64,000 bases of DNA, taken from assembly GCF_009649845.1 (NCBI RefSeq), contig NZ_WJIE01000002.1:186001-250000 (forward strand), written 5' to 3'. Made by a program: the position numbers and the translations under genes. Below are positions 1 to 64,000 of this stretch, piece by piece. The DNA comes from Polyangium spumosum. Its GTDB lineage: Bacteria > Myxococcota_A > Polyangia > Polyangiales > Polyangiaceae. The notes below the pieces were generated by a model. That model did not search any database. It saw only the letters and a list, made by a program, of their open reading frames with translations, and was not told the DNA's origin. Positions within the stretch are counted from its first letter, which is position 1. Each line of letters opens with the position of its first letter.

Positions 1-2139
1 CGCCACGATCAGCGCTTTGACGTGCTTCTCCTCCTGCTTGACGCTGAGGAGCAGCGCGATCGTCTGCACCGTCTTGCCGAGGCCCATGTCGTCCGCGAGC
101 ACGCCGCCGGAGCCGATGTCGTGGATGAACTTGAGCCACGACAGACCCGCCTCCTGGTAAGGGCGCAAGGTCGCCTTCAACGCGCGCGGCTTCTTCGTGC
201 TCTCGATCTCGTCGATGCTCGAGAGCTTCTGGAAGAGCTCGCGCGCGCCCTGGCCCACGCTCGCGCCGCTCACCTGCGAGAGCAGCTCCTGGATGCGGCC
301 CGCGTGCGCGAGCGGGAGTTTCCCCGTGCGACCGGCCGCCGTCATGAGCTCGATCTCGCGGTCGAGCATCGCCCGGATCGTGTCCGGATCGAGCGGCGCG
401 AACGAGCCGTCCTCGAGGCGCACGTACTTCTTGCCCTCGGTGAGGCAGCGGCGAAGCTCGTCGCGATCGACGGCGATGCCCTCGCTCTCGAACGAGAGCT
501 TCACGTTGAGCCAGTCCATGCCGCTCGTGACCTTCGCGAAGACGCCGAGCGGCTTGTGGCGGACCTGCGTGTCGACGAGGTCCTCGGGGACGAAGAGATC
601 CCAGGTGTCGGGCAGCTCCGCCAGGCCCTCGCTCCAGAAGCGGATGGCCGCGTCGCCCGTCGCCACGAACTCCTGGCCCGTCTCGTCGGGCTTGAGGCCG
701 AGGCCGAGCAGGTGCACCGCCGCCTCCTGCTGCGCCGCGATGTCGACGCGCACGCACCGCGCGCGCTTCATGCCCTCCTCGGGCGGCTGCACGAGCACGG
801 GCGGCGAGATGCCGTCGGCGCGGACCTGGACCTCCTCCTCGCCATACGCGGCGTAGAGCTGCACGTGCGCCTCGACGAGCGAGCCACCCGCGCGCATGCG
901 GAAGGTGGGCGGGAGGTCGACGACGTCGGCGATCTGCGCGAGATCCGGCAGCTCCGCGCCGACCTCCAGCGCGACCTTGGGCAGGCCCTGCATGATCAGG
1001 CGCACGAGGTCGCGCATCGGCTCGGCGATCGTCGGTGAGCGCAAGAGCCGGCGCATCGCGGCGGGCGAGACGCGCTTGTCGATCCGCCGCGCGATGCCCT
1101 CCTGCGTGTCGACGTGCCAGCCCGGCCAGCCCTCGAACCAGCCGCCTTGCAAGAGCGAGAAGCGGCGCTTGTCGCTCGGGCGCTCGAAGCTCGCCTTCAC
1201 GATGATCGTGTCGCCGCCGACCGTCTCCAGGTCGAAGCGCGGGCGCAGCGGCTCCTCGGTGAAGCGGAGCTGCATGAGCGCGGGCTCGAGCAGGACACGC
1301 TGGCCTTCGAGCGAAGGCAGGAGCTCGGCGACGTCCTCGCCGCGCACGTCGACCGCGGGGTGGCGCGGGTTGCCGCTCTCCAGGCGGGCGAGCAGGCGCA
1401 AAGCGTCACGATCGGGCGTCGGATAAAGCGCCTGCCAGGCGAGGGCCGTCGAGGGCAGGATGGGCACGCGCGCGTCCGCGTCGAGCACCGTGACGGTGAG
1501 CGCGCCCTGGCGGACGTGCAGGCGGAACTCCACGCGGCGCGAGCCGCCGAGCCCCTCGGGCGGCAGCCATGCGCCGATGCCGGTTTGCTTGGCGGTCGCG
1601 TCCTGCTGCGGCGCGGTGATCACGGACGAGCCGGGCGGTCCCATCGCGGCCATCGAGGTCCTCTCGCTTCCGCCCATGTGCGCCATCGGGGCGCCCGGGC
1701 CGGTCATTCCGAGCGGCGGCTGCGTGCCACGCGGCCGATCCCGTCGGCGCACGCGCTTGAGGGCGTCGCCGCCGGCGTGCGCCGTCTGCGGCAGCATCGG
1801 GGCGGGCATGGGTCCGGGGCGGGGCTGCGAGCCGCGGGCCTGATCTCGCAGCGTGATCAGCAGCGCCGCGACGTGCTTGCAGTGCTGGCCCCCCTTCGAG
1901 AACGTCGGGCACGAGCAGTAGGACTTGATGCCGTCCGGCGTGAGCTCGACCTTCACCGGGTAGGGCTCCGAGTCGCTCGCGCGGACGACCCCGCTCGCGC
2001 TCATCTCCTGGACGTCGATGTCCTCGACGACGCGGCGGCGGAAGTATTCGAGGCCTCGGAGGAACGTGCGGGCGCCGAGCAAACGGCGCAGCCCGCGGTC
2101 GCTCAAGGTGGAGAGTGCGTCGGTGATCGGAGGCGGCAC
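1..2139 (-). CDS. SWIM zinc-finger / SNF2-family helicase, C-terminus cut by window edge
   Basis: Reading leftward, the N-terminal region holds a SWIM-type zinc-binding motif (CSC...HCKH, about residues 75-90). A long middle region of roughly 550 residues follows, then the Walker A region of an SNF2 ATPase ([10 protein letters not shown], about residue 680) next to the window edge. About 713 residues are visible; the DEAH box and the helicase C lobe lie outside. Bacterial proteins of this layout are ATP-driven DNA translocases of the RapA/SNF2 class; the substrate here is unknown. No ATG lies near the upstream in-frame stop, so I chose the first GTG (2139); no clear ribosome-binding site supports it, so the start is uncertain. 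The gene follows hppA on the same strand after about 80 bases and may be co-transcribed with it. Confidence 0.88.
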
Positions 2140-2218
2140 GTTGATGATGGTGGGGTTCGTCCCGGCGAGCGGGCGCGTCGATCAGAGGGTTCGCGGGTTC
2201 GCGCCGGAGGGCGCGGAT

Positions 2219-4513
2219 CTAAACGAAGAACGGCAAGAACACGATCGTGACCACGGGGAGCATTTTCACGAGGACGTGGATCGCGGGCCCGGCGGCGTCC
2301 TTCAGGGGATCGCCTACCGTGTCGCCGATGGCCGCCGCGATGTAGGTCGGGTTGTCGACCCGCGCGCCGGTCTCGTCGACGAGGTACCGCCCGCCGTGAG
2401 CCCCGGTCACGATGTACTTCTTCGCGTTGTCCCAGGCACCCCCTGCATTGCCGAGCAGGAGCGCGCCCAGGACGCCTGCGATCGTCGCGGCCAGGATCAA
2501 GGCGGCGACCGCGTCGGCAACGGCTAGAGGATTATCTTCCGTTCCGGCGAAGCGCAAGCCCAGTCCCACCGCGATCGGCACCGAGGCGGCGACCAGGGCC
2601 GGCGTGATCGCCGACCCGAGCGCGGCGCGGCTGCCGAGCTCCACGCAAGCGTCCAGGTCGGGCGCCGCGTGCCCCGCGCGTGGGTTGTTCGGCGCGGCGC
2701 TCGACCGCGAGGCCCGCGGATGCGGCGGCGTCCACGCCCCGCTGCTCGCCCCGAGCGACGACGGCGCGTTGATCTGCCGGCGCGCCTCGTCGAGCACGCG
2801 CCTGGCCGCGCGTGACACGCTGCCGAGGACCCGCGACGCGAACCATACGACCAGGACGACCCCGATCGCCGCGCCCAGGTAGACCTCCGGCCGGCCGACC
2901 GAGAGGGCGCTGCCCGCCGCCGCCGCCGCCGGTTTGCCCGCCGCGACGCGCCGCCGCGCCTCGTCCAGCCAGACCGACACGAGCATCGAGGTCGCGAGCA
3001 GCGCCGCCGCGCCCGCGTGCGCGCGGGCGAAGGACTTGGCCGTGTTGCCGACCGCGTCGAGCACCACCGTCCGCCCGCGGACGTCGGGCCGCTCGCGGGC
3101 GATGGTCATCTCCACGATCCCGCCCGCGCTGTCGATGATCGGTCCGAACCCGGACATCGCGAGCGCATACGCGGCCATGCCGAGCAGGCCCATGGTCGCG
3201 ACGGCGATGCCGAGCGCGCCGCCGCCGTCGAGCCCGGTGCGCGCGCCGAGCACGTGCGCCGAGGCCACGGCCACGCCGAGGACCACGAGCGGAGCGAGCG
3301 CGCCCTCGAGCCCCACGGCGGCCCCGCGCAGGAGCACGAGCGGCGAGCCGACACGCGCGGCCTCCGCGATCTCGCGGACGGGCCGGTAGCGGTGCTCGGT
3401 GTAGTACTGCGCCACGAAGAGCAGGAGGAGCCCCGCGGCGATGCCCACGGTGGCCGCGCCGAAGAACCAGAGCCAGTGCCGCCCGAGCAGCCACTTCGCC
3501 GCGCCCGCCGCGCCCACCAGGCCGAGCAGCGCCGTCACGTACAGGCCGCGGGCGAGCGCGTTCATCGGGTCTTCGCGGTCGTCCGTGCGCACGACCATCA
3601 CCCCGAACATCGCGGCCAGCACGCCGAAGGCGCGCATCACGACCGGGAAGAGCATGATCGACAGCACGCTCGGGATGCCCTCGTTCTGGCGGAAGACCGC
3701 GGCCGCGAGCAGCATCGCGCCGAGGTTCTCGGCGACCGTCGAGGCGAACGTGGACGCGGCCTTCCCGGCCGCCTCGCCTGCGCAGTCGCCCGCGAGATCG
3801 GCGATCGTGGCGGGGTTGCGGACATCGTCCTCGGGCAGGCCGAGCTCCCGGCCCGCGAGGTCGGCGCCCATGTCCGCGCTCTTCGCGAAGGCGCCGCCGC
3901 CGAGCTCGGCGACGAGCGCGGCGAACGCGCCGCCGAGCGGGTAACCGGCGATCACGAGCGGGATCGAGGGGGCGAGCTTCAGCGCGGCGCCGGGCTCGGC
4001 CGAGAAGCCGCCCTTCGTGGCGAAGACCAGCGCGAAGAGGCCGACGAGCCCGACGAGCCCGAGCGAGACGGCGAAGAGGCCCGACACGGCGCCGCCGCGG
4101 ATGGCGATCTGCAGCGCGTGATCGAGCGAGCGCCGGGCGCCGCTGGCGGCGCGCACGTTGGCGCGGGCGGCGGTCCAGGCGGCCACGTGGGCGGCGGCGA
4201 CGGCCGAGCCGACGCCGAGGGCGAAGGAGAGCGTGAGCCATGCGCCGAGCTCGAGCGGCGGGAAGGCTTGCGCCTCGGGCTTCTGCCGGGCGAGGCCGTA
4301 GGCGAGGAAGATCCCGCCGCCGGGCACGGCCGAGACGGCCAGGATGGTGCTGCGCAGCCGCTTCGTGAAGTAGTCCGCGGCGGCCCGGATGCGCGCGGCG
4401 ACGCGCGGCATGTCCCCCTCCCCCGTGGGGCAACCGAGCACCCAGCGCGCGAGGTACCCCGCGAACCCGATGCCGAGCAGGCTGATGCCGAGGATGAGCG
4501 CGAGCTCGGTCAT
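2219..4513 (-). CDS. hppA: Divergent membrane-bound pyrophosphatase (H+-PPase-like)
   Basis: 764 residues with many hydrophobic segments, the size of a proton-pumping membrane pyrophosphatase that couples PPi hydrolysis to ion export. Family motifs are recognisable: AKSADMGADLAG, LPEDDVRNP, GPIIDSAGG, DAVGNTAKS, NAGGAWDNAKKY and GDTVGDPLKD. The lysine in GNTAKS matches the K+-independent subfamily position. It is unusual in several places: the canonical DNVGDNVGDCAG substrate/Mg2+ motif is shortened to DLAGDCAG (a four-residue loss including one aspartate), DAYGPISDNAGG reads SGFGPIIDSAGG, and a linker of about 60 residues rich in Ser/Ala/Pro precedes the C-terminal helices. It may be active with altered metal binding, or a degenerate paralogue. 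The family is certain; pumping activity is not. Confidence 0.9.
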   Translation of the reverse strand: MTELALILGISLLGIGFAGYLARWVLGCPTGEGDMPRVAARIRAAADYFTKRLRSTILAVSAVPGGGIFLAYGLARQKPEAQAFPPLELGAWLTLSFALGVGSAVAAAHVAAWTAARANVRAASGARRSLDHALQIAIRGGAVSGLFAVSLGLVGLVGLFALVFATKGGFSAEPGAALKLAPSIPLVIAGYPLGGAFAALVAELGGGAFAKSADMGADLAGRELGLPEDDVRNPATIADLAGDCAGEAAGKAASTFASTVAENLGAMLLAAAVFRQNEGIPSVLSIMLFPVVMRAFGVLAAMFGVMVVRTDDREDPMNALARGLYVTALLGLVGAAGAAKWLLGRHWLWFFGAATVGIAAGLLLLFVAQYYTEHRYRPVREIAEAARVGSPLVLLRGAAVGLEGALAPLVVLGVAVASAHVLGARTGLDGGGALGIAVATMGLLGMAAYALAMSGFGPIIDSAGGIVEMTIARERPDVRGRTVVLDAVGNTAKSFARAHAGAAALLATSMLVSVWLDEARRRVAAGKPAAAAAGSALSVGRPEVYLGAAIGVVLVVWFASRVLGSVSRAARRVLDEARRQINAPSSLGASSGAWTPPHPRASRSSAAPNNPRAGHAAPDLDACVELGSRAALGSAITPALVAASVPIAVGLGLRFAGTEDNPLAVADAVAALILAATIAGVLGALLLGNAGGAWDNAKKYIVTGAHGGRYLVDETGARVDNPTYIAAAIGDTVGDPLKDAAGPAIHVLVKMLPVVTIVFLPFFV

Positions 4514-4636
4514 GAAAGGACGTGACGGCCGTTCGCCCGTGGGTTCGTCGACACGAACCCTCTCTGCGTGAAAGGCAGGCCGCGCGGAGGTCCACTACCG
4601 CGATGTGCGCGGCAGAGCAAGCTTGTCGGAGAGGGG

Positions 4637-6298
4637 CTACCGCGGCGCCGCCGCGTTCTTCTCGACGTCGCGCCCCGTCGCGTGCTCGAGCCGCGTGCGG
4701 GCCACGAGGATCCCGACGCGCGCGTCCACGCGGCGCAGGCGCGCGCGTGTCACCTCGGCCTCGGCGTCGACGAGGGCCACGCCCGTCGCGCGTCCTGCGC
4801 GGAACAGCTCGTTCTGCACGCGCAGCCCTTCTTCTGCCGCGGCGAGCCCGCGGTCGGCCGCGTCGATGTTCGCCTCGGCGCGCTTCAGCTCCGCGAACGC
4901 CGACGCCACCTCGAGCTTCAGCCCTTGCACGAGCTGCTCCTTCTGCGCGGCGATCTGCTCGACGCGTGACTTCGCCTCGGTCACCTGCGGGATCGCGGTC
5001 AACGTGTCGTTGATCGTCCACGAGAGCCGGACGCCTGCGTGCCACGTGAACCGGAACTCGTCGGTCTGCGGGAAGACGCGCTGGTTCGGGTTCTGGTACT
5101 GCCCCTCGGCGAAGCCGTCGATACGCGGCAGGTAGTTGGCGCGGGCGAGCGACACCTGCTTCTTCAGCGAGTACTCCGTCTCGTCGAGCGCGCGGATCTC
5201 CAGCCTGCGCGCGAGCGCCTCGTCCTGCAGCGCCGTGAGCTGCGCCGTGCTCGGATCCACCGACGTGTGCAGCACGTCCACGCCGATCACGAGCGGCTTG
5301 CCCGGCGGCAGCGCGAGCGAGATGCGGAGCTGCTCCTCGGCGAGGGACGTGAGCGCGTCCGCGTCGGCCTGGAGCTGCTGCGCGGACGCGACCTGCGCTT
5401 CGAGGCGCAGCACGTCGGCCTTCGACGCGAGGCCCGCGTTGAACGTGAGCTGCGCGTCCTTCAGGTGCGCCTCGGCCTGCGCGACGGCCTCCGCCGCGAC
5501 CACGGCGCTGCCCTTGGCGCGGACCCAGTTGTAGTAGGCGACCTTCGCGTCCGCCGCGATCTGCAGCCCCTCGGCCTCGACCTCCAGCCGCTTCGCGCTC
5601 TCGGCGTGTGAGGCCGCCGCGTAGCCCTGCGAGATGCGCAGCACGTAGTCCGAGATCGGCAGCGCGAGCGTCGCCGTCAGCGAGTACGAGTTCAGCAGCA
5701 CGGGGAACGTGAACGCCGGCGTCTCCACCGCCGTGATCGGCGTGCCCGCGATGTCCGTGACGCAGTTGCCCGACAGGGGCGGCGGGCAAGGCCTCGACAC
5801 GAGCGGCCCTTGTTGCACGGGGATCACCTGCGGGTTCGCCGGGTCGAGGTTCGTGCCGACGTAGGCGGTGCCCGGCTGACCGAGGACGTTCTGCACGCGC
5901 GACAGGCGCGTGTAGCCCGCGTTCACGGTCACGCGCGGCAGGTAGTTCAGGAGCGCCTGATCAACACGCGCGGCGGCGGCGCGCAGCTCCGCTTGCTTCG
6001 CGCGCAGCGACGGGCGGGTGCGAAGCGCGATGCGCGCCGCTTCGTCCGGGGTCAGGCCTCCGGCCTGGGGCGCGAGGGCCTCGGCGAGGCGATCAACCGC
6101 GGGAGGCGGCGGCGCCGGGGCGACGGGCGCCGCGGGTTGCGCGGGTTGCGCAGGTTGCGCGGGTTGCGCAGGTTGCGCAGGTTGCGCAGACGCCGCGACG
6201 GGCGCGCCGGCGAGGAGCAGGAGCGTCCACGCCGCGAGGGCGCGTCGTGCGCGGCGGGGCGTGGGCGAGGAGGCGGAGCGGGAGGGAGAGGACACCAT
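4637..6298 (-). CDS. TolC-family outer membrane efflux protein
   Basis: 553 residues. The N-terminus is a signal peptide (Arg-rich start, hydrophobic LAAWTLLLLAG, cleavage near ASAQ). It is followed by an imperfect QPA tripeptide repeat (about six copies) and a Pro-rich linker. The mature part has the two long helical/coiled-coil halves of outer-membrane efflux channels, with Ala/Glu/Gln-rich heptads and the conserved second-half strand (PRIDGFAEGQYQNPNQ). It would form the outer-membrane exit duct of a tripartite type I secretion or RND pump, but no inner-membrane pump or adaptor is adjacent. The next same-strand gene (hppA) lies 123 bases downstream. The start is the ATG at 6298. Confidence 0.9.
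   Translation of the reverse strand: MVSSPSRSASSPTPRRARRALAAWTLLLLAGAPVAASAQPAQPAQPAQPAQPAQPAAPVAPAPPPPAVDRLAEALAPQAGGLTPDEAARIALRTRPSLRAKQAELRAAAARVDQALLNYLPRVTVNAGYTRLSRVQNVLGQPGTAYVGTNLDPANPQVIPVQQGPLVSRPCPPPLSGNCVTDIAGTPITAVETPAFTFPVLLNSYSLTATLALPISDYVLRISQGYAAASHAESAKRLEVEAEGLQIAADAKVAYYNWVRAKGSAVVAAEAVAQAEAHLKDAQLTFNAGLASKADVLRLEAQVASAQQLQADADALTSLAEEQLRISLALPPGKPLVIGVDVLHTSVDPSTAQLTALQDEALARRLEIRALDETEYSLKKQVSLARANYLPRIDGFAEGQYQNPNQRVFPQTDEFRFTWHAGVRLSWTINDTLTAIPQVTEAKSRVEQIAAQKEQLVQGLKLEVASAFAELKRAEANIDAADRGLAAAEEGLRVQNELFRAGRATGVALVDAEAEVTRARLRRVDARVGILVARTRLEHATGRDVEKNAAAPR
6132..6189. repeat. 9-bp tandem repeat encoding QPA
   Basis: About six in-frame copies of a 9-bp unit (GGTTGCGCA on the + strand, Gln-Pro-Ala on the coding strand) just after the signal peptide of the TolC-like protein. 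The period is a multiple of three, so copy-number changes would alter only linker length. Confidence 0.85.
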
Positions 6299-6418
6299 GT
6301 TGACCCGCCGGTCACTTATGGGCGCCCGCCGCTCCCGTCAAGCCTCCTCACACGTCTTAACAATGCGCAGCGTCATGCTCGGGGGCGCGGCGATTCGTGA
6401 CCCCCGGGTCGCGCCTCG

Positions 6419-8080
6419 TCACTGCATGTAGGCCGGCGTGGCCACGGCGCTGCGGCACTGCCAGTTGAAGCTCCGCATGTGCGGGGCGCGGCCGTGCTTC
6501 TGCAGCTTGCCGACGAGCGACTTCACGGCGCTCGCCAGCGCGGCGTCGCGCCCGTGGTGGTAGGCCACGGCCATCACGTAGGCGGCCTCGCCCCAGTGCT
6601 CGTTGTCCGGGTCCTCCTCGCCCTGGTTGTTGCCTTCGCCCATGAAGTAGAAGGGCTTGCCCGAGGCGTCGAGGCCGTCGCGCAGGATGGCGCGGCCGAG
6701 CTTCACGATCGACGAGCGCACCTGGCTTCCGCGCTGGCCGCCGCGCTCGTTCGCATAAAGATCGAGCCCGTCGACGAGGATGGCGCTCATCCAGGGGCTG
6801 CAACCCCAGTATCCGTATCCCTCGCCGTGCGCCCCGGCGTGGTGCGCGAAGCAGCGGGCATTCTGGTCGCTGTATCCCGCCGGATAGGTCGCCTGGACCG
6901 CGAGGTATGCGTCGACCGCGTCGTCGGCGAGCGCCTGGAAATGGTCGCTCCGATCGTCGGAGACCATCGCCGCGTACGTCAGGTCGAGCAAAAAGAAGCC
7001 CGCGTGCCGCTCGGTCCAGAGGCCCGTGTCCTTGCCCTTGTACCGGGGGTTCCATATCGCCGTCATTCGCTCGGCCACGTCCTCCGCGGCCTCGCGGAAC
7101 CGGTCATCGCCGGTCAGGAGGTAATGGATCGCGAGGTTCTGGGTGTAATGGTACTTCGGATCGTTGGCCTTCTTGGGGATACCGATACGCGTGCTCTTCC
7201 CGCTGCCCGAGATACCTGCGCGGTAGAGCGCGGTCTCGGTGTACGCCGTGCGGAGCGTGTCGACGTCCCCCCGCCGGGCATATCCACGATAAAACGTCGT
7301 GCCGCGATCGTAGAGCCACACCGCCGGGTCGCTCTTCTTCGGGGCGAACGCGTCGACGTCGTGCTTGTCGTAATCACAGACCTTCGCCCAGCCGTCGTAG
7401 GGCGAGCCCGCGGTCTCCGACGCCGGGGCGATCTTGCCCATGAGCCCGCTCTTCGCGAGCCTCTGCGGCGAGAGCACCGCATACACGCGCGGGCCCTGCG
7501 TCCCGTTCGTATCCACCAGGGTCTGCGGCACGGGGATCATCGAGAGCGAGCCGCCCCGCGGGCTCTCGCCCACGACGACCTCGAGGTCCGTCGGGCCGGA
7601 GACGGCCACGTCGACCTGGATCTGCACGCTGCGCAGGCTGCCGTCGGCGTGACGGGCGAGGCCACGGCGCGCGGCGGCGAGCTCTTTGCCCGCGTGGATC
7701 ACGCGGATCATGGACTCCTGGGAGAGCTCGCCGGGGGCCAGGGGGATCGCGAAATTGACGCGCTGCACGCCCGACCCTTGCGTGGCGAAGAGGCGCACCG
7801 TCTCGGCGCGCGCCGACGAGAGGGCGCTCTCGGCCTCGTCGGTCTCGCCCTCCTCGAGGACCTCCTCCTCGGCGACCTCCTCGTCGCTCGCCTCGACGTC
7901 CTCCGCCTCGACGTCCTCCGCCTCGACGTCCTCCGTATCGGCCACGGATTCGTCGTCGCCAGCTTCTGCCTCCATTTCGTCCTCCAGGACGACGTCCTCG
8001 GAGGCGACGCAGGAGGCCGTGGAGGCCGCGAGGACGAGGGCGAGCAGCGAAATACAAGAATTGGAATGATAACGGTGCAT
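6419..8080 (-). CDS. Secreted lipoprotein with acidic linker and unrecognised helical domain
   Basis: 553 residues from the ATG at 8080, chosen because GAAAGG sits about 7 bases upstream; an in-frame TTG at 8095 overlaps that site. The N-terminus is a lipoprotein signal (LALVLAASTASC), then about 60 residues of almost pure Glu/Asp/Ala/Val with a repeated EDVEA motif. The rest is rich in Trp, Tyr and His, with helical stretches and motifs such as WTERHAGFF, HHAGAHGEGYGYWGCSPW and MGEGNNQGEEDPDNEHWGEAAY. The alternating helices and aromatic/His clusters resemble (alpha/alpha) toroid carbohydrate-active enzymes; this is a guess at fold, not a family assignment. It probably faces the periplasm or cell exterior. 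Confidence 0.75.
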   Translation of the reverse strand: MHRYHSNSCISLLALVLAASTASCVASEDVVLEDEMEAEAGDDESVADTEDVEAEDVEAEDVEASDEEVAEEEVLEEGETDEAESALSSARAETVRLFATQGSGVQRVNFAIPLAPGELSQESMIRVIHAGKELAAARRGLARHADGSLRSVQIQVDVAVSGPTDLEVVVGESPRGGSLSMIPVPQTLVDTNGTQGPRVYAVLSPQRLAKSGLMGKIAPASETAGSPYDGWAKVCDYDKHDVDAFAPKKSDPAVWLYDRGTTFYRGYARRGDVDTLRTAYTETALYRAGISGSGKSTRIGIPKKANDPKYHYTQNLAIHYLLTGDDRFREAAEDVAERMTAIWNPRYKGKDTGLWTERHAGFFLLDLTYAAMVSDDRSDHFQALADDAVDAYLAVQATYPAGYSDQNARCFAHHAGAHGEGYGYWGCSPWMSAILVDGLDLYANERGGQRGSQVRSSIVKLGRAILRDGLDASGKPFYFMGEGNNQGEEDPDNEHWGEAAYVMAVAYHHGRDAALASAVKSLVGKLQKHGRAPHMRSFNWQCRSAVATPAYMQ

Positions 8081-8472
8081 CTGTGCGCCTTTCAAAGGAG
8101 GTGTGCGAATGGCCAGACCGGACCGACACGGTCGTCGCGAGGACGAGGGCCAAACGAAGGATGCCGGTGCGCGCGGCGAGGGCCCGAGGGCCGCTCGCGC
8201 GTCAATCGGTGACGGTCACGGGCAATTGAATGACAGCCAGCCCGTACGTCATCAAGATAATTAATGGGAACGGCGCGACGATAGGGGGCCGCAACTCACC
8301 AACCTCCACAATTATTTTCGAAGCCGAGCCCACCCCGGCGGCGCGTTCTACCGGCACTCGCTGAATTCGCGCGACCACGCGCGCCCGGCGCCCCCGGGGG
8401 ACCGTGCGAAAAATGCGCGGAATCCCACCTCCCGCGTCCCAAAGACCGCTCCGGCCGCCCGCCCTTCGCCTT
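8081..8472. other. Intergenic region with AT-rich patches
   Basis: No convincing gene. Two patches unusually AT-rich for this genome (about 8248-8262 and 8308-8322) lie upstream of the leftward lipoprotein gene and are plausible promoter DNA. A minus-strand reading frame through here runs into the 43-bp repeats and looks like an artefact, although its last 40 codons read like a hydrophobic tail. Confidence 0.4.
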
Positions 8473-8830
8473 GGGGCCTCCCCAAAGACCGCTCCGGCCG
8501 CCTGCCCTTCGCTTTGGGGCCTCCCCAAAGACCACCCGGACTGCGCCGACCCCACCATGGGGCCTCCCCAAGGTCCACCCGGACTGCGCCGACCCCACCA
8601 TGGGGCCTCCCCAAGGTCCACCCGGACTGCGCCGACCTCTCCTTGGGGCCTCCCCAAAGGTCCACCCGGACTGCGCCGACCTCTCTTTGGGGCCTCCCCA
8701 AAGTCCACCCGGACCGCGCCGACCTCTCTTTGGGGCCTCCCCAAAGTCCACCCGGACCGCGCCGACCTCTCTTTGGGGCCTCCCCAAAACACGAGCACGC
8801 CGCGCCGACCTCTCTTTGGGGCCCTCCCAG
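8473..8830. repeat. 43-bp tandem repeat, nine copies, each with a perfect hairpin
   Basis: The motif GGGGCCTCCCC recurs at 8473, 8516, 8559, 8602, 8645, 8689, 8732, 8775 and (degenerate) 8818. The spacing is 43 bases, once 44. In the best copies it is flanked as CTTTGGGG-CCT-CCCCAAAG, an 8-bp stem with a 3-base loop. The sequence between hairpins (CACCCGGACTGCGCCGACC-like) is also conserved. A 43-bp period does not keep a reading frame, so the open frames across it are not genes. It sits just upstream of the gene at 8920. Confidence 0.9.
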
Positions 8831-8919
8831 GCCCTTTTTCCACTGCCGACACAACGCGCATTTCCATTTGCGCTTTTGCTCACCAGGCGACATCGAGAAG
8901 CAAGAGCCTTGGAGGAACG

Positions 8920-9375
8920 ATGCCCGTCATGACCCACCGGCGGCCCGAGCTACGCGCGCCCGTCGTGAAGCTGCTCGAGACCCTCGTCCCCGCCGTGCGG
9001 GACGGAGGCGAGGTGCCGCTGCTCGCGATCGTCGAGAGCGTCGCAGGTGATCGATTGAAAAACGAGGTCCGAAAGCACCTCGAAGCCCGCGGCAACGCCG
9101 TCTTTCAGCGCGAAGGCGAGAAGACGACGTTCGAAAACCAAGGCCCAGCGCTGAAGATCCCCCTCAAGCGCTTCGACCTGAAGATCGCCCCCCGCGTCGC
9201 CGGCGAAGCCCGCCTCGTCGAAGGCGGCGCCGAGCTCCGCTTCCGCGGCGCCGAGACCCTGAGCGCGAGCAAATTCCTCTTCTCGGTCCGACTGGAAGCC
9301 ATCACGGCCACCGACCAGCGAATCCACGTCGACATGGAAGGCGACTCCTTCGACCAGCTCTTCGAACTGATCTAG
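8920..9375 (+). CDS. Hypothetical protein, 151 aa
   Basis: 151 residues starting at the ATG preceded by GGAGG (8911-8915). The first 60 residues (ELRAPVVKLLETLVPAVRDGG... LLAIVESVAGDRLKNEVRKHLEARGN) look helical. The second half is beta-rich and reads like a compact domain ending with DMEGDSFDQLFELI. No family is recognised. The frame stays open upstream through the hairpin repeats, but the Shine-Dalgarno site fixes the start here. It stands alone between the repeat array and the cytochrome-like gene. Confidence 0.75.
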   Translation: MPVMTHRRPELRAPVVKLLETLVPAVRDGGEVPLLAIVESVAGDRLKNEVRKHLEARGNAVFQREGEKTTFENQGPALKIPLKRFDLKIAPRVAGEARLVEGGAELRFRGAETLSASKFLFSVRLEAITATDQRIHVDMEGDSFDQLFELI

Positions 9376-9387
9376 CCCACCCCCCCC

Positions 9388-9416
9388 CATGACATCCGCG
9401 TCATGCCGGCGCCGGC
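9388..9416. terminator. Hairpin plus 12-bp palindrome after the 8920 gene
   Basis: CATGAC-N6-GTCATG (9388-9405) abuts the perfect palindrome GCCGGCGCCGGC (9405-9416), directly downstream of the stop codon. There is no T-run, so intrinsic termination is only a possibility. Confidence 0.3.
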
Positions 9417-9601
9417 TGGCACACGCTTTCTACCCCAGCGCGAAACGTCCTTCACGGGAGCGACCCGCGCCCCCAGATCCCAGGGCCCGAACACACATCG
9501 GGATTTCGTTTCGCAAACGCATGGTTGGCTCGAACCCCGGAAGCGGCGAGAATTCGACACGGGTTGGCTTCTTATTTGCCACGCCCGAGCGCGGAGGCCC
9601 C

Positions 9602-11404
9602 ATGCGAACTCATCTTCGACGCCCGCTCGCCCTGCTCCTCGTCTCCCTCGCCGGCGCCGGCATCGCCGCCGGCTGCTCCGGCATCGACCATTCCTTCGTT
9701 CCCAACCAGGACATCACCGTCGCCGCCGTCACGCCACCTGCCATCTCAGGTGGCACCCTCGCCATCGCAGGTGACGGCAAGACCGCCGTCGCCGCCGACC
9801 CGGACCGCGACATGGTCTGGATCGTCGACCTCGAAGCCGGCTCCCTGAAGAGCCAGGTGGCCCTCGAGGAAGGCGACGAGCCCGGCCGCGTGGCCATCGA
9901 CAAGTCCGGCCGCGCCCACGTGGCCCTGCGCTCCGGCGGCGCCGTCGCGTCGATCGACGTGGCCGGCGGCAAGCTGATCGAGCGCCGGCAAGTCTGCGCA
10001 GCCCCGCGCGGCATCACCTACGAAGAAACCAACGACCGGCTCCACGTCGCCTGCCACACGGGCGAGCTCGTGACCCTGCCCGCCGGCGGCGGCGCCGCGA
10101 CGCGGGTGCTGAAGCTGGAGCGCGACCTGCGCGACGTGGTCGTGCACGGCGACAAGCTGCTCGTGAGCCGCTTCCGCTCGGCCGAGGTCCTCGTCGTCGG
10201 CGTCGACGGCAAGATCTGGCAACGCGAAGCCCCGCGGAAGCTGGAGGGCTTCGACCCGAACTTCGGCATCGAGTCGAACTTCGAGCCCGCCGTGGCCTGG
10301 CGCATGGTGTCGCGGCCGAGCGGCGGCGCCATCATGGTCCACCAGCGCGGGACGGCCTCCCCGGTGGTGATCGAGCAGCCCGGCGGCTACGGCAGCGGCG
10401 GCGGCTGCGACGGGAGCATCGTGCAAACGACGGTGACGGAGGTGGAGCCCGGCGAAGAGACGGTGCCCATCGTGATCCCGACGCTGCCCGGCTCGGCCCT
10501 CTCGGGCGCAGCCCTGCCCGTGGACATCGCGATCTCACCGAACCAGAACGAGGTGACGATCGTGGCCGCCGGCAACAACACGATCCTGCGCACGACCCGC
10601 AGCTCGATCGCAGCCAGCAAAGGCCCGGAGTGTGATCCCTCGTTCGGCGAAGCCGTGCCCGGTCAGCCCATCGCCGCGCAATACTTCAGCGGCGGGCAGC
10701 TCGCCGTGCAGCTCCGCGAGCCCGCCGCGATCTACCTGGTCGACAAGCAAAAGACGATCACGCTGCCCGGCGAGACCCGCCGCGACACGGGCCACGACGT
10801 GTTCCACAAGAGCGCGACGGGCTTCAACTCGCTCGCCTGCGCCTCCTGCCACCCGGAGGCGATGGATGACGCCCGGACGTGGAACTTCAACCCGATCGGC
10901 CCGCGCCGCACGCAGTCGATCCGCGGCGGCATCCTGGCCACGGCGCCGCTGCACTGGGACGGCGACATGGAAGACCTCGGCCACATCATGAGCGAGGTCT
11001 TCGTGAACCGCATGGGCGGCGCGCCCCTCGGCCCGCGCCAATCCCGCCTCGTCGGCCGCTGGATCGACGCACAACCGGTGCTGCCGAAGGCCGAGGTCGC
11101 CGACACGTCGGCCGTGGAGCGCGGCAAGGAGCTCTACTTCGACGCAAAGGTCGGCTGCGCGAGCTGCCACAGCGGCGAGAAGCTGACGAACAACGACTGG
11201 GCCGACGTGGGCACCGGCAAGGCCTTCCAGGTGCCGACGCTGATGGGCATCGGCGACCGCGCCCCCTTCATGCACGACGGCTGCGCCCCGACGCTGCGCG
11301 ACCGCTTCAACCCGGCCTGCGGCGGCGGCGACAAACACGGCGTGACGTCGCACCTGACGACTGCACAGGTGGATGACCTGGTCACGTATCTCGAGACGCT
11401 GTGA
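9602..11404 (+). CDS. Lipoprotein with beta-propeller-like half and two heme c sites
   Basis: 600 residues; ATG with GGAGG at 9593-9597. The signal peptide ends in a lipobox (IAAGC). Residues 40-390 carry short repeated beta motifs (DGKTAVAADPDRDMVWIVDLEAG and similar) typical of YVTN/beta-propeller proteins. Two CxxCH heme-binding motifs follow: CASCHPE near residue 413 and CASCHSGE near residue 519, with downstream motifs (PLHWDGDMEDL, VPTLMGIGDRAPFMHDG) like those of MauG/di-heme cytochrome c peroxidase relatives. Probably a periplasmic or outer-membrane redox protein; substrate unknown. The fusion of propeller and di-heme domain is recognisable, but I cannot assign a named family. Confidence 0.82.
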   Translation: MRTHLRRPLALLLVSLAGAGIAAGCSGIDHSFVPNQDITVAAVTPPAISGGTLAIAGDGKTAVAADPDRDMVWIVDLEAGSLKSQVALEEGDEPGRVAIDKSGRAHVALRSGGAVASIDVAGGKLIERRQVCAAPRGITYEETNDRLHVACHTGELVTLPAGGGAATRVLKLERDLRDVVVHGDKLLVSRFRSAEVLVVGVDGKIWQREAPRKLEGFDPNFGIESNFEPAVAWRMVSRPSGGAIMVHQRGTASPVVIEQPGGYGSGGGCDGSIVQTTVTEVEPGEETVPIVIPTLPGSALSGAALPVDIAISPNQNEVTIVAAGNNTILRTTRSSIAASKGPECDPSFGEAVPGQPIAAQYFSGGQLAVQLREPAAIYLVDKQKTITLPGETRRDTGHDVFHKSATGFNSLACASCHPEAMDDARTWNFNPIGPRRTQSIRGGILATAPLHWDGDMEDLGHIMSEVFVNRMGGAPLGPRQSRLVGRWIDAQPVLPKAEVADTSAVERGKELYFDAKVGCASCHSGEKLTNNDWADVGTGKAFQVPTLMGIGDRAPFMHDGCAPTLRDRFNPACGGGDKHGVTSHLTTAQVDDLVTYLETL

Positions 11405-11461
11405 GAGGAGAGGAAGGGGGGCTGTCCGCCCCAGGAATCGCTCCCCAACAAATCCGCGACG

Positions 11462-12784
11462 TTACCCCCCGTTCGCACGCTTTCCGGAACGATTCAGGAG
11501 TGAAGCGGGCAGCGGGGGGAACACCTCGCCCACGTTCCGCCCCATGAGCTGGGCCTCATCGAAGTAGACGTCCGTCGTCTCCTGCTTCTGGTGCCCGAGG
11601 ATCCGGCGCAGCTCGATCGCCCCGTAACGTCCCGACCGCGCCGCCCACGTCGCGCCCGTCGCTCGCAAGCCGTGCATGGTCAACGGGATGTGCATCCTCG
11701 TTCGCTGGCGTAGGTCCGGGCGCGTCAGCCCCGCGCGGTCGAGGTACTTACTGAACGCGTCCGACACCTTGTAGACGTTGATCGGACAGATGAGGCCACG
11801 CCCTCCCGCATCGTCGATCATCACCTGCAAGAGCGGGAGCACGTTTGTTTCGAGCGTGAACGATCGCCCGCGCCCGTTCTTGGGGGCCTTCTCTCGCTTG
11901 CGCTTCCGATCGTACGAGCGAGAGATCGTGATCCGCTCGTGTGCGAGATCGATGTCCTCGCATCGCAGACGGGCGAGCTCGCTCAACCTGCACATGAGGT
12001 ACACCGCGAGCGCGACGAGACGACGCGTGCGGATGGAGATCGCCTCGCACGCCACGAACCGGAGGAACTCCTCGGGGTAGAAGCAAGCGCGCGTCTGCTT
12101 CTTCGGCGTGGGGGGACCCTTCACGCCTAGCGCGGGATTGTCCGGCCGAACGTAGAGATCCGGGTCTCCATCCGCGTCCGATGCCGTGGCGAGCATCGTG
12201 CGGAAGTAGGAGAAGTAGCGAGACGCGGTGTTCGCCGCGAGCCGATCGGCCGCTGCTTCGTTCCGGAAGTAGGCGGCGACGCGCTTGACGTCATCACGCG
12301 TGAGCGCGGCGATCGGCTTCTCTCCGATCGTCCCGTCGTCCACCTTCACGCGGAGCGCGTGCACCTTCAGGCCCGACGTGTAGCAGGAGATCGATCCGTT
12401 CCCTTGCTTGTCGCGCCACGCGAGCCAGCGATCGGCGTAGCTCGCGACCGTTTCGAGAAGCGAGCCGGCCGCGCTCGCCGCGCTGGGGTTCGCCGTCGCT
12501 CCGCGGAGCAGGGCATCGCGGGGCACAAGCTCGATCGGCACCCAGCCAGGCAAGCGTCCCTCTTCCGCCAAGCGAGCCAGCGCGAGGTCTGGACGGTCGG
12601 TGTAGAGCTTGGCCAGTTTGTCAAGGTCGGCGTCGGTGGGGGCCCGACCGTTGATCCCCTTCGGGACCACGATCCCAGGCAGGCGCCGTTCCTTCACACC
12701 CGGCACGGCCGACTGTGGAAGGGTGACGTAGACCAGGAAGTGATCGCCCGATCGCTTCCACGTGCCCTTGCGCGCTCGTCCCAT
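11462..12784 (-). CDS. Tyrosine recombinase / phage-type integrase
   Basis: 440 residues. The C-terminal catalytic domain has the expected residues: Arg in MCRLSELARLRCEDID (about residue 265), a lysine in the beta-hairpin region, the HGLR box (MHGLRATGATWA, about residue 370), the second His in RILGHQKQETTD, and the nucleophilic Tyr in TTDVYFDEAQ (about residue 404). An N-terminal core-binding domain precedes it. It should catalyse site-specific integration or excision of the surrounding element. It converges on the cytochrome gene with 57 bases between stops. No tRNA or obvious att repeat lies beside it. It appears intact. Confidence 0.93.
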   Translation of the reverse strand: MGRARKGTWKRSGDHFLVYVTLPQSAVPGVKERRLPGIVVPKGINGRAPTDADLDKLAKLYTDRPDLALARLAEEGRLPGWVPIELVPRDALLRGATANPSAASAAGSLLETVASYADRWLAWRDKQGNGSISCYTSGLKVHALRVKVDDGTIGEKPIAALTRDDVKRVAAYFRNEAAADRLAANTASRYFSYFRTMLATASDADGDPDLYVRPDNPALGVKGPPTPKKQTRACFYPEEFLRFVACEAISIRTRRLVALAVYLMCRLSELARLRCEDIDLAHERITISRSYDRKRKREKAPKNGRGRSFTLETNVLPLLQVMIDDAGGRGLICPINVYKVSDAFSKYLDRAGLTRPDLRQRTRMHIPLTMHGLRATGATWAARSGRYGAIELRRILGHQKQETTDVYFDEAQLMGRNVGEVFPPLPASLLNRSGKRANGG

Positions 12785-12898
12785 GGATCACCCTCCGATC
12801 CAGGGCGCCTGGGGCGCGCAGAAGTTGGACGCAAAATAGACGGATGCTACCCTATTCATAGGTCAAACCTCGCTGTTGTCGGGGTTTGGCTCAGGGCT

Positions 12899-12925
12899 CC
12901 CGTGCATGTTTGCTCCATGCATGGG
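12899..12925. promoter_or_regulatory. Inverted repeat between excisionase-like gene and integrase
   Basis: CCCGTGCATG-N7-CATGCATGGG, 10-bp arms with one mismatch. A weaker CAAACC/GGTTTG pair lies about 25 bases to its left. The position between the two recombination genes suits a terminator, an operator or part of an attP core. The sequence does not decide among these. Confidence 0.4.
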
Positions 12926-12988
12926 GGCCCGCCTTGTCACACCCCCTACCAGAGGAACGCCCCCACGTCAAGGAAGGGGCCGGGCGCC

Positions 12989-13390
12989 TCATCGGCGCGC
13001 CTTTCCCGCGCGTCGCGAGCGGCGCAGCGGAACATGGTGACCGGCGGCCCGGATCGCCTCGTGTAATGCGAGCGCGTCTCCATACCCGTCCGAAGCAGCC
13101 GCCTCGCGCGTCGAGCGATGCGGCGCGATGGTCGCGCGAGATTCGATCCAGGCGTCGACCTCGTCTTTACGAGCCAGCACCTTGCGCCCGACCTTGGTCG
13201 CCTTGAATGCCCCTTCCCGCGCGAGCCGTAGAAATGCCGTGGGACCCATGGGCGCCGTTTTCGCGTCGTAGAAGCCCCCGCCGTTGCCGCTGGGGCTCGC
13301 CTCGTTGGCCTCACGCATGATGCTCCCGGCATAGCGGAGCAACGTGGCGAGCGCCGTGATCACCTCGGGGGGCAATTCGTGGGAGGCCAT
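12989..13390 (-). CDS. Excisionase-like helix-turn-helix protein
   Basis: 133 residues. Residues about 45-85 (PMGPTAFLRLAREGAFKATKVGRKVLARKDEVDAWIES) have the layout of winged-helix excisionase/AlpA-type DNA-binding domains: a helix-turn-helix, then a basic GRKVLARKDEVDAWI wing. Such proteins act as directionality factors for tyrosine recombinases or as small repressors. The gene is 5 bases downstream of the 13396 gene and about 200 bases upstream of the integrase, in the same orientation. The C-terminal tail is Arg/Lys/His-rich. The HTH class is likely; the excisionase role is inferred from position. Confidence 0.75.
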   Translation of the reverse strand: MASHELPPEVITALATLLRYAGSIMREANEASPSGNGGGFYDAKTAPMGPTAFLRLAREGAFKATKVGRKVLARKDEVDAWIESRATIAPHRSTREAAASDGYGDALALHEAIRAAGHHVPLRRSRRAGKARR

Positions 13391-13395
13391 AGGCG

Positions 13396-13836
13396 CTACC
13401 TCGTCGCGCCCGTGGGCTCGCGTCGGAGTTCGGCTACCTGCCGTTCCAGGGCGTCCACCCTCGCTTCCAGCTTCTCTTGACGGTGAATGACCGCAGCCGT
13501 GAATGGCGCGAGTTCAAGCAAACCGTCGGTTCGGACCAAGCAACCTGTCCGCCCGACTTGGGGGATCAGGATCTCCCGTCCGATCGCACGCTCGGCGGCG
13601 CGAATGCGGCGCGTTACGCGGCGCCGCCACGTCGGGTCATCCGTCGAGATTCCCAGGACCAGCGCGGCCGCGTCCAACCGCATGACGGCCGGTTGCTTCT
13701 GTCGGGTGCTTTCTTCCCCGCCGTCTTCCTCGGGGGTTTCGTTGTCGTCGTCGTGCGCGGAAGGGTGGCGGGGACGCAGCCCAAACCGGGCCTCTACCGT
13801 TACGCCCCAATTCGATTGCAGGGACCGCGGAGCCAT
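13396..13836 (-). CDS. Hypothetical protein with C-terminal coiled coil
   Basis: 146 residues from the ATG at 13836. A GTG at 13893 would extend it into the operator region and adds an unlikely Pro-rich start. The N-terminal third is acidic and low in complexity (HDDDNETPEEDGGEE). The middle resembles a DNA-binding or adaptor segment (ALVLGISTDDPTWRRRVTRRIRAAERAIG). The end is a short coiled coil (RQEKLEARVDALERQVAEL). It is the first gene behind the twin operators and is followed after 5 bases by the excisionase-like gene, so the two probably form one transcript. Function unknown. Confidence 0.6.
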   Translation of the reverse strand: MAPRSLQSNWGVTVEARFGLRPRHPSAHDDDNETPEEDGGEESTRQKQPAVMRLDAAALVLGISTDDPTWRRRVTRRIRAAERAIGREILIPQVGRTGCLVRTDGLLELAPFTAAVIHRQEKLEARVDALERQVAELRREPTGATR

Positions 13837-13901
13837 GCGCCCATCGTCCCGAACGGTCGGGCGTCGGGGCAAGGGAAAACAGGGCAGAAACACGACATGC
13901 G

Positions 13902-13920
13902 TAGGACGTTAAACGTCCTA
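13902..13920. promoter_or_regulatory. Operator-like palindrome 1, TAGGAC-N7-GTCCTA
   Basis: TAGGACGTT-A-AACGTCCTA is a perfect 9-bp dyad around one central base. It shares both half-sites and the 7-base spacer with the palindrome at 13957, 55 bases away centre to centre, upstream of the leftward 13396/12989 genes. Such pairs typify repressor binding sites. Confidence 0.7.
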
Positions 13921-13956
13921 TCTGGGGGTCCCTGCACGATTCCAGTGTGGTGACGA

Positions 13957-13975
13957 TAGGACATCAATTGTCCTA
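13957..13975. promoter_or_regulatory. Operator-like palindrome 2, TAGGAC-N7-GTCCTA
   Basis: The same half-sites and spacing as the first site; here the dyad extends to CGATAGGACA-N5-TGTCCTATCG, 10-bp arms. It lies between the leftward operon and the 3' end of the lipoprotein gene. Confidence 0.7.
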
Positions 13976-14025
13976 TCGTGCTCGTCTGTTGGCAAGCCCC
14001 AGCGAAGTCAAGCGCTTACGAGCGG

Positions 14026-15207
14026 TCACTCGTCGAAGATGTACGATTCTCGACAACAAATGGTCACGGCGTTCTCGTCATCCTCGACCGCCTCGCCGAT
14101 GGGCTCCCCCCCGCCGGCCTCGCACGTGCCCGCGATGTAGGCGTGATCCGTGACGGCCTTTGCCCCGACGGCGCGGCCAAGGGGAATGATCGGGTTGCAG
14201 TCACCCATGACCGAATAAATGGGCTGTTCCAGGAATTGCGAGGAACACGACGCATCATCGAATAGGCGCAGCGTCGCAGCGCAGTATCCACCCTGCGGTG
14301 CGCCGCACGTGCATGCCGTGCAATCGCGCGATTCCTTGGGCTGAAACGGGTACATGGTCCGGGGAAGCTCCCAATTGTAGGGCTTGGGACATTTCGTATG
14401 CTTCCCTTTCTGCCAGATGCATTGACGGTAGGGGTAGAGCACCTTGGGGACGCAGAGCTGATCCCCCGAGCCACAAAGCGACGTGTCGAGGCTCGACCGA
14501 CAGGCGAGCGCGCCAGTCTCCCATTGCCAGATCCTCGATCCGCCCGCCTTGATGATGGGCGACGGCTTGACGTCGCACTTCTCGTTGACCGGAGGCGGAA
14601 GCGCCGAGAACGCGATCGACTGTGCACACGGGACGCCGCTCCCCGGGGGACACTCCGCCCCAGCGGGTAGCGCGTTCGCATCCGTGCAGGTCCCATCCCA
14701 CCCCCCCGCGCCGTCAAAAGGGAGCGACGGCACCCCCACCGCGCCGCACATACCAGCCCCGATCGTGATCTCCCCCGGGACGCCGCTGCATTGCCCCGTC
14801 GCGTCCTTGCATTCGCAGGGGTCGCACTCCATGGGGGGCGCCGTGAGGCCGGCGTAGAGCTTGAATTGCTCGCCCCCAAGGAAGGGGCACCCCGTTGGCA
14901 TGTCTTCGGCCGGTCCGATCCACGTGGCCCACGGGACCAGGCTCCAGAATGCTGCTGGGGTCTCAGAGTCGTCGGGGATCTTGACGCATTCGCCGCCATT
15001 CGCTTTGCATGCCGCTTGTGGATCGGCATCCGGGCCAGCGTCAACGTCTGGACCAGCGTCCGGGCACGCTTTGGTAGGAAACAGTGGATCCGGAATACAT
15101 TCCACGAATACATTATCTGTCACGGCGCATCCCTCGACAAAGATCGCCCCAGCGGCGAGCGCCAACGATATAGACGTCATCAAGAACAGACTTGCGTTCC
15201 AGCGCAT
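14026..15207 (-). CDS. Cys-rich secreted lipoprotein
   Basis: 393 residues. The N-terminal hydrophobic segment ends in a lipobox-like FVEGC. An Asp/Gly/Pro spacer (PDAGPDVDAGPDADP) follows, of the type common between lipid anchor and domain in myxobacterial lipoproteins. The remainder has about 30 cysteines in motifs such as CDPCECKD, CTACTCGAP and CCRES, implying many disulphides and an extracytoplasmic location. No enzyme motif is seen. It starts 15 bases downstream of the TPR/outer-membrane gene and probably shares its transcript and that of the sigma factor. Confidence 0.8.
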   Translation of the reverse strand: MRWNASLFLMTSISLALAAGAIFVEGCAVTDNVFVECIPDPLFPTKACPDAGPDVDAGPDADPQAACKANGGECVKIPDDSETPAAFWSLVPWATWIGPAEDMPTGCPFLGGEQFKLYAGLTAPPMECDPCECKDATGQCSGVPGEITIGAGMCGAVGVPSLPFDGAGGWDGTCTDANALPAGAECPPGSGVPCAQSIAFSALPPPVNEKCDVKPSPIIKAGGSRIWQWETGALACRSSLDTSLCGSGDQLCVPKVLYPYRQCIWQKGKHTKCPKPYNWELPRTMYPFQPKESRDCTACTCGAPQGGYCAATLRLFDDASCSSQFLEQPIYSVMGDCNPIIPLGRAVGAKAVTDHAYIAGTCEAGGGEPIGEAVEDDENAVTICCRESYIFDE

Positions 15208-15222
15208 GACATGGCCCCTATT

Positions 15223-16542
15223 CTACAGATTCCACACAGCCGAGACGGCCCCCGCCAGCATCACCGCAGGTTGCTCCACAAGTACCTTTTGCCCAACGAT
15301 GATCCGAGTAGCCTTTGACAACGCAAACCCATCGCCCGCTACCCGCAAGGCTAGCGGACCAAGAAGAGGAATGTCGATTCCGACGAGTCCGCCAACGCCT
15401 GGACGGAATAATACTTGGGACGCTTCGCGGAATGGGTCGCGCTGAGACTCAATCGCCATAACCCCAATGTGCCCGGCGGCGCATGCCCAGGCCCATCGCC
15501 AATGGCCGCATAGCCCAGCCAATGCACCAGCGGTCATTGCATGGATCGGCTCTCCGCCGATGTTTGCTGTCGACCAAGCGCTACGCGCCTGGACATCAAC
15601 CGAGAAGTAGCTGTGTAGTCGAATGCGTCCAGAGAGCACCGCGCCCACAGCAGGAACCCACGACGCCACCCCCAGCACCATCACCGGCCCCGCGCCGATC
15701 GAACCCCTCACCCCCGATTTCTTCCCGCCACCCTCCGGAGAATCGTCGTACGCATACGGATCCTCCTGCTTTGGCAGTGGCCTCCCGTCCACGACCGCCA
15801 CCGCCCCAGCAATGCCGAGACGCCGATCCCCAAACGGCGCCGTGCGCACCTCGGGAAAACCGGGGGGCCGCGGGATCCCCGCTGGCTCCGGGGGAGGCTT
15901 GGGTGCTGGGGTGGGCTCGATGGGAGGATCCGAGGGGAGCGGCGTCAGGGTGACAGGGACGTCCATGCTCCCGCCCTTGCACGCCGTGAACACCGCGCGC
16001 CCGTCCCGATACCCCGTGAGGGTCGCGCGTATCTCGTGCTCGCCTGGCATTACGAACGTGAAGAATGCCGATCGGCGCCTTCCGTTGATCCGCTTCCCGT
16101 CGAGCGTCGTCGTTTCGGGTATGTGGGATATCTGAACGTCGATCATGCAGACGGCCGCCCTCGCGACGCTGTAAGCGTCGGAGAATTGCCCCCGCTCGAC
16201 GGCGTCCGCCTTCCAATCGCGATTGACTGCGTCATGAAGCAGATCCGCCGCTTCCGCTGGACTATTGAGCGCGACGAGCACCACGCCGAGACGTCCGGCG
16301 ATGAGAGGGTCCGGCCGGATCGCGAGCGCGTCCGAATAGGCGTCCAGCGCGTCGGCGAGTCTACCCGTGGCTTTCGCGCGGTCCCCGCGGCGTACATGCT
16401 CCCTGAAGCGTGCCTCCTCCGCGGCGGCCCTGATCGTCTCGGGATCCACGGTCGCCCCCGGGGCCGCATCTTGCGCATGCGCGGAGCGTGCGAGCCCGAA
16501 GCTACAGGCGAGAACCACAGCCGCGAGACGTACTGACGCCAT
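15223..16542 (-). CDS. TPR and PEGA-like outer membrane protein, sigma-factor neighbour
   Basis: 439 residues. A signal peptide (cleavage near AHAQ) precedes helical TPR-like repeats (residues 45-135, AKATGRLADALDAYSDALAI...). A PEGA-like beta domain follows (TTLDGKRINGRRRSAFFTFVMPGEHEIRATLTGY), then a Pro-rich linker, then a C-terminal part of alternating Gly/hydrophobic strands (GSIGAGPVMVLGVASWVPAVGAVLSG) suggesting a small beta-barrel or envelope-anchored domain. Proteins of this layout often sit next to ECF sigma genes in Polyangiales, and the sigma gene lies 90 bases upstream here. Probably an envelope protein controlled by that sigma factor; role unknown. Confidence 0.72.
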   Translation of the reverse strand: MASVRLAAVVLACSFGLARSAHAQDAAPGATVDPETIRAAAEEARFREHVRRGDRAKATGRLADALDAYSDALAIRPDPLIAGRLGVVLVALNSPAEAADLLHDAVNRDWKADAVERGQFSDAYSVARAAVCMIDVQISHIPETTTLDGKRINGRRRSAFFTFVMPGEHEIRATLTGYRDGRAVFTACKGGSMDVPVTLTPLPSDPPIEPTPAPKPPPEPAGIPRPPGFPEVRTAPFGDRRLGIAGAVAVVDGRPLPKQEDPYAYDDSPEGGGKKSGVRGSIGAGPVMVLGVASWVPAVGAVLSGRIRLHSYFSVDVQARSAWSTANIGGEPIHAMTAGALAGLCGHWRWAWACAAGHIGVMAIESQRDPFREASQVLFRPGVGGLVGIDIPLLGPLALRVAGDGFALSKATRIIVGQKVLVEQPAVMLAGAVSAVWNL

Positions 16543-16632
16543 GGAATCGGATTCTAGACAAACCTCGTGCCACGGGCAAGGGGGTTTGTAAGGTACGAAC
16601 GCCGGAACAAAACGCCCGCAAACCGCGCAGAA

Positions 16633-17613
16633 TCAATCGTCCTTTGGGTCGTGGGTGTTTTGCCGGAGGACGACATCGAGCTTGCGTCTGGTCGTGGGAG
16701 GAATCTTCGGGACGCCAGTCGCGCGGGGGGATGAAGCGGGCGCTGCGGACGGAGCGACAACCGGCGGAGGTGGTTCGATGGAGGCGACGCGCTCTTGTAC
16801 GTGGTCGAAGATGACCAGCACGTAGGGCGCGAGGTGAAGGTGACGAACGCGCGGCGCATCTTCTGACGGGAGGAGCCACGCCGCAACGGCCGCTCCCCCG
16901 ACGAGCACGCCCACCAAGGGTGGCCATAGGGGCCCGAGCATGTCCGCCCACCGTCGAGACCGGCGACGTCCAGGCGGCGCGGACGCCCCCTCGGGCGATT
17001 CCCCGCCCGGCGAGCCGCGCCACCAACGGCCAGACAGGAAGAAAAGCAGGAGCGGAAGGATGCCGCGCCTGTCGCGTTCGCGCTCGCACAGCGCCACGTA
17101 GAGCCGCATCCGCGCCTGGAAGGCGGCATTTTTCGCGGATGCCGTCGAAATGCCAAGCGATCGAGCGATGGTCTCGAATGTCTTTTCTTCGATCTCGTAC
17201 CCGATGAAAACGGCGCGTTGCCGCGGCGTCAATTTGGCGAGCTCGTCCCGGAGGAACCGAAGGAACTCCGCGCGCTCGACCTCGACCTCGGGCGAGACGT
17301 TAGGGGACACGATCTCATCGGGGGAGACCTCCCCGGCCGACGCGCAGCGCTGCTTGTCACGCCGGTACTTGCAGGCCATCCGCATCGTGATGACGAACAA
17401 CCACGGGCGCAGCTCGTCGTCCGGGATGTCCGCGCCCGTGCGGGATGTCGCGGCCCTACATAGGACGTCCTGCGTGATATCGTCGCGATCGGCGAGGGAA
17501 CTCACCCAGCGGCCCGTCCATGCGAAGATGACAGGACGGAGCGCGGCGAGCGCGGCGAGGCGTGGAGGGGAGCTGGACGGGGAACCGGTGTAGACGTGCG
17601 CGAGACTGGTCAC
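16633..17613 (-). CDS. ECF-type sigma factor with membrane-spanning C-terminal extension
   Basis: About 326 residues from the GTG at 17613; an upstream TTG at 17691 is also in frame. Region 2 is visible as DRDDITQDVLCRAATS...LRPWLFVITMRMACKYRR. Region 4 is LAKLTPRQRAVFIGYEIEEKTFETIARSLGISTASAKNAAFQARMRL. Unlike a normal ECF sigma of about 190 residues, it continues with a basic linker, one transmembrane helix (WPPLVGVLVGGAAVAAWLL) and about 80 more residues rich in Pro/Ala. This suggests a membrane-tethered sigma or a fused anti-sigma-like tail. It belongs to the leftward gene string with the TPR and lipoprotein genes, downstream of the two HTH genes. Confidence 0.82.
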   Translation of the reverse strand: MTSLAHVYTGSPSSSPPRLAALAALRPVIFAWTGRWVSSLADRDDITQDVLCRAATSRTGADIPDDELRPWLFVITMRMACKYRRDKQRCASAGEVSPDEIVSPNVSPEVEVERAEFLRFLRDELAKLTPRQRAVFIGYEIEEKTFETIARSLGISTASAKNAAFQARMRLYVALCERERDRRGILPLLLFFLSGRWWRGSPGGESPEGASAPPGRRRSRRWADMLGPLWPPLVGVLVGGAAVAAWLLPSEDAPRVRHLHLAPYVLVIFDHVQERVASIEPPPPVVAPSAAPASSPRATGVPKIPPTTRRKLDVVLRQNTHDPKDD

Positions 17614-17759
17614 GCTTCTACAAGTCCACAAGGGGGGCGAAGGTAACGACAGACCTGTCGATTTTTTTGTGCGGATGGTTGATTCTTTCAAATGCCTGAT
17701 CGAGCGATCAGGTGCGCACGGGTGCGCGCGTTTGGGCGCCTACAGGAGTGCCCCTTGCG

Positions 17760-18446
17760 TCAGGCGCGGCGCGTCAACGTGCGGCACAGCGGACACCGAC
17801 GAGGGTCGGTGCTCCGACGGAGCAGGGCTCGCGGGTGAACGTCGAGAGCACGGGCGACGCGAACGACCAGCGCCCATCGGGTGCGCTTCCCCGGGTAGTG
17901 GAAGAGGAAGACGCGTAGTTCGGCCTCCGGGATTCCCAGGACCGTGGCGAGCGCGGCTGCGTCGCCGTGATGATCGCAGAGAAGCTTGTAGACGATTTCC
18001 CAAAGGCGGGAGCGTTCCCAATGCGAGAGATACCGACCCATGCGCCCGCCTTTCGTGTCCCTTCGGGAGGAGGGTTCGCGTTCCGCGCCGTTCGTGGTTT
18101 GCAGGCTGGCGGGATGTCGTCGGCCCAAGGTGAATCGCTCGTAAGAGAAGCCAGCTTCGGCCGCGTCCCGCTTATGCTCAGCGGCCTCCTCGGGCGTCGC
18201 CTCGTACCCCAGAAAGTATCTGCGCCCTTCGGTGCCGTGCACCTCGGTTTCCCAGATGTAGATGATCCCGTCGTGGCCGAAGGCCAGCAGGCCCCACACC
18301 AAGAGCCGCAAGATCGTAGGCGAAGACAACCGCGCCAGCTCTTCCCAATGTAGCTCGACGCCGTGGAAGAAACGCCTTTCTCTTTTGCCAGGGACATGCG
18401 GCAGGTAAATGCGACCGTCGCTGCAATGCACAAACCGGCATGCCAT
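17760..18446 (-). CDS. HTH protein with CPxC tail (HTH2 type), N-terminally extended
   Basis: 228 residues from the ATG at 18446. The C-terminal 93 residues (SHWERSRLW...DAAALATVLGIPEAELRVFLFHYPGKRTRWALVVRVARALDVHPRALL...CPLC) match in order and motif the 113-aa transposon protein at 34606: helical repeat, HTH-like core and a terminal CPxC knuckle. An internal ATG at 18041 with AAAGGCGGG just upstream would produce that domain alone. The first 135 residues (MACRFVHCSDGRIYLPHVPG...) contain a compact region with WGLLAFGHDGIIYIWETEVHG and are absent from the transposon relative. Either a fusion or two products from one frame. A transcriptional regulator is inferred. Confidence 0.65.
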   Translation of the reverse strand: MACRFVHCSDGRIYLPHVPGKRERRFFHGVELHWEELARLSSPTILRLLVWGLLAFGHDGIIYIWETEVHGTEGRRYFLGYEATPEEAAEHKRDAAEAGFSYERFTLGRRHPASLQTTNGAEREPSSRRDTKGGRMGRYLSHWERSRLWEIVYKLLCDHHGDAAALATVLGIPEAELRVFLFHYPGKRTRWALVVRVARALDVHPRALLRRSTDPRRCPLCRTLTRRA

Positions 18447-18460
18447 GATCGCGAACCTGC

Positions 18461-18808
18461 CTATTCGCTTCGAGTCTCGGCCGACGGGATGGCCGCACCG
18501 CCCACGAGGATCGCCGCGAGATCGACGCCGCTGCATTGGGCCACGCGTGCGGCGAACTCGACGGACGGCTTGATCCTCCGGTGGCAGGCGCCCTCGATGT
18601 AGTTCGTCGGGAAGCCGAGCGCATCGGCCGCCTCTTTCGGCGTGTGCTGGCGGAGATAGGCGTCCAGATAAGCGAGCGTCCGATCGCGCTGCTCGTCCGT
18701 CAGCACGGCGGGAACGCTCGCGGGATCCCCTTCGGCCTCCGGGGTCGTCTGCGGCCACATACGCGGCGTCGGGACGTCCTCTTGATCGTCATCGAGCGCG
18801 GCATCCAT
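18461..18808 (-). CDS. Small HTH protein (HTH1 type)
   Basis: 115 residues from the ATG at 18808, after which the protein begins with an acidic MDAALDDDQEDV stretch. The core (PASVPAVLTDEQRDRTLAYLD... AADALGFPTNYIEGACHRRIKPSVEFAARVAQCSGVDLAAIL) is clearly homologous to the 84-aa transposon protein at 34355: the shared PSVPAVL-[ST]-DEQ opening, the central helix-turn-helix and the VDLAAIL-type end. It is probably a Cro/XRE-like DNA-binding protein. It begins 24 bases from a 28-bp inverted repeat and is followed after 14 bases by the HTH2-type gene. The family is unnamed to my knowledge. Confidence 0.75.
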   Translation of the reverse strand: MDAALDDDQEDVPTPRMWPQTTPEAEGDPASVPAVLTDEQRDRTLAYLDAYLRQHTPKEAADALGFPTNYIEGACHRRIKPSVEFAARVAQCSGVDLAAILVGGAAIPSAETRSE

Positions 18809-18831
18809 GCTCCCTCCATCGGTCGTGTGAT

Positions 18832-18917
18832 GTCGCCGGCCCGCGGTGGTGGCGCCGCACCCCCGCGCGCAAGCAGAGGTGTGACCATTTGCGGCGCAAC
18901 CACCTCGGGCCGGCGAC
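18832..18917. promoter_or_regulatory. 28-bp inverted repeat upstream of the HTH1 gene
   Basis: Arms 18832-18859 and 18890-18917 are complementary at 26 of 28 positions, with a 30-base spacer. The outer part is GTCGCCGGCCCG and the inner part GCGCCGCA. It starts 24 bases upstream of the HTH1 ATG. It could be a large operator for the HTH proteins, an RNA hairpin in their leader, or the end of an element. The rest of the 18918-19219 gap shows no gene. Confidence 0.75.
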
Positions 18918-19219
18918 AAAACCCACCCGAGCCGAACGAGGCGCCTTTTCGCCCAGGAGGACCACCGTTCGGCCGGGATGGGAGAGACGGCAAACGTCCC
19001 CCTCGCGGCGAGCTTTCATGCGCGCGCGCCGTGAGCGGCGAGGTTTGCTGTCTCCACTCGCTACAAGCTCGGTCGGGGCGGCATGGTTAGCGAGGGGAGC
19101 GTCGATTTGTGGGATACTGTCCTACCTGAAAGATCAGACGCAATTGCGAACGTGAGGACGCACCTCTCCCGTTACGGCGCGCCGATGGCACGCCGTCGAA
19201 TCGGTCGGGGCGCGGAACC

Positions 19220-19885
19220 TCACGAGGCGGGCGGACCGCGCGCCGTGGCACGCGGCGCAGTCGGTCGCCGATCGCGGCGCGCGGTGGGCGCGACCGTGGG
19301 GCGCGAATGGCCCGGCGTGGCGCTTGGCGGGGGGCTGGACGCGTCGAGCGGCGTCGGCTCGACCGTGGGGCGCGAATGGCCCGGCGCGGCGCTTGGCGGG
19401 GGGCTGGACGCGTCGAGCTGCGTCGCCTCGACCGCGGGGCGCGGAGGGGCCGGCGCGGCGCTTGGCGGACGGCTGGACGCGTCAAGCGGCGTCGCCTCGA
19501 CCGCGGGGCGCGGAGGGGCCGGCGTGGCGCTTGGCAGGGCGCTGGACGCGTCGTCGGGCGGCGTCGGCTCGACCGTGGGGCGCGGAGGGGCCAGCGCGGC
19601 GCTTGGCGGGGAGCTGGACGCGTCGAGCGGGGTCGGCTCGACCGTACGCACCGGCGGACGGTCAACAGGCAGCGCGTCGGGAACGTGAGTCAACGAGATC
19701 CGCTTGCCCGGATCACGCTTCAGGGCGTCGATTTGCTCGGGGGTAAGGGCATCGTCCGGAAGGCGCGTTTCGCCAGCAGGCCAGGAAAGGCCGACACGAA
19801 CGGTGCGACCGTCGCGGATTTCCTCACGAAAACCGCAGCGGTACACTTTGAAACCAGGGACGGGGGTGCAGGTGACGATCAGCAT
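19220..19885 (-). CDS. Phage-like small protein with repetitive Pro-rich tail
   Basis: 221 residues from the ATG at 19885. The first 70 residues (MLIVTCTPVPGFKVYRCGFREEIRDG...WPAGETRLPDDALTPEQIDALKRDPGKRISL) resemble in layout the small Mu-like prophage proteins of the HI1506 type: an RCG motif, then a PDDxLTPEQIxALKxDP ending. The similarity is from memory of the pattern only. The remainder is about five copies of a 23-residue Pro/Ala/Ser repeat (RPTVEPTPLDASS...) encoded by a 69-bp unit. In-frame periodicity supports translation. It lies at the edge of the repeat archipelago. Confidence 0.55.
   Translation of the reverse strand: MLIVTCTPVPGFKVYRCGFREEIRDGRTVRVGLSWPAGETRLPDDALTPEQIDALKRDPGKRISLTHVPDALPVDRPPVRTVEPTPLDASSSPPSAALAPPRPTVEPTPPDDASSALPSATPAPPRPAVEATPLDASSRPPSAAPAPPRPAVEATQLDASSPPPSAAPGHSRPTVEPTPLDASSPPPSATPGHSRPTVAPTARRDRRPTAPRATARGPPAS
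19292..19650. repeat. 69-bp in-frame tandem repeat
   Basis: Units beginning GACCGYGGGGCGCG recur at about 19292, 19361, 19430, 19499 and 19571 (one 72-bp step), with a degenerate copy at 19640. All steps are multiples of three, so the repeat encodes the 23-residue tail of the phage-like protein without frame change. Confidence 0.8.
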
Positions 19886-20024
19886 AGGCCTCTTTGCGCG
19901 GACTGCTCCACCCATGGGCCGAAATGGGACGACTATGGTCCGTTTGTGGCTGCATTGCTGCGGCCCGTGGTCTTTATCCGTGGCTGGCGAGCTCGAGGAC
20001 GCGGAGCGGTGAGGAAAAAATTTC

Positions 20025-22625
20025 GGTCGAGCGCGGTCCCGCCGTGCCGGCCTCGGGGAAGATTTCGCCGCTCGCCGCCCTCCGCGCCGTCGAGCGCGAG
20101 CGGCCCTTCATGATCGCGACCGTCGAGCGCAAGGCGCGGGACCGCAGAAACACGCGGTCGAGCGCGGTCCGGACGCCCCGGCCTCGGGGAAGATTTCGCC
20201 GCGGAGATCGCCCGCGCCCGTCGAGCGCGAGCAGGCCTTCCGCGTCGCGGGCGTCGAGCGCGAGGCGCGAGGGGCCGCAGAAACACGCGGTCGAGCGCGG
20301 TCCCGCCGCGTCGGCCTCGGGGAAGATTTCGCCGCTCGCCGCCCCCGCGGCGTCGAGCGCGAGCGGCCCTTCATGATCGCGACCGTCGAGCGCGAGGCCC
20401 GCGGGCCCGCCGAAACATGCGGTCGAGCGCGGTCCCGCCGCGCCGGCCTCGGGGAAGATTTCGCCGCTCGCCGCCCTCCGCGCCGTCGAGCGCGAGCAGC
20501 CCTTCATGATCGCGACCGTCGAGCGCGAGGCGCGAGGGGCCGCAGAAACACGCGGTCGAGCGCGGTCCCGCCGCGCCGGCCCCGGGGGAGATTTCGCAGC
20601 GCAGATCGCCCCGCGCCGTCGAGCGCGAGCAAGCCTTCCACGTCGCGACCGTCGAGCGCTAGGTGCGAGAGGCCGCCGAAACACGCGGTCGAGCGCGGTC
20701 CCGCCGCGTCCGCCTCGGGGGAGATTTCGCCGCGGAGCTCGCTCGCGCCGTCGAGCGTGTCGAGCGTCGAGCCCGGCGGGTGCGTTTGTGCAAACCCTCG
20801 CGCGTCCACGTCGAGCGTGCGCGTCGGGCCGCCTGCGTTTCCGCCACCCTACATCCGAGCGCGGCGGAAACGCGGCATCGAGCGCGGTCCAAGCTATCGA
20901 AAGCACGCGAAGATTTCGGCAGGAGGGGGGCCGGCGGAAATGCCGCCCCTCCGCGCCCCGAGGGCTCCCCTACGTCCCAACGTCGAGCGTGTCGGGCGCA
21001 TCGAGCGCCGCGAGCTGGCGACCGTCGAGAGCGGCGAGCGTGCCGCGTCGGAGTCGATCGCGAAATGGCCAAATGACCGCAGCATCCGGCATCATGCTGC
21101 GATGGACGCGTCCGCCTCGCGTGGCGCGACGTCGACACGGCGCAGGCGACGAGCACGAGGTACGGGGCGCGATTGGAGCGGCAATTCAAGGGGGGAGCGC
21201 GCCCGAGCGTCGAGCGCCGGCCGGTGGAATCGTCCCCCAGACAGGCGGCCGGCGGAAACGGTCCCCTTCACGGGGAGGCTTATTTCACGGGTAAACGCGC
21301 GCCCCGCGTGCCCTCGACCGAAGCATGCTCGCCGCGCTCGTCGTGCGTCCGGTACGTCCAACGCACGCGCGGCGCATCCTTAGTTTCCGCCACCTCGACC
21401 CCCCCGCATGCGGGGGTGGCGGAAATTCGTTGTCGAGCGCGGTCTGGGCGCGCCGGCCTCGGGGGAGATTTCGCGGCGAAGATCGCCCCGCGGCGTCGAG
21501 CGCGAGCAGGCCTTCCGCGTCGCGAGCATCGAGCGCGAGGCGCGACGGGGCGCCGAAACACGCGGTCGAGCGCGGTCCGGGGGCGTCGGCCTCGGGGAAG
21601 ATTTCGCCGCGGAGATCGCCCCCGCCGTCGAGCGCGAGCAGGCCTGCCACGTCGCGACCGTCGAGCGCGAGGCGCCAGGGGCCGCAGAAACACGCGGTCG
21701 AGCGCGGTCCCGCCGCGTCGGCCTCGGGGAAGGTTTCGCCGCGGAGATCGCCCCGGCGTCGAGCGCGAGCAAGCCTTCCACGTCGTGGCCGTCGAGCGCG
21801 AGGCGCGATGGGCCGCAGAAACACGCGGTCGAGCGCAGTCCGGGCGCGTCGGCCTCGGGGGCGATTTCACCGCGGAGCTCGCCCGCGCCGTCGAGCGTGT
21901 CGAGCGTCGAGCCCGGCGGGTGCGTCCGTGCAAACCCTCGCCCGTCCACGTCGAGCGTGCACGTCGGGCCGCCTGCGTTTCCGCCACCCTACATCCGGGC
22001 GCGGCGGAAATGCGGCATCGAGCGCGGTCCAAGCTATCGAAAGCACGCGAAGATTTGGACACGAGGGGGGCCGGCGGAAATGCAACCCCTCCGCGCCCCG
22101 AGGGCTCCCCCGCGTCCCAACGTCGAGCGTGTCGGGCGCATCGAGCGCCGCGAGCTGGCGACCGTCGAGCGCGGCGAGCGTGGCGAGTCGGAGCCGATCG
22201 CAAAATGGCCAAATGACCGCCGCATCCGGCATCATGCTGCGATGGACGCGTCCGCCTCGCGTGGCGCGACGTCGACACGGCGCAGGCGACGAGCACGAGG
22301 TACGGGGTGCGATTGGAGCGGCAATTCAAGGGGGGAGCGCGCCCGAGCGTCGAGCGCGGGCCGGTGGAATCGTGGCCCCGACAGACGGCCGGCGGAAACG
22401 GACCCCTTCACGGGGAAGCCCAATTCACGGGTAAACGCGCGCCCCGCGTGCCCTCGATCGAAGCGTGCTCGCCGCGCTCGTCGTGCGTCCGGTACGTCGA
22501 ACGCACGCGCGGCGCATCCTTAGTTTCCGCCACTTCGCCCCCCCCCGCATGCGGGGGTGGCGGAAATTCGATGTCGAGCGCGGTCGAGGGCAGCGAGCTT
22601 TCGGGAAGATTTCCGCCGCTCGACA
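20025..22625. repeat. Repeat block 1: about 132-bp units plus two 667-bp modules
   Basis: Starts with five units of 131-143 bp (GGTCGAGCGCGGTC at 20025, 20156, 20289, 20421, 20554 and 20697). A first long module (about 20750-21416) ends in the palindrome CCCCCGCATGCGGGGG (21401-21416). Three to four more short units follow, then a second long module (about 21890-22557) with the same palindrome at 22542-22557. Each short unit contains GAGCGCGGTC-N19-GRAGATTT. Every frame on both strands stays open for long stretches because of composition, but unit lengths are not multiples of three, so I call no genes here. Confidence 0.9.
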
Positions 22626-23054
22626 CCGGTCCGGCCGAGGGCCGGAGCTGCGGGCCCGCGAGCACGAGGGCGCGGCGAGCGCCGCCCGCCTCGATGCCGT
22701 GGGCCTCGATGCTCGTCGGGGTCGGTCACGACACACGCCCCTCATGTCCGGCTGCCACGTTTTCGCCGTTGAGCGCAATCCACGGCGCGGGCCCCTCGGG
22801 AAGATTCGCCCGCTCGACCGGCCGGCGAGCTGGGGGCACGCGTCAAGTCGAGGGCGGCGAGCACGAGGTCCGGCCGCTCGACGGGCCGAGCGTGAGGCCC
22901 AGCTCGCGAGCGACGAGCACGAAGGGGGGTATCACGACGCACCGGCCCCTATCGACCCGAAGCATCTTCGACGTCGAGTGCGACCCCGGCAAGGTGGGGC
23001 CGCACTCGACGCCGCGGGCGGCCGACGAGCTGGCGCCGGCCACCTTGCGCGAAA
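22626..23054. other. Degenerate repeat DNA
   Basis: Contains decayed pieces of the block repeats, for example a GAGCGCAATC-N19-GAAGATTC core near 22775. There is also a CGAGCACGAGGGCGCGGCGAG segment that recurs in part near 28945. No gene is supported. Confidence 0.5.
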
Positions 23055-23246
23055 TCACATGGCCGGCTTGGCTTGCTTTTCCGACTTCACCTTGTCAACT
23101 ACCTCCTGGAGCAGCTTGATCTCCTTCGCCGTCATCTGATCCGCGTCATCGTCCTTCAGACGCTGCTCCAGCACCTGAATTGCAGCTCGAAGGGCGAGTT
23201 TGCACGAAGCGTGGGTGAAACCAGAACTGACGATGCGATCGCTCAT
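23055..23246 (-). CDS. 63-aa protein overlapping the radical SAM gene
   Basis: 63 residues. The ATG at 23246 overlaps the radical SAM stop codon (ATGA), and GGAGG lies 6 bases upstream, so coupled translation is very likely. The protein has one Cys (THASCKLAL), then a helical, charged second half (RAAIQVLEQRLKDDDADQMTAKEIKLLQEVVDKVKSEK) that could form a coiled coil. It has no leader/core division or Cys/Thr-rich tail typical of a RiPP precursor, so a partner or regulatory subunit is as likely as a substrate. No homologue recognised. An upstream extension of the frame is not supported. Confidence 0.75.
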   Translation of the reverse strand: MSDRIVSSGFTHASCKLALRAAIQVLEQRLKDDDADQMTAKEIKLLQEVVDKVKSEKQAKPAM

Positions 23247-25000
23247 GGGGGACCTCCACTCAAGAAACGGTTGATCGACGTACGGGTGCGAGCCCTGAAT
23301 TCGTAAAAAACAGGGCTGCACCAAGCCTGGGGAATCGAGCCCAAGATTCGCTCTTCGGCTTGCGACAATGCCGATGGGCGAAGACCACCGAGGGGATCGA
23401 GGAAAATGGTATCGCGAGCCTCCGCCCAGTACGGCTCCGCAAGAGGGCCACGGCGGTCTCCGAGCGGGAGAATCCATGCGATTGGGTCGGTGGCATGGAA
23501 GGTCACGACCAGCTGCCGCTTCACCGCACGCGAGATCATTCCATGAAGCACGCGGAGATCGCCGATGGGGGTGGGACGATACATCGGTCCGTCATCATGC
23601 ATCCTGCGAATCAAGCACAATGTGGCGGCGCCGAGATCGGCCACCTGATCCACGATGTGCGCGATGTCCTCAAGCTTCCCGGTCTCGTAAACCGTATTGA
23701 TGGTGACCGATACTCCGCCCGTGACCAGGCGTTTGATGCGTCGGGCAATGGCCGAAGGTATGCCGTCTCGAGCGAGTGACTTGAAGTGGTACTCATCGAT
23801 TGAAACGGCGACCGCGCCACAGCACTCCAGGATAGTGCTCCACAGCTCATCGGATGGCTCGAGGGACAGGTTCGTCGACAGGTTGGGGATCATTCCGTGA
23901 GCACGCGTCATCCGTAACGCCGACGAAAGCCTGTCGTAGAGCAGCGCTTCGGCCCCCTCGCCGAAGTTCACCTGGACGATGCCGACCTGCGCTGCCTCGG
24001 AGAGCCTCGCTTGTAACACGTCGAGATCGAGCGACTCCCCGGTCATCGGATAAGGACAATGGGCACATTTCATGTTGCAGCTCGCGTTGAGCTGCACATG
24101 GAGAAAAGTCGGCGCCGCGGGGACGTCCCCCCGCGGGCCATCCGTTCGTTCGATGACCACGCCGCTCTGGCGATCTACGAGGAGCTGCACGTCGCCCCGC
24201 GCTCGCACGAGCTCCAGGCGCTCCGCATAACCGTTGGGCATGTCCTCGTTATTCTGCGGCAGATCCCATAAAACCGTGAAGAAGTGCAGCAACCGCAGCC
24301 AGTCATCGAGGACCGTGCGTGCATCGCTTTCGCAAAGCACCTCGCGAGCGAACCTCCCCGCTCGTCGGAGCGCGAGCGCCACCTCTGCCGGACGCTCCCT
24401 TTCGCGCAGCAAAGCAACAACGGGCTCCACCTGGTAGGCCTCGCGGGCATGCATGAGTTCCAGCTCGAGGAGCCCAATGTCCCGGGTCAGCATCTCACGC
24501 CAGAAGGACTGCAAATCGGGTGCAGAGTCGAGGTTCGCGACGAGCCAGATCTTATCTCCGATCGACTTGAGTTTGAGCAACATGGACAGGCAGGGGCCCG
24601 GCACCTGCGTCCTATGCCCGGAAGGAAGCTCCACAGTCCGCCAGTGCACGTCAGAGAAGTGCCAGCCCAGCTCTGCCTCGAAATGACCGAAGATAGGATT
24701 GCGCTGCTTCGCGAGAACGGGGGAGCTCAACGCGAGTGACTGGCCCTCGCGACGCCACACCTCGTCGGACAGCTCGCTATAGCCGAGTGGTTCGAGAACA
24801 TCGTTCGAAAAATCGCGAACATCAATGGTATTCGGGAGGTAAAGGTCGATGTCACGCGGCGTCACGGGAAGCCCCGACAGCGCGGCAGCCATACTTCCAA
24901 CGACGCAAAACGAAACACCGAAACGCTCAACGGTCTTCGTGAGGAGCTCGTCGACCACGTCCAGCGGGGTGCTCCGTGGATCAAGCATCCACCAACTCAA
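23243..25000 (-). CDS. Nucleotidyltransferase-like / radical SAM fusion protein
   Basis: 585 residues. The N-terminal domain (about 15-200) has a nucleotidyltransferase-fold signature, FCVVGSMAAALSG...TPRDIDLYLP, with the GS and DxD metal motif near residue 50, resembling AbiEii/MNT-type proteins. A helical linker follows. The radical SAM domain begins near residue 300 with the 4Fe-4S motif CNMKCAHC, then VNFGEGAEALL in the GGE position and an SIDEYHF strand. No Cys-rich SPASM or Twitch extension is seen. The TTG start at 25000 is chosen because GGAGG is 5 bases upstream; an ATG at 24988 is the alternative. GC is lower than in the flanking repeats, suggesting transfer. Product unknown. Confidence 0.88.
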   Translation of the reverse strand: MSWWMLDPRSTPLDVVDELLTKTVERFGVSFCVVGSMAAALSGLPVTPRDIDLYLPNTIDVRDFSNDVLEPLGYSELSDEVWRREGQSLALSSPVLAKQRNPIFGHFEAELGWHFSDVHWRTVELPSGHRTQVPGPCLSMLLKLKSIGDKIWLVANLDSAPDLQSFWREMLTRDIGLLELELMHAREAYQVEPVVALLRERERPAEVALALRRAGRFAREVLCESDARTVLDDWLRLLHFFTVLWDLPQNNEDMPNGYAERLELVRARGDVQLLVDRQSGVVIERTDGPRGDVPAAPTFLHVQLNASCNMKCAHCPYPMTGESLDLDVLQARLSEAAQVGIVQVNFGEGAEALLYDRLSSALRMTRAHGMIPNLSTNLSLEPSDELWSTILECCGAVAVSIDEYHFKSLARDGIPSAIARRIKRLVTGGVSVTINTVYETGKLEDIAHIVDQVADLGAATLCLIRRMHDDGPMYRPTPIGDLRVLHGMISRAVKRQLVVTFHATDPIAWILPLGDRRGPLAEPYWAEARDTIFLDPLGGLRPSALSQAEERILGSIPQAWCSPVFYEFRARTRTSINRFLSGGPP

Positions 25001-25164
25001 TCACGCCTCCACATGAGCGTCAAGGCAAATTCACGCCGCCGCATATATCGATGCTGCGCGGTCTCCGAAACGCAACGCGACGGAGTCGTCGCCGTCGACC
25101 CCCGAGGCAGAGCAGCGCCTGGCCCGCGCGCTCGGCCTTAGGGGTGTCGAGCCCGTCGAGCGGC

Positions 25165-27670
25165 ACTCTTCATTCCGCCACCTCGCGGCCTTGCCGCTGA
25201 CAGTCCGCGAAATAGCCGCTCGTCTGCAGTCCCGCCGCGCCGCCCTCGGGCAAGATTTCGTCGCCCCGCCGCTCGCGGCGTCGGCGCGAGGCGCCCTTCA
25301 CGGTGTGCGCCGTCAAGCGCAGGACGCGAGAGGCAGCCGAAATGCAGCGTCGAGCGCGGTCCGGACGCCCCGGCCTCGGGGAAGATTTCGCCGCGGAGAT
25401 CGCCCGCGCCCGTCGAGCGCGAGCAGGCCTTCCACGTCGCGACCGTCGAGCGCGAGGCGCGCTGGACCGCAGAAACACGCGGTCGAGCGCGGTCCGGGCG
25501 CGTCGGCCTCGGGGGAGATTTCGCCGCTCGCCGCCCCCCGCGGCGTCGAGCGCGAGCAGGCCTTCCACGTCGTGGCCGTCGAGCGCGAGGCGCGAGGGGC
25601 CGCAGAAACACGCGGTCGAGCGCGGTCCGGACGCCCCGGCCTCGGGGAAGATTTCGCCGCGGAGATCGCCCGCGCCCGTCGAGCGCGAGCAGGCCTTCCA
25701 CGTCGCGACCGTCGAGCGCGAGGCGCGCTGGACCGCAGAAACACGCGGTCGAGCGCGGTCCGGGCGCGTCGGCCTCGGGGGAGATTTCGCCGCTCGCCGC
25801 CCCCCGCGGCGTCGAGCGCGAGCAGGCCTTCCACGTCGTGGCCGTCGAGCGCGAGGCGCGAGGGGCCGCAGAAACACGCGGTCGAGCGCGGTCCGGGCGC
25901 GTCGGCCTCGGGGGAGATTTCGCCGCTCGCCGCCCCCCGCGGCGTCGAGCGCGAGCAGACCTTCCACGTCGTGGCCGTCGAGCGCGAGGCGCGAGGGGCC
26001 GCAGAAACACGCGGTCGAGCGCGGTCCGGGCGCGCCGGCCTCGGGGGCGATTTCGCCGCGGAGCTCGCCCGCGCCGTCGAGCGTGTCGAGCGTCGAGCCC
26101 GGCGGGTGCGTCTGTGCAAACCGTCGCGCGTCCACGTCGAGCGTGCGCGTCGGGCCGCCTGCGTTTCCGCCACCCTACATCCGAGCGCGGCGGAAACGCG
26201 GCATCGGGCTCGGTCCAACCTATCGAAAGCACGCGAAGATTTTCGGCGGGAGGGGGCGGCGGAAATGCCACCCCTCCGCGCCCCGAGGGCTCCCCTGCGT
26301 CCCAACGTCGAGCGTGTCGGGCGCATCGAGCGCCGCGAACTGGCGACCGTCGAGCGCATCGAGCGTGCCGCGTCGGAGCCGATCGCAATATGGCCGAATG
26401 ACCGCAACATCCTGCTTCATGCAGCGATAGACGCGTCCGCCTCGCGTGGCGCGACGTCGACACGGCGCATGCGACGAGCACGAGGTACGGCGTACGATTG
26501 GAGCGGTATTTCAAGGGCGTAGCGTGCACTGCCGTCGAGCGCCGGACGATGGAACCGTGGCCCCGACAGACGGCCGGCGGAAACGGTCCCCTTCACGGGG
26601 AAGCCCAACTCACGGGTAAACACGCGCCCCGCGTGCCCTCGATCGCAGCGTGCTCGCCGCGCTCGTCGTGCGTCCGGTGCGTCGAACGCACGCACGGCGC
26701 ATCCTTAGTTTCCGCCACTTCGACCCCCCCGCATGCGGGGGTGGCGGAAATTCGATGTCGAGCGCGGTCCGGGCGCGTAGGCCTCGGGGGAGATTTCGCC
26801 GCGGACCTCGCCCCGCGCCGTCGAGCGCGAGCAGGCCTTCCACGTCGCGACCGTCGAGCGCGAGGCGCGAGGGGTCGCAGAAACACGCGGTCGAGCGCGG
26901 CCCGGGCGCGTCCGCCTCGGGGGAGATTTCGCCGCGGGGCTCGCCCGCGCCATCGAGCGTGTCGAGCGTCGAGCCCGGCGGGGGCGTCCGTGCAAACCCT
27001 CGCCCGTCCACGTCGAGCGTGCGCGTCGGGCCGCCTGCGTTTCCGCCACTCTACATCCGAGCGCGGCGGAAACGCGGCATCGAGCGCGGTCCAAGCTATC
27101 GAAAGCACGCGAAGATTTCGGCGGGAGGGGGGCCGGCGGAAATGCCACCCCTCCGCGCCCCGAGGGCTCCCCCACGTCCCAACGTCAAGCGTGTCGGGCG
27201 CATCGACCGCCGCGAGCTGGCGACCGTCGAGCGCGGCGAGCGTGGCGAGTCGGAGCCGATCGCGAAATGGCCGAATGACCGCAGCATCCGGCATCATGCA
27301 GCGATGGACGCGTCCGCCTCGCGTGGCGCGACGTCGACACGGCGCAGGCGACGAGCACGAGGTACGGGGTGCGATTGGAGCGGCAAATCAAGGGGGAGCG
27401 CGCCCGAGCGTCGAGCGCCGGCCGGTGGAATCGTCCCCCAGACAGACGGCCGGCGGAAACGGTCCCCTTCACGGGGAGGCCTATTTCACGGGTAAACGCG
27501 CGCCCCGCGTGCCCTCGACCGAAGCGTGCCCGCCGCGCTCGTCGTGCGTCCGGTACGCCGAACGCACGCGCGGCGCATCCTTAGTTTCCGCCACCTCGAC
27601 CCCCCCGCATGCGGGGGTGGCGGAAATTCGATGTCGAGCGCGGTCATGGCCTCAACGCTCTTGAAAGATT
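25165..27670. repeat. Repeat block 2: six 133-bp units and two 667-bp modules
   Basis: Six consecutive units start at 25349, 25482, 25615, 25748, 25881 and 26014, exactly 133 bp apart. Pairs are duplicated as a 266-bp tandem (25349-25614 and 25615-25880 appear the same by eye). Long modules run about 26076-26741 and 26950-27617, each ending in CCCCCGCATGCGGGGG (26726-26741 and 27602-27617). The block ends with a core whose variable part is unique (about 27630-27660). Because 133 is not a multiple of three, reading frame rotates each unit, which argues against coding. Confidence 0.9.
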
Positions 27671-27841
27671 TTTTCTCTGGTAAACCAGGGACGGCCATAA
27701 TGCCATGCTCGAAGGGGGTATCCGTTCGGCAACCCGCATCGTCGGGGTCGAGCGGAGGTCCGGGCCACCTCAGTGGCCTAGCGGCGTGGGCCGCTCACGT
27801 AATCAGGTTGACGTCAAAACGGGATGTCTCATAGGAAGACA

Positions 27842-27868
27842 AGGCGAGCAGCACACGGCAGCTCGCCT
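27842..27868 (+). promoter_or_regulatory. Leader hairpin before the 27896 gene
   Basis: AGGCGAGC-N11-GCTCGCCT, a perfect 8-bp stem ending 15 bases before the AGGAGG ribosome-binding site. About 35 bases upstream, TTGACG (27810-27815) with CATAGG 16 bases further on is a possible sigma-70-like promoter. Leader regulation is inferred. Confidence 0.4.
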
Positions 27869-27895
27869 GATTCGTGGTTTGCCAGGAGGGGTGCA

Positions 27896-46160: not shown

Positions 46161-46235
46161 GTTGAGGCTCCTTCCGGCGGGGAGCCTGGGCACGAGGGAC
46201 ACGGGGCGTCAGGACGGGGGTGGGCGAGGACCTAC

Positions 46236-46390
46236 CCTCGATGCACGAGGCCGACGAGCACGAGACCGGCGTCGAGCGCCGCGCCCCTCGATGGCCTCGG
46301 GGTCGGTCGCGAGGCACCCGCCCCCATGCAAGGCAGGCGCATTTACGCGGTCGAGCGCGGTCCGGGCGCGTCGGCCTACCCGAGTGTCCA
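46236..46390. repeat. Repeat block 7, the remainder of block 6 after IS66
   Basis: Starts with the IS66 target duplication, continues GCACGAGGCCGACGAGCACGAGAC and ends in GCGGTCGAGCGCGGTCCGGGCGCGTCGGCC. The usual GGAGATTT is missing, so the unit is truncated by the next island. Confidence 0.85.
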
Positions 46391-46404
46391 GTCATCAGCG
46401 TGCA

Positions 46405-47358
46405 TCACAGGACGTCGAGCACGACAGACTCGTAAGCCGCAGGAGCGACGCCCCAATCAAGCCACAAATAGAAGGTTGTTGCCCCCGAATGATCAAACCA
46501 GATGCCCCTGGGACGATACAATTTCATCGAACCGATATCGCTTTTACGGTGCGCTCGCCGCTCCCCTCGAAGGTCCAGAATGAAGCGTACCCCACAAAGT
46601 GACACTTCGGCTCCCGACGTGCCGCGATCGTCTTGGTATGCGCCAAGGCTGACGGACCAGGCCGATTCGATAGTTTTGTTGACTGGGACTTGCATATAAA
46701 GTCCGGAGGGTGCAGCAAGATCCGTATAACCAAAAAGCAGCCGAAGCCAATCAACCGGAACTTTTATGCCATCAGCAGCGAAGGAGCCGCACAGAACCTT
46801 AAGAATCCAAAGCTCCAGGTTTTTGCCAGCAATGACACGACAGTTGTATGCCGGGACCACCTTGGTGCCTTCGTGAATCGCACGAAATAGGCGCTCCGCG
46901 CTGGCATCAAGAACACTGAGAGCAGAATTGTGCCGACGACATAGTATATTCGACTGAAGTGCCTGCTCGGATGGTAGTTCCATATCGGGCTTGTTTGGCC
47001 GCATAACTCGAATGGTATCGGATGCCGAACGAGAAAGCGCATAGGCTCTCACAAGTCCTTTGGAAAAATAGTGCTCCCGACTGATCTTCCGATCGCAATC
47101 CTCCAGCGCCAGTGCATAGCATTTGGGGTGTGAGTACCCCGTTTGCGGCAGCTTTGGGGTTGTCTTTGCAGCTGCAAGTGGTGCCGGGCTCTCACCATAA
47201 TCACAGCAGTAGCGAAGACGTCGAGTAGATCCGCACACGCATGGCCCGTCTAACGGAATTCGCACGCGGCGCCCGCTGTCAGAGATAACCACGCGGAATT
47301 CGGGTACAATATGCGGGCCGGGCAGCCATGGTGATGATTGCCGATGTAGCTTGCTCAT
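46405..47358 (-). CDS. SEC-C / HNH-like zinc protein
   Basis: 317 residues. Near the N-terminus, GPCVCGSTRRLRYCC fits the SEC-C metal-binding motif (CxCGSxxxxxxCC). A second metal-finger region reads HPKCYALALEDCDRKISREHYFSKGLV and then SNILCRRHNSALSVLDA. The EH after the cysteine pair and the later LCxxHN resemble a treble-clef HNH endonuclease core with a large insertion. The C-terminal 150 residues are an unrecognised alpha/beta domain ending YLWLDWGVAPAAYESVVLDVL. Codon use is far less GC-rich than nearby DNA, a sign of transfer. No partner gene. A nuclease, possibly of defence type, is an inference. Confidence 0.7.
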   Translation of the reverse strand: MSKLHRQSSPWLPGPHIVPEFRVVISDSGRRVRIPLDGPCVCGSTRRLRYCCDYGESPAPLAAAKTTPKLPQTGYSHPKCYALALEDCDRKISREHYFSKGLVRAYALSRSASDTIRVMRPNKPDMELPSEQALQSNILCRRHNSALSVLDASAERLFRAIHEGTKVVPAYNCRVIAGKNLELWILKVLCGSFAADGIKVPVDWLRLLFGYTDLAAPSGLYMQVPVNKTIESAWSVSLGAYQDDRGTSGAEVSLCGVRFILDLRGERRAHRKSDIGSMKLYRPRGIWFDHSGATTFYLWLDWGVAPAAYESVVLDVL

Positions 47359-47529
47359 GTTGGGATCGTACTTCGCAGAGATCGCGACGACTGCTCGTGC
47401 ACTGCATCTTATCTGCAGTACTTGTTCGGCACGAGCCAGCTTGCCGAGCCAGAGCCGACGACAGTAATTCGTACCACGTCGTGCGATGCGGCGCTACCGC
47501 AGGCCAGTGATCAACCCTGGTGTGCTCGG

Positions 47530-49135
47530 TCGAGGCGCCGAGACCTCCGGGAAGATCTCCATAGCGACCGACCTCGCCGCGCCGCCTCAATGCCCCCAGG
47601 GACCCCGCCCCCCACGTCGGGCCTGCGAATCTTCGCGGTCGAGCGCTGCGCCGCCTCGATGCCCGAGGTCGGCGAGCACGAGGCGCACGTCGAGCGCCGC
47701 CCCTCGATGGCCTCGGGGTCGGTGGCGACGCGCCCGCCTCCCACGTCGGGCCCGCGAATGTGCGCGGTCGGGCGCGGTCACGGCCGCGAGACCTCGGGGG
47801 AGATTTCGACGCTCGCCGCTCGCCGCACCCCCTCGCTACACGAGGCTGACGAGCTGGGACCGGCATCGAGCGCCGCCCCTCGATGGCCTCGGGGTCGGTC
47901 GCGCCAAACCCGCCCCCCGACGTCGAGCCCGCAGACGTACGCGGTCGAGCGCGGTCACGGCCGCGAGACCTCGGGGAAGATTCCGACGCTCGCCGCTCGC
48001 CGCGCCGCCTCGATGCACGAGGCCGACGAGCTGGGGCCGGCGTCCAGGGCGACGAGCACGAGGCCGGCGTCGAGCGCCGCGCCGCCTCGATGCACGAGGC
48101 CGACGAGCACGAGGCCCACGTCGAGCGCCGCGCCCCTCGATGCACGAGGCCAACGAGCTGGGGCCGGCGTCCGGCGAGCGCGAGGCCCGCGTCGAATGCC
48201 GCGCCGCCTCGATGCACGAGGCCGACGAGCACGAGGCCCGCGTCGAGCGCCGCGCCCCTCGATGCACGAGGCCGACGAGCACGAGGCCCACGTCGAGCGC
48301 CGCGCCCCTCGATGCACGAGGCCAACGAGCTGGGGCCGGCGTCCGACGAGCACGAGGCCCGCGTCGAGCGCCGCGCCCCTCGATGCACGAGGCCGACGAG
48401 CACGAGGCCCACGTCGAGCGCCGCGCCCCTCGATGCACGAGGCCGACGAGCTGGGGCCGGCGTCCGGCGAGCGCGAGGCCCGCGTCGAATGCCGCGCCGC
48501 CTCGATGCACGAGGCCGACGAGCACAAGGCCCACGTCGAGCTCCGCGCTCCTCGATGCACGAGGCCGACGAGCACGAGGCCCGCGTCGAGCCCGAGGCCG
48601 GCGAGCTGGGGCCAGCGTCCAACGAGCACGAGGCCGACGTCGAGCGCTGCGCCCCCTCGATGCACGAGGCCGACGAGCACAAGGCCCACATCGAGCGCCG
48701 CGCCCCTCGATGCACGAGGCCGACGAGCACGAGGCCGACGTCGAGCGCCGCGCCCCCTCGATGCACGAGGCCGACGAGCACGAGGTCCACGTCGAGCCCA
48801 AGGCCGACGAGCACGAGGCCCACGTCGAGCGCCGCGCCCCTCGATGCACGAGGCCGACGAGCTGGGGCCGGCGTCCGGCGAGCGCGAGGCCCGCGTCGAA
48901 TGCCGCGCCCCTCGATGCACGAGGCCGACGAGCACGAGGCCCATGTCGAGCCCAAGGCCGACGAGCACGAGGCCGACGTCGAGCGCCGCTCCGCCTGGAT
49001 GCACGAGGCCGACGAGCACGAGGCCGACGTCGAGCGCCGCGCCCCTCGATGCACGAGGCCGACGAGCTGGGGCCGGCGTCCGGCGAGCACGAGGCCCACG
49101 TCGAGCGCCGCGCACCCTCGCATGGGGTGCCATCC
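47530..49135. repeat. Repeat block 8: 50-bp and 72-bp tandem units
   Basis: The left part has degraded core units. From 48011 the motif CGATGCACGAGG recurs at 48011, 48088, 48138, 48210, 48260, 48310, 48381 and 48431 and onward to about 49050. Intervals are 50 or 71-77 bases, the longer units carrying a CTGGGGCCGGCGTCCGGCGAG-type insert. Neither period preserves frame, so the open frames of up to 1,387 codons crossing it are compositional artefacts. The preceding gap (47359-47529) shows no gene. Confidence 0.88.
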
Positions 49136-49201
49136 TGACGACGTTCGAGGTTGTTCCGGGGGTTCGTTCATCCGTTCCGGAATCGTTCCGGAATCGTTCA
49201 G

Positions 49202-49220
49202 ACCCCCCTCGAAAGGGGGT
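49202..49220. terminator. Small hairpin after repeat block 8
   Basis: ACCCCC-N7-GGGGGT followed by GTTTCG. Preceded by a direct repeat of CGTTCCGGAAT (about 49172-49195). No gene of known end precedes it, so its role is unclear. Confidence 0.3.
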
Positions 49221-49350
49221 GTTTCGGTGCGCTTGAAGGGGGGACCGGCGAAGGGCGACCCCTGAAAATCCGCGGAAATCCGGGGGTCGCCTGCTAGGGT
49301 GTTCCTCCGCCCCCCTTCACCCCCGGACCAGGCACGGCCTGGACCGAGGG

Positions 49351-49381
49351 TGGAAGAACTGCGCATCGCGCAGTTCTTCCA
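49351..49381. promoter_or_regulatory. Perfect 14-bp inverted repeat
   Basis: TGGAAGAACTGCGC-ATC-GCGCAGTTCTTCCA, fully complementary arms around three bases, about 125 bases upstream of the 49505 gene. The palindrome CTTGCGCAAG lies at 49447-49456. It may be an operator, or a terminator shielding the gene from the repeats. The remaining 49221-49504 shows no gene. Confidence 0.6.
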
Positions 49382-49504
49382 ACGGGAGAGGGCAAGACCA
49401 TCCACGACCTTGCCCGCCAAAGCGGTGACCCCCCAACGCAAGTTTCTTGCGCAAGCTGTCGGATCCTCGTCATCCGCCACGCGGTCGGGTATCCTCCCGA
49501 GGCT

Positions 49505-51394
49505 GTGAACGTCGAACAACGAATCGCGGCGCTCGAAGCGCTCCTCGAGAAGGTCCAGAAGAACGCTGCGGCGCCCAGGCCCGAGCGTGTCGGGCTCGGT
49601 TCGCTCATCGCGAAGCCCGGGGACGACGTGGTCGGGCCCGCGATCCCCGCGATCAGCGAGGCCGCGACGCCGATCGTCACGAAGAAGCCCGATCTCGGCG
49701 AAGACCTCTGGGACGACGGTCCCACGAAGGACGCGCCGCCCCCGAAGGCCGTGGCCATCGCAGCCCCGCTGCCCGGGCTCAAGGAAGGCACCCCGAAGAC
49801 GCCCCCGGCCGCAGCCGCCAAGCCCATCACCACGGCCGCGAAACCGGCCGTCGTGCCGGGCCCGAAGCCCATCACGCCCGTCACCACGGCCGCCAAACCC
49901 GCGCCCATCGCCGCCAAACCACCGGCCATCCCGGGCCCGAAGCCCATCACGCCCGTCACCACGGCCGCGAAGCCCGCGGTGACGCCGGCCGCGACCGCCG
50001 CCAAACCCGCGGCGGCGATGCCCAAGCTCACCGCGACGCCGATCGTGACGAAGCCCGCCGCGAAGCCGGTCGACGAGCTCAAGAGGACGATCCCCGGCGT
50101 GGGCGACGGCGAAGAGGTGGGCGATTCCCGCCCGGCGCCGCTCCAGGACACGGACGCGATCACCGCGCCGATGAACGCACTCGCGCCCGAGCAGGTCGAG
50201 GCGCTCCTCGGCACCGAGAAGAAGCCGGAGACCACGAGCACGGGTTTGCCCTCGGCGATCGACGCCGACGCCGACATCGACGACGCCGAGCCGACGAAGC
50301 TCTTCGAGCCCGCCTCGACCTCCAAGCCGAGCGCCGCCCTCGCCGCTGCCCTCGCCAAGACGGCCGAGCCCGAGAAGAAGCCGGAGTCCGTACGCAAGCC
50401 GGAGCCCGAGAAGCCCACCCTCGAGACGAAGCCCGAGCCCGAAGCCGCCATCGAGCTCGAGATCGAGGCCGCAGCGCCCGAGAAGAAGCCCGAGATCACG
50501 ATCGAGCCCGAGGCCGAGAAGAAGCCCGAGCCCGAAGCCGCCATCGAGATCGAGGCCGCAGCGCCCGAGAAGAAGCCGGAGTCCGTGCGCAAGCCGGAGC
50601 CCGAGAAGAAGCCCGAGCCCGAGCCCGAGGCCTCCATCGAGCTCGGCGCCGCAGAGCTCGAGCCGAAGCCGGAGCCCGAGAAGAAGCCGACCGCGAAGCC
50701 GCCGCTGCCGACGAAGAAGCCGGTGGACGAGGCGAAGCCGATCGCCAAGCCGGAGAAGAAGCCGGTCGTGGCGAAGCCCGTGCCCGAGCCCGAGGAGACG
50801 AAGCCGGAGCCGAAGAAGGGCTTGCCGGGCTGGCTCCTCGTGGCCGCGGCGCTCTTGCTCATCGGCGCGGGCGCGTTCGTGGCGATGCAGAAGGGCTGGA
50901 TCCCCGGCTTGCCCGGCACGACGTTGCCCGGAAACCCGGGCGGCGCCGTGACGCCTCCGCCCACGCCCACGCCCACGGAGACGGTCCAGGCCGCGCCGAC
51001 CCCCACGGACACCGCAGCAGCCGCGCCGACCGCGACGGACACCGCGGCCGCGCCCCCGGGCAGCGCGTCGGCCGCCCCTGCAGGCAGCGCGTCGGCCGGG
51101 CCCGAGGCCAGCGCCGCGCCGACCGCGGAGGCGCCGCCGGCGAAGGATCCGGCGACGCTGCCGCCGACGCGCGGCATCCTGACCGTGACCTCGAACAAGG
51201 AGGCGCTCGTCTTCCTGACCGGCAAGCTGGTCGGGAGCACGGGCGAGGCGGTCGAGGTCGATTGTGGTCCGAAGTTCCTGCGTCTCGCCGAGCCCGGCGA
51301 GACGAACCCGGTGAAGGCCAAGTGGCTCACGCCGGGCGAGTCGAGGATGATCAACTGCCAGAAGGCAAACGACATGACCATCAACGTGCCCTGA
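49505..51394 (+). CDS. Large disordered single-pass membrane protein
   Basis: 629 residues from a GTG start. A short coiled coil (VEQRIAALEALLEKVQKN) leads into about 400 residues of low-complexity Pro/Lys/Glu/Ala, with repeated AAKPxxxPGPKPITPVTTAAKP and EKKPEPEAAIEIEAAAPEKKPE units. One transmembrane helix follows (PGWLLVAAALLLIGAGAFVAM, about residue 440), then a Pro/Thr/Ala linker. The C-terminal domain of about 75 residues (RGILTVTSNKEALVFLTGKLVGST...MINCQKANDMTINVP) resembles PEGA-type beta domains in the periplasm. The layout, a cytosolic disordered region with one TM and a small periplasmic domain, suggests an envelope scaffold; function unknown. A good terminator follows. Confidence 0.78.
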   Translation: MNVEQRIAALEALLEKVQKNAAAPRPERVGLGSLIAKPGDDVVGPAIPAISEAATPIVTKKPDLGEDLWDDGPTKDAPPPKAVAIAAPLPGLKEGTPKTPPAAAAKPITTAAKPAVVPGPKPITPVTTAAKPAPIAAKPPAIPGPKPITPVTTAAKPAVTPAATAAKPAAAMPKLTATPIVTKPAAKPVDELKRTIPGVGDGEEVGDSRPAPLQDTDAITAPMNALAPEQVEALLGTEKKPETTSTGLPSAIDADADIDDAEPTKLFEPASTSKPSAALAAALAKTAEPEKKPESVRKPEPEKPTLETKPEPEAAIELEIEAAAPEKKPEITIEPEAEKKPEPEAAIEIEAAAPEKKPESVRKPEPEKKPEPEPEASIELGAAELEPKPEPEKKPTAKPPLPTKKPVDEAKPIAKPEKKPVVAKPVPEPEETKPEPKKGLPGWLLVAAALLLIGAGAFVAMQKGWIPGLPGTTLPGNPGGAVTPPPTPTPTETVQAAPTPTDTAAAAPTATDTAAAPPGSASAAPAGSASAGPEASAAPTAEAPPAKDPATLPPTRGILTVTSNKEALVFLTGKLVGSTGEAVEVDCGPKFLRLAEPGETNPVKAKWLTPGESRMINCQKANDMTINVP

Positions 51395-51425
51395 AGGCCC
51401 GCCGCGCGACGCGGCGTGACGCGGA

Positions 51426-51462
51426 GAAGCCTCGAGGTCCACACCTCGGGGCTTCTTCGTTT
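51426..51462 (+). terminator. Intrinsic terminator after the 49505 gene
   Basis: GAAGCCTCGAGGT-N4-ACCTCGGGGCTTC, a 13-bp stem with one mismatch, followed by TTCGTTTC. It lies between the membrane protein gene and the aldehyde dehydrogenase gene. Confidence 0.75.
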
Positions 51463-51492
51463 CAGGGGCACGCGTGATAGGCTCCGCGCCGC

Positions 51493-53109
51493 ATGGACGT
51501 GCAGCAAGACGAGCAGCCGTCGGAGGCGCAGGCGGCCGCCCCCGGGACGAACGAGACGAACGAGACGAGCGCAGAGCCCGCGCAAGACGGCCCCTTCCCC
51601 GCGCAAAGCCCGCTCGATGGGTCCGCGTTGTCGCCCGTGACGGCGACGCCGCCGAGCGAGATCCCCGAGCTCGCTCGCAAGGCGCGCGCGGCGCAGGAGG
51701 CCTGGTCGAAGAAGACGGCGCGGGAGCGGGCGAGCGTGATCGCGCCCGTGAAGCAGCGGCTGCTCGCGCGCGCCGAGGAGATCGCGGACCTCCTGCACCA
51801 CGAGTGCGGCAAGCCCATCGAGGAGGCCGCGCTCGCCGAGGTGCTGCCGAACGCCGACCTCGTCGACTACTGGACCGATTCGATCGAGGAGCTGCTCGAA
51901 GGCACGACGATCGAGCTCGATCCCCTCGCCTACCCGGGCAAGCTCGGGCGGATCCACAAGGCGCCGCGAGGGCTCGTCGGGCTGATCACGCCGTGGAACT
52001 ACCCCGTGGCGATCCCGCTCCGGACCATCGTCCCGGCGCTGCTCGCCGGCAACGCCGTGCTCTTCAAGCCGAGCGAGGTCACGCCGCGGGCGGGCGCGCT
52101 CGTGGCGTCGCTCTTCGAAGGGCTCCTGCCGGACGGGCTGCTCGCGCTCGTGCAAGGCGGCGGCGATGTGGGCGCGGCGATCGTCGACGAGGCAGACGTC
52201 GTGGTCTTCACGGGCAGCGTGGCGACGGGCAGGCGCGTGGCGGTGCGCTGCGCCGAGCGGCTGATCCCGTGCTCGCTCGAGCTCGGCGGCAAGGACGCGG
52301 CCATCGTGATGGCCGACGCGCCCGTCGAGCGCACGGCGAACGGCATCGTGTGGGGCGCGTTCACGAACGCGGGGCAGAACTGCGCGTCGATCGAGCGCGT
52401 GTACGTGGATCGGTCGATCGCCGAGAAGCTCGTGCCGAAGATCGTGGAGCTGACGAAGAAGCTCGAGCCGGGCCGCGACACGGCCGTGCTCACGACCTCG
52501 CGGCAATGCGACATCGTGCGGCGTCACCTCGCGGAGGCCGTGGCGAGCGGCGCGGAGGTGCTCGCGGGAGGCGCGCCCGAGGAAGGGTCGCTCGCGTTCG
52601 CGCCGACGGTCGTGAAGCTCGATCACGAGGACACGCCGCTCCTGCGCGAGGAGACGTTCGGGCCCCTCCTGCCGATCGTGATCGTGGACGGGGTGGAGGA
52701 CGCGATCACGCGGGTGAACGCGTCGACGTTCGGGCTGACGACGAGCCTGTGGACGCGGCGCGTGGGCGCGGCGCACGAGCTCGCGCGTAGGCTCAAGACG
52801 GGCGTGGTGACGATCAACAACCACGGGTTCACGGCGGCCGTGGCCGCGGCGCCCTGGACGGGCACGGGCGAGAGCGGCTACGGCATCACGAACAGCCCGC
52901 ACGCCCTCGCCGAGCTGACGCGTCCGCAGTTCGTGCTCGAGGACCGGAGCCGCGCCGCGCGGGAGCTCTGGTGGTACCCGTACACGCCCGTGCTCCGCAA
53001 GATCGCCTTCGCGATGGCGCGCGCCCGGGGCGGGGCGGGCCTGTTCGGCCGTATCGCCGCGGTCTTCGAACTCGTCGCCGCGCTGCCGAAGCGCCTGCTC
53101 GGAGGTTGA
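51493..53109 (+). CDS. Aldehyde dehydrogenase family protein
   Basis: 538 residues. The first 40 are a low-complexity extension. The NAD(P)-dependent aldehyde dehydrogenase fold follows: VGLITPWNYPVAIPL and FKPSEVTP for cofactor binding, FTGSVATGR, the catalytic Glu in LELGGKD (about 263), the nucleophilic Cys in NAGQNCAS (about 297) and EETFGPLLPIV. A C-terminal extension of about 60 residues (ELWWYPYTPVLRKIAFAMARARGGAGLFGRI) is hydrophobic/basic and may anchor it at the membrane, as in fatty aldehyde dehydrogenases. Substrate not predictable. surE starts 2 bases after the stop. Confidence 0.92.
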   Translation: MDVQQDEQPSEAQAAAPGTNETNETSAEPAQDGPFPAQSPLDGSALSPVTATPPSEIPELARKARAAQEAWSKKTARERASVIAPVKQRLLARAEEIADLLHHECGKPIEEAALAEVLPNADLVDYWTDSIEELLEGTTIELDPLAYPGKLGRIHKAPRGLVGLITPWNYPVAIPLRTIVPALLAGNAVLFKPSEVTPRAGALVASLFEGLLPDGLLALVQGGGDVGAAIVDEADVVVFTGSVATGRRVAVRCAERLIPCSLELGGKDAAIVMADAPVERTANGIVWGAFTNAGQNCASIERVYVDRSIAEKLVPKIVELTKKLEPGRDTAVLTTSRQCDIVRRHLAEAVASGAEVLAGGAPEEGSLAFAPTVVKLDHEDTPLLREETFGPLLPIVIVDGVEDAITRVNASTFGLTTSLWTRRVGAAHELARRLKTGVVTINNHGFTAAVAAAPWTGTGESGYGITNSPHALAELTRPQFVLEDRSRAARELWWYPYTPVLRKIAFAMARARGGAGLFGRIAAVFELVAALPKRLLGG

Positions 53110-53111
53110 CC

Positions 53112-53900
53112 GTGGAGGACACGCGCCCGCTCATCCTGCTCTCGAACGACGATGGATACGCCTCCGAGGGCCTGCGCGCGCTCGCGCAGGAGCTCGCCCG
53201 GTACGGCCGCGTGGTCGTGTGCGCGCCCGAGGTGAACCAGAGCGCGACGAGCCACTCGCTCAGCCTGCACCGGATCTTACGGCTTCGAACGGTCTCCGAG
53301 GACGTGTTCGCCATCGACGGGACGCCGGCCGACTGTGTCTACGTCGCGATGCACTCGAACGGCCGGGTCCTCCCGCGCAAGCCCGACCTCGTGGTGTCCG
53401 GGATGAACCACGGGCTGAACCTCGGCGTGGACGTGTTCTACTCGGGCACGGTCGCCGCCGCGCGTGAGGGCGCGATGCGCGGGGTGCCGGCGGTCGCGGT
53501 GTCGGCCGACGCGAAGGCCGATCGACGCGCCGCGGCTGCGATCGGCGCGCGTATCGCGATGGAGACGCTCGAGGCCTTCCGGCGCTCGCCGGGGGCGCGC
53601 GCGCCGCTCTTCAACGTGAACGTCCCGCCGGGCGACGCCTGGCCCGTGCGGCCCACGAAGATCGGCGCGCGCCTCTACACGGAGAGCGTGATCTTCCGGG
53701 AAGATCCACGCGGCCAGGAGTACCTCTGGATCGGCGGCGGCGGCGTGCGGCACGATCACGTGCACGGCTCGGACACCGAGGCCTTCGACGAGGGCGCCGT
53801 CGGCGTCACACCCCTCACGCTCGACCTCTCGTCGCCCGAGCACCGCGACCTCTGCGTGGCGGCGTGCGCGGCCGTTTCCTTGGGCGAACGCGAAGGCTAG
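53112..53900 (+). CDS. surE: 5'/3'-nucleotidase SurE
   Basis: 262 residues from the GTG preceded by GGAGG (53101-53105). The conserved SurE motifs are present: ILLSNDDGYASEGL (metal-binding DD), APEVNQSATSHSLSLHR, DGTPADCVYVA, VSGMNHGLNLGVDVFYSGTVAAAREG and FNVNVPPG. SurE hydrolyses nucleoside monophosphates and helps survival in stationary phase in other bacteria. It begins 2 bases after the aldehyde dehydrogenase stop, so the two are co-transcribed, and apt follows after 11 bases. Confidence 0.95.
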   Translation: MEDTRPLILLSNDDGYASEGLRALAQELARYGRVVVCAPEVNQSATSHSLSLHRILRLRTVSEDVFAIDGTPADCVYVAMHSNGRVLPRKPDLVVSGMNHGLNLGVDVFYSGTVAAAREGAMRGVPAVAVSADAKADRRAAAAIGARIAMETLEAFRRSPGARAPLFNVNVPPGDAWPVRPTKIGARLYTESVIFREDPRGQEYLWIGGGGVRHDHVHGSDTEAFDEGAVGVTPLTLDLSSPEHRDLCVAACAAVSLGEREG

Positions 53901-53911
53901 ATTCCATCACG

Positions 53912-54493
53912 ATGACCTCGTTCGATCCCGACAAGCTCCCCGGGGCGCACGCGCTCGTGTACCTCGAATCACGGCTCCGCGACGTGCCGGACTTCCCCAA
54001 GCCGGGCATCCTGTTCAAGGACATCACGCCGCTGCTCGCGGATCCCCGCGCGCTGCACATCACGATCGATCTGCTCGCGGAGCGGTTCGTCGGCGAGCGA
54101 ATCGACCTCGTGGTGGGCATCGAGTCGCGCGGGTTCATCTTCGGCGGCGCGGTGGCGACGCGGCTCAACGCGGGCTTCGTGCCCGTGCGCAAGCTCGGCA
54201 AGCTGCCGTGGAAGACGGATCGGCTGACGTACGCGCTCGAGTACGGCGAGGCCGAGCTCGAGATGCACGTCGACTCGATCCCACGAGGCGCGCGTGTGCT
54301 CATCGTCGACGACGTGCTCGCCACGGGCGGCACGGCGAGCGCGGCCGCGGAGCTCGCGCGCAGGCAAGGCGGCGTCGTCGCGGCCTTCGCGTTCGTGGTG
54401 GAGCTCGACTTCCTCGCGGGGCGATCCCGGCTCGACGGCGACGACGACGGCACACGGCCGGCCGTGTACTCGCTCGTGCACGTCGGCGGCTAG
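53912..54493 (+). CDS. apt: Adenine phosphoribosyltransferase
   Basis: 193 residues from the ATG at 53912. Motifs: FPKPGILFKDITPLLADP at the N-terminus, DLVVGIESRGFIFG, VPVRKLGKLPW, LEMHVDSIPRGARVLIVDDVLATGGTASA (PRPP-binding loop), and AFVVEL. Converts adenine plus PRPP to AMP in purine salvage. It ends by overlapping the stop of dapE on the other strand. Likely co-transcribed with surE, both acting in nucleotide turnover. Confidence 0.95.
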   Translation: MTSFDPDKLPGAHALVYLESRLRDVPDFPKPGILFKDITPLLADPRALHITIDLLAERFVGERIDLVVGIESRGFIFGGAVATRLNAGFVPVRKLGKLPWKTDRLTYALEYGEAELEMHVDSIPRGARVLIVDDVLATGGTASAAAELARRQGGVVAAFAFVVELDFLAGRSRLDGDDDGTRPAVYSLVHVGG

Positions 54494-55572
54494 CGCCGCC
54501 CGATCGCCTCGAAGAACCGCCCGAGGATGGCGCGCCCCGCGACGAGCAGCGCGATCGACGTCCACTCGTTCCGCTGATGCGCCTGCGCGTTCACCCCCGG
54601 GCCCCAGTTCACCGCGGGCACGGAGAGCGCGGCGAAACGCGCGACATCGGTCCACGCCTGCTTCGCCTCCACGCCGGCCACGCCCGCCTCGCGCAGCGCG
54701 ACCACGAGCGGGTGCGACGCGTGCGGCGGCGCCGACGGGGAGAGATCGGTCCACTCGATCCGCGCGCGGTTGGCAACGAGCGCCTCGATGTCGCCTTGCG
54801 CCTCGGCGATCGAGGTGTCGGGCGAGAAGCGGTGGTTCAGGTTGAGCGTGAACACGTCGGGGATGACGTTCCGCCCGCGGCCGCCCTCCGCGAGGGTCAC
54901 GGACGTGACCGTGCGGTACGTCAGCCCGTCGAGGACCACGGTGCGCGGCTCACGCGCGCCGAGCTCCGCGAGGAACGGCCCGGCCTTGTGGATGGCGTTT
55001 TCGCCTTGCCACGGCCGCGCGCTGTGCGCCGTGCGCCCCTCGAACGTGAGCCGCGCGTGGATCGAGCCCGACGCGCCGAGGCTGAGCTTGTTGTCGGAGG
55101 GCTCCATGCAGACGGCGAGGTCCACGGCCGTCGCCTCGGGATCGTCCGCGAGGACCCGGCCGAGCTCGTTGTCCGCGTACGGCCCCTCCTCGCGTGCGTA
55201 GAAGATCAACGTGAGATCGCAGCCCGCGATCTCGCGCGCCCCGTGCTCCAGCAGATCGAGCATGAGCGCGAGGCCCGACTTCATGTCGGAGGCGCCGGGG
55301 CCGTAGAGCTTGTCGCCCTCCACGCGTGGCGGCCCCTCGTGTGTCGTGCGCACGACGTCGAGGTGACCCACGAGCGCGACACGCGGGCCACCCGTGCCAC
55401 GCGTGACGGGCACGACGATGGAGTCGCCATGCCGGCGCGGCGGCGCCGCGAGCGGCGCGCGGGAGACGCGCTCCAGGACCGCGTCGGCGATCGAGCGCTC
55501 CTCGCCCGTCGGCGAGGGGATGTTGCAGAGCCAGAGGAGCGTCTCGACGAGCCGCGCTTCGAGCTCGCTCAT
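54490..55572 (-). CDS. dapE: Succinyl-diaminopimelate desuccinylase
   Basis: 360 residues, an M20-family metallopeptidase. Metal ligands are visible in VALVGHLDVV (His, Asp), GASDMKSGLA (Asp), FYAREEGPYADNELG (catalytic and metal Glu) and AQAHQRNEW (His). Removes succinate from N-succinyl-LL-diaminopimelate in lysine and peptidoglycan synthesis. The start codon overlaps the dapD stop by four bases, so the two genes are translationally coupled. Confidence 0.93.
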   Translation of the reverse strand: MSELEARLVETLLWLCNIPSPTGEERSIADAVLERVSRAPLAAPPRRHGDSIVVPVTRGTGGPRVALVGHLDVVRTTHEGPPRVEGDKLYGPGASDMKSGLALMLDLLEHGAREIAGCDLTLIFYAREEGPYADNELGRVLADDPEATAVDLAVCMEPSDNKLSLGASGSIHARLTFEGRTAHSARPWQGENAIHKAGPFLAELGAREPRTVVLDGLTYRTVTSVTLAEGGRGRNVIPDVFTLNLNHRFSPDTSIAEAQGDIEALVANRARIEWTDLSPSAPPHASHPLVVALREAGVAGVEAKQAWTDVARFAALSVPAVNWGPGVNAQAHQRNEWTSIALLVAGRAILGRFFEAIGRR

Positions 55573-56399
55573 ACCGGCACCGCGAAGTCCCGGAGCGCGG
55601 CGTTGAGCGAGACCTTGCGATCGGTGGACTCGCTTCTCTTGCCGATGATGAGCGCGCAAGGCACGCCGAACTCGCCCGCGGGGAACCTCTTCGGCCGCAT
55701 GCCCGGGATGACGACGCTGCGCGCGGGCACGCGGCCGCGGTGCTCGACGACCTCGGATCCGGTGACGTCGAGGATCGCGGTCGACGCCGTGAGCACGACG
55801 CCCGCGCCGAGCACGGCCTCGCGCTCCACGATCACGCCCTCGACCACGATCACGCGCGAGCCGACGAACACGCCGTCCTCGATGATGACGGGCTGCGCGC
55901 TCGGCGGCTCGAGCACGCCGCCGATCCCGACGCCGCCCGCGAGGTGGCAGTCGCGGCCGATCTGCGCGCACGATCCCACGGTCGCCCACGTATCGACCAT
56001 CGTCCCTGCGCCCACGCGCGCGCCGATGTTCACGTAACCCGGCATGAGGATCGCGCCCGGCTCGAGGAACGCGCCGTACCGCACCGCGCCCGGCGGCACG
56101 ACCCGCACGCCCGCGGCCTCGAGGCCACGCTTGAGCGGGATCTTGTCGTGGAACTCGAGCGGCCCCGCCTCCATGACCGACATCTTCTGGACGGCGAAGT
56201 AGAGCAGGATGGCCTGCTTCACCCACGCATGTGTCACCCACTTGCCCTCGGAGACGGGCTCGGCGACGCGAAGCGCGCCACGATCGAGCGCGTCGATCGT
56301 CTCGAGGACGGCGCGCTCGTGCGCGGGATCTTTCAGCAACGAGCGGTCGGCGAAGGCGGCCGAGACGAGCGGCGCGAGGGAGTCGGCGAGGTTCGTCAT
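55569..56399 (-). CDS. dapD: Tetrahydrodipicolinate N-succinyltransferase
   Basis: 276 residues. An N-terminal helical domain is followed by left-handed beta-helix hexapeptide repeats (GAILMPGYVNIGARVGAGTMVDTWATVGSCAQIGRDCHLAGGVGIGGVLEP). The typical GVFVGSRVIVVEGVIVEREAVLGAGVVLT and the C-terminal LIIGKRSESTDRKVSLNAALRDF are also present. It forms N-succinyl-2-amino-6-ketopimelate from succinyl-CoA in the succinylase branch of lysine biosynthesis, the step upstream of DapE with which it is paired. Confidence 0.95.
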   Translation of the reverse strand: MTNLADSLAPLVSAAFADRSLLKDPAHERAVLETIDALDRGALRVAEPVSEGKWVTHAWVKQAILLYFAVQKMSVMEAGPLEFHDKIPLKRGLEAAGVRVVPPGAVRYGAFLEPGAILMPGYVNIGARVGAGTMVDTWATVGSCAQIGRDCHLAGGVGIGGVLEPPSAQPVIIEDGVFVGSRVIVVEGVIVEREAVLGAGVVLTASTAILDVTGSEVVEHRGRVPARSVVIPGMRPKRFPAGEFGVPCALIIGKRSESTDRKVSLNAALRDFAVPV

Positions 56400-56420
56400 T
56401 CCGGGCCAAATAGCACGGAA

Positions 56421-57260
56421 TCAGCTCACCTCGCGCTCGCTCTCGATCGTCACCGTCCCTGCGGCAGCGTCGATCACGAGGCCGAGCTTGGCGCGGCGCG
56501 CGGCCACGCGCGCGATGTCGAGGGCGTTCGGCACCTCGCCCCGCGCCGTCACGTTCAGGACGAGCCGCGCCGGCGCGCCGTTCCGCGAAGACGGGCTCAG
56601 CCGAACCACGAGACCGCCCCCGGCCGAACGCGCGACGCCGAGCCGCGCCGCCACGGCCCCGCGGCGCGACGCGATCGGCGCGGCGAGCTCCACGAGCCCC
56701 CCGAGCACGTGCCGATCGGCCACGAGCCACGAGGGCCGCGGCGCCTCCACCACGATCCGCAGCGCGCCCTCCTCGGCGGCGCGATTGCCGCCGAACCGCT
56801 GCTCCAGGACGTCCACGAGATCGAGCTCCGTCGGCGTGGGCGAGACGGCGGCCGCGAAGAACTCCCCGAGGGCGAACGCGTCCCGCAGCTCCGCGCCGTG
56901 CTTGCGAACGGCGGCCTCGAGCGCGAGGCGTCGCCGCGCGTCGGAGAGCGGCCCCCCGTCGGCGAGCGCCGCGGCGAGGGCGGCGACACACGCGCCTGCG
57001 TGCGCGGCGAGGGCGCGGGCCTGATCCAGGGCCTCCTCGTCGGCAGAGAGCGACGCGACGAACGCTTGTTCGAGGCCGGCGAAGGCCTCGCGCAGCGCCT
57101 CGCACGCCGGGACCATCTCGGCCTTCGCCTGGGCGAGGGCGCGAGGCCCGATGCGGCGGGATCCGAGCAGATCGGAGAAACCTTCGAGCGCGGCGAGGCC
57201 CTCACGGACCGCGCCGCGCGCGATGGATAACGGACTCTCCGGGCAAACCGGAGGGGTCAC
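56421..57260 (-). CDS. Hypothetical protein downstream of ndk, histidine-kinase-like fold possible
   Basis: 279 residues from a GTG at 57260 that overlaps the ndk stop (GTGA). The first 170 residues are helical and Ala/Leu-rich ([21 protein letters not shown]...). The last 100 are alpha/beta ([59 protein letters not shown]... [17 protein letters not shown]), in an order reminiscent of the dimerisation and ATPase domains of a histidine kinase but without a clear phospho-His or G-boxes. A degenerate kinase-like scaffold is a guess. The four-base overlap makes it a partner of ndk in expression. Confidence 0.65.
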
Positions 57261-57685
57261 GCGCGGGGCGAGACTTCGTACCCGGCGAAGAAATAGGCGA
57301 TCTCGCGCGCCGCGGACTCGGGCTTGTCCGAGCCGTGCACCGCGTTCTCGCCGACGCTCGCGGCGTACAGCTTGCGGATCGTGCCTTCGGCCGCGTTCGC
57401 GGGGTTCGTCGCGCCGATGACCTCGCGGTACTTGGCGATCGCGTCCTCGCGCTCGAGGGCCATGACGACGATCGAGCTGCGCGACATGAACGTCGTGAGC
57501 TCGTCGAAGAAGCCGCGGCCTTTGTGCTCCGCGTAGAAGCCTTCGGCCTCGGCGCGGGTGAGGTGAATCCGCTTCATCGCGCGGATGATGAAGCCCTCCT
57601 GCTCGAGGCGGGCGATGATCGCGCCCGTGTGGTTCTTCTCGACCGCGTCGGGCTTGATGATGGAAAGGGTGCGCTCCAGAGCCAT
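57257..57685 (-). CDS. ndk: Nucleoside diphosphate kinase
   Basis: 142 residues, normal length. Starts [21 protein letters not shown], with [20 protein letters not shown], the nucleotide-binding [17 protein letters not shown] and the catalytic His117 in [17 protein letters not shown]. Balances NTP pools by phosphate transfer through phospho-His. It is divergent from the response regulator gene across a 167-bp gap. Confidence 0.96.
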
Positions 57686-57852
57686 GAGGCGCCCCTACTA
57701 GAAGAAAGAGGGCGTGCGCGCAAGGAAAGCTCGCGCCGCGCCTCGCGATTGTCGGATCGAGGGAGGCAGACCGACACACGGCTCGGCTCGCCCCCGTGCT
57801 TTACCGCACGCCACGCGCCTGTCACACAAGGCTGCTAGAGGTGGGCCCACGC

Positions 57853-58566
57853 ATGCCGACGAACGTTCTCATCGTCGAGGACGAGCGCGATCTCCAGCGC
57901 GTCCTGTCCTACAACTTCAAGAGTGCGGGGTTCGACGTCGTCTCCGCGATGAACGGCGAGACCGCGCTCCGCGCGGTGAAAGAAGAGCCGTTCGACCTCG
58001 TCATCCTCGACCTCATGCTGCCCGACATGCCGGGCACCGAGGTCTGCAAGCGCCTCAAGCAGAACCCGGAGACGGCGAGTATCCCCGTCATCATGGTCAC
58101 GGCCCGAGGCGAAGAGGTGGATCGCGTCGTTGGCTTCGAGCTCGGCGCCGACGACTACGTGGTCAAACCCTTTTCCGTGCGCGAGCTCATCCTGCGAGCG
58201 AGAGCGATCCTGCGCCGCACCGAGGGCACGCCCGCCGAAGGCGCGAAGCTCGACTTCGGCGTCCTGCGCGTCGATCGCGCCGCGCACCGCGCCTGGGTGA
58301 ACGGCGAGGAGATCACCTTCACCGCGCTCGAGTTCAAGCTGCTCGTCGTGCTCTTCGACCGCCGCGGGCGCGTCATGACCCGCGACGTCCTGCTCGACGA
58401 GGTCTGGGGCTCGCACGTCGACGTCACGACCCGCAACGTCGACACCCACGTCAAACGCGTGCGCGAAAAGCTCGGCGTCGCCGGTGACTACATCGAGACC
58501 GTACGCGGCGTCGGCTACCGCTTCCGCGCCGAGCCCGGCGAGCTCTCCCCGCCCCAGGACGGATGA
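57853..58566 (+). CDS. OmpR/PhoB-type response regulator
   Basis: 237 residues. The receiver domain has VLIVEDERD (acidic pocket), phosphoacceptor Asp53 in LVILDLMLPD, Thr in VTARGEE and Lys in DDYVVKPFS. A winged-helix effector domain follows (LDFGVLRVDRAAHRAWVNGEEITFTALEFKLLVVL...VDTHVKRVREKLG...VRGVGYRF). It overlaps the kinase gene by four bases (ATGA) and precedes a PhoD phosphatase, which suggests phosphate-starvation control as in PhoB. Myxobacteria hold several PhoP-like paralogues, so no symbol is given. Confidence 0.93.
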   Translation: MPTNVLIVEDERDLQRVLSYNFKSAGFDVVSAMNGETALRAVKEEPFDLVILDLMLPDMPGTEVCKRLKQNPETASIPVIMVTARGEEVDRVVGFELGADDYVVKPFSVRELILRARAILRRTEGTPAEGAKLDFGVLRVDRAAHRAWVNGEEITFTALEFKLLVVLFDRRGRVMTRDVLLDEVWGSHVDVTTRNVDTHVKRVREKLGVAGDYIETVRGVGYRFRAEPGELSPPQDG

Positions 58567-60395
58567 TCGGCCGCCTCGGCATCCGCGCGAAGCTCATCGC
58601 CGCGTCGGTCGTGCTCATGCTGATCGCGGGCTTCGCGATCGAGCGGCTCGGATCCCGCTCGCTCGAGGCGCTCATGATCGAGCGCACGATGGTGCAGCTC
58701 ACGGGCGAGCTCCGCCTCGCCGAGGACATCGTACGCCGCCGCTGCGAGGCTTCGCCGTGCGCCGTGGGCGACACGCTCGACGAGCTCGCGGACGAGCTCG
58801 GCGCGCTCTCGGGCGGGCGCGTCACGCTCATCGCCCCGGGCGGCGTGGTCCTCGGTGACTCCGAGCTCGCGGCCGAGGAGCTCGCGCGCGTCGAGAACCA
58901 CGGATCCCGCGAAGAGGTGATCGCCGCGCTCGCGACCGGCGCGGGCAGCTCGTCCCGCTACAGCGACACCCTCGATCAGCGCATGATCTACGCGGCGCGC
59001 CGCCACGCGACGCCGGAGCACGGCGTCGCCGTCGTGCGTATCGCCTTGCCGCTCACCGGCATCGACGACGCCCTCGGACGCGCGCGCCTCTTCCTGCTCG
59101 TGGGTGTCGCCGTCGCGATCGCCGCCGCCGTCGCGATGGCCGCGTTTGGCACGCACCTGCTCACGCGCCCCGTCCGCAGCTTGACCGAGGCCGCGCTCGC
59201 GATGGCCGGCGGCAACCTCGCGGTCCACGCGCCCGCGCAGGGGACCGACGAGACCGCGCAGCTCGGCCGCGCGCTGAACCGCCTCTCGAGCGAGCTGCTC
59301 TCGGCCATCGAGGAGCTGCGCGACGAGCGCGACCTGCTCGCCTCGATCCTCGACGGCATGAACGAAGGCGTGCTCGTCACCGACGGCGACGCGCGTATCG
59401 TCCTCGCGAACCGCGCCCTGCGCGGCATGACCCTCGTCGGCGAAGGCTCGCTCGGCAAGAGCGTCATCGAGGTCATCCGCAACGCCTCGCTCCAGGAGGC
59501 GCTCGATCGCGCGGACACGAGCAGCGAGGCCATCGTGCGCGAGGTCGAGCTCTCGGGCCTCATGCCGCGCAAGCTCCTCGTGCGTGTCTCCAAGCTCCCG
59601 AGCCGAAAGGACCGCGATCGCGGCGCGAACGATCGTGGCCTCATCGCCGTCTTCCACGACGTCACGGATCTGCGGCGCCTCGAGACGATCCGCACCGACT
59701 TCGTGGCGAACGTCTCGCACGAGCTCCGCACCCCGGTCACGGCCATCAGCACCGCGGCCGAGACGCTGCTCGCCGGCGCGCTCGGCGAGCCCGAGGAGGC
59801 CGCCGAGTTCGTCGACGTCATCGATCGTCACGCCAAGCGCCTCCGGCAGCTCGTCGACGACCTGCTCGATCTCTCGAAGATCGAGAGCAAGAACTACCGC
59901 CTGGTCCTCGTCGAGCAGGACGTGATCCCCGTCGTCGGCCATGTCGCGCGCCTGCTCGACGAGGCCGCGAAGCGCCGCAGGGTCGAGCTCCGCATCGAGC
60001 GCGCCGAGGGCCCGCTGCCTGCGCGCGTCGATCGCCGCGCCATGGAGCAGGTCCTCATGAACCTGCTCGACAACGCCACGAAATACGCCGGCGAGGGCGC
60101 GCACGTCACGGTCTCTGCGCAGGCGCGGGCCGGCGGCGGCGTGGAGATCCGCGTGATCGACGACGGCCCTGGCATCTCGCCGCAGCACCTCGGCCGCATC
60201 TTCGAGCGCTTTTATCGTGTCGACGCGGGCCGCTCGCGGGACCTCGGCGGCACGGGCCTCGGCCTCAGCATCGTCAAGCACCTCGTGGAGCTCATGAACG
60301 GCACGATCGACGTCGAGAGCACGCTCGGCAAAGGCTCGACGTTCACGGTGCGGCTCCCGCCCACGGGCGAGAGAGCCTCGCGCGACCGCGGCTAG
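58563..60395 (+). CDS. PhoR-like sensor histidine kinase
   Basis: 610 residues. N-terminal TM helix ([16 protein letters not shown]), periplasmic sensor of about 130 residues with one Cys pair ([11 protein letters not shown]), and a second TM ([21 protein letters not shown]). Then HAMP, a PAS domain ([28 protein letters not shown]), a HisKA domain with His386 in [12 protein letters not shown], and a HATPase domain with N (NLLDNATKY), G1 ([11 protein letters not shown]), F (IFERFYRVD) and G2 ([13 protein letters not shown]) boxes. All catalytic boxes are intact. Translationally coupled to the response regulator. Confidence 0.94.
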
Positions 60396-60440
60396 AATCG
60401 TTCTCGCTTTCGCGGCGGCCCCCGGCTCTGGCACATTTCG

Positions 60441-62624
60441 ATGATGCTGAGCCGTAGAAGCTTCCTTCGCGCGACCGTCGTCACCCTCGGCGCCGCCTTC
60501 GTACCTGGATGCGGCGACGACACCTCGACCACCCCGGGCCCTCGGGAGCTCGTCGACGGGAGAGCGTATTTCCCGCAATCCGTCGCATCGGGTGATCCGC
60601 GCCCCGGGAGCGTCGTCGTCTGGACCCGCGTCGCCGACGCCGAAAAGGCGGGCTGGGACCTCGACGTCGAGCTCGAGGTCGCGCGCGACGCTGCATTCAC
60701 GCTTCCCGTGGGCGAGCCCATCCGGCTCCGCGCCCTCGCCGCCTACGACAACTGCGTCAAGGCGCGTATCGTCGGCGAGCCGGCCACGACGTATCACTAT
60801 CGATTCATCTACGAGCGCGACGGCATTTCTTACGTATCTCGCGTCGGCCGCACGAAGACGGCGCCCGCGGAGGACGCCGACGTCCCGGTGCGCTTCGCGT
60901 TCGTCACCTGCCAGGACTTCGTCGGCCGTTATTACAACACGTTCCTCGCGCTCGCGACCGAGGAGATCGATTTCGTGGTGCACCTCGGCGATTACATCTA
61001 CGAGACCACGGGCGACCCCTCCTTCCAGACGCCGGACGACGCCCGCAAGGTCGTCTTCCGTGATCCCGGCGCGGCGATCGCGCTCTCCGCGAATGGCGAC
61101 GAGGCGTTCTACGCGGCTCGATCGCTCGACAATTACCGCGATCTCTACCGCACGTATCGCTCGGATCCGGCGCTCCAGGCCATTCACGAGCAGGTCCCGA
61201 TGATCCCGACCTGGGACGATCACGAGTTCTCCAACGACTGCTGGGGCGCGAACGGCAATTACCTGAGCGGCCGCGCGAGCGAGCTCGACGTCTCGCGCCG
61301 CAAGGCCGCGAACCAGGCGTGGTTCGAATACCAGCCCGTCGATGACCCGGACGACCCCGCGTTCCAGTACGACCCCGCCGCCCCCTACCCGGGCGACATC
61401 CGCATCTATCGCGATTTCACGTACGGATCGCACGTCCACCTCGTCGTGACGGACCTCCGGAGCTACCGGCCCGATCACCTGATCCCCGAGGACGCCTTCC
61501 CCGGCGCGGTCCTCTTCGACGAGGCCACGCTCACCGCCTCCCCCTTTGGCCTACCCGGCCCCGCGGTCGCCACGCCGTACGTCGACATCGACACGCACGC
61601 CGGCGGCCAATACAAGGCCGTGCTCTCGCAGGTCGCGGCGGCCTCGGGGTATGACCCTGCGCGGATCACGGGCAACGTGAGCGTCGATTACATCAACGCC
61701 GTCGTCGCGCAGGTCAACGCCGGCCCGACGCCGCCCGAGCCGCCCCTCCTGCCCGTGGATCCCGCGGGCCGTCCGCGGGGCATCTCCTCTTTCGACCTCA
61801 ACAAGGTGGGCTTCTACGCCCAGATCGGCGCGCGGTATTTCGTGCACAAGGACGCGTTCGACGTCATGAGCGCGCTCCGCTACGCCGCCGATGGCGCGAC
61901 ACAAAACGTCATGGGTGACGCGCAGGAGGCGTGGTTCCTGGAGACGCTCACGGGCTCCGGGAAGACGTGGAAGATATGGGCGAACGAGTTCAACCTCGTG
62001 CCCGTCCAGGTCGACCTGCGCCAGGTCGCGGGCATCCCGGCCAATATGCAGCGCCGCTTCTACATGGGCGTCGAGGGCTGGGACGGTTTCCCCGACAAAC
62101 GGAGCGAGCTGCTCGCGAAGATCGGCGTCCTCGGCAACGTCGTGGCATTGACGGGTGACCTTCACGCGTTCATGGCCGGCACGCCGTGGGCCGCGCAGGA
62201 TCCCACGAAGAAGATCGTCGAATTCATGACCGGCGCCGTCTCCTCGACGCCCTTCCGCGACGAGCTCGCCTCGCAGGTGAAATCCGACCCCGTCCTGAGC
62301 CAGATCCCCGCCGCCGCCGTCCTCGCGTTGCAGATCGACGAGCTCTTGCTCGATACGACGACGAAGATAAACCCCCACCTCGCCCACGCCGAGAGCAGCA
62401 CGCACGGCTACACGATCGCCGAGGTGAGCGGCGCGGAGATGGTCGTCACGATGTATTCGATCTCCGGCACGGAGGTGACCACGAGTTACGCGGGAAAGAC
62501 GGCCGATTTCATGGCCAAGATGCAGGCGACGCGCTTCAAGACGGTCGCGGGTGGGAGCGAGCTGTTCAAGGAGATCGATGGGGCGTGGAAGCGGTGGGAT
62601 CCGGAGATGCTCGTGTGGGCGTGA
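60441..62624 (+). CDS. phoD: PhoD-family alkaline phosphatase, Tat-exported
   Basis: 727 residues. A Tat signal (MLSRRSFLRATVVTLGAAFVPGC) ends in a possible lipobox Cys. A PhoD N-terminal beta domain (YFPQSVASGDPRPGSVVVWTRV) precedes the metallophosphatase core: FVTCQDFVGRYYNT, DFVVHLGDYIYETTGD, MIPTWDDHEFSNDCWG, NVVALTGDLHAFMAG. It binds Fe3+/Ca2+ in the family and releases phosphate from diesters or monoesters outside the cytoplasm. The insertion between the WDDHEF and LTGDLH motifs is longer than in Bacillus PhoD. It lies 45 bases behind the PhoR-like kinase, with no room for its own full promoter, so it is probably expressed from the two-component operon. Confidence 0.9.
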   Translation: MMLSRRSFLRATVVTLGAAFVPGCGDDTSTTPGPRELVDGRAYFPQSVASGDPRPGSVVVWTRVADAEKAGWDLDVELEVARDAAFTLPVGEPIRLRALAAYDNCVKARIVGEPATTYHYRFIYERDGISYVSRVGRTKTAPAEDADVPVRFAFVTCQDFVGRYYNTFLALATEEIDFVVHLGDYIYETTGDPSFQTPDDARKVVFRDPGAAIALSANGDEAFYAARSLDNYRDLYRTYRSDPALQAIHEQVPMIPTWDDHEFSNDCWGANGNYLSGRASELDVSRRKAANQAWFEYQPVDDPDDPAFQYDPAAPYPGDIRIYRDFTYGSHVHLVVTDLRSYRPDHLIPEDAFPGAVLFDEATLTASPFGLPGPAVATPYVDIDTHAGGQYKAVLSQVAAASGYDPARITGNVSVDYINAVVAQVNAGPTPPEPPLLPVDPAGRPRGISSFDLNKVGFYAQIGARYFVHKDAFDVMSALRYAADGATQNVMGDAQEAWFLETLTGSGKTWKIWANEFNLVPVQVDLRQVAGIPANMQRRFYMGVEGWDGFPDKRSELLAKIGVLGNVVALTGDLHAFMAGTPWAAQDPTKKIVEFMTGAVSSTPFRDELASQVKSDPVLSQIPAAAVLALQIDELLLDTTTKINPHLAHAESSTHGYTIAEVSGAEMVVTMYSISGTEVTTSYAGKTADFMAKMQATRFKTVAGGSELFKEIDGAWKRWDPEMLVWA

Positions 62625-62635
62625 AGGCCTGAGAG

Positions 62636-62960
62636 TGGCGTCGAGGGGGCCGAACACGCACCCTCGGACGTCGACGTCGCGTGTTCGGCGGCTCGACACA
62701 CGCCGTCGAGGAGCGACGGCGCGTATCGCGGCGCCTGCCCCGTGCCCCTCGCCTGGGCGCGGCCTGGTCACGCGGCGGAGCACGGCGCGTCGAGGGTCGA
62801 CGCCGCGTGTTTGGCGGCTCGACGCGCGCCGTCCCCCTCCCCCGCGGCGCGACGAGCCGGCCGAACATTCACCGTCGAGCGCGTGAGCGTCCTGTCTCGC
62901 GGCTCGACACGCCTCGCGCAGAGGCGACGGCCCGTGTGCGGCTTCGCGCCGGAGGTCTGC
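62636..62960. repeat. Degenerate TCGA-rich repeats
   Basis: Two copies of CGCGTGTTYGGCGGCTCGACRC (about 62680 and 62803) and several GTCGAGG-like pieces recall the main repeat family but lack its core. The 62625-63067 gap shows no gene. Confidence 0.5.
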
Positions 62961-63067
62961 GTTCGGGGAGGGGTCTTCTCCCAATGCGAAACACGAATCG
63001 TCGAGGATCGAGGCCGTGTGTTCAGCGATCACCGGGGGAAATGCGGCGCGACGTGGTCCGCGTGCTC

Positions 63068-63421
63068 TCACTTCGTCGGATTGGACGGGGGCGCAGCGTC
63101 GGAGCCGGCGTCGCTGGGGCCGGCGTCGGCAGGCGAGGCCGGGGCCGGGTCGATCAGCTCACAGGGGGCGAAGTCGTATTTTTCGTTGAAGTCGCAGAGG
63201 GTAAAATTCGTGGCGCAGCATTGGGCGCAGCTATAGCTCGCCTCGCGCCGGAAGCAGTTACGATAGCAATCAATTGACAATCTGTTGCAGATCTCCGGAA
63301 CCTTGTGCGGCTTCTTCTCCGCATTCTCATCTCGGTCGCGCTCCGGCTTGTACGGGCCGCAGCCCGGGCGCGAGCTTCCGAGGGAGGCCAACACGACGAG
63401 CGCGAGCAACAGCTTCTTCAT
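63068..63421 (-). CDS. Small Cys-rich lipoprotein A
   Basis: 117 residues; ATG preceded by GGAGG with 5-base spacing. Signal sequence MKKLLLALVVLASLGSSRPGC with a lipobox-like Cys. A charged linker precedes a core with regularly spaced cysteines (CNRLSIDCYRNCFRREASYSCAQCCATNFTLC) and an Ala/Asp/Pro tail (PADAGPSDAGSDAAPP). Predicted exported and disulphide-bonded. The core pattern C-x6-C-x3-C-x8-C-x2-CC resembles that of the next gene upstream, 43 bases away, so the two are probably paralogues in one transcript. Function unknown. Confidence 0.82.
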   Translation of the reverse strand: MKKLLLALVVLASLGSSRPGCGPYKPERDRDENAEKKPHKVPEICNRLSIDCYRNCFRREASYSCAQCCATNFTLCDFNEKYDFAPCELIDPAPASPADAGPSDAGSDAAPPSNPTK

Positions 63422-63464
63422 GAAAACCTCCAGACCTCAAACGTAGAGTGGTTGGTTGCCCCTG

Positions 63465-63701
63465 CTATTCCTTCCCGGGACACCAGAAGAAGCTGTGAGT
63501 TTCGCCCCTCGTGCACGCGCCGTGGGCGTCGTTGCAGCAACTCATGCACGCGGAGCCGGCCCCGGCCTTGAAGCAACTGTTCTGGCAAGCGACCGCCTTC
63601 TGTTCGCACGGAGGCATGTCGTCGAAGTCTGAACATCCGCCGAGGGTACCAAGCGCAAAGAACACGGCGACGAGAGAGACACGGCGGACGAGCACTCGCA
63701 T
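63465..63701 (-). CDS. Small Cys-rich lipoprotein B
   Basis: 78 residues from the ATG at 63701, preceded by GGAGCA. Signal and lipobox: MRVLVRRVSLVAVFFALGTLGGC. The core is CEQKAVACQNSCFKAGAGSACMSCCNDAHGACTRG, matching the Cys pattern of lipoprotein A (C-x6/7-C-x3-C-x8-C-x2-CC). An upstream in-frame extension lacks a ribosome-binding site and a signal peptide. It is the first gene of the pair. Confidence 0.8.
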   Translation of the reverse strand: MRVLVRRVSLVAVFFALGTLGGCSDFDDMPPCEQKAVACQNSCFKAGAGSACMSCCNDAHGACTRGETHSFFWCPGKE

Positions 63702-64000
63702 GGTGTTGCTCCTTGTCCCCCATGGTACTACGGCCCACCTCCTGAGAAGAAGGAAGATGTGCGCTGAAGACGAGCACAGACGTGTGCAGCGCGATTCGAG
63801 GCCGCCCGGCGGCGAGGGACGCATGTGCAAGGCCGTGCACGACGGCCCTTTGCCCCGGTTGGTCCCGGAACAGAACGTTTGTCTCCGCGCTTGACACCTC
63901 GGTTTGTCTCCGGTAGGGTCGTCCGCAGAGGCGCGATGCTGAGCGTGCGCTCCTTCCCAAGCCGCACGAAGACGCTCGGGTCGGCCTCGACTTTTTGCGT
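63702..64000. other. Intergenic right edge
   Basis: No supported gene. A GGAGGTGGGCC stretch near 63733-63743 on the minus strand and a region around 63890-63925 (TTGACACC, then CGGTAGGGT) on the plus strand could hold promoters, the latter for a gene beyond the edge. Confidence 0.3.

Follow-up and report, generated by a model that had tools for sequence, protein, structure and literature searches.

A radical-SAM core joined to a nucleotidyltransferase-like domain and encoded with a 63-residue protein in Polyangium spumosum

PsmN, a nucleotidyltransferase-type enzyme of the pseudomycoidin lasso-peptide cluster, tailors a ribosomal peptide and offers a precedent for enzymes of this type acting on peptides (PMC9266682). 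MenT is a nucleotidyltransferase that modifies tRNA (PMC10435456). We found no account in the open-access literature of a radical-SAM enzyme fused to a nucleotidyltransferase-type domain.

We analysed such a fusion in the soil myxobacterium Polyangium spumosum. The window, by which we mean the whole stretch of DNA that was analysed, comprises 64,000 nucleotides of assembly GCF_009649845.1 (contig NZ_WJIE01000002.1, positions 186,001 to 250,000). It encodes a protein in which a nucleotidyltransferase-like domain precedes a radical-SAM core, together with a 63-residue protein whose gene overlaps the stop codon of the fusion. The pair is an orphan, unusual in its domain make-up and assembled from known domain families.

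Gene anatomy and the 63-residue protein

The features of the locus and its surroundings, in window coordinates, are as follows.

23243..25000, minus strand: fusion protein of 585 residues, with a TTG start and GGAGG five bases upstream at 25006-25010; laid out as N-terminal nucleotidyltransferase-like domain, helical linker, radical-SAM core and cysteine-poor C-terminal tail
24431..24964, minus strand: nucleotidyltransferase-like domain, residues 13-190 (approximate), with G35-S36 and D50-x-D52
23603..24124, minus strand: radical-SAM core, residues 293-466
24056..24079, minus strand: CNMKCAHC, residues 308-315, the CX3CX2C ligand motif for the [4Fe-4S] cluster
23261..23413, minus strand: possible SPASM remnant, residues 530-580 (IFLDPLGGLRPSALSQ...WCSPVFYEFRAR), with the auxiliary-cluster cysteines absent
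23055..23246, minus strand: ORF of the 63-residue protein, with GGAGG six bases upstream at 23253-23257
19273..23000, no strand assigned: first of the two GC-rich repeat blocks that flank the pair
25199..27703, no strand assigned: second flanking GC-rich repeat block, made of 133-base tandem units
11462..12784, minus strand: tyrosine integrase, marking the conserved end of a putative element with the pair among its cargo

Both reading frames are present as the first-pass annotation had stated, and the 63-residue ORF, preceded by a strong ribosome-binding site, overlaps the fusion stop through an ATGA common to the stop of one gene and the start of the other. The start contexts read GGAGG-CGTGA-TTG for the fusion and GGAGG-TCCCCC-ATG for the small gene. 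The GS...DID motif that had been reported at the N-terminus was located, with GS at residues 35-36 and DID at residues 50-52, and the CNMKCAHC motif, placed earlier near residue 307, spans residues 308-315. The 585-codon frame of the fusion is intact, and codon-position GC is coding-like in both of its halves (e.g. 0.69/0.42/0.74) and in the small ORF (0.63/0.34/0.70).

We scored the small ORF for codon preference using a measure trained on the fusion. Its frame scored 7.9, compared with -25.6 and -17.7 for the other frames on the same strand and with 2.4 for the best 5% of repeat-DNA controls. One antisense frame reached 9.1, and the case for the reported 63-residue ORF is therefore carried by its start signal and its overlap with the fusion.

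The 63-residue protein contains one cysteine and one phenylalanine, and its composition is without the features usual in known peptide substrates of radical-SAM enzymes, in that it has no tyrosine or tryptophan, only a single cysteine and no glycine-rich core. Inspection of the sequence suggests that the protein should be helical. It had no match in Pfam, NCBIfam or PADLOC, a comparison with PHROG gave a chance-level match alone (0.065), and no convincing relative was found in its own genome, in the class, in phages or in plasmids. A Sinorhizobium fredii plasmid (L059) carries a 63-residue ORF at 2372-2563 that overlaps the start of a radical-SAM gene at 2518-4008, the product of which has SPASM-type cysteines. 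We set this candidate aside, as its small protein was on inspection unlike that of the window.

The two halves of the fusion

The assignment of the C-terminal half to the radical-SAM enzymes, made in the first-pass annotation, holds beyond chance by both profile and fold searches. NCBIfam models matched the core, among them GeoRSP_rSAM (4.3e-9) and PqqE (5.1e-6), with all of these matches far under the family cut-offs, and the Pfam Radical_SAM model matched residues 307-438 at 6.7e-5 with 23.6 bits, below its curated cut-off of 29.5. A profile built from relatives gave a score of 92 bits. PADLOC matched its viperin model pVip to residues 302-410 of the fusion at 1.1e-7, and the best PDB sequence match of the fusion was PqqE (4.6e-5). 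An AlphaFold model of the whole fusion, made from the single sequence with no alignment, had a pLDDT of 45 overall and of about 60-79 over residues 351-460. A fold search with this model returned SuiB as the top match (2.0e-5), PFL-AE (8.1e-5) and PqqE (6.9e-4), along with AbmM, viperin and BlsE; the E-values for SuiB, PFL-AE, PqqE, BlsE and viperin span about 2e-5 to 4e-3.

The best genome match to the core (L100) reached 4.4e-16. This protein and two more relatives that were scanned are radical-SAM/SPASM proteins, with SPASM kept in all three and an N-terminal PqqD recognition domain present in one. The radical-SAM core of the fusion is closest to the peptide-modifying PqqE/MftC/GeoRSP branch. 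Its CX3CX2C ligand motif is intact, and the usual GGE motif reads GEGAE (347-351).

The fusion had also been described as having no SPASM domain, which is right at the Pfam level: the Pfam SPASM model is absent from the fusion, and no cysteine occupies the aligned auxiliary-cluster positions. By eye, and when aligned globally to a profile, the tail (about residues 530-580) looks like the SPASM region of PqqE, except that it stops early and lacks the cluster cysteines. A tail-only profile performed no better than shuffled sequence, and this likeness is not significant. Since the auxiliary-cluster ligands are missing from the tail, only the SAM-cleaving cluster should remain.

The N-terminal half was searched, as residues 5-287, against 317 genomes of the class. 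Nearly all of the 32 non-self matches listed fell on about residues 6-82, which hold the GS and DID motifs; two matches outside this block (L062 and L063) were rejected, since they are explained by weak helix similarity or by shadow frames. Most of the proteins matched stand alone and have a length of 165-225 residues. DUF6036 was found in four of the six that were scanned, and AbiEii, DUF2204, NTP_transf_5 and others also appeared. Identity between the N-terminal domain and the stand-alone nucleotidyltransferases of the class is roughly 20-27%. With a profile of thirteen related proteins the query scored 46.6 bits, compared with at most 8.2 in 2000 shuffles, a contrast that is biased upwards because the members of the profile had been found with the query.

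The profile alignment to the stand-alone nucleotidyltransferases extends to about residue 134, and a glutamate (about E110) aligns, at low identity, with the third catalytic aspartate of the relatives. No Pfam model matched the fusion's own N-terminal domain, and a fold search with a structure model of residues 1-250 (no alignment, mean pLDDT 47) returned chance matches only. The N-terminal domain thus resembles a nucleotidyltransferase of the DUF6036/AbiEii type by its sequence signature, and the nucleotidyltransferase-like domain of the earlier annotation draws its support from sequence only, namely from the GS...DxD block and the DUF6036/AbiEii-type relatives.

Rarity and genomic setting

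A full-length search of six genomes of the genus, among them that of P. spumosum itself, returned the window's copy of the fusion alone, and the fusion is absent from the five congeners. No second copy was found in 306 genomes of the class, in sets of 282 and 377 genomes of the phylum, in a peptide-pattern scan of 84,980 species, or in phage, plasmid and viral-contig collections. As only a small number of candidates is scored in each genome by the large scans, and the pattern scan is confined to close relatives, a diverged relative from beyond the phylum may have escaped detection. The homologue searches yielded separate radical-SAM proteins and separate nucleotidyltransferases only. Nucleotidyltransferases of the N-terminal type are common on their own (240 of 309 genomes), and none of nine long ORFs overlapping nucleotidyltransferase matches contained a radical-SAM domain.

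The two halves of the fusion have GC contents of 61% and 60%, and the small ORF 56%, compared with 70-73% for the flanking chromosomal genes. As first described, the pair is isolated between repeat blocks, with only repeat DNA on either side. The run of repeat blocks extends to 49150, with lower-GC cargo between the blocks, and positions 11416-49150 of the window form a mosaic in which the integrase and conserved genes (11422-17939) are followed by repeats (133-base units and shorter ones) alternating with cargo. The repeat family of the mosaic is also present elsewhere in the genus. One congener (G283) matches 11422-17939 at 77-86% DNA identity, and a second (G285) matches parts of 11416-16730 at 87-88%. 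The matches in both begin about 40-46 bases past the integrase stop, and the DNA outside is unrelated. Inward of the integrase end, both congeners carry blocks of the same repeat family, but the cargo lying between the blocks differs.

No att-like repeat of the left end was found, and neither was a right end; the integrative element itself is therefore something that we infer. The pair is most simply read as one item in the fast-changing cargo zone of an integrative element. The pair is horizontally acquired cargo, and the suggestion of horizontal transfer made from the window alone is borne out by its absence from the five congeners, its lower GC and the different cargo found between the same repeats in two of them. 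We also considered integron-like cassettes and a defence island, and rejected the former on the mixed orientation of the cargo and the lack of an att-like repeat of the left end, and the latter on the absence of any defence system in the cargo scanned.

Other genes were seen in this setting. The mosaic contains an IS66-family transposase gene (43844-45337) and an IS1-type transposase gene (31664-32752), and low-GC cargo genes at 27824-28732, 32815-33624 and 46405-47358 (54-58% GC) had no Pfam or PADLOC match. Between repeat blocks of the congener G285 lies a 102-residue cargo ORF (L119, 9036-9344). Its start resembles a signal peptide and its end is rich in cysteine (RRDCYCTRGCCRTLHRCWCC), and the product is possibly a secreted peptide.

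Possible function and comparison with known systems

Peptides are the main targets of the branch to which the core belongs, and translation of the two genes is coupled. We therefore propose, as the reading with the most support and with a probability of roughly 0.35, that the fusion is a modifying enzyme with the 63-residue protein as its substrate or partner. The radical-SAM domain would cleave SAM and modify a residue of a polypeptide, and the same target would receive a nucleotidyl group, or a related one linked through phosphate, from the N-terminal domain. The 63-residue protein, made by coupled translation, would be that target or its carrier. In this scheme the catalytic activity of both domains, the substrate, the order of the steps and the role of the small protein are all points that we infer. 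The more specific idea of a new kind of post-translational modification system, with a single bifunctional enzyme that would combine a SAM-derived radical and nucleotidyl transfer on the same co-translated small protein, is doubtful.

We counted in favour of the peptide proposal the peptide-modifying-like core, the radical-SAM/SPASM relatives of that core, the nucleotidyltransferase signature, the ATGA overlap, the strong ribosome-binding sites of both genes, the intact and coding-like frame of the fusion, and the precedent of PsmN. Counted against it were the position of the small gene downstream of the enzyme, its atypical composition for a substrate, the glutamate in place of the third aspartate, the chance-level fold matches of the N-terminal domain, and the lack of a homologue of the pair in the collections searched. 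With regard to RiPP features, the coupled 63-residue ORF is a candidate precursor of atypical composition; Pfam found no PqqD-type domain in the fusion, and no peptidase or exporter gene adjoins the pair, both of which also count against the proposal.

A serious and only slightly less probable alternative is that the target of the enzyme is RNA, a nucleotide or a small molecule linked to a nucleotide, with the 63-residue protein as a small subunit or regulator. The fusion would then combine a radical-SAM domain of the single-cluster type known from viperin or BlsE with a nucleotidyltransferase domain of the MenT type. A core without auxiliary-cluster ligands would be a single-cluster enzyme like viperin (pVip, 1.1e-7) and BlsE, and the 63-residue protein is without substrate-like residues. 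AbiEii-related nucleotidyltransferases modify tRNA in other bacteria, MenT among them (PMC10435456). However, the similarity to viperin and BlsE is lower than that to the peptide-modifying families, with 22 bits for viperin against a cut-off of 180, and the gene context is without RNA or nucleotide genes.

The tail without cluster ligands, the altered GGE motif and the glutamate replacing the third aspartate make it conceivable that the fusion is instead a recent non-functional chimera, formed by recombination in a repeat-rich region and heading to decay, and its orphan status and repeat-rich surroundings are consistent with such an origin. We consider this unlikely, as the frame is open over 585 codons, codon-position GC is coding-like in each half, the start signals of the two genes are good, and the CX3CX2C and GS/DxD motifs are kept.

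A toxin-antitoxin or phage-defence pair, with the nucleotidyltransferase domain as toxin and the 63-residue protein as antitoxin, would fit with AbiEii among the relatives of the domain and with the variable, integrase-linked region, but is improbable in view of the lack of an AbiEi-like partner (the sole adjacent gene is the 63-residue ORF, with no family match), the absence of a defence system from the other cargo of the islands that was scanned, the finding by PADLOC of nothing but a radical-SAM resemblance in the fusion, and a fused radical-SAM domain that, to our knowledge, has no place in known systems of either kind.

If active, the proposed modifying enzyme would be the first radical-SAM enzyme found, within the open-access literature, to be covalently joined to a nucleotidyltransferase-type domain, and its small partner protein makes it directly testable. 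Activity would also imply that these repeat-rich islands carry species-specific enzymes worth mining.

Among described systems, the fusion is like the PqqE, MftC and GeoRSP maturases in its radical-SAM core (residues 293-466), in its CX3CX2C motif and in having the gene of a small protein as its neighbour. Unlike them, it is without SPASM cysteines, has no detected PqqD-type domain and bears the extra N-terminal nucleotidyltransferase-like domain, and its small gene lies downstream and has no family match. The N-terminal domain has the GS...DxD block in common with the DUF6036, AbiEii, DUF2204 and NTP_transf_5 families, but differs in being fused to a radical-SAM core and in having glutamate as its third carboxylate. 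Viperin and BlsE are similar in having a radical-SAM core with one cluster motif, and there is weak resemblance in sequence and fold, whereas the fusion falls far below the curated cut-offs and has its extra N-terminal domain. PsmN, in contrast to the fusion, is a separate protein that acts after a kinase and has no radical-SAM domain; the likeness to it is one of putative function, in that a nucleotidyltransferase-type enzyme is tied to the modification of a ribosomal peptide (PMC9266682).
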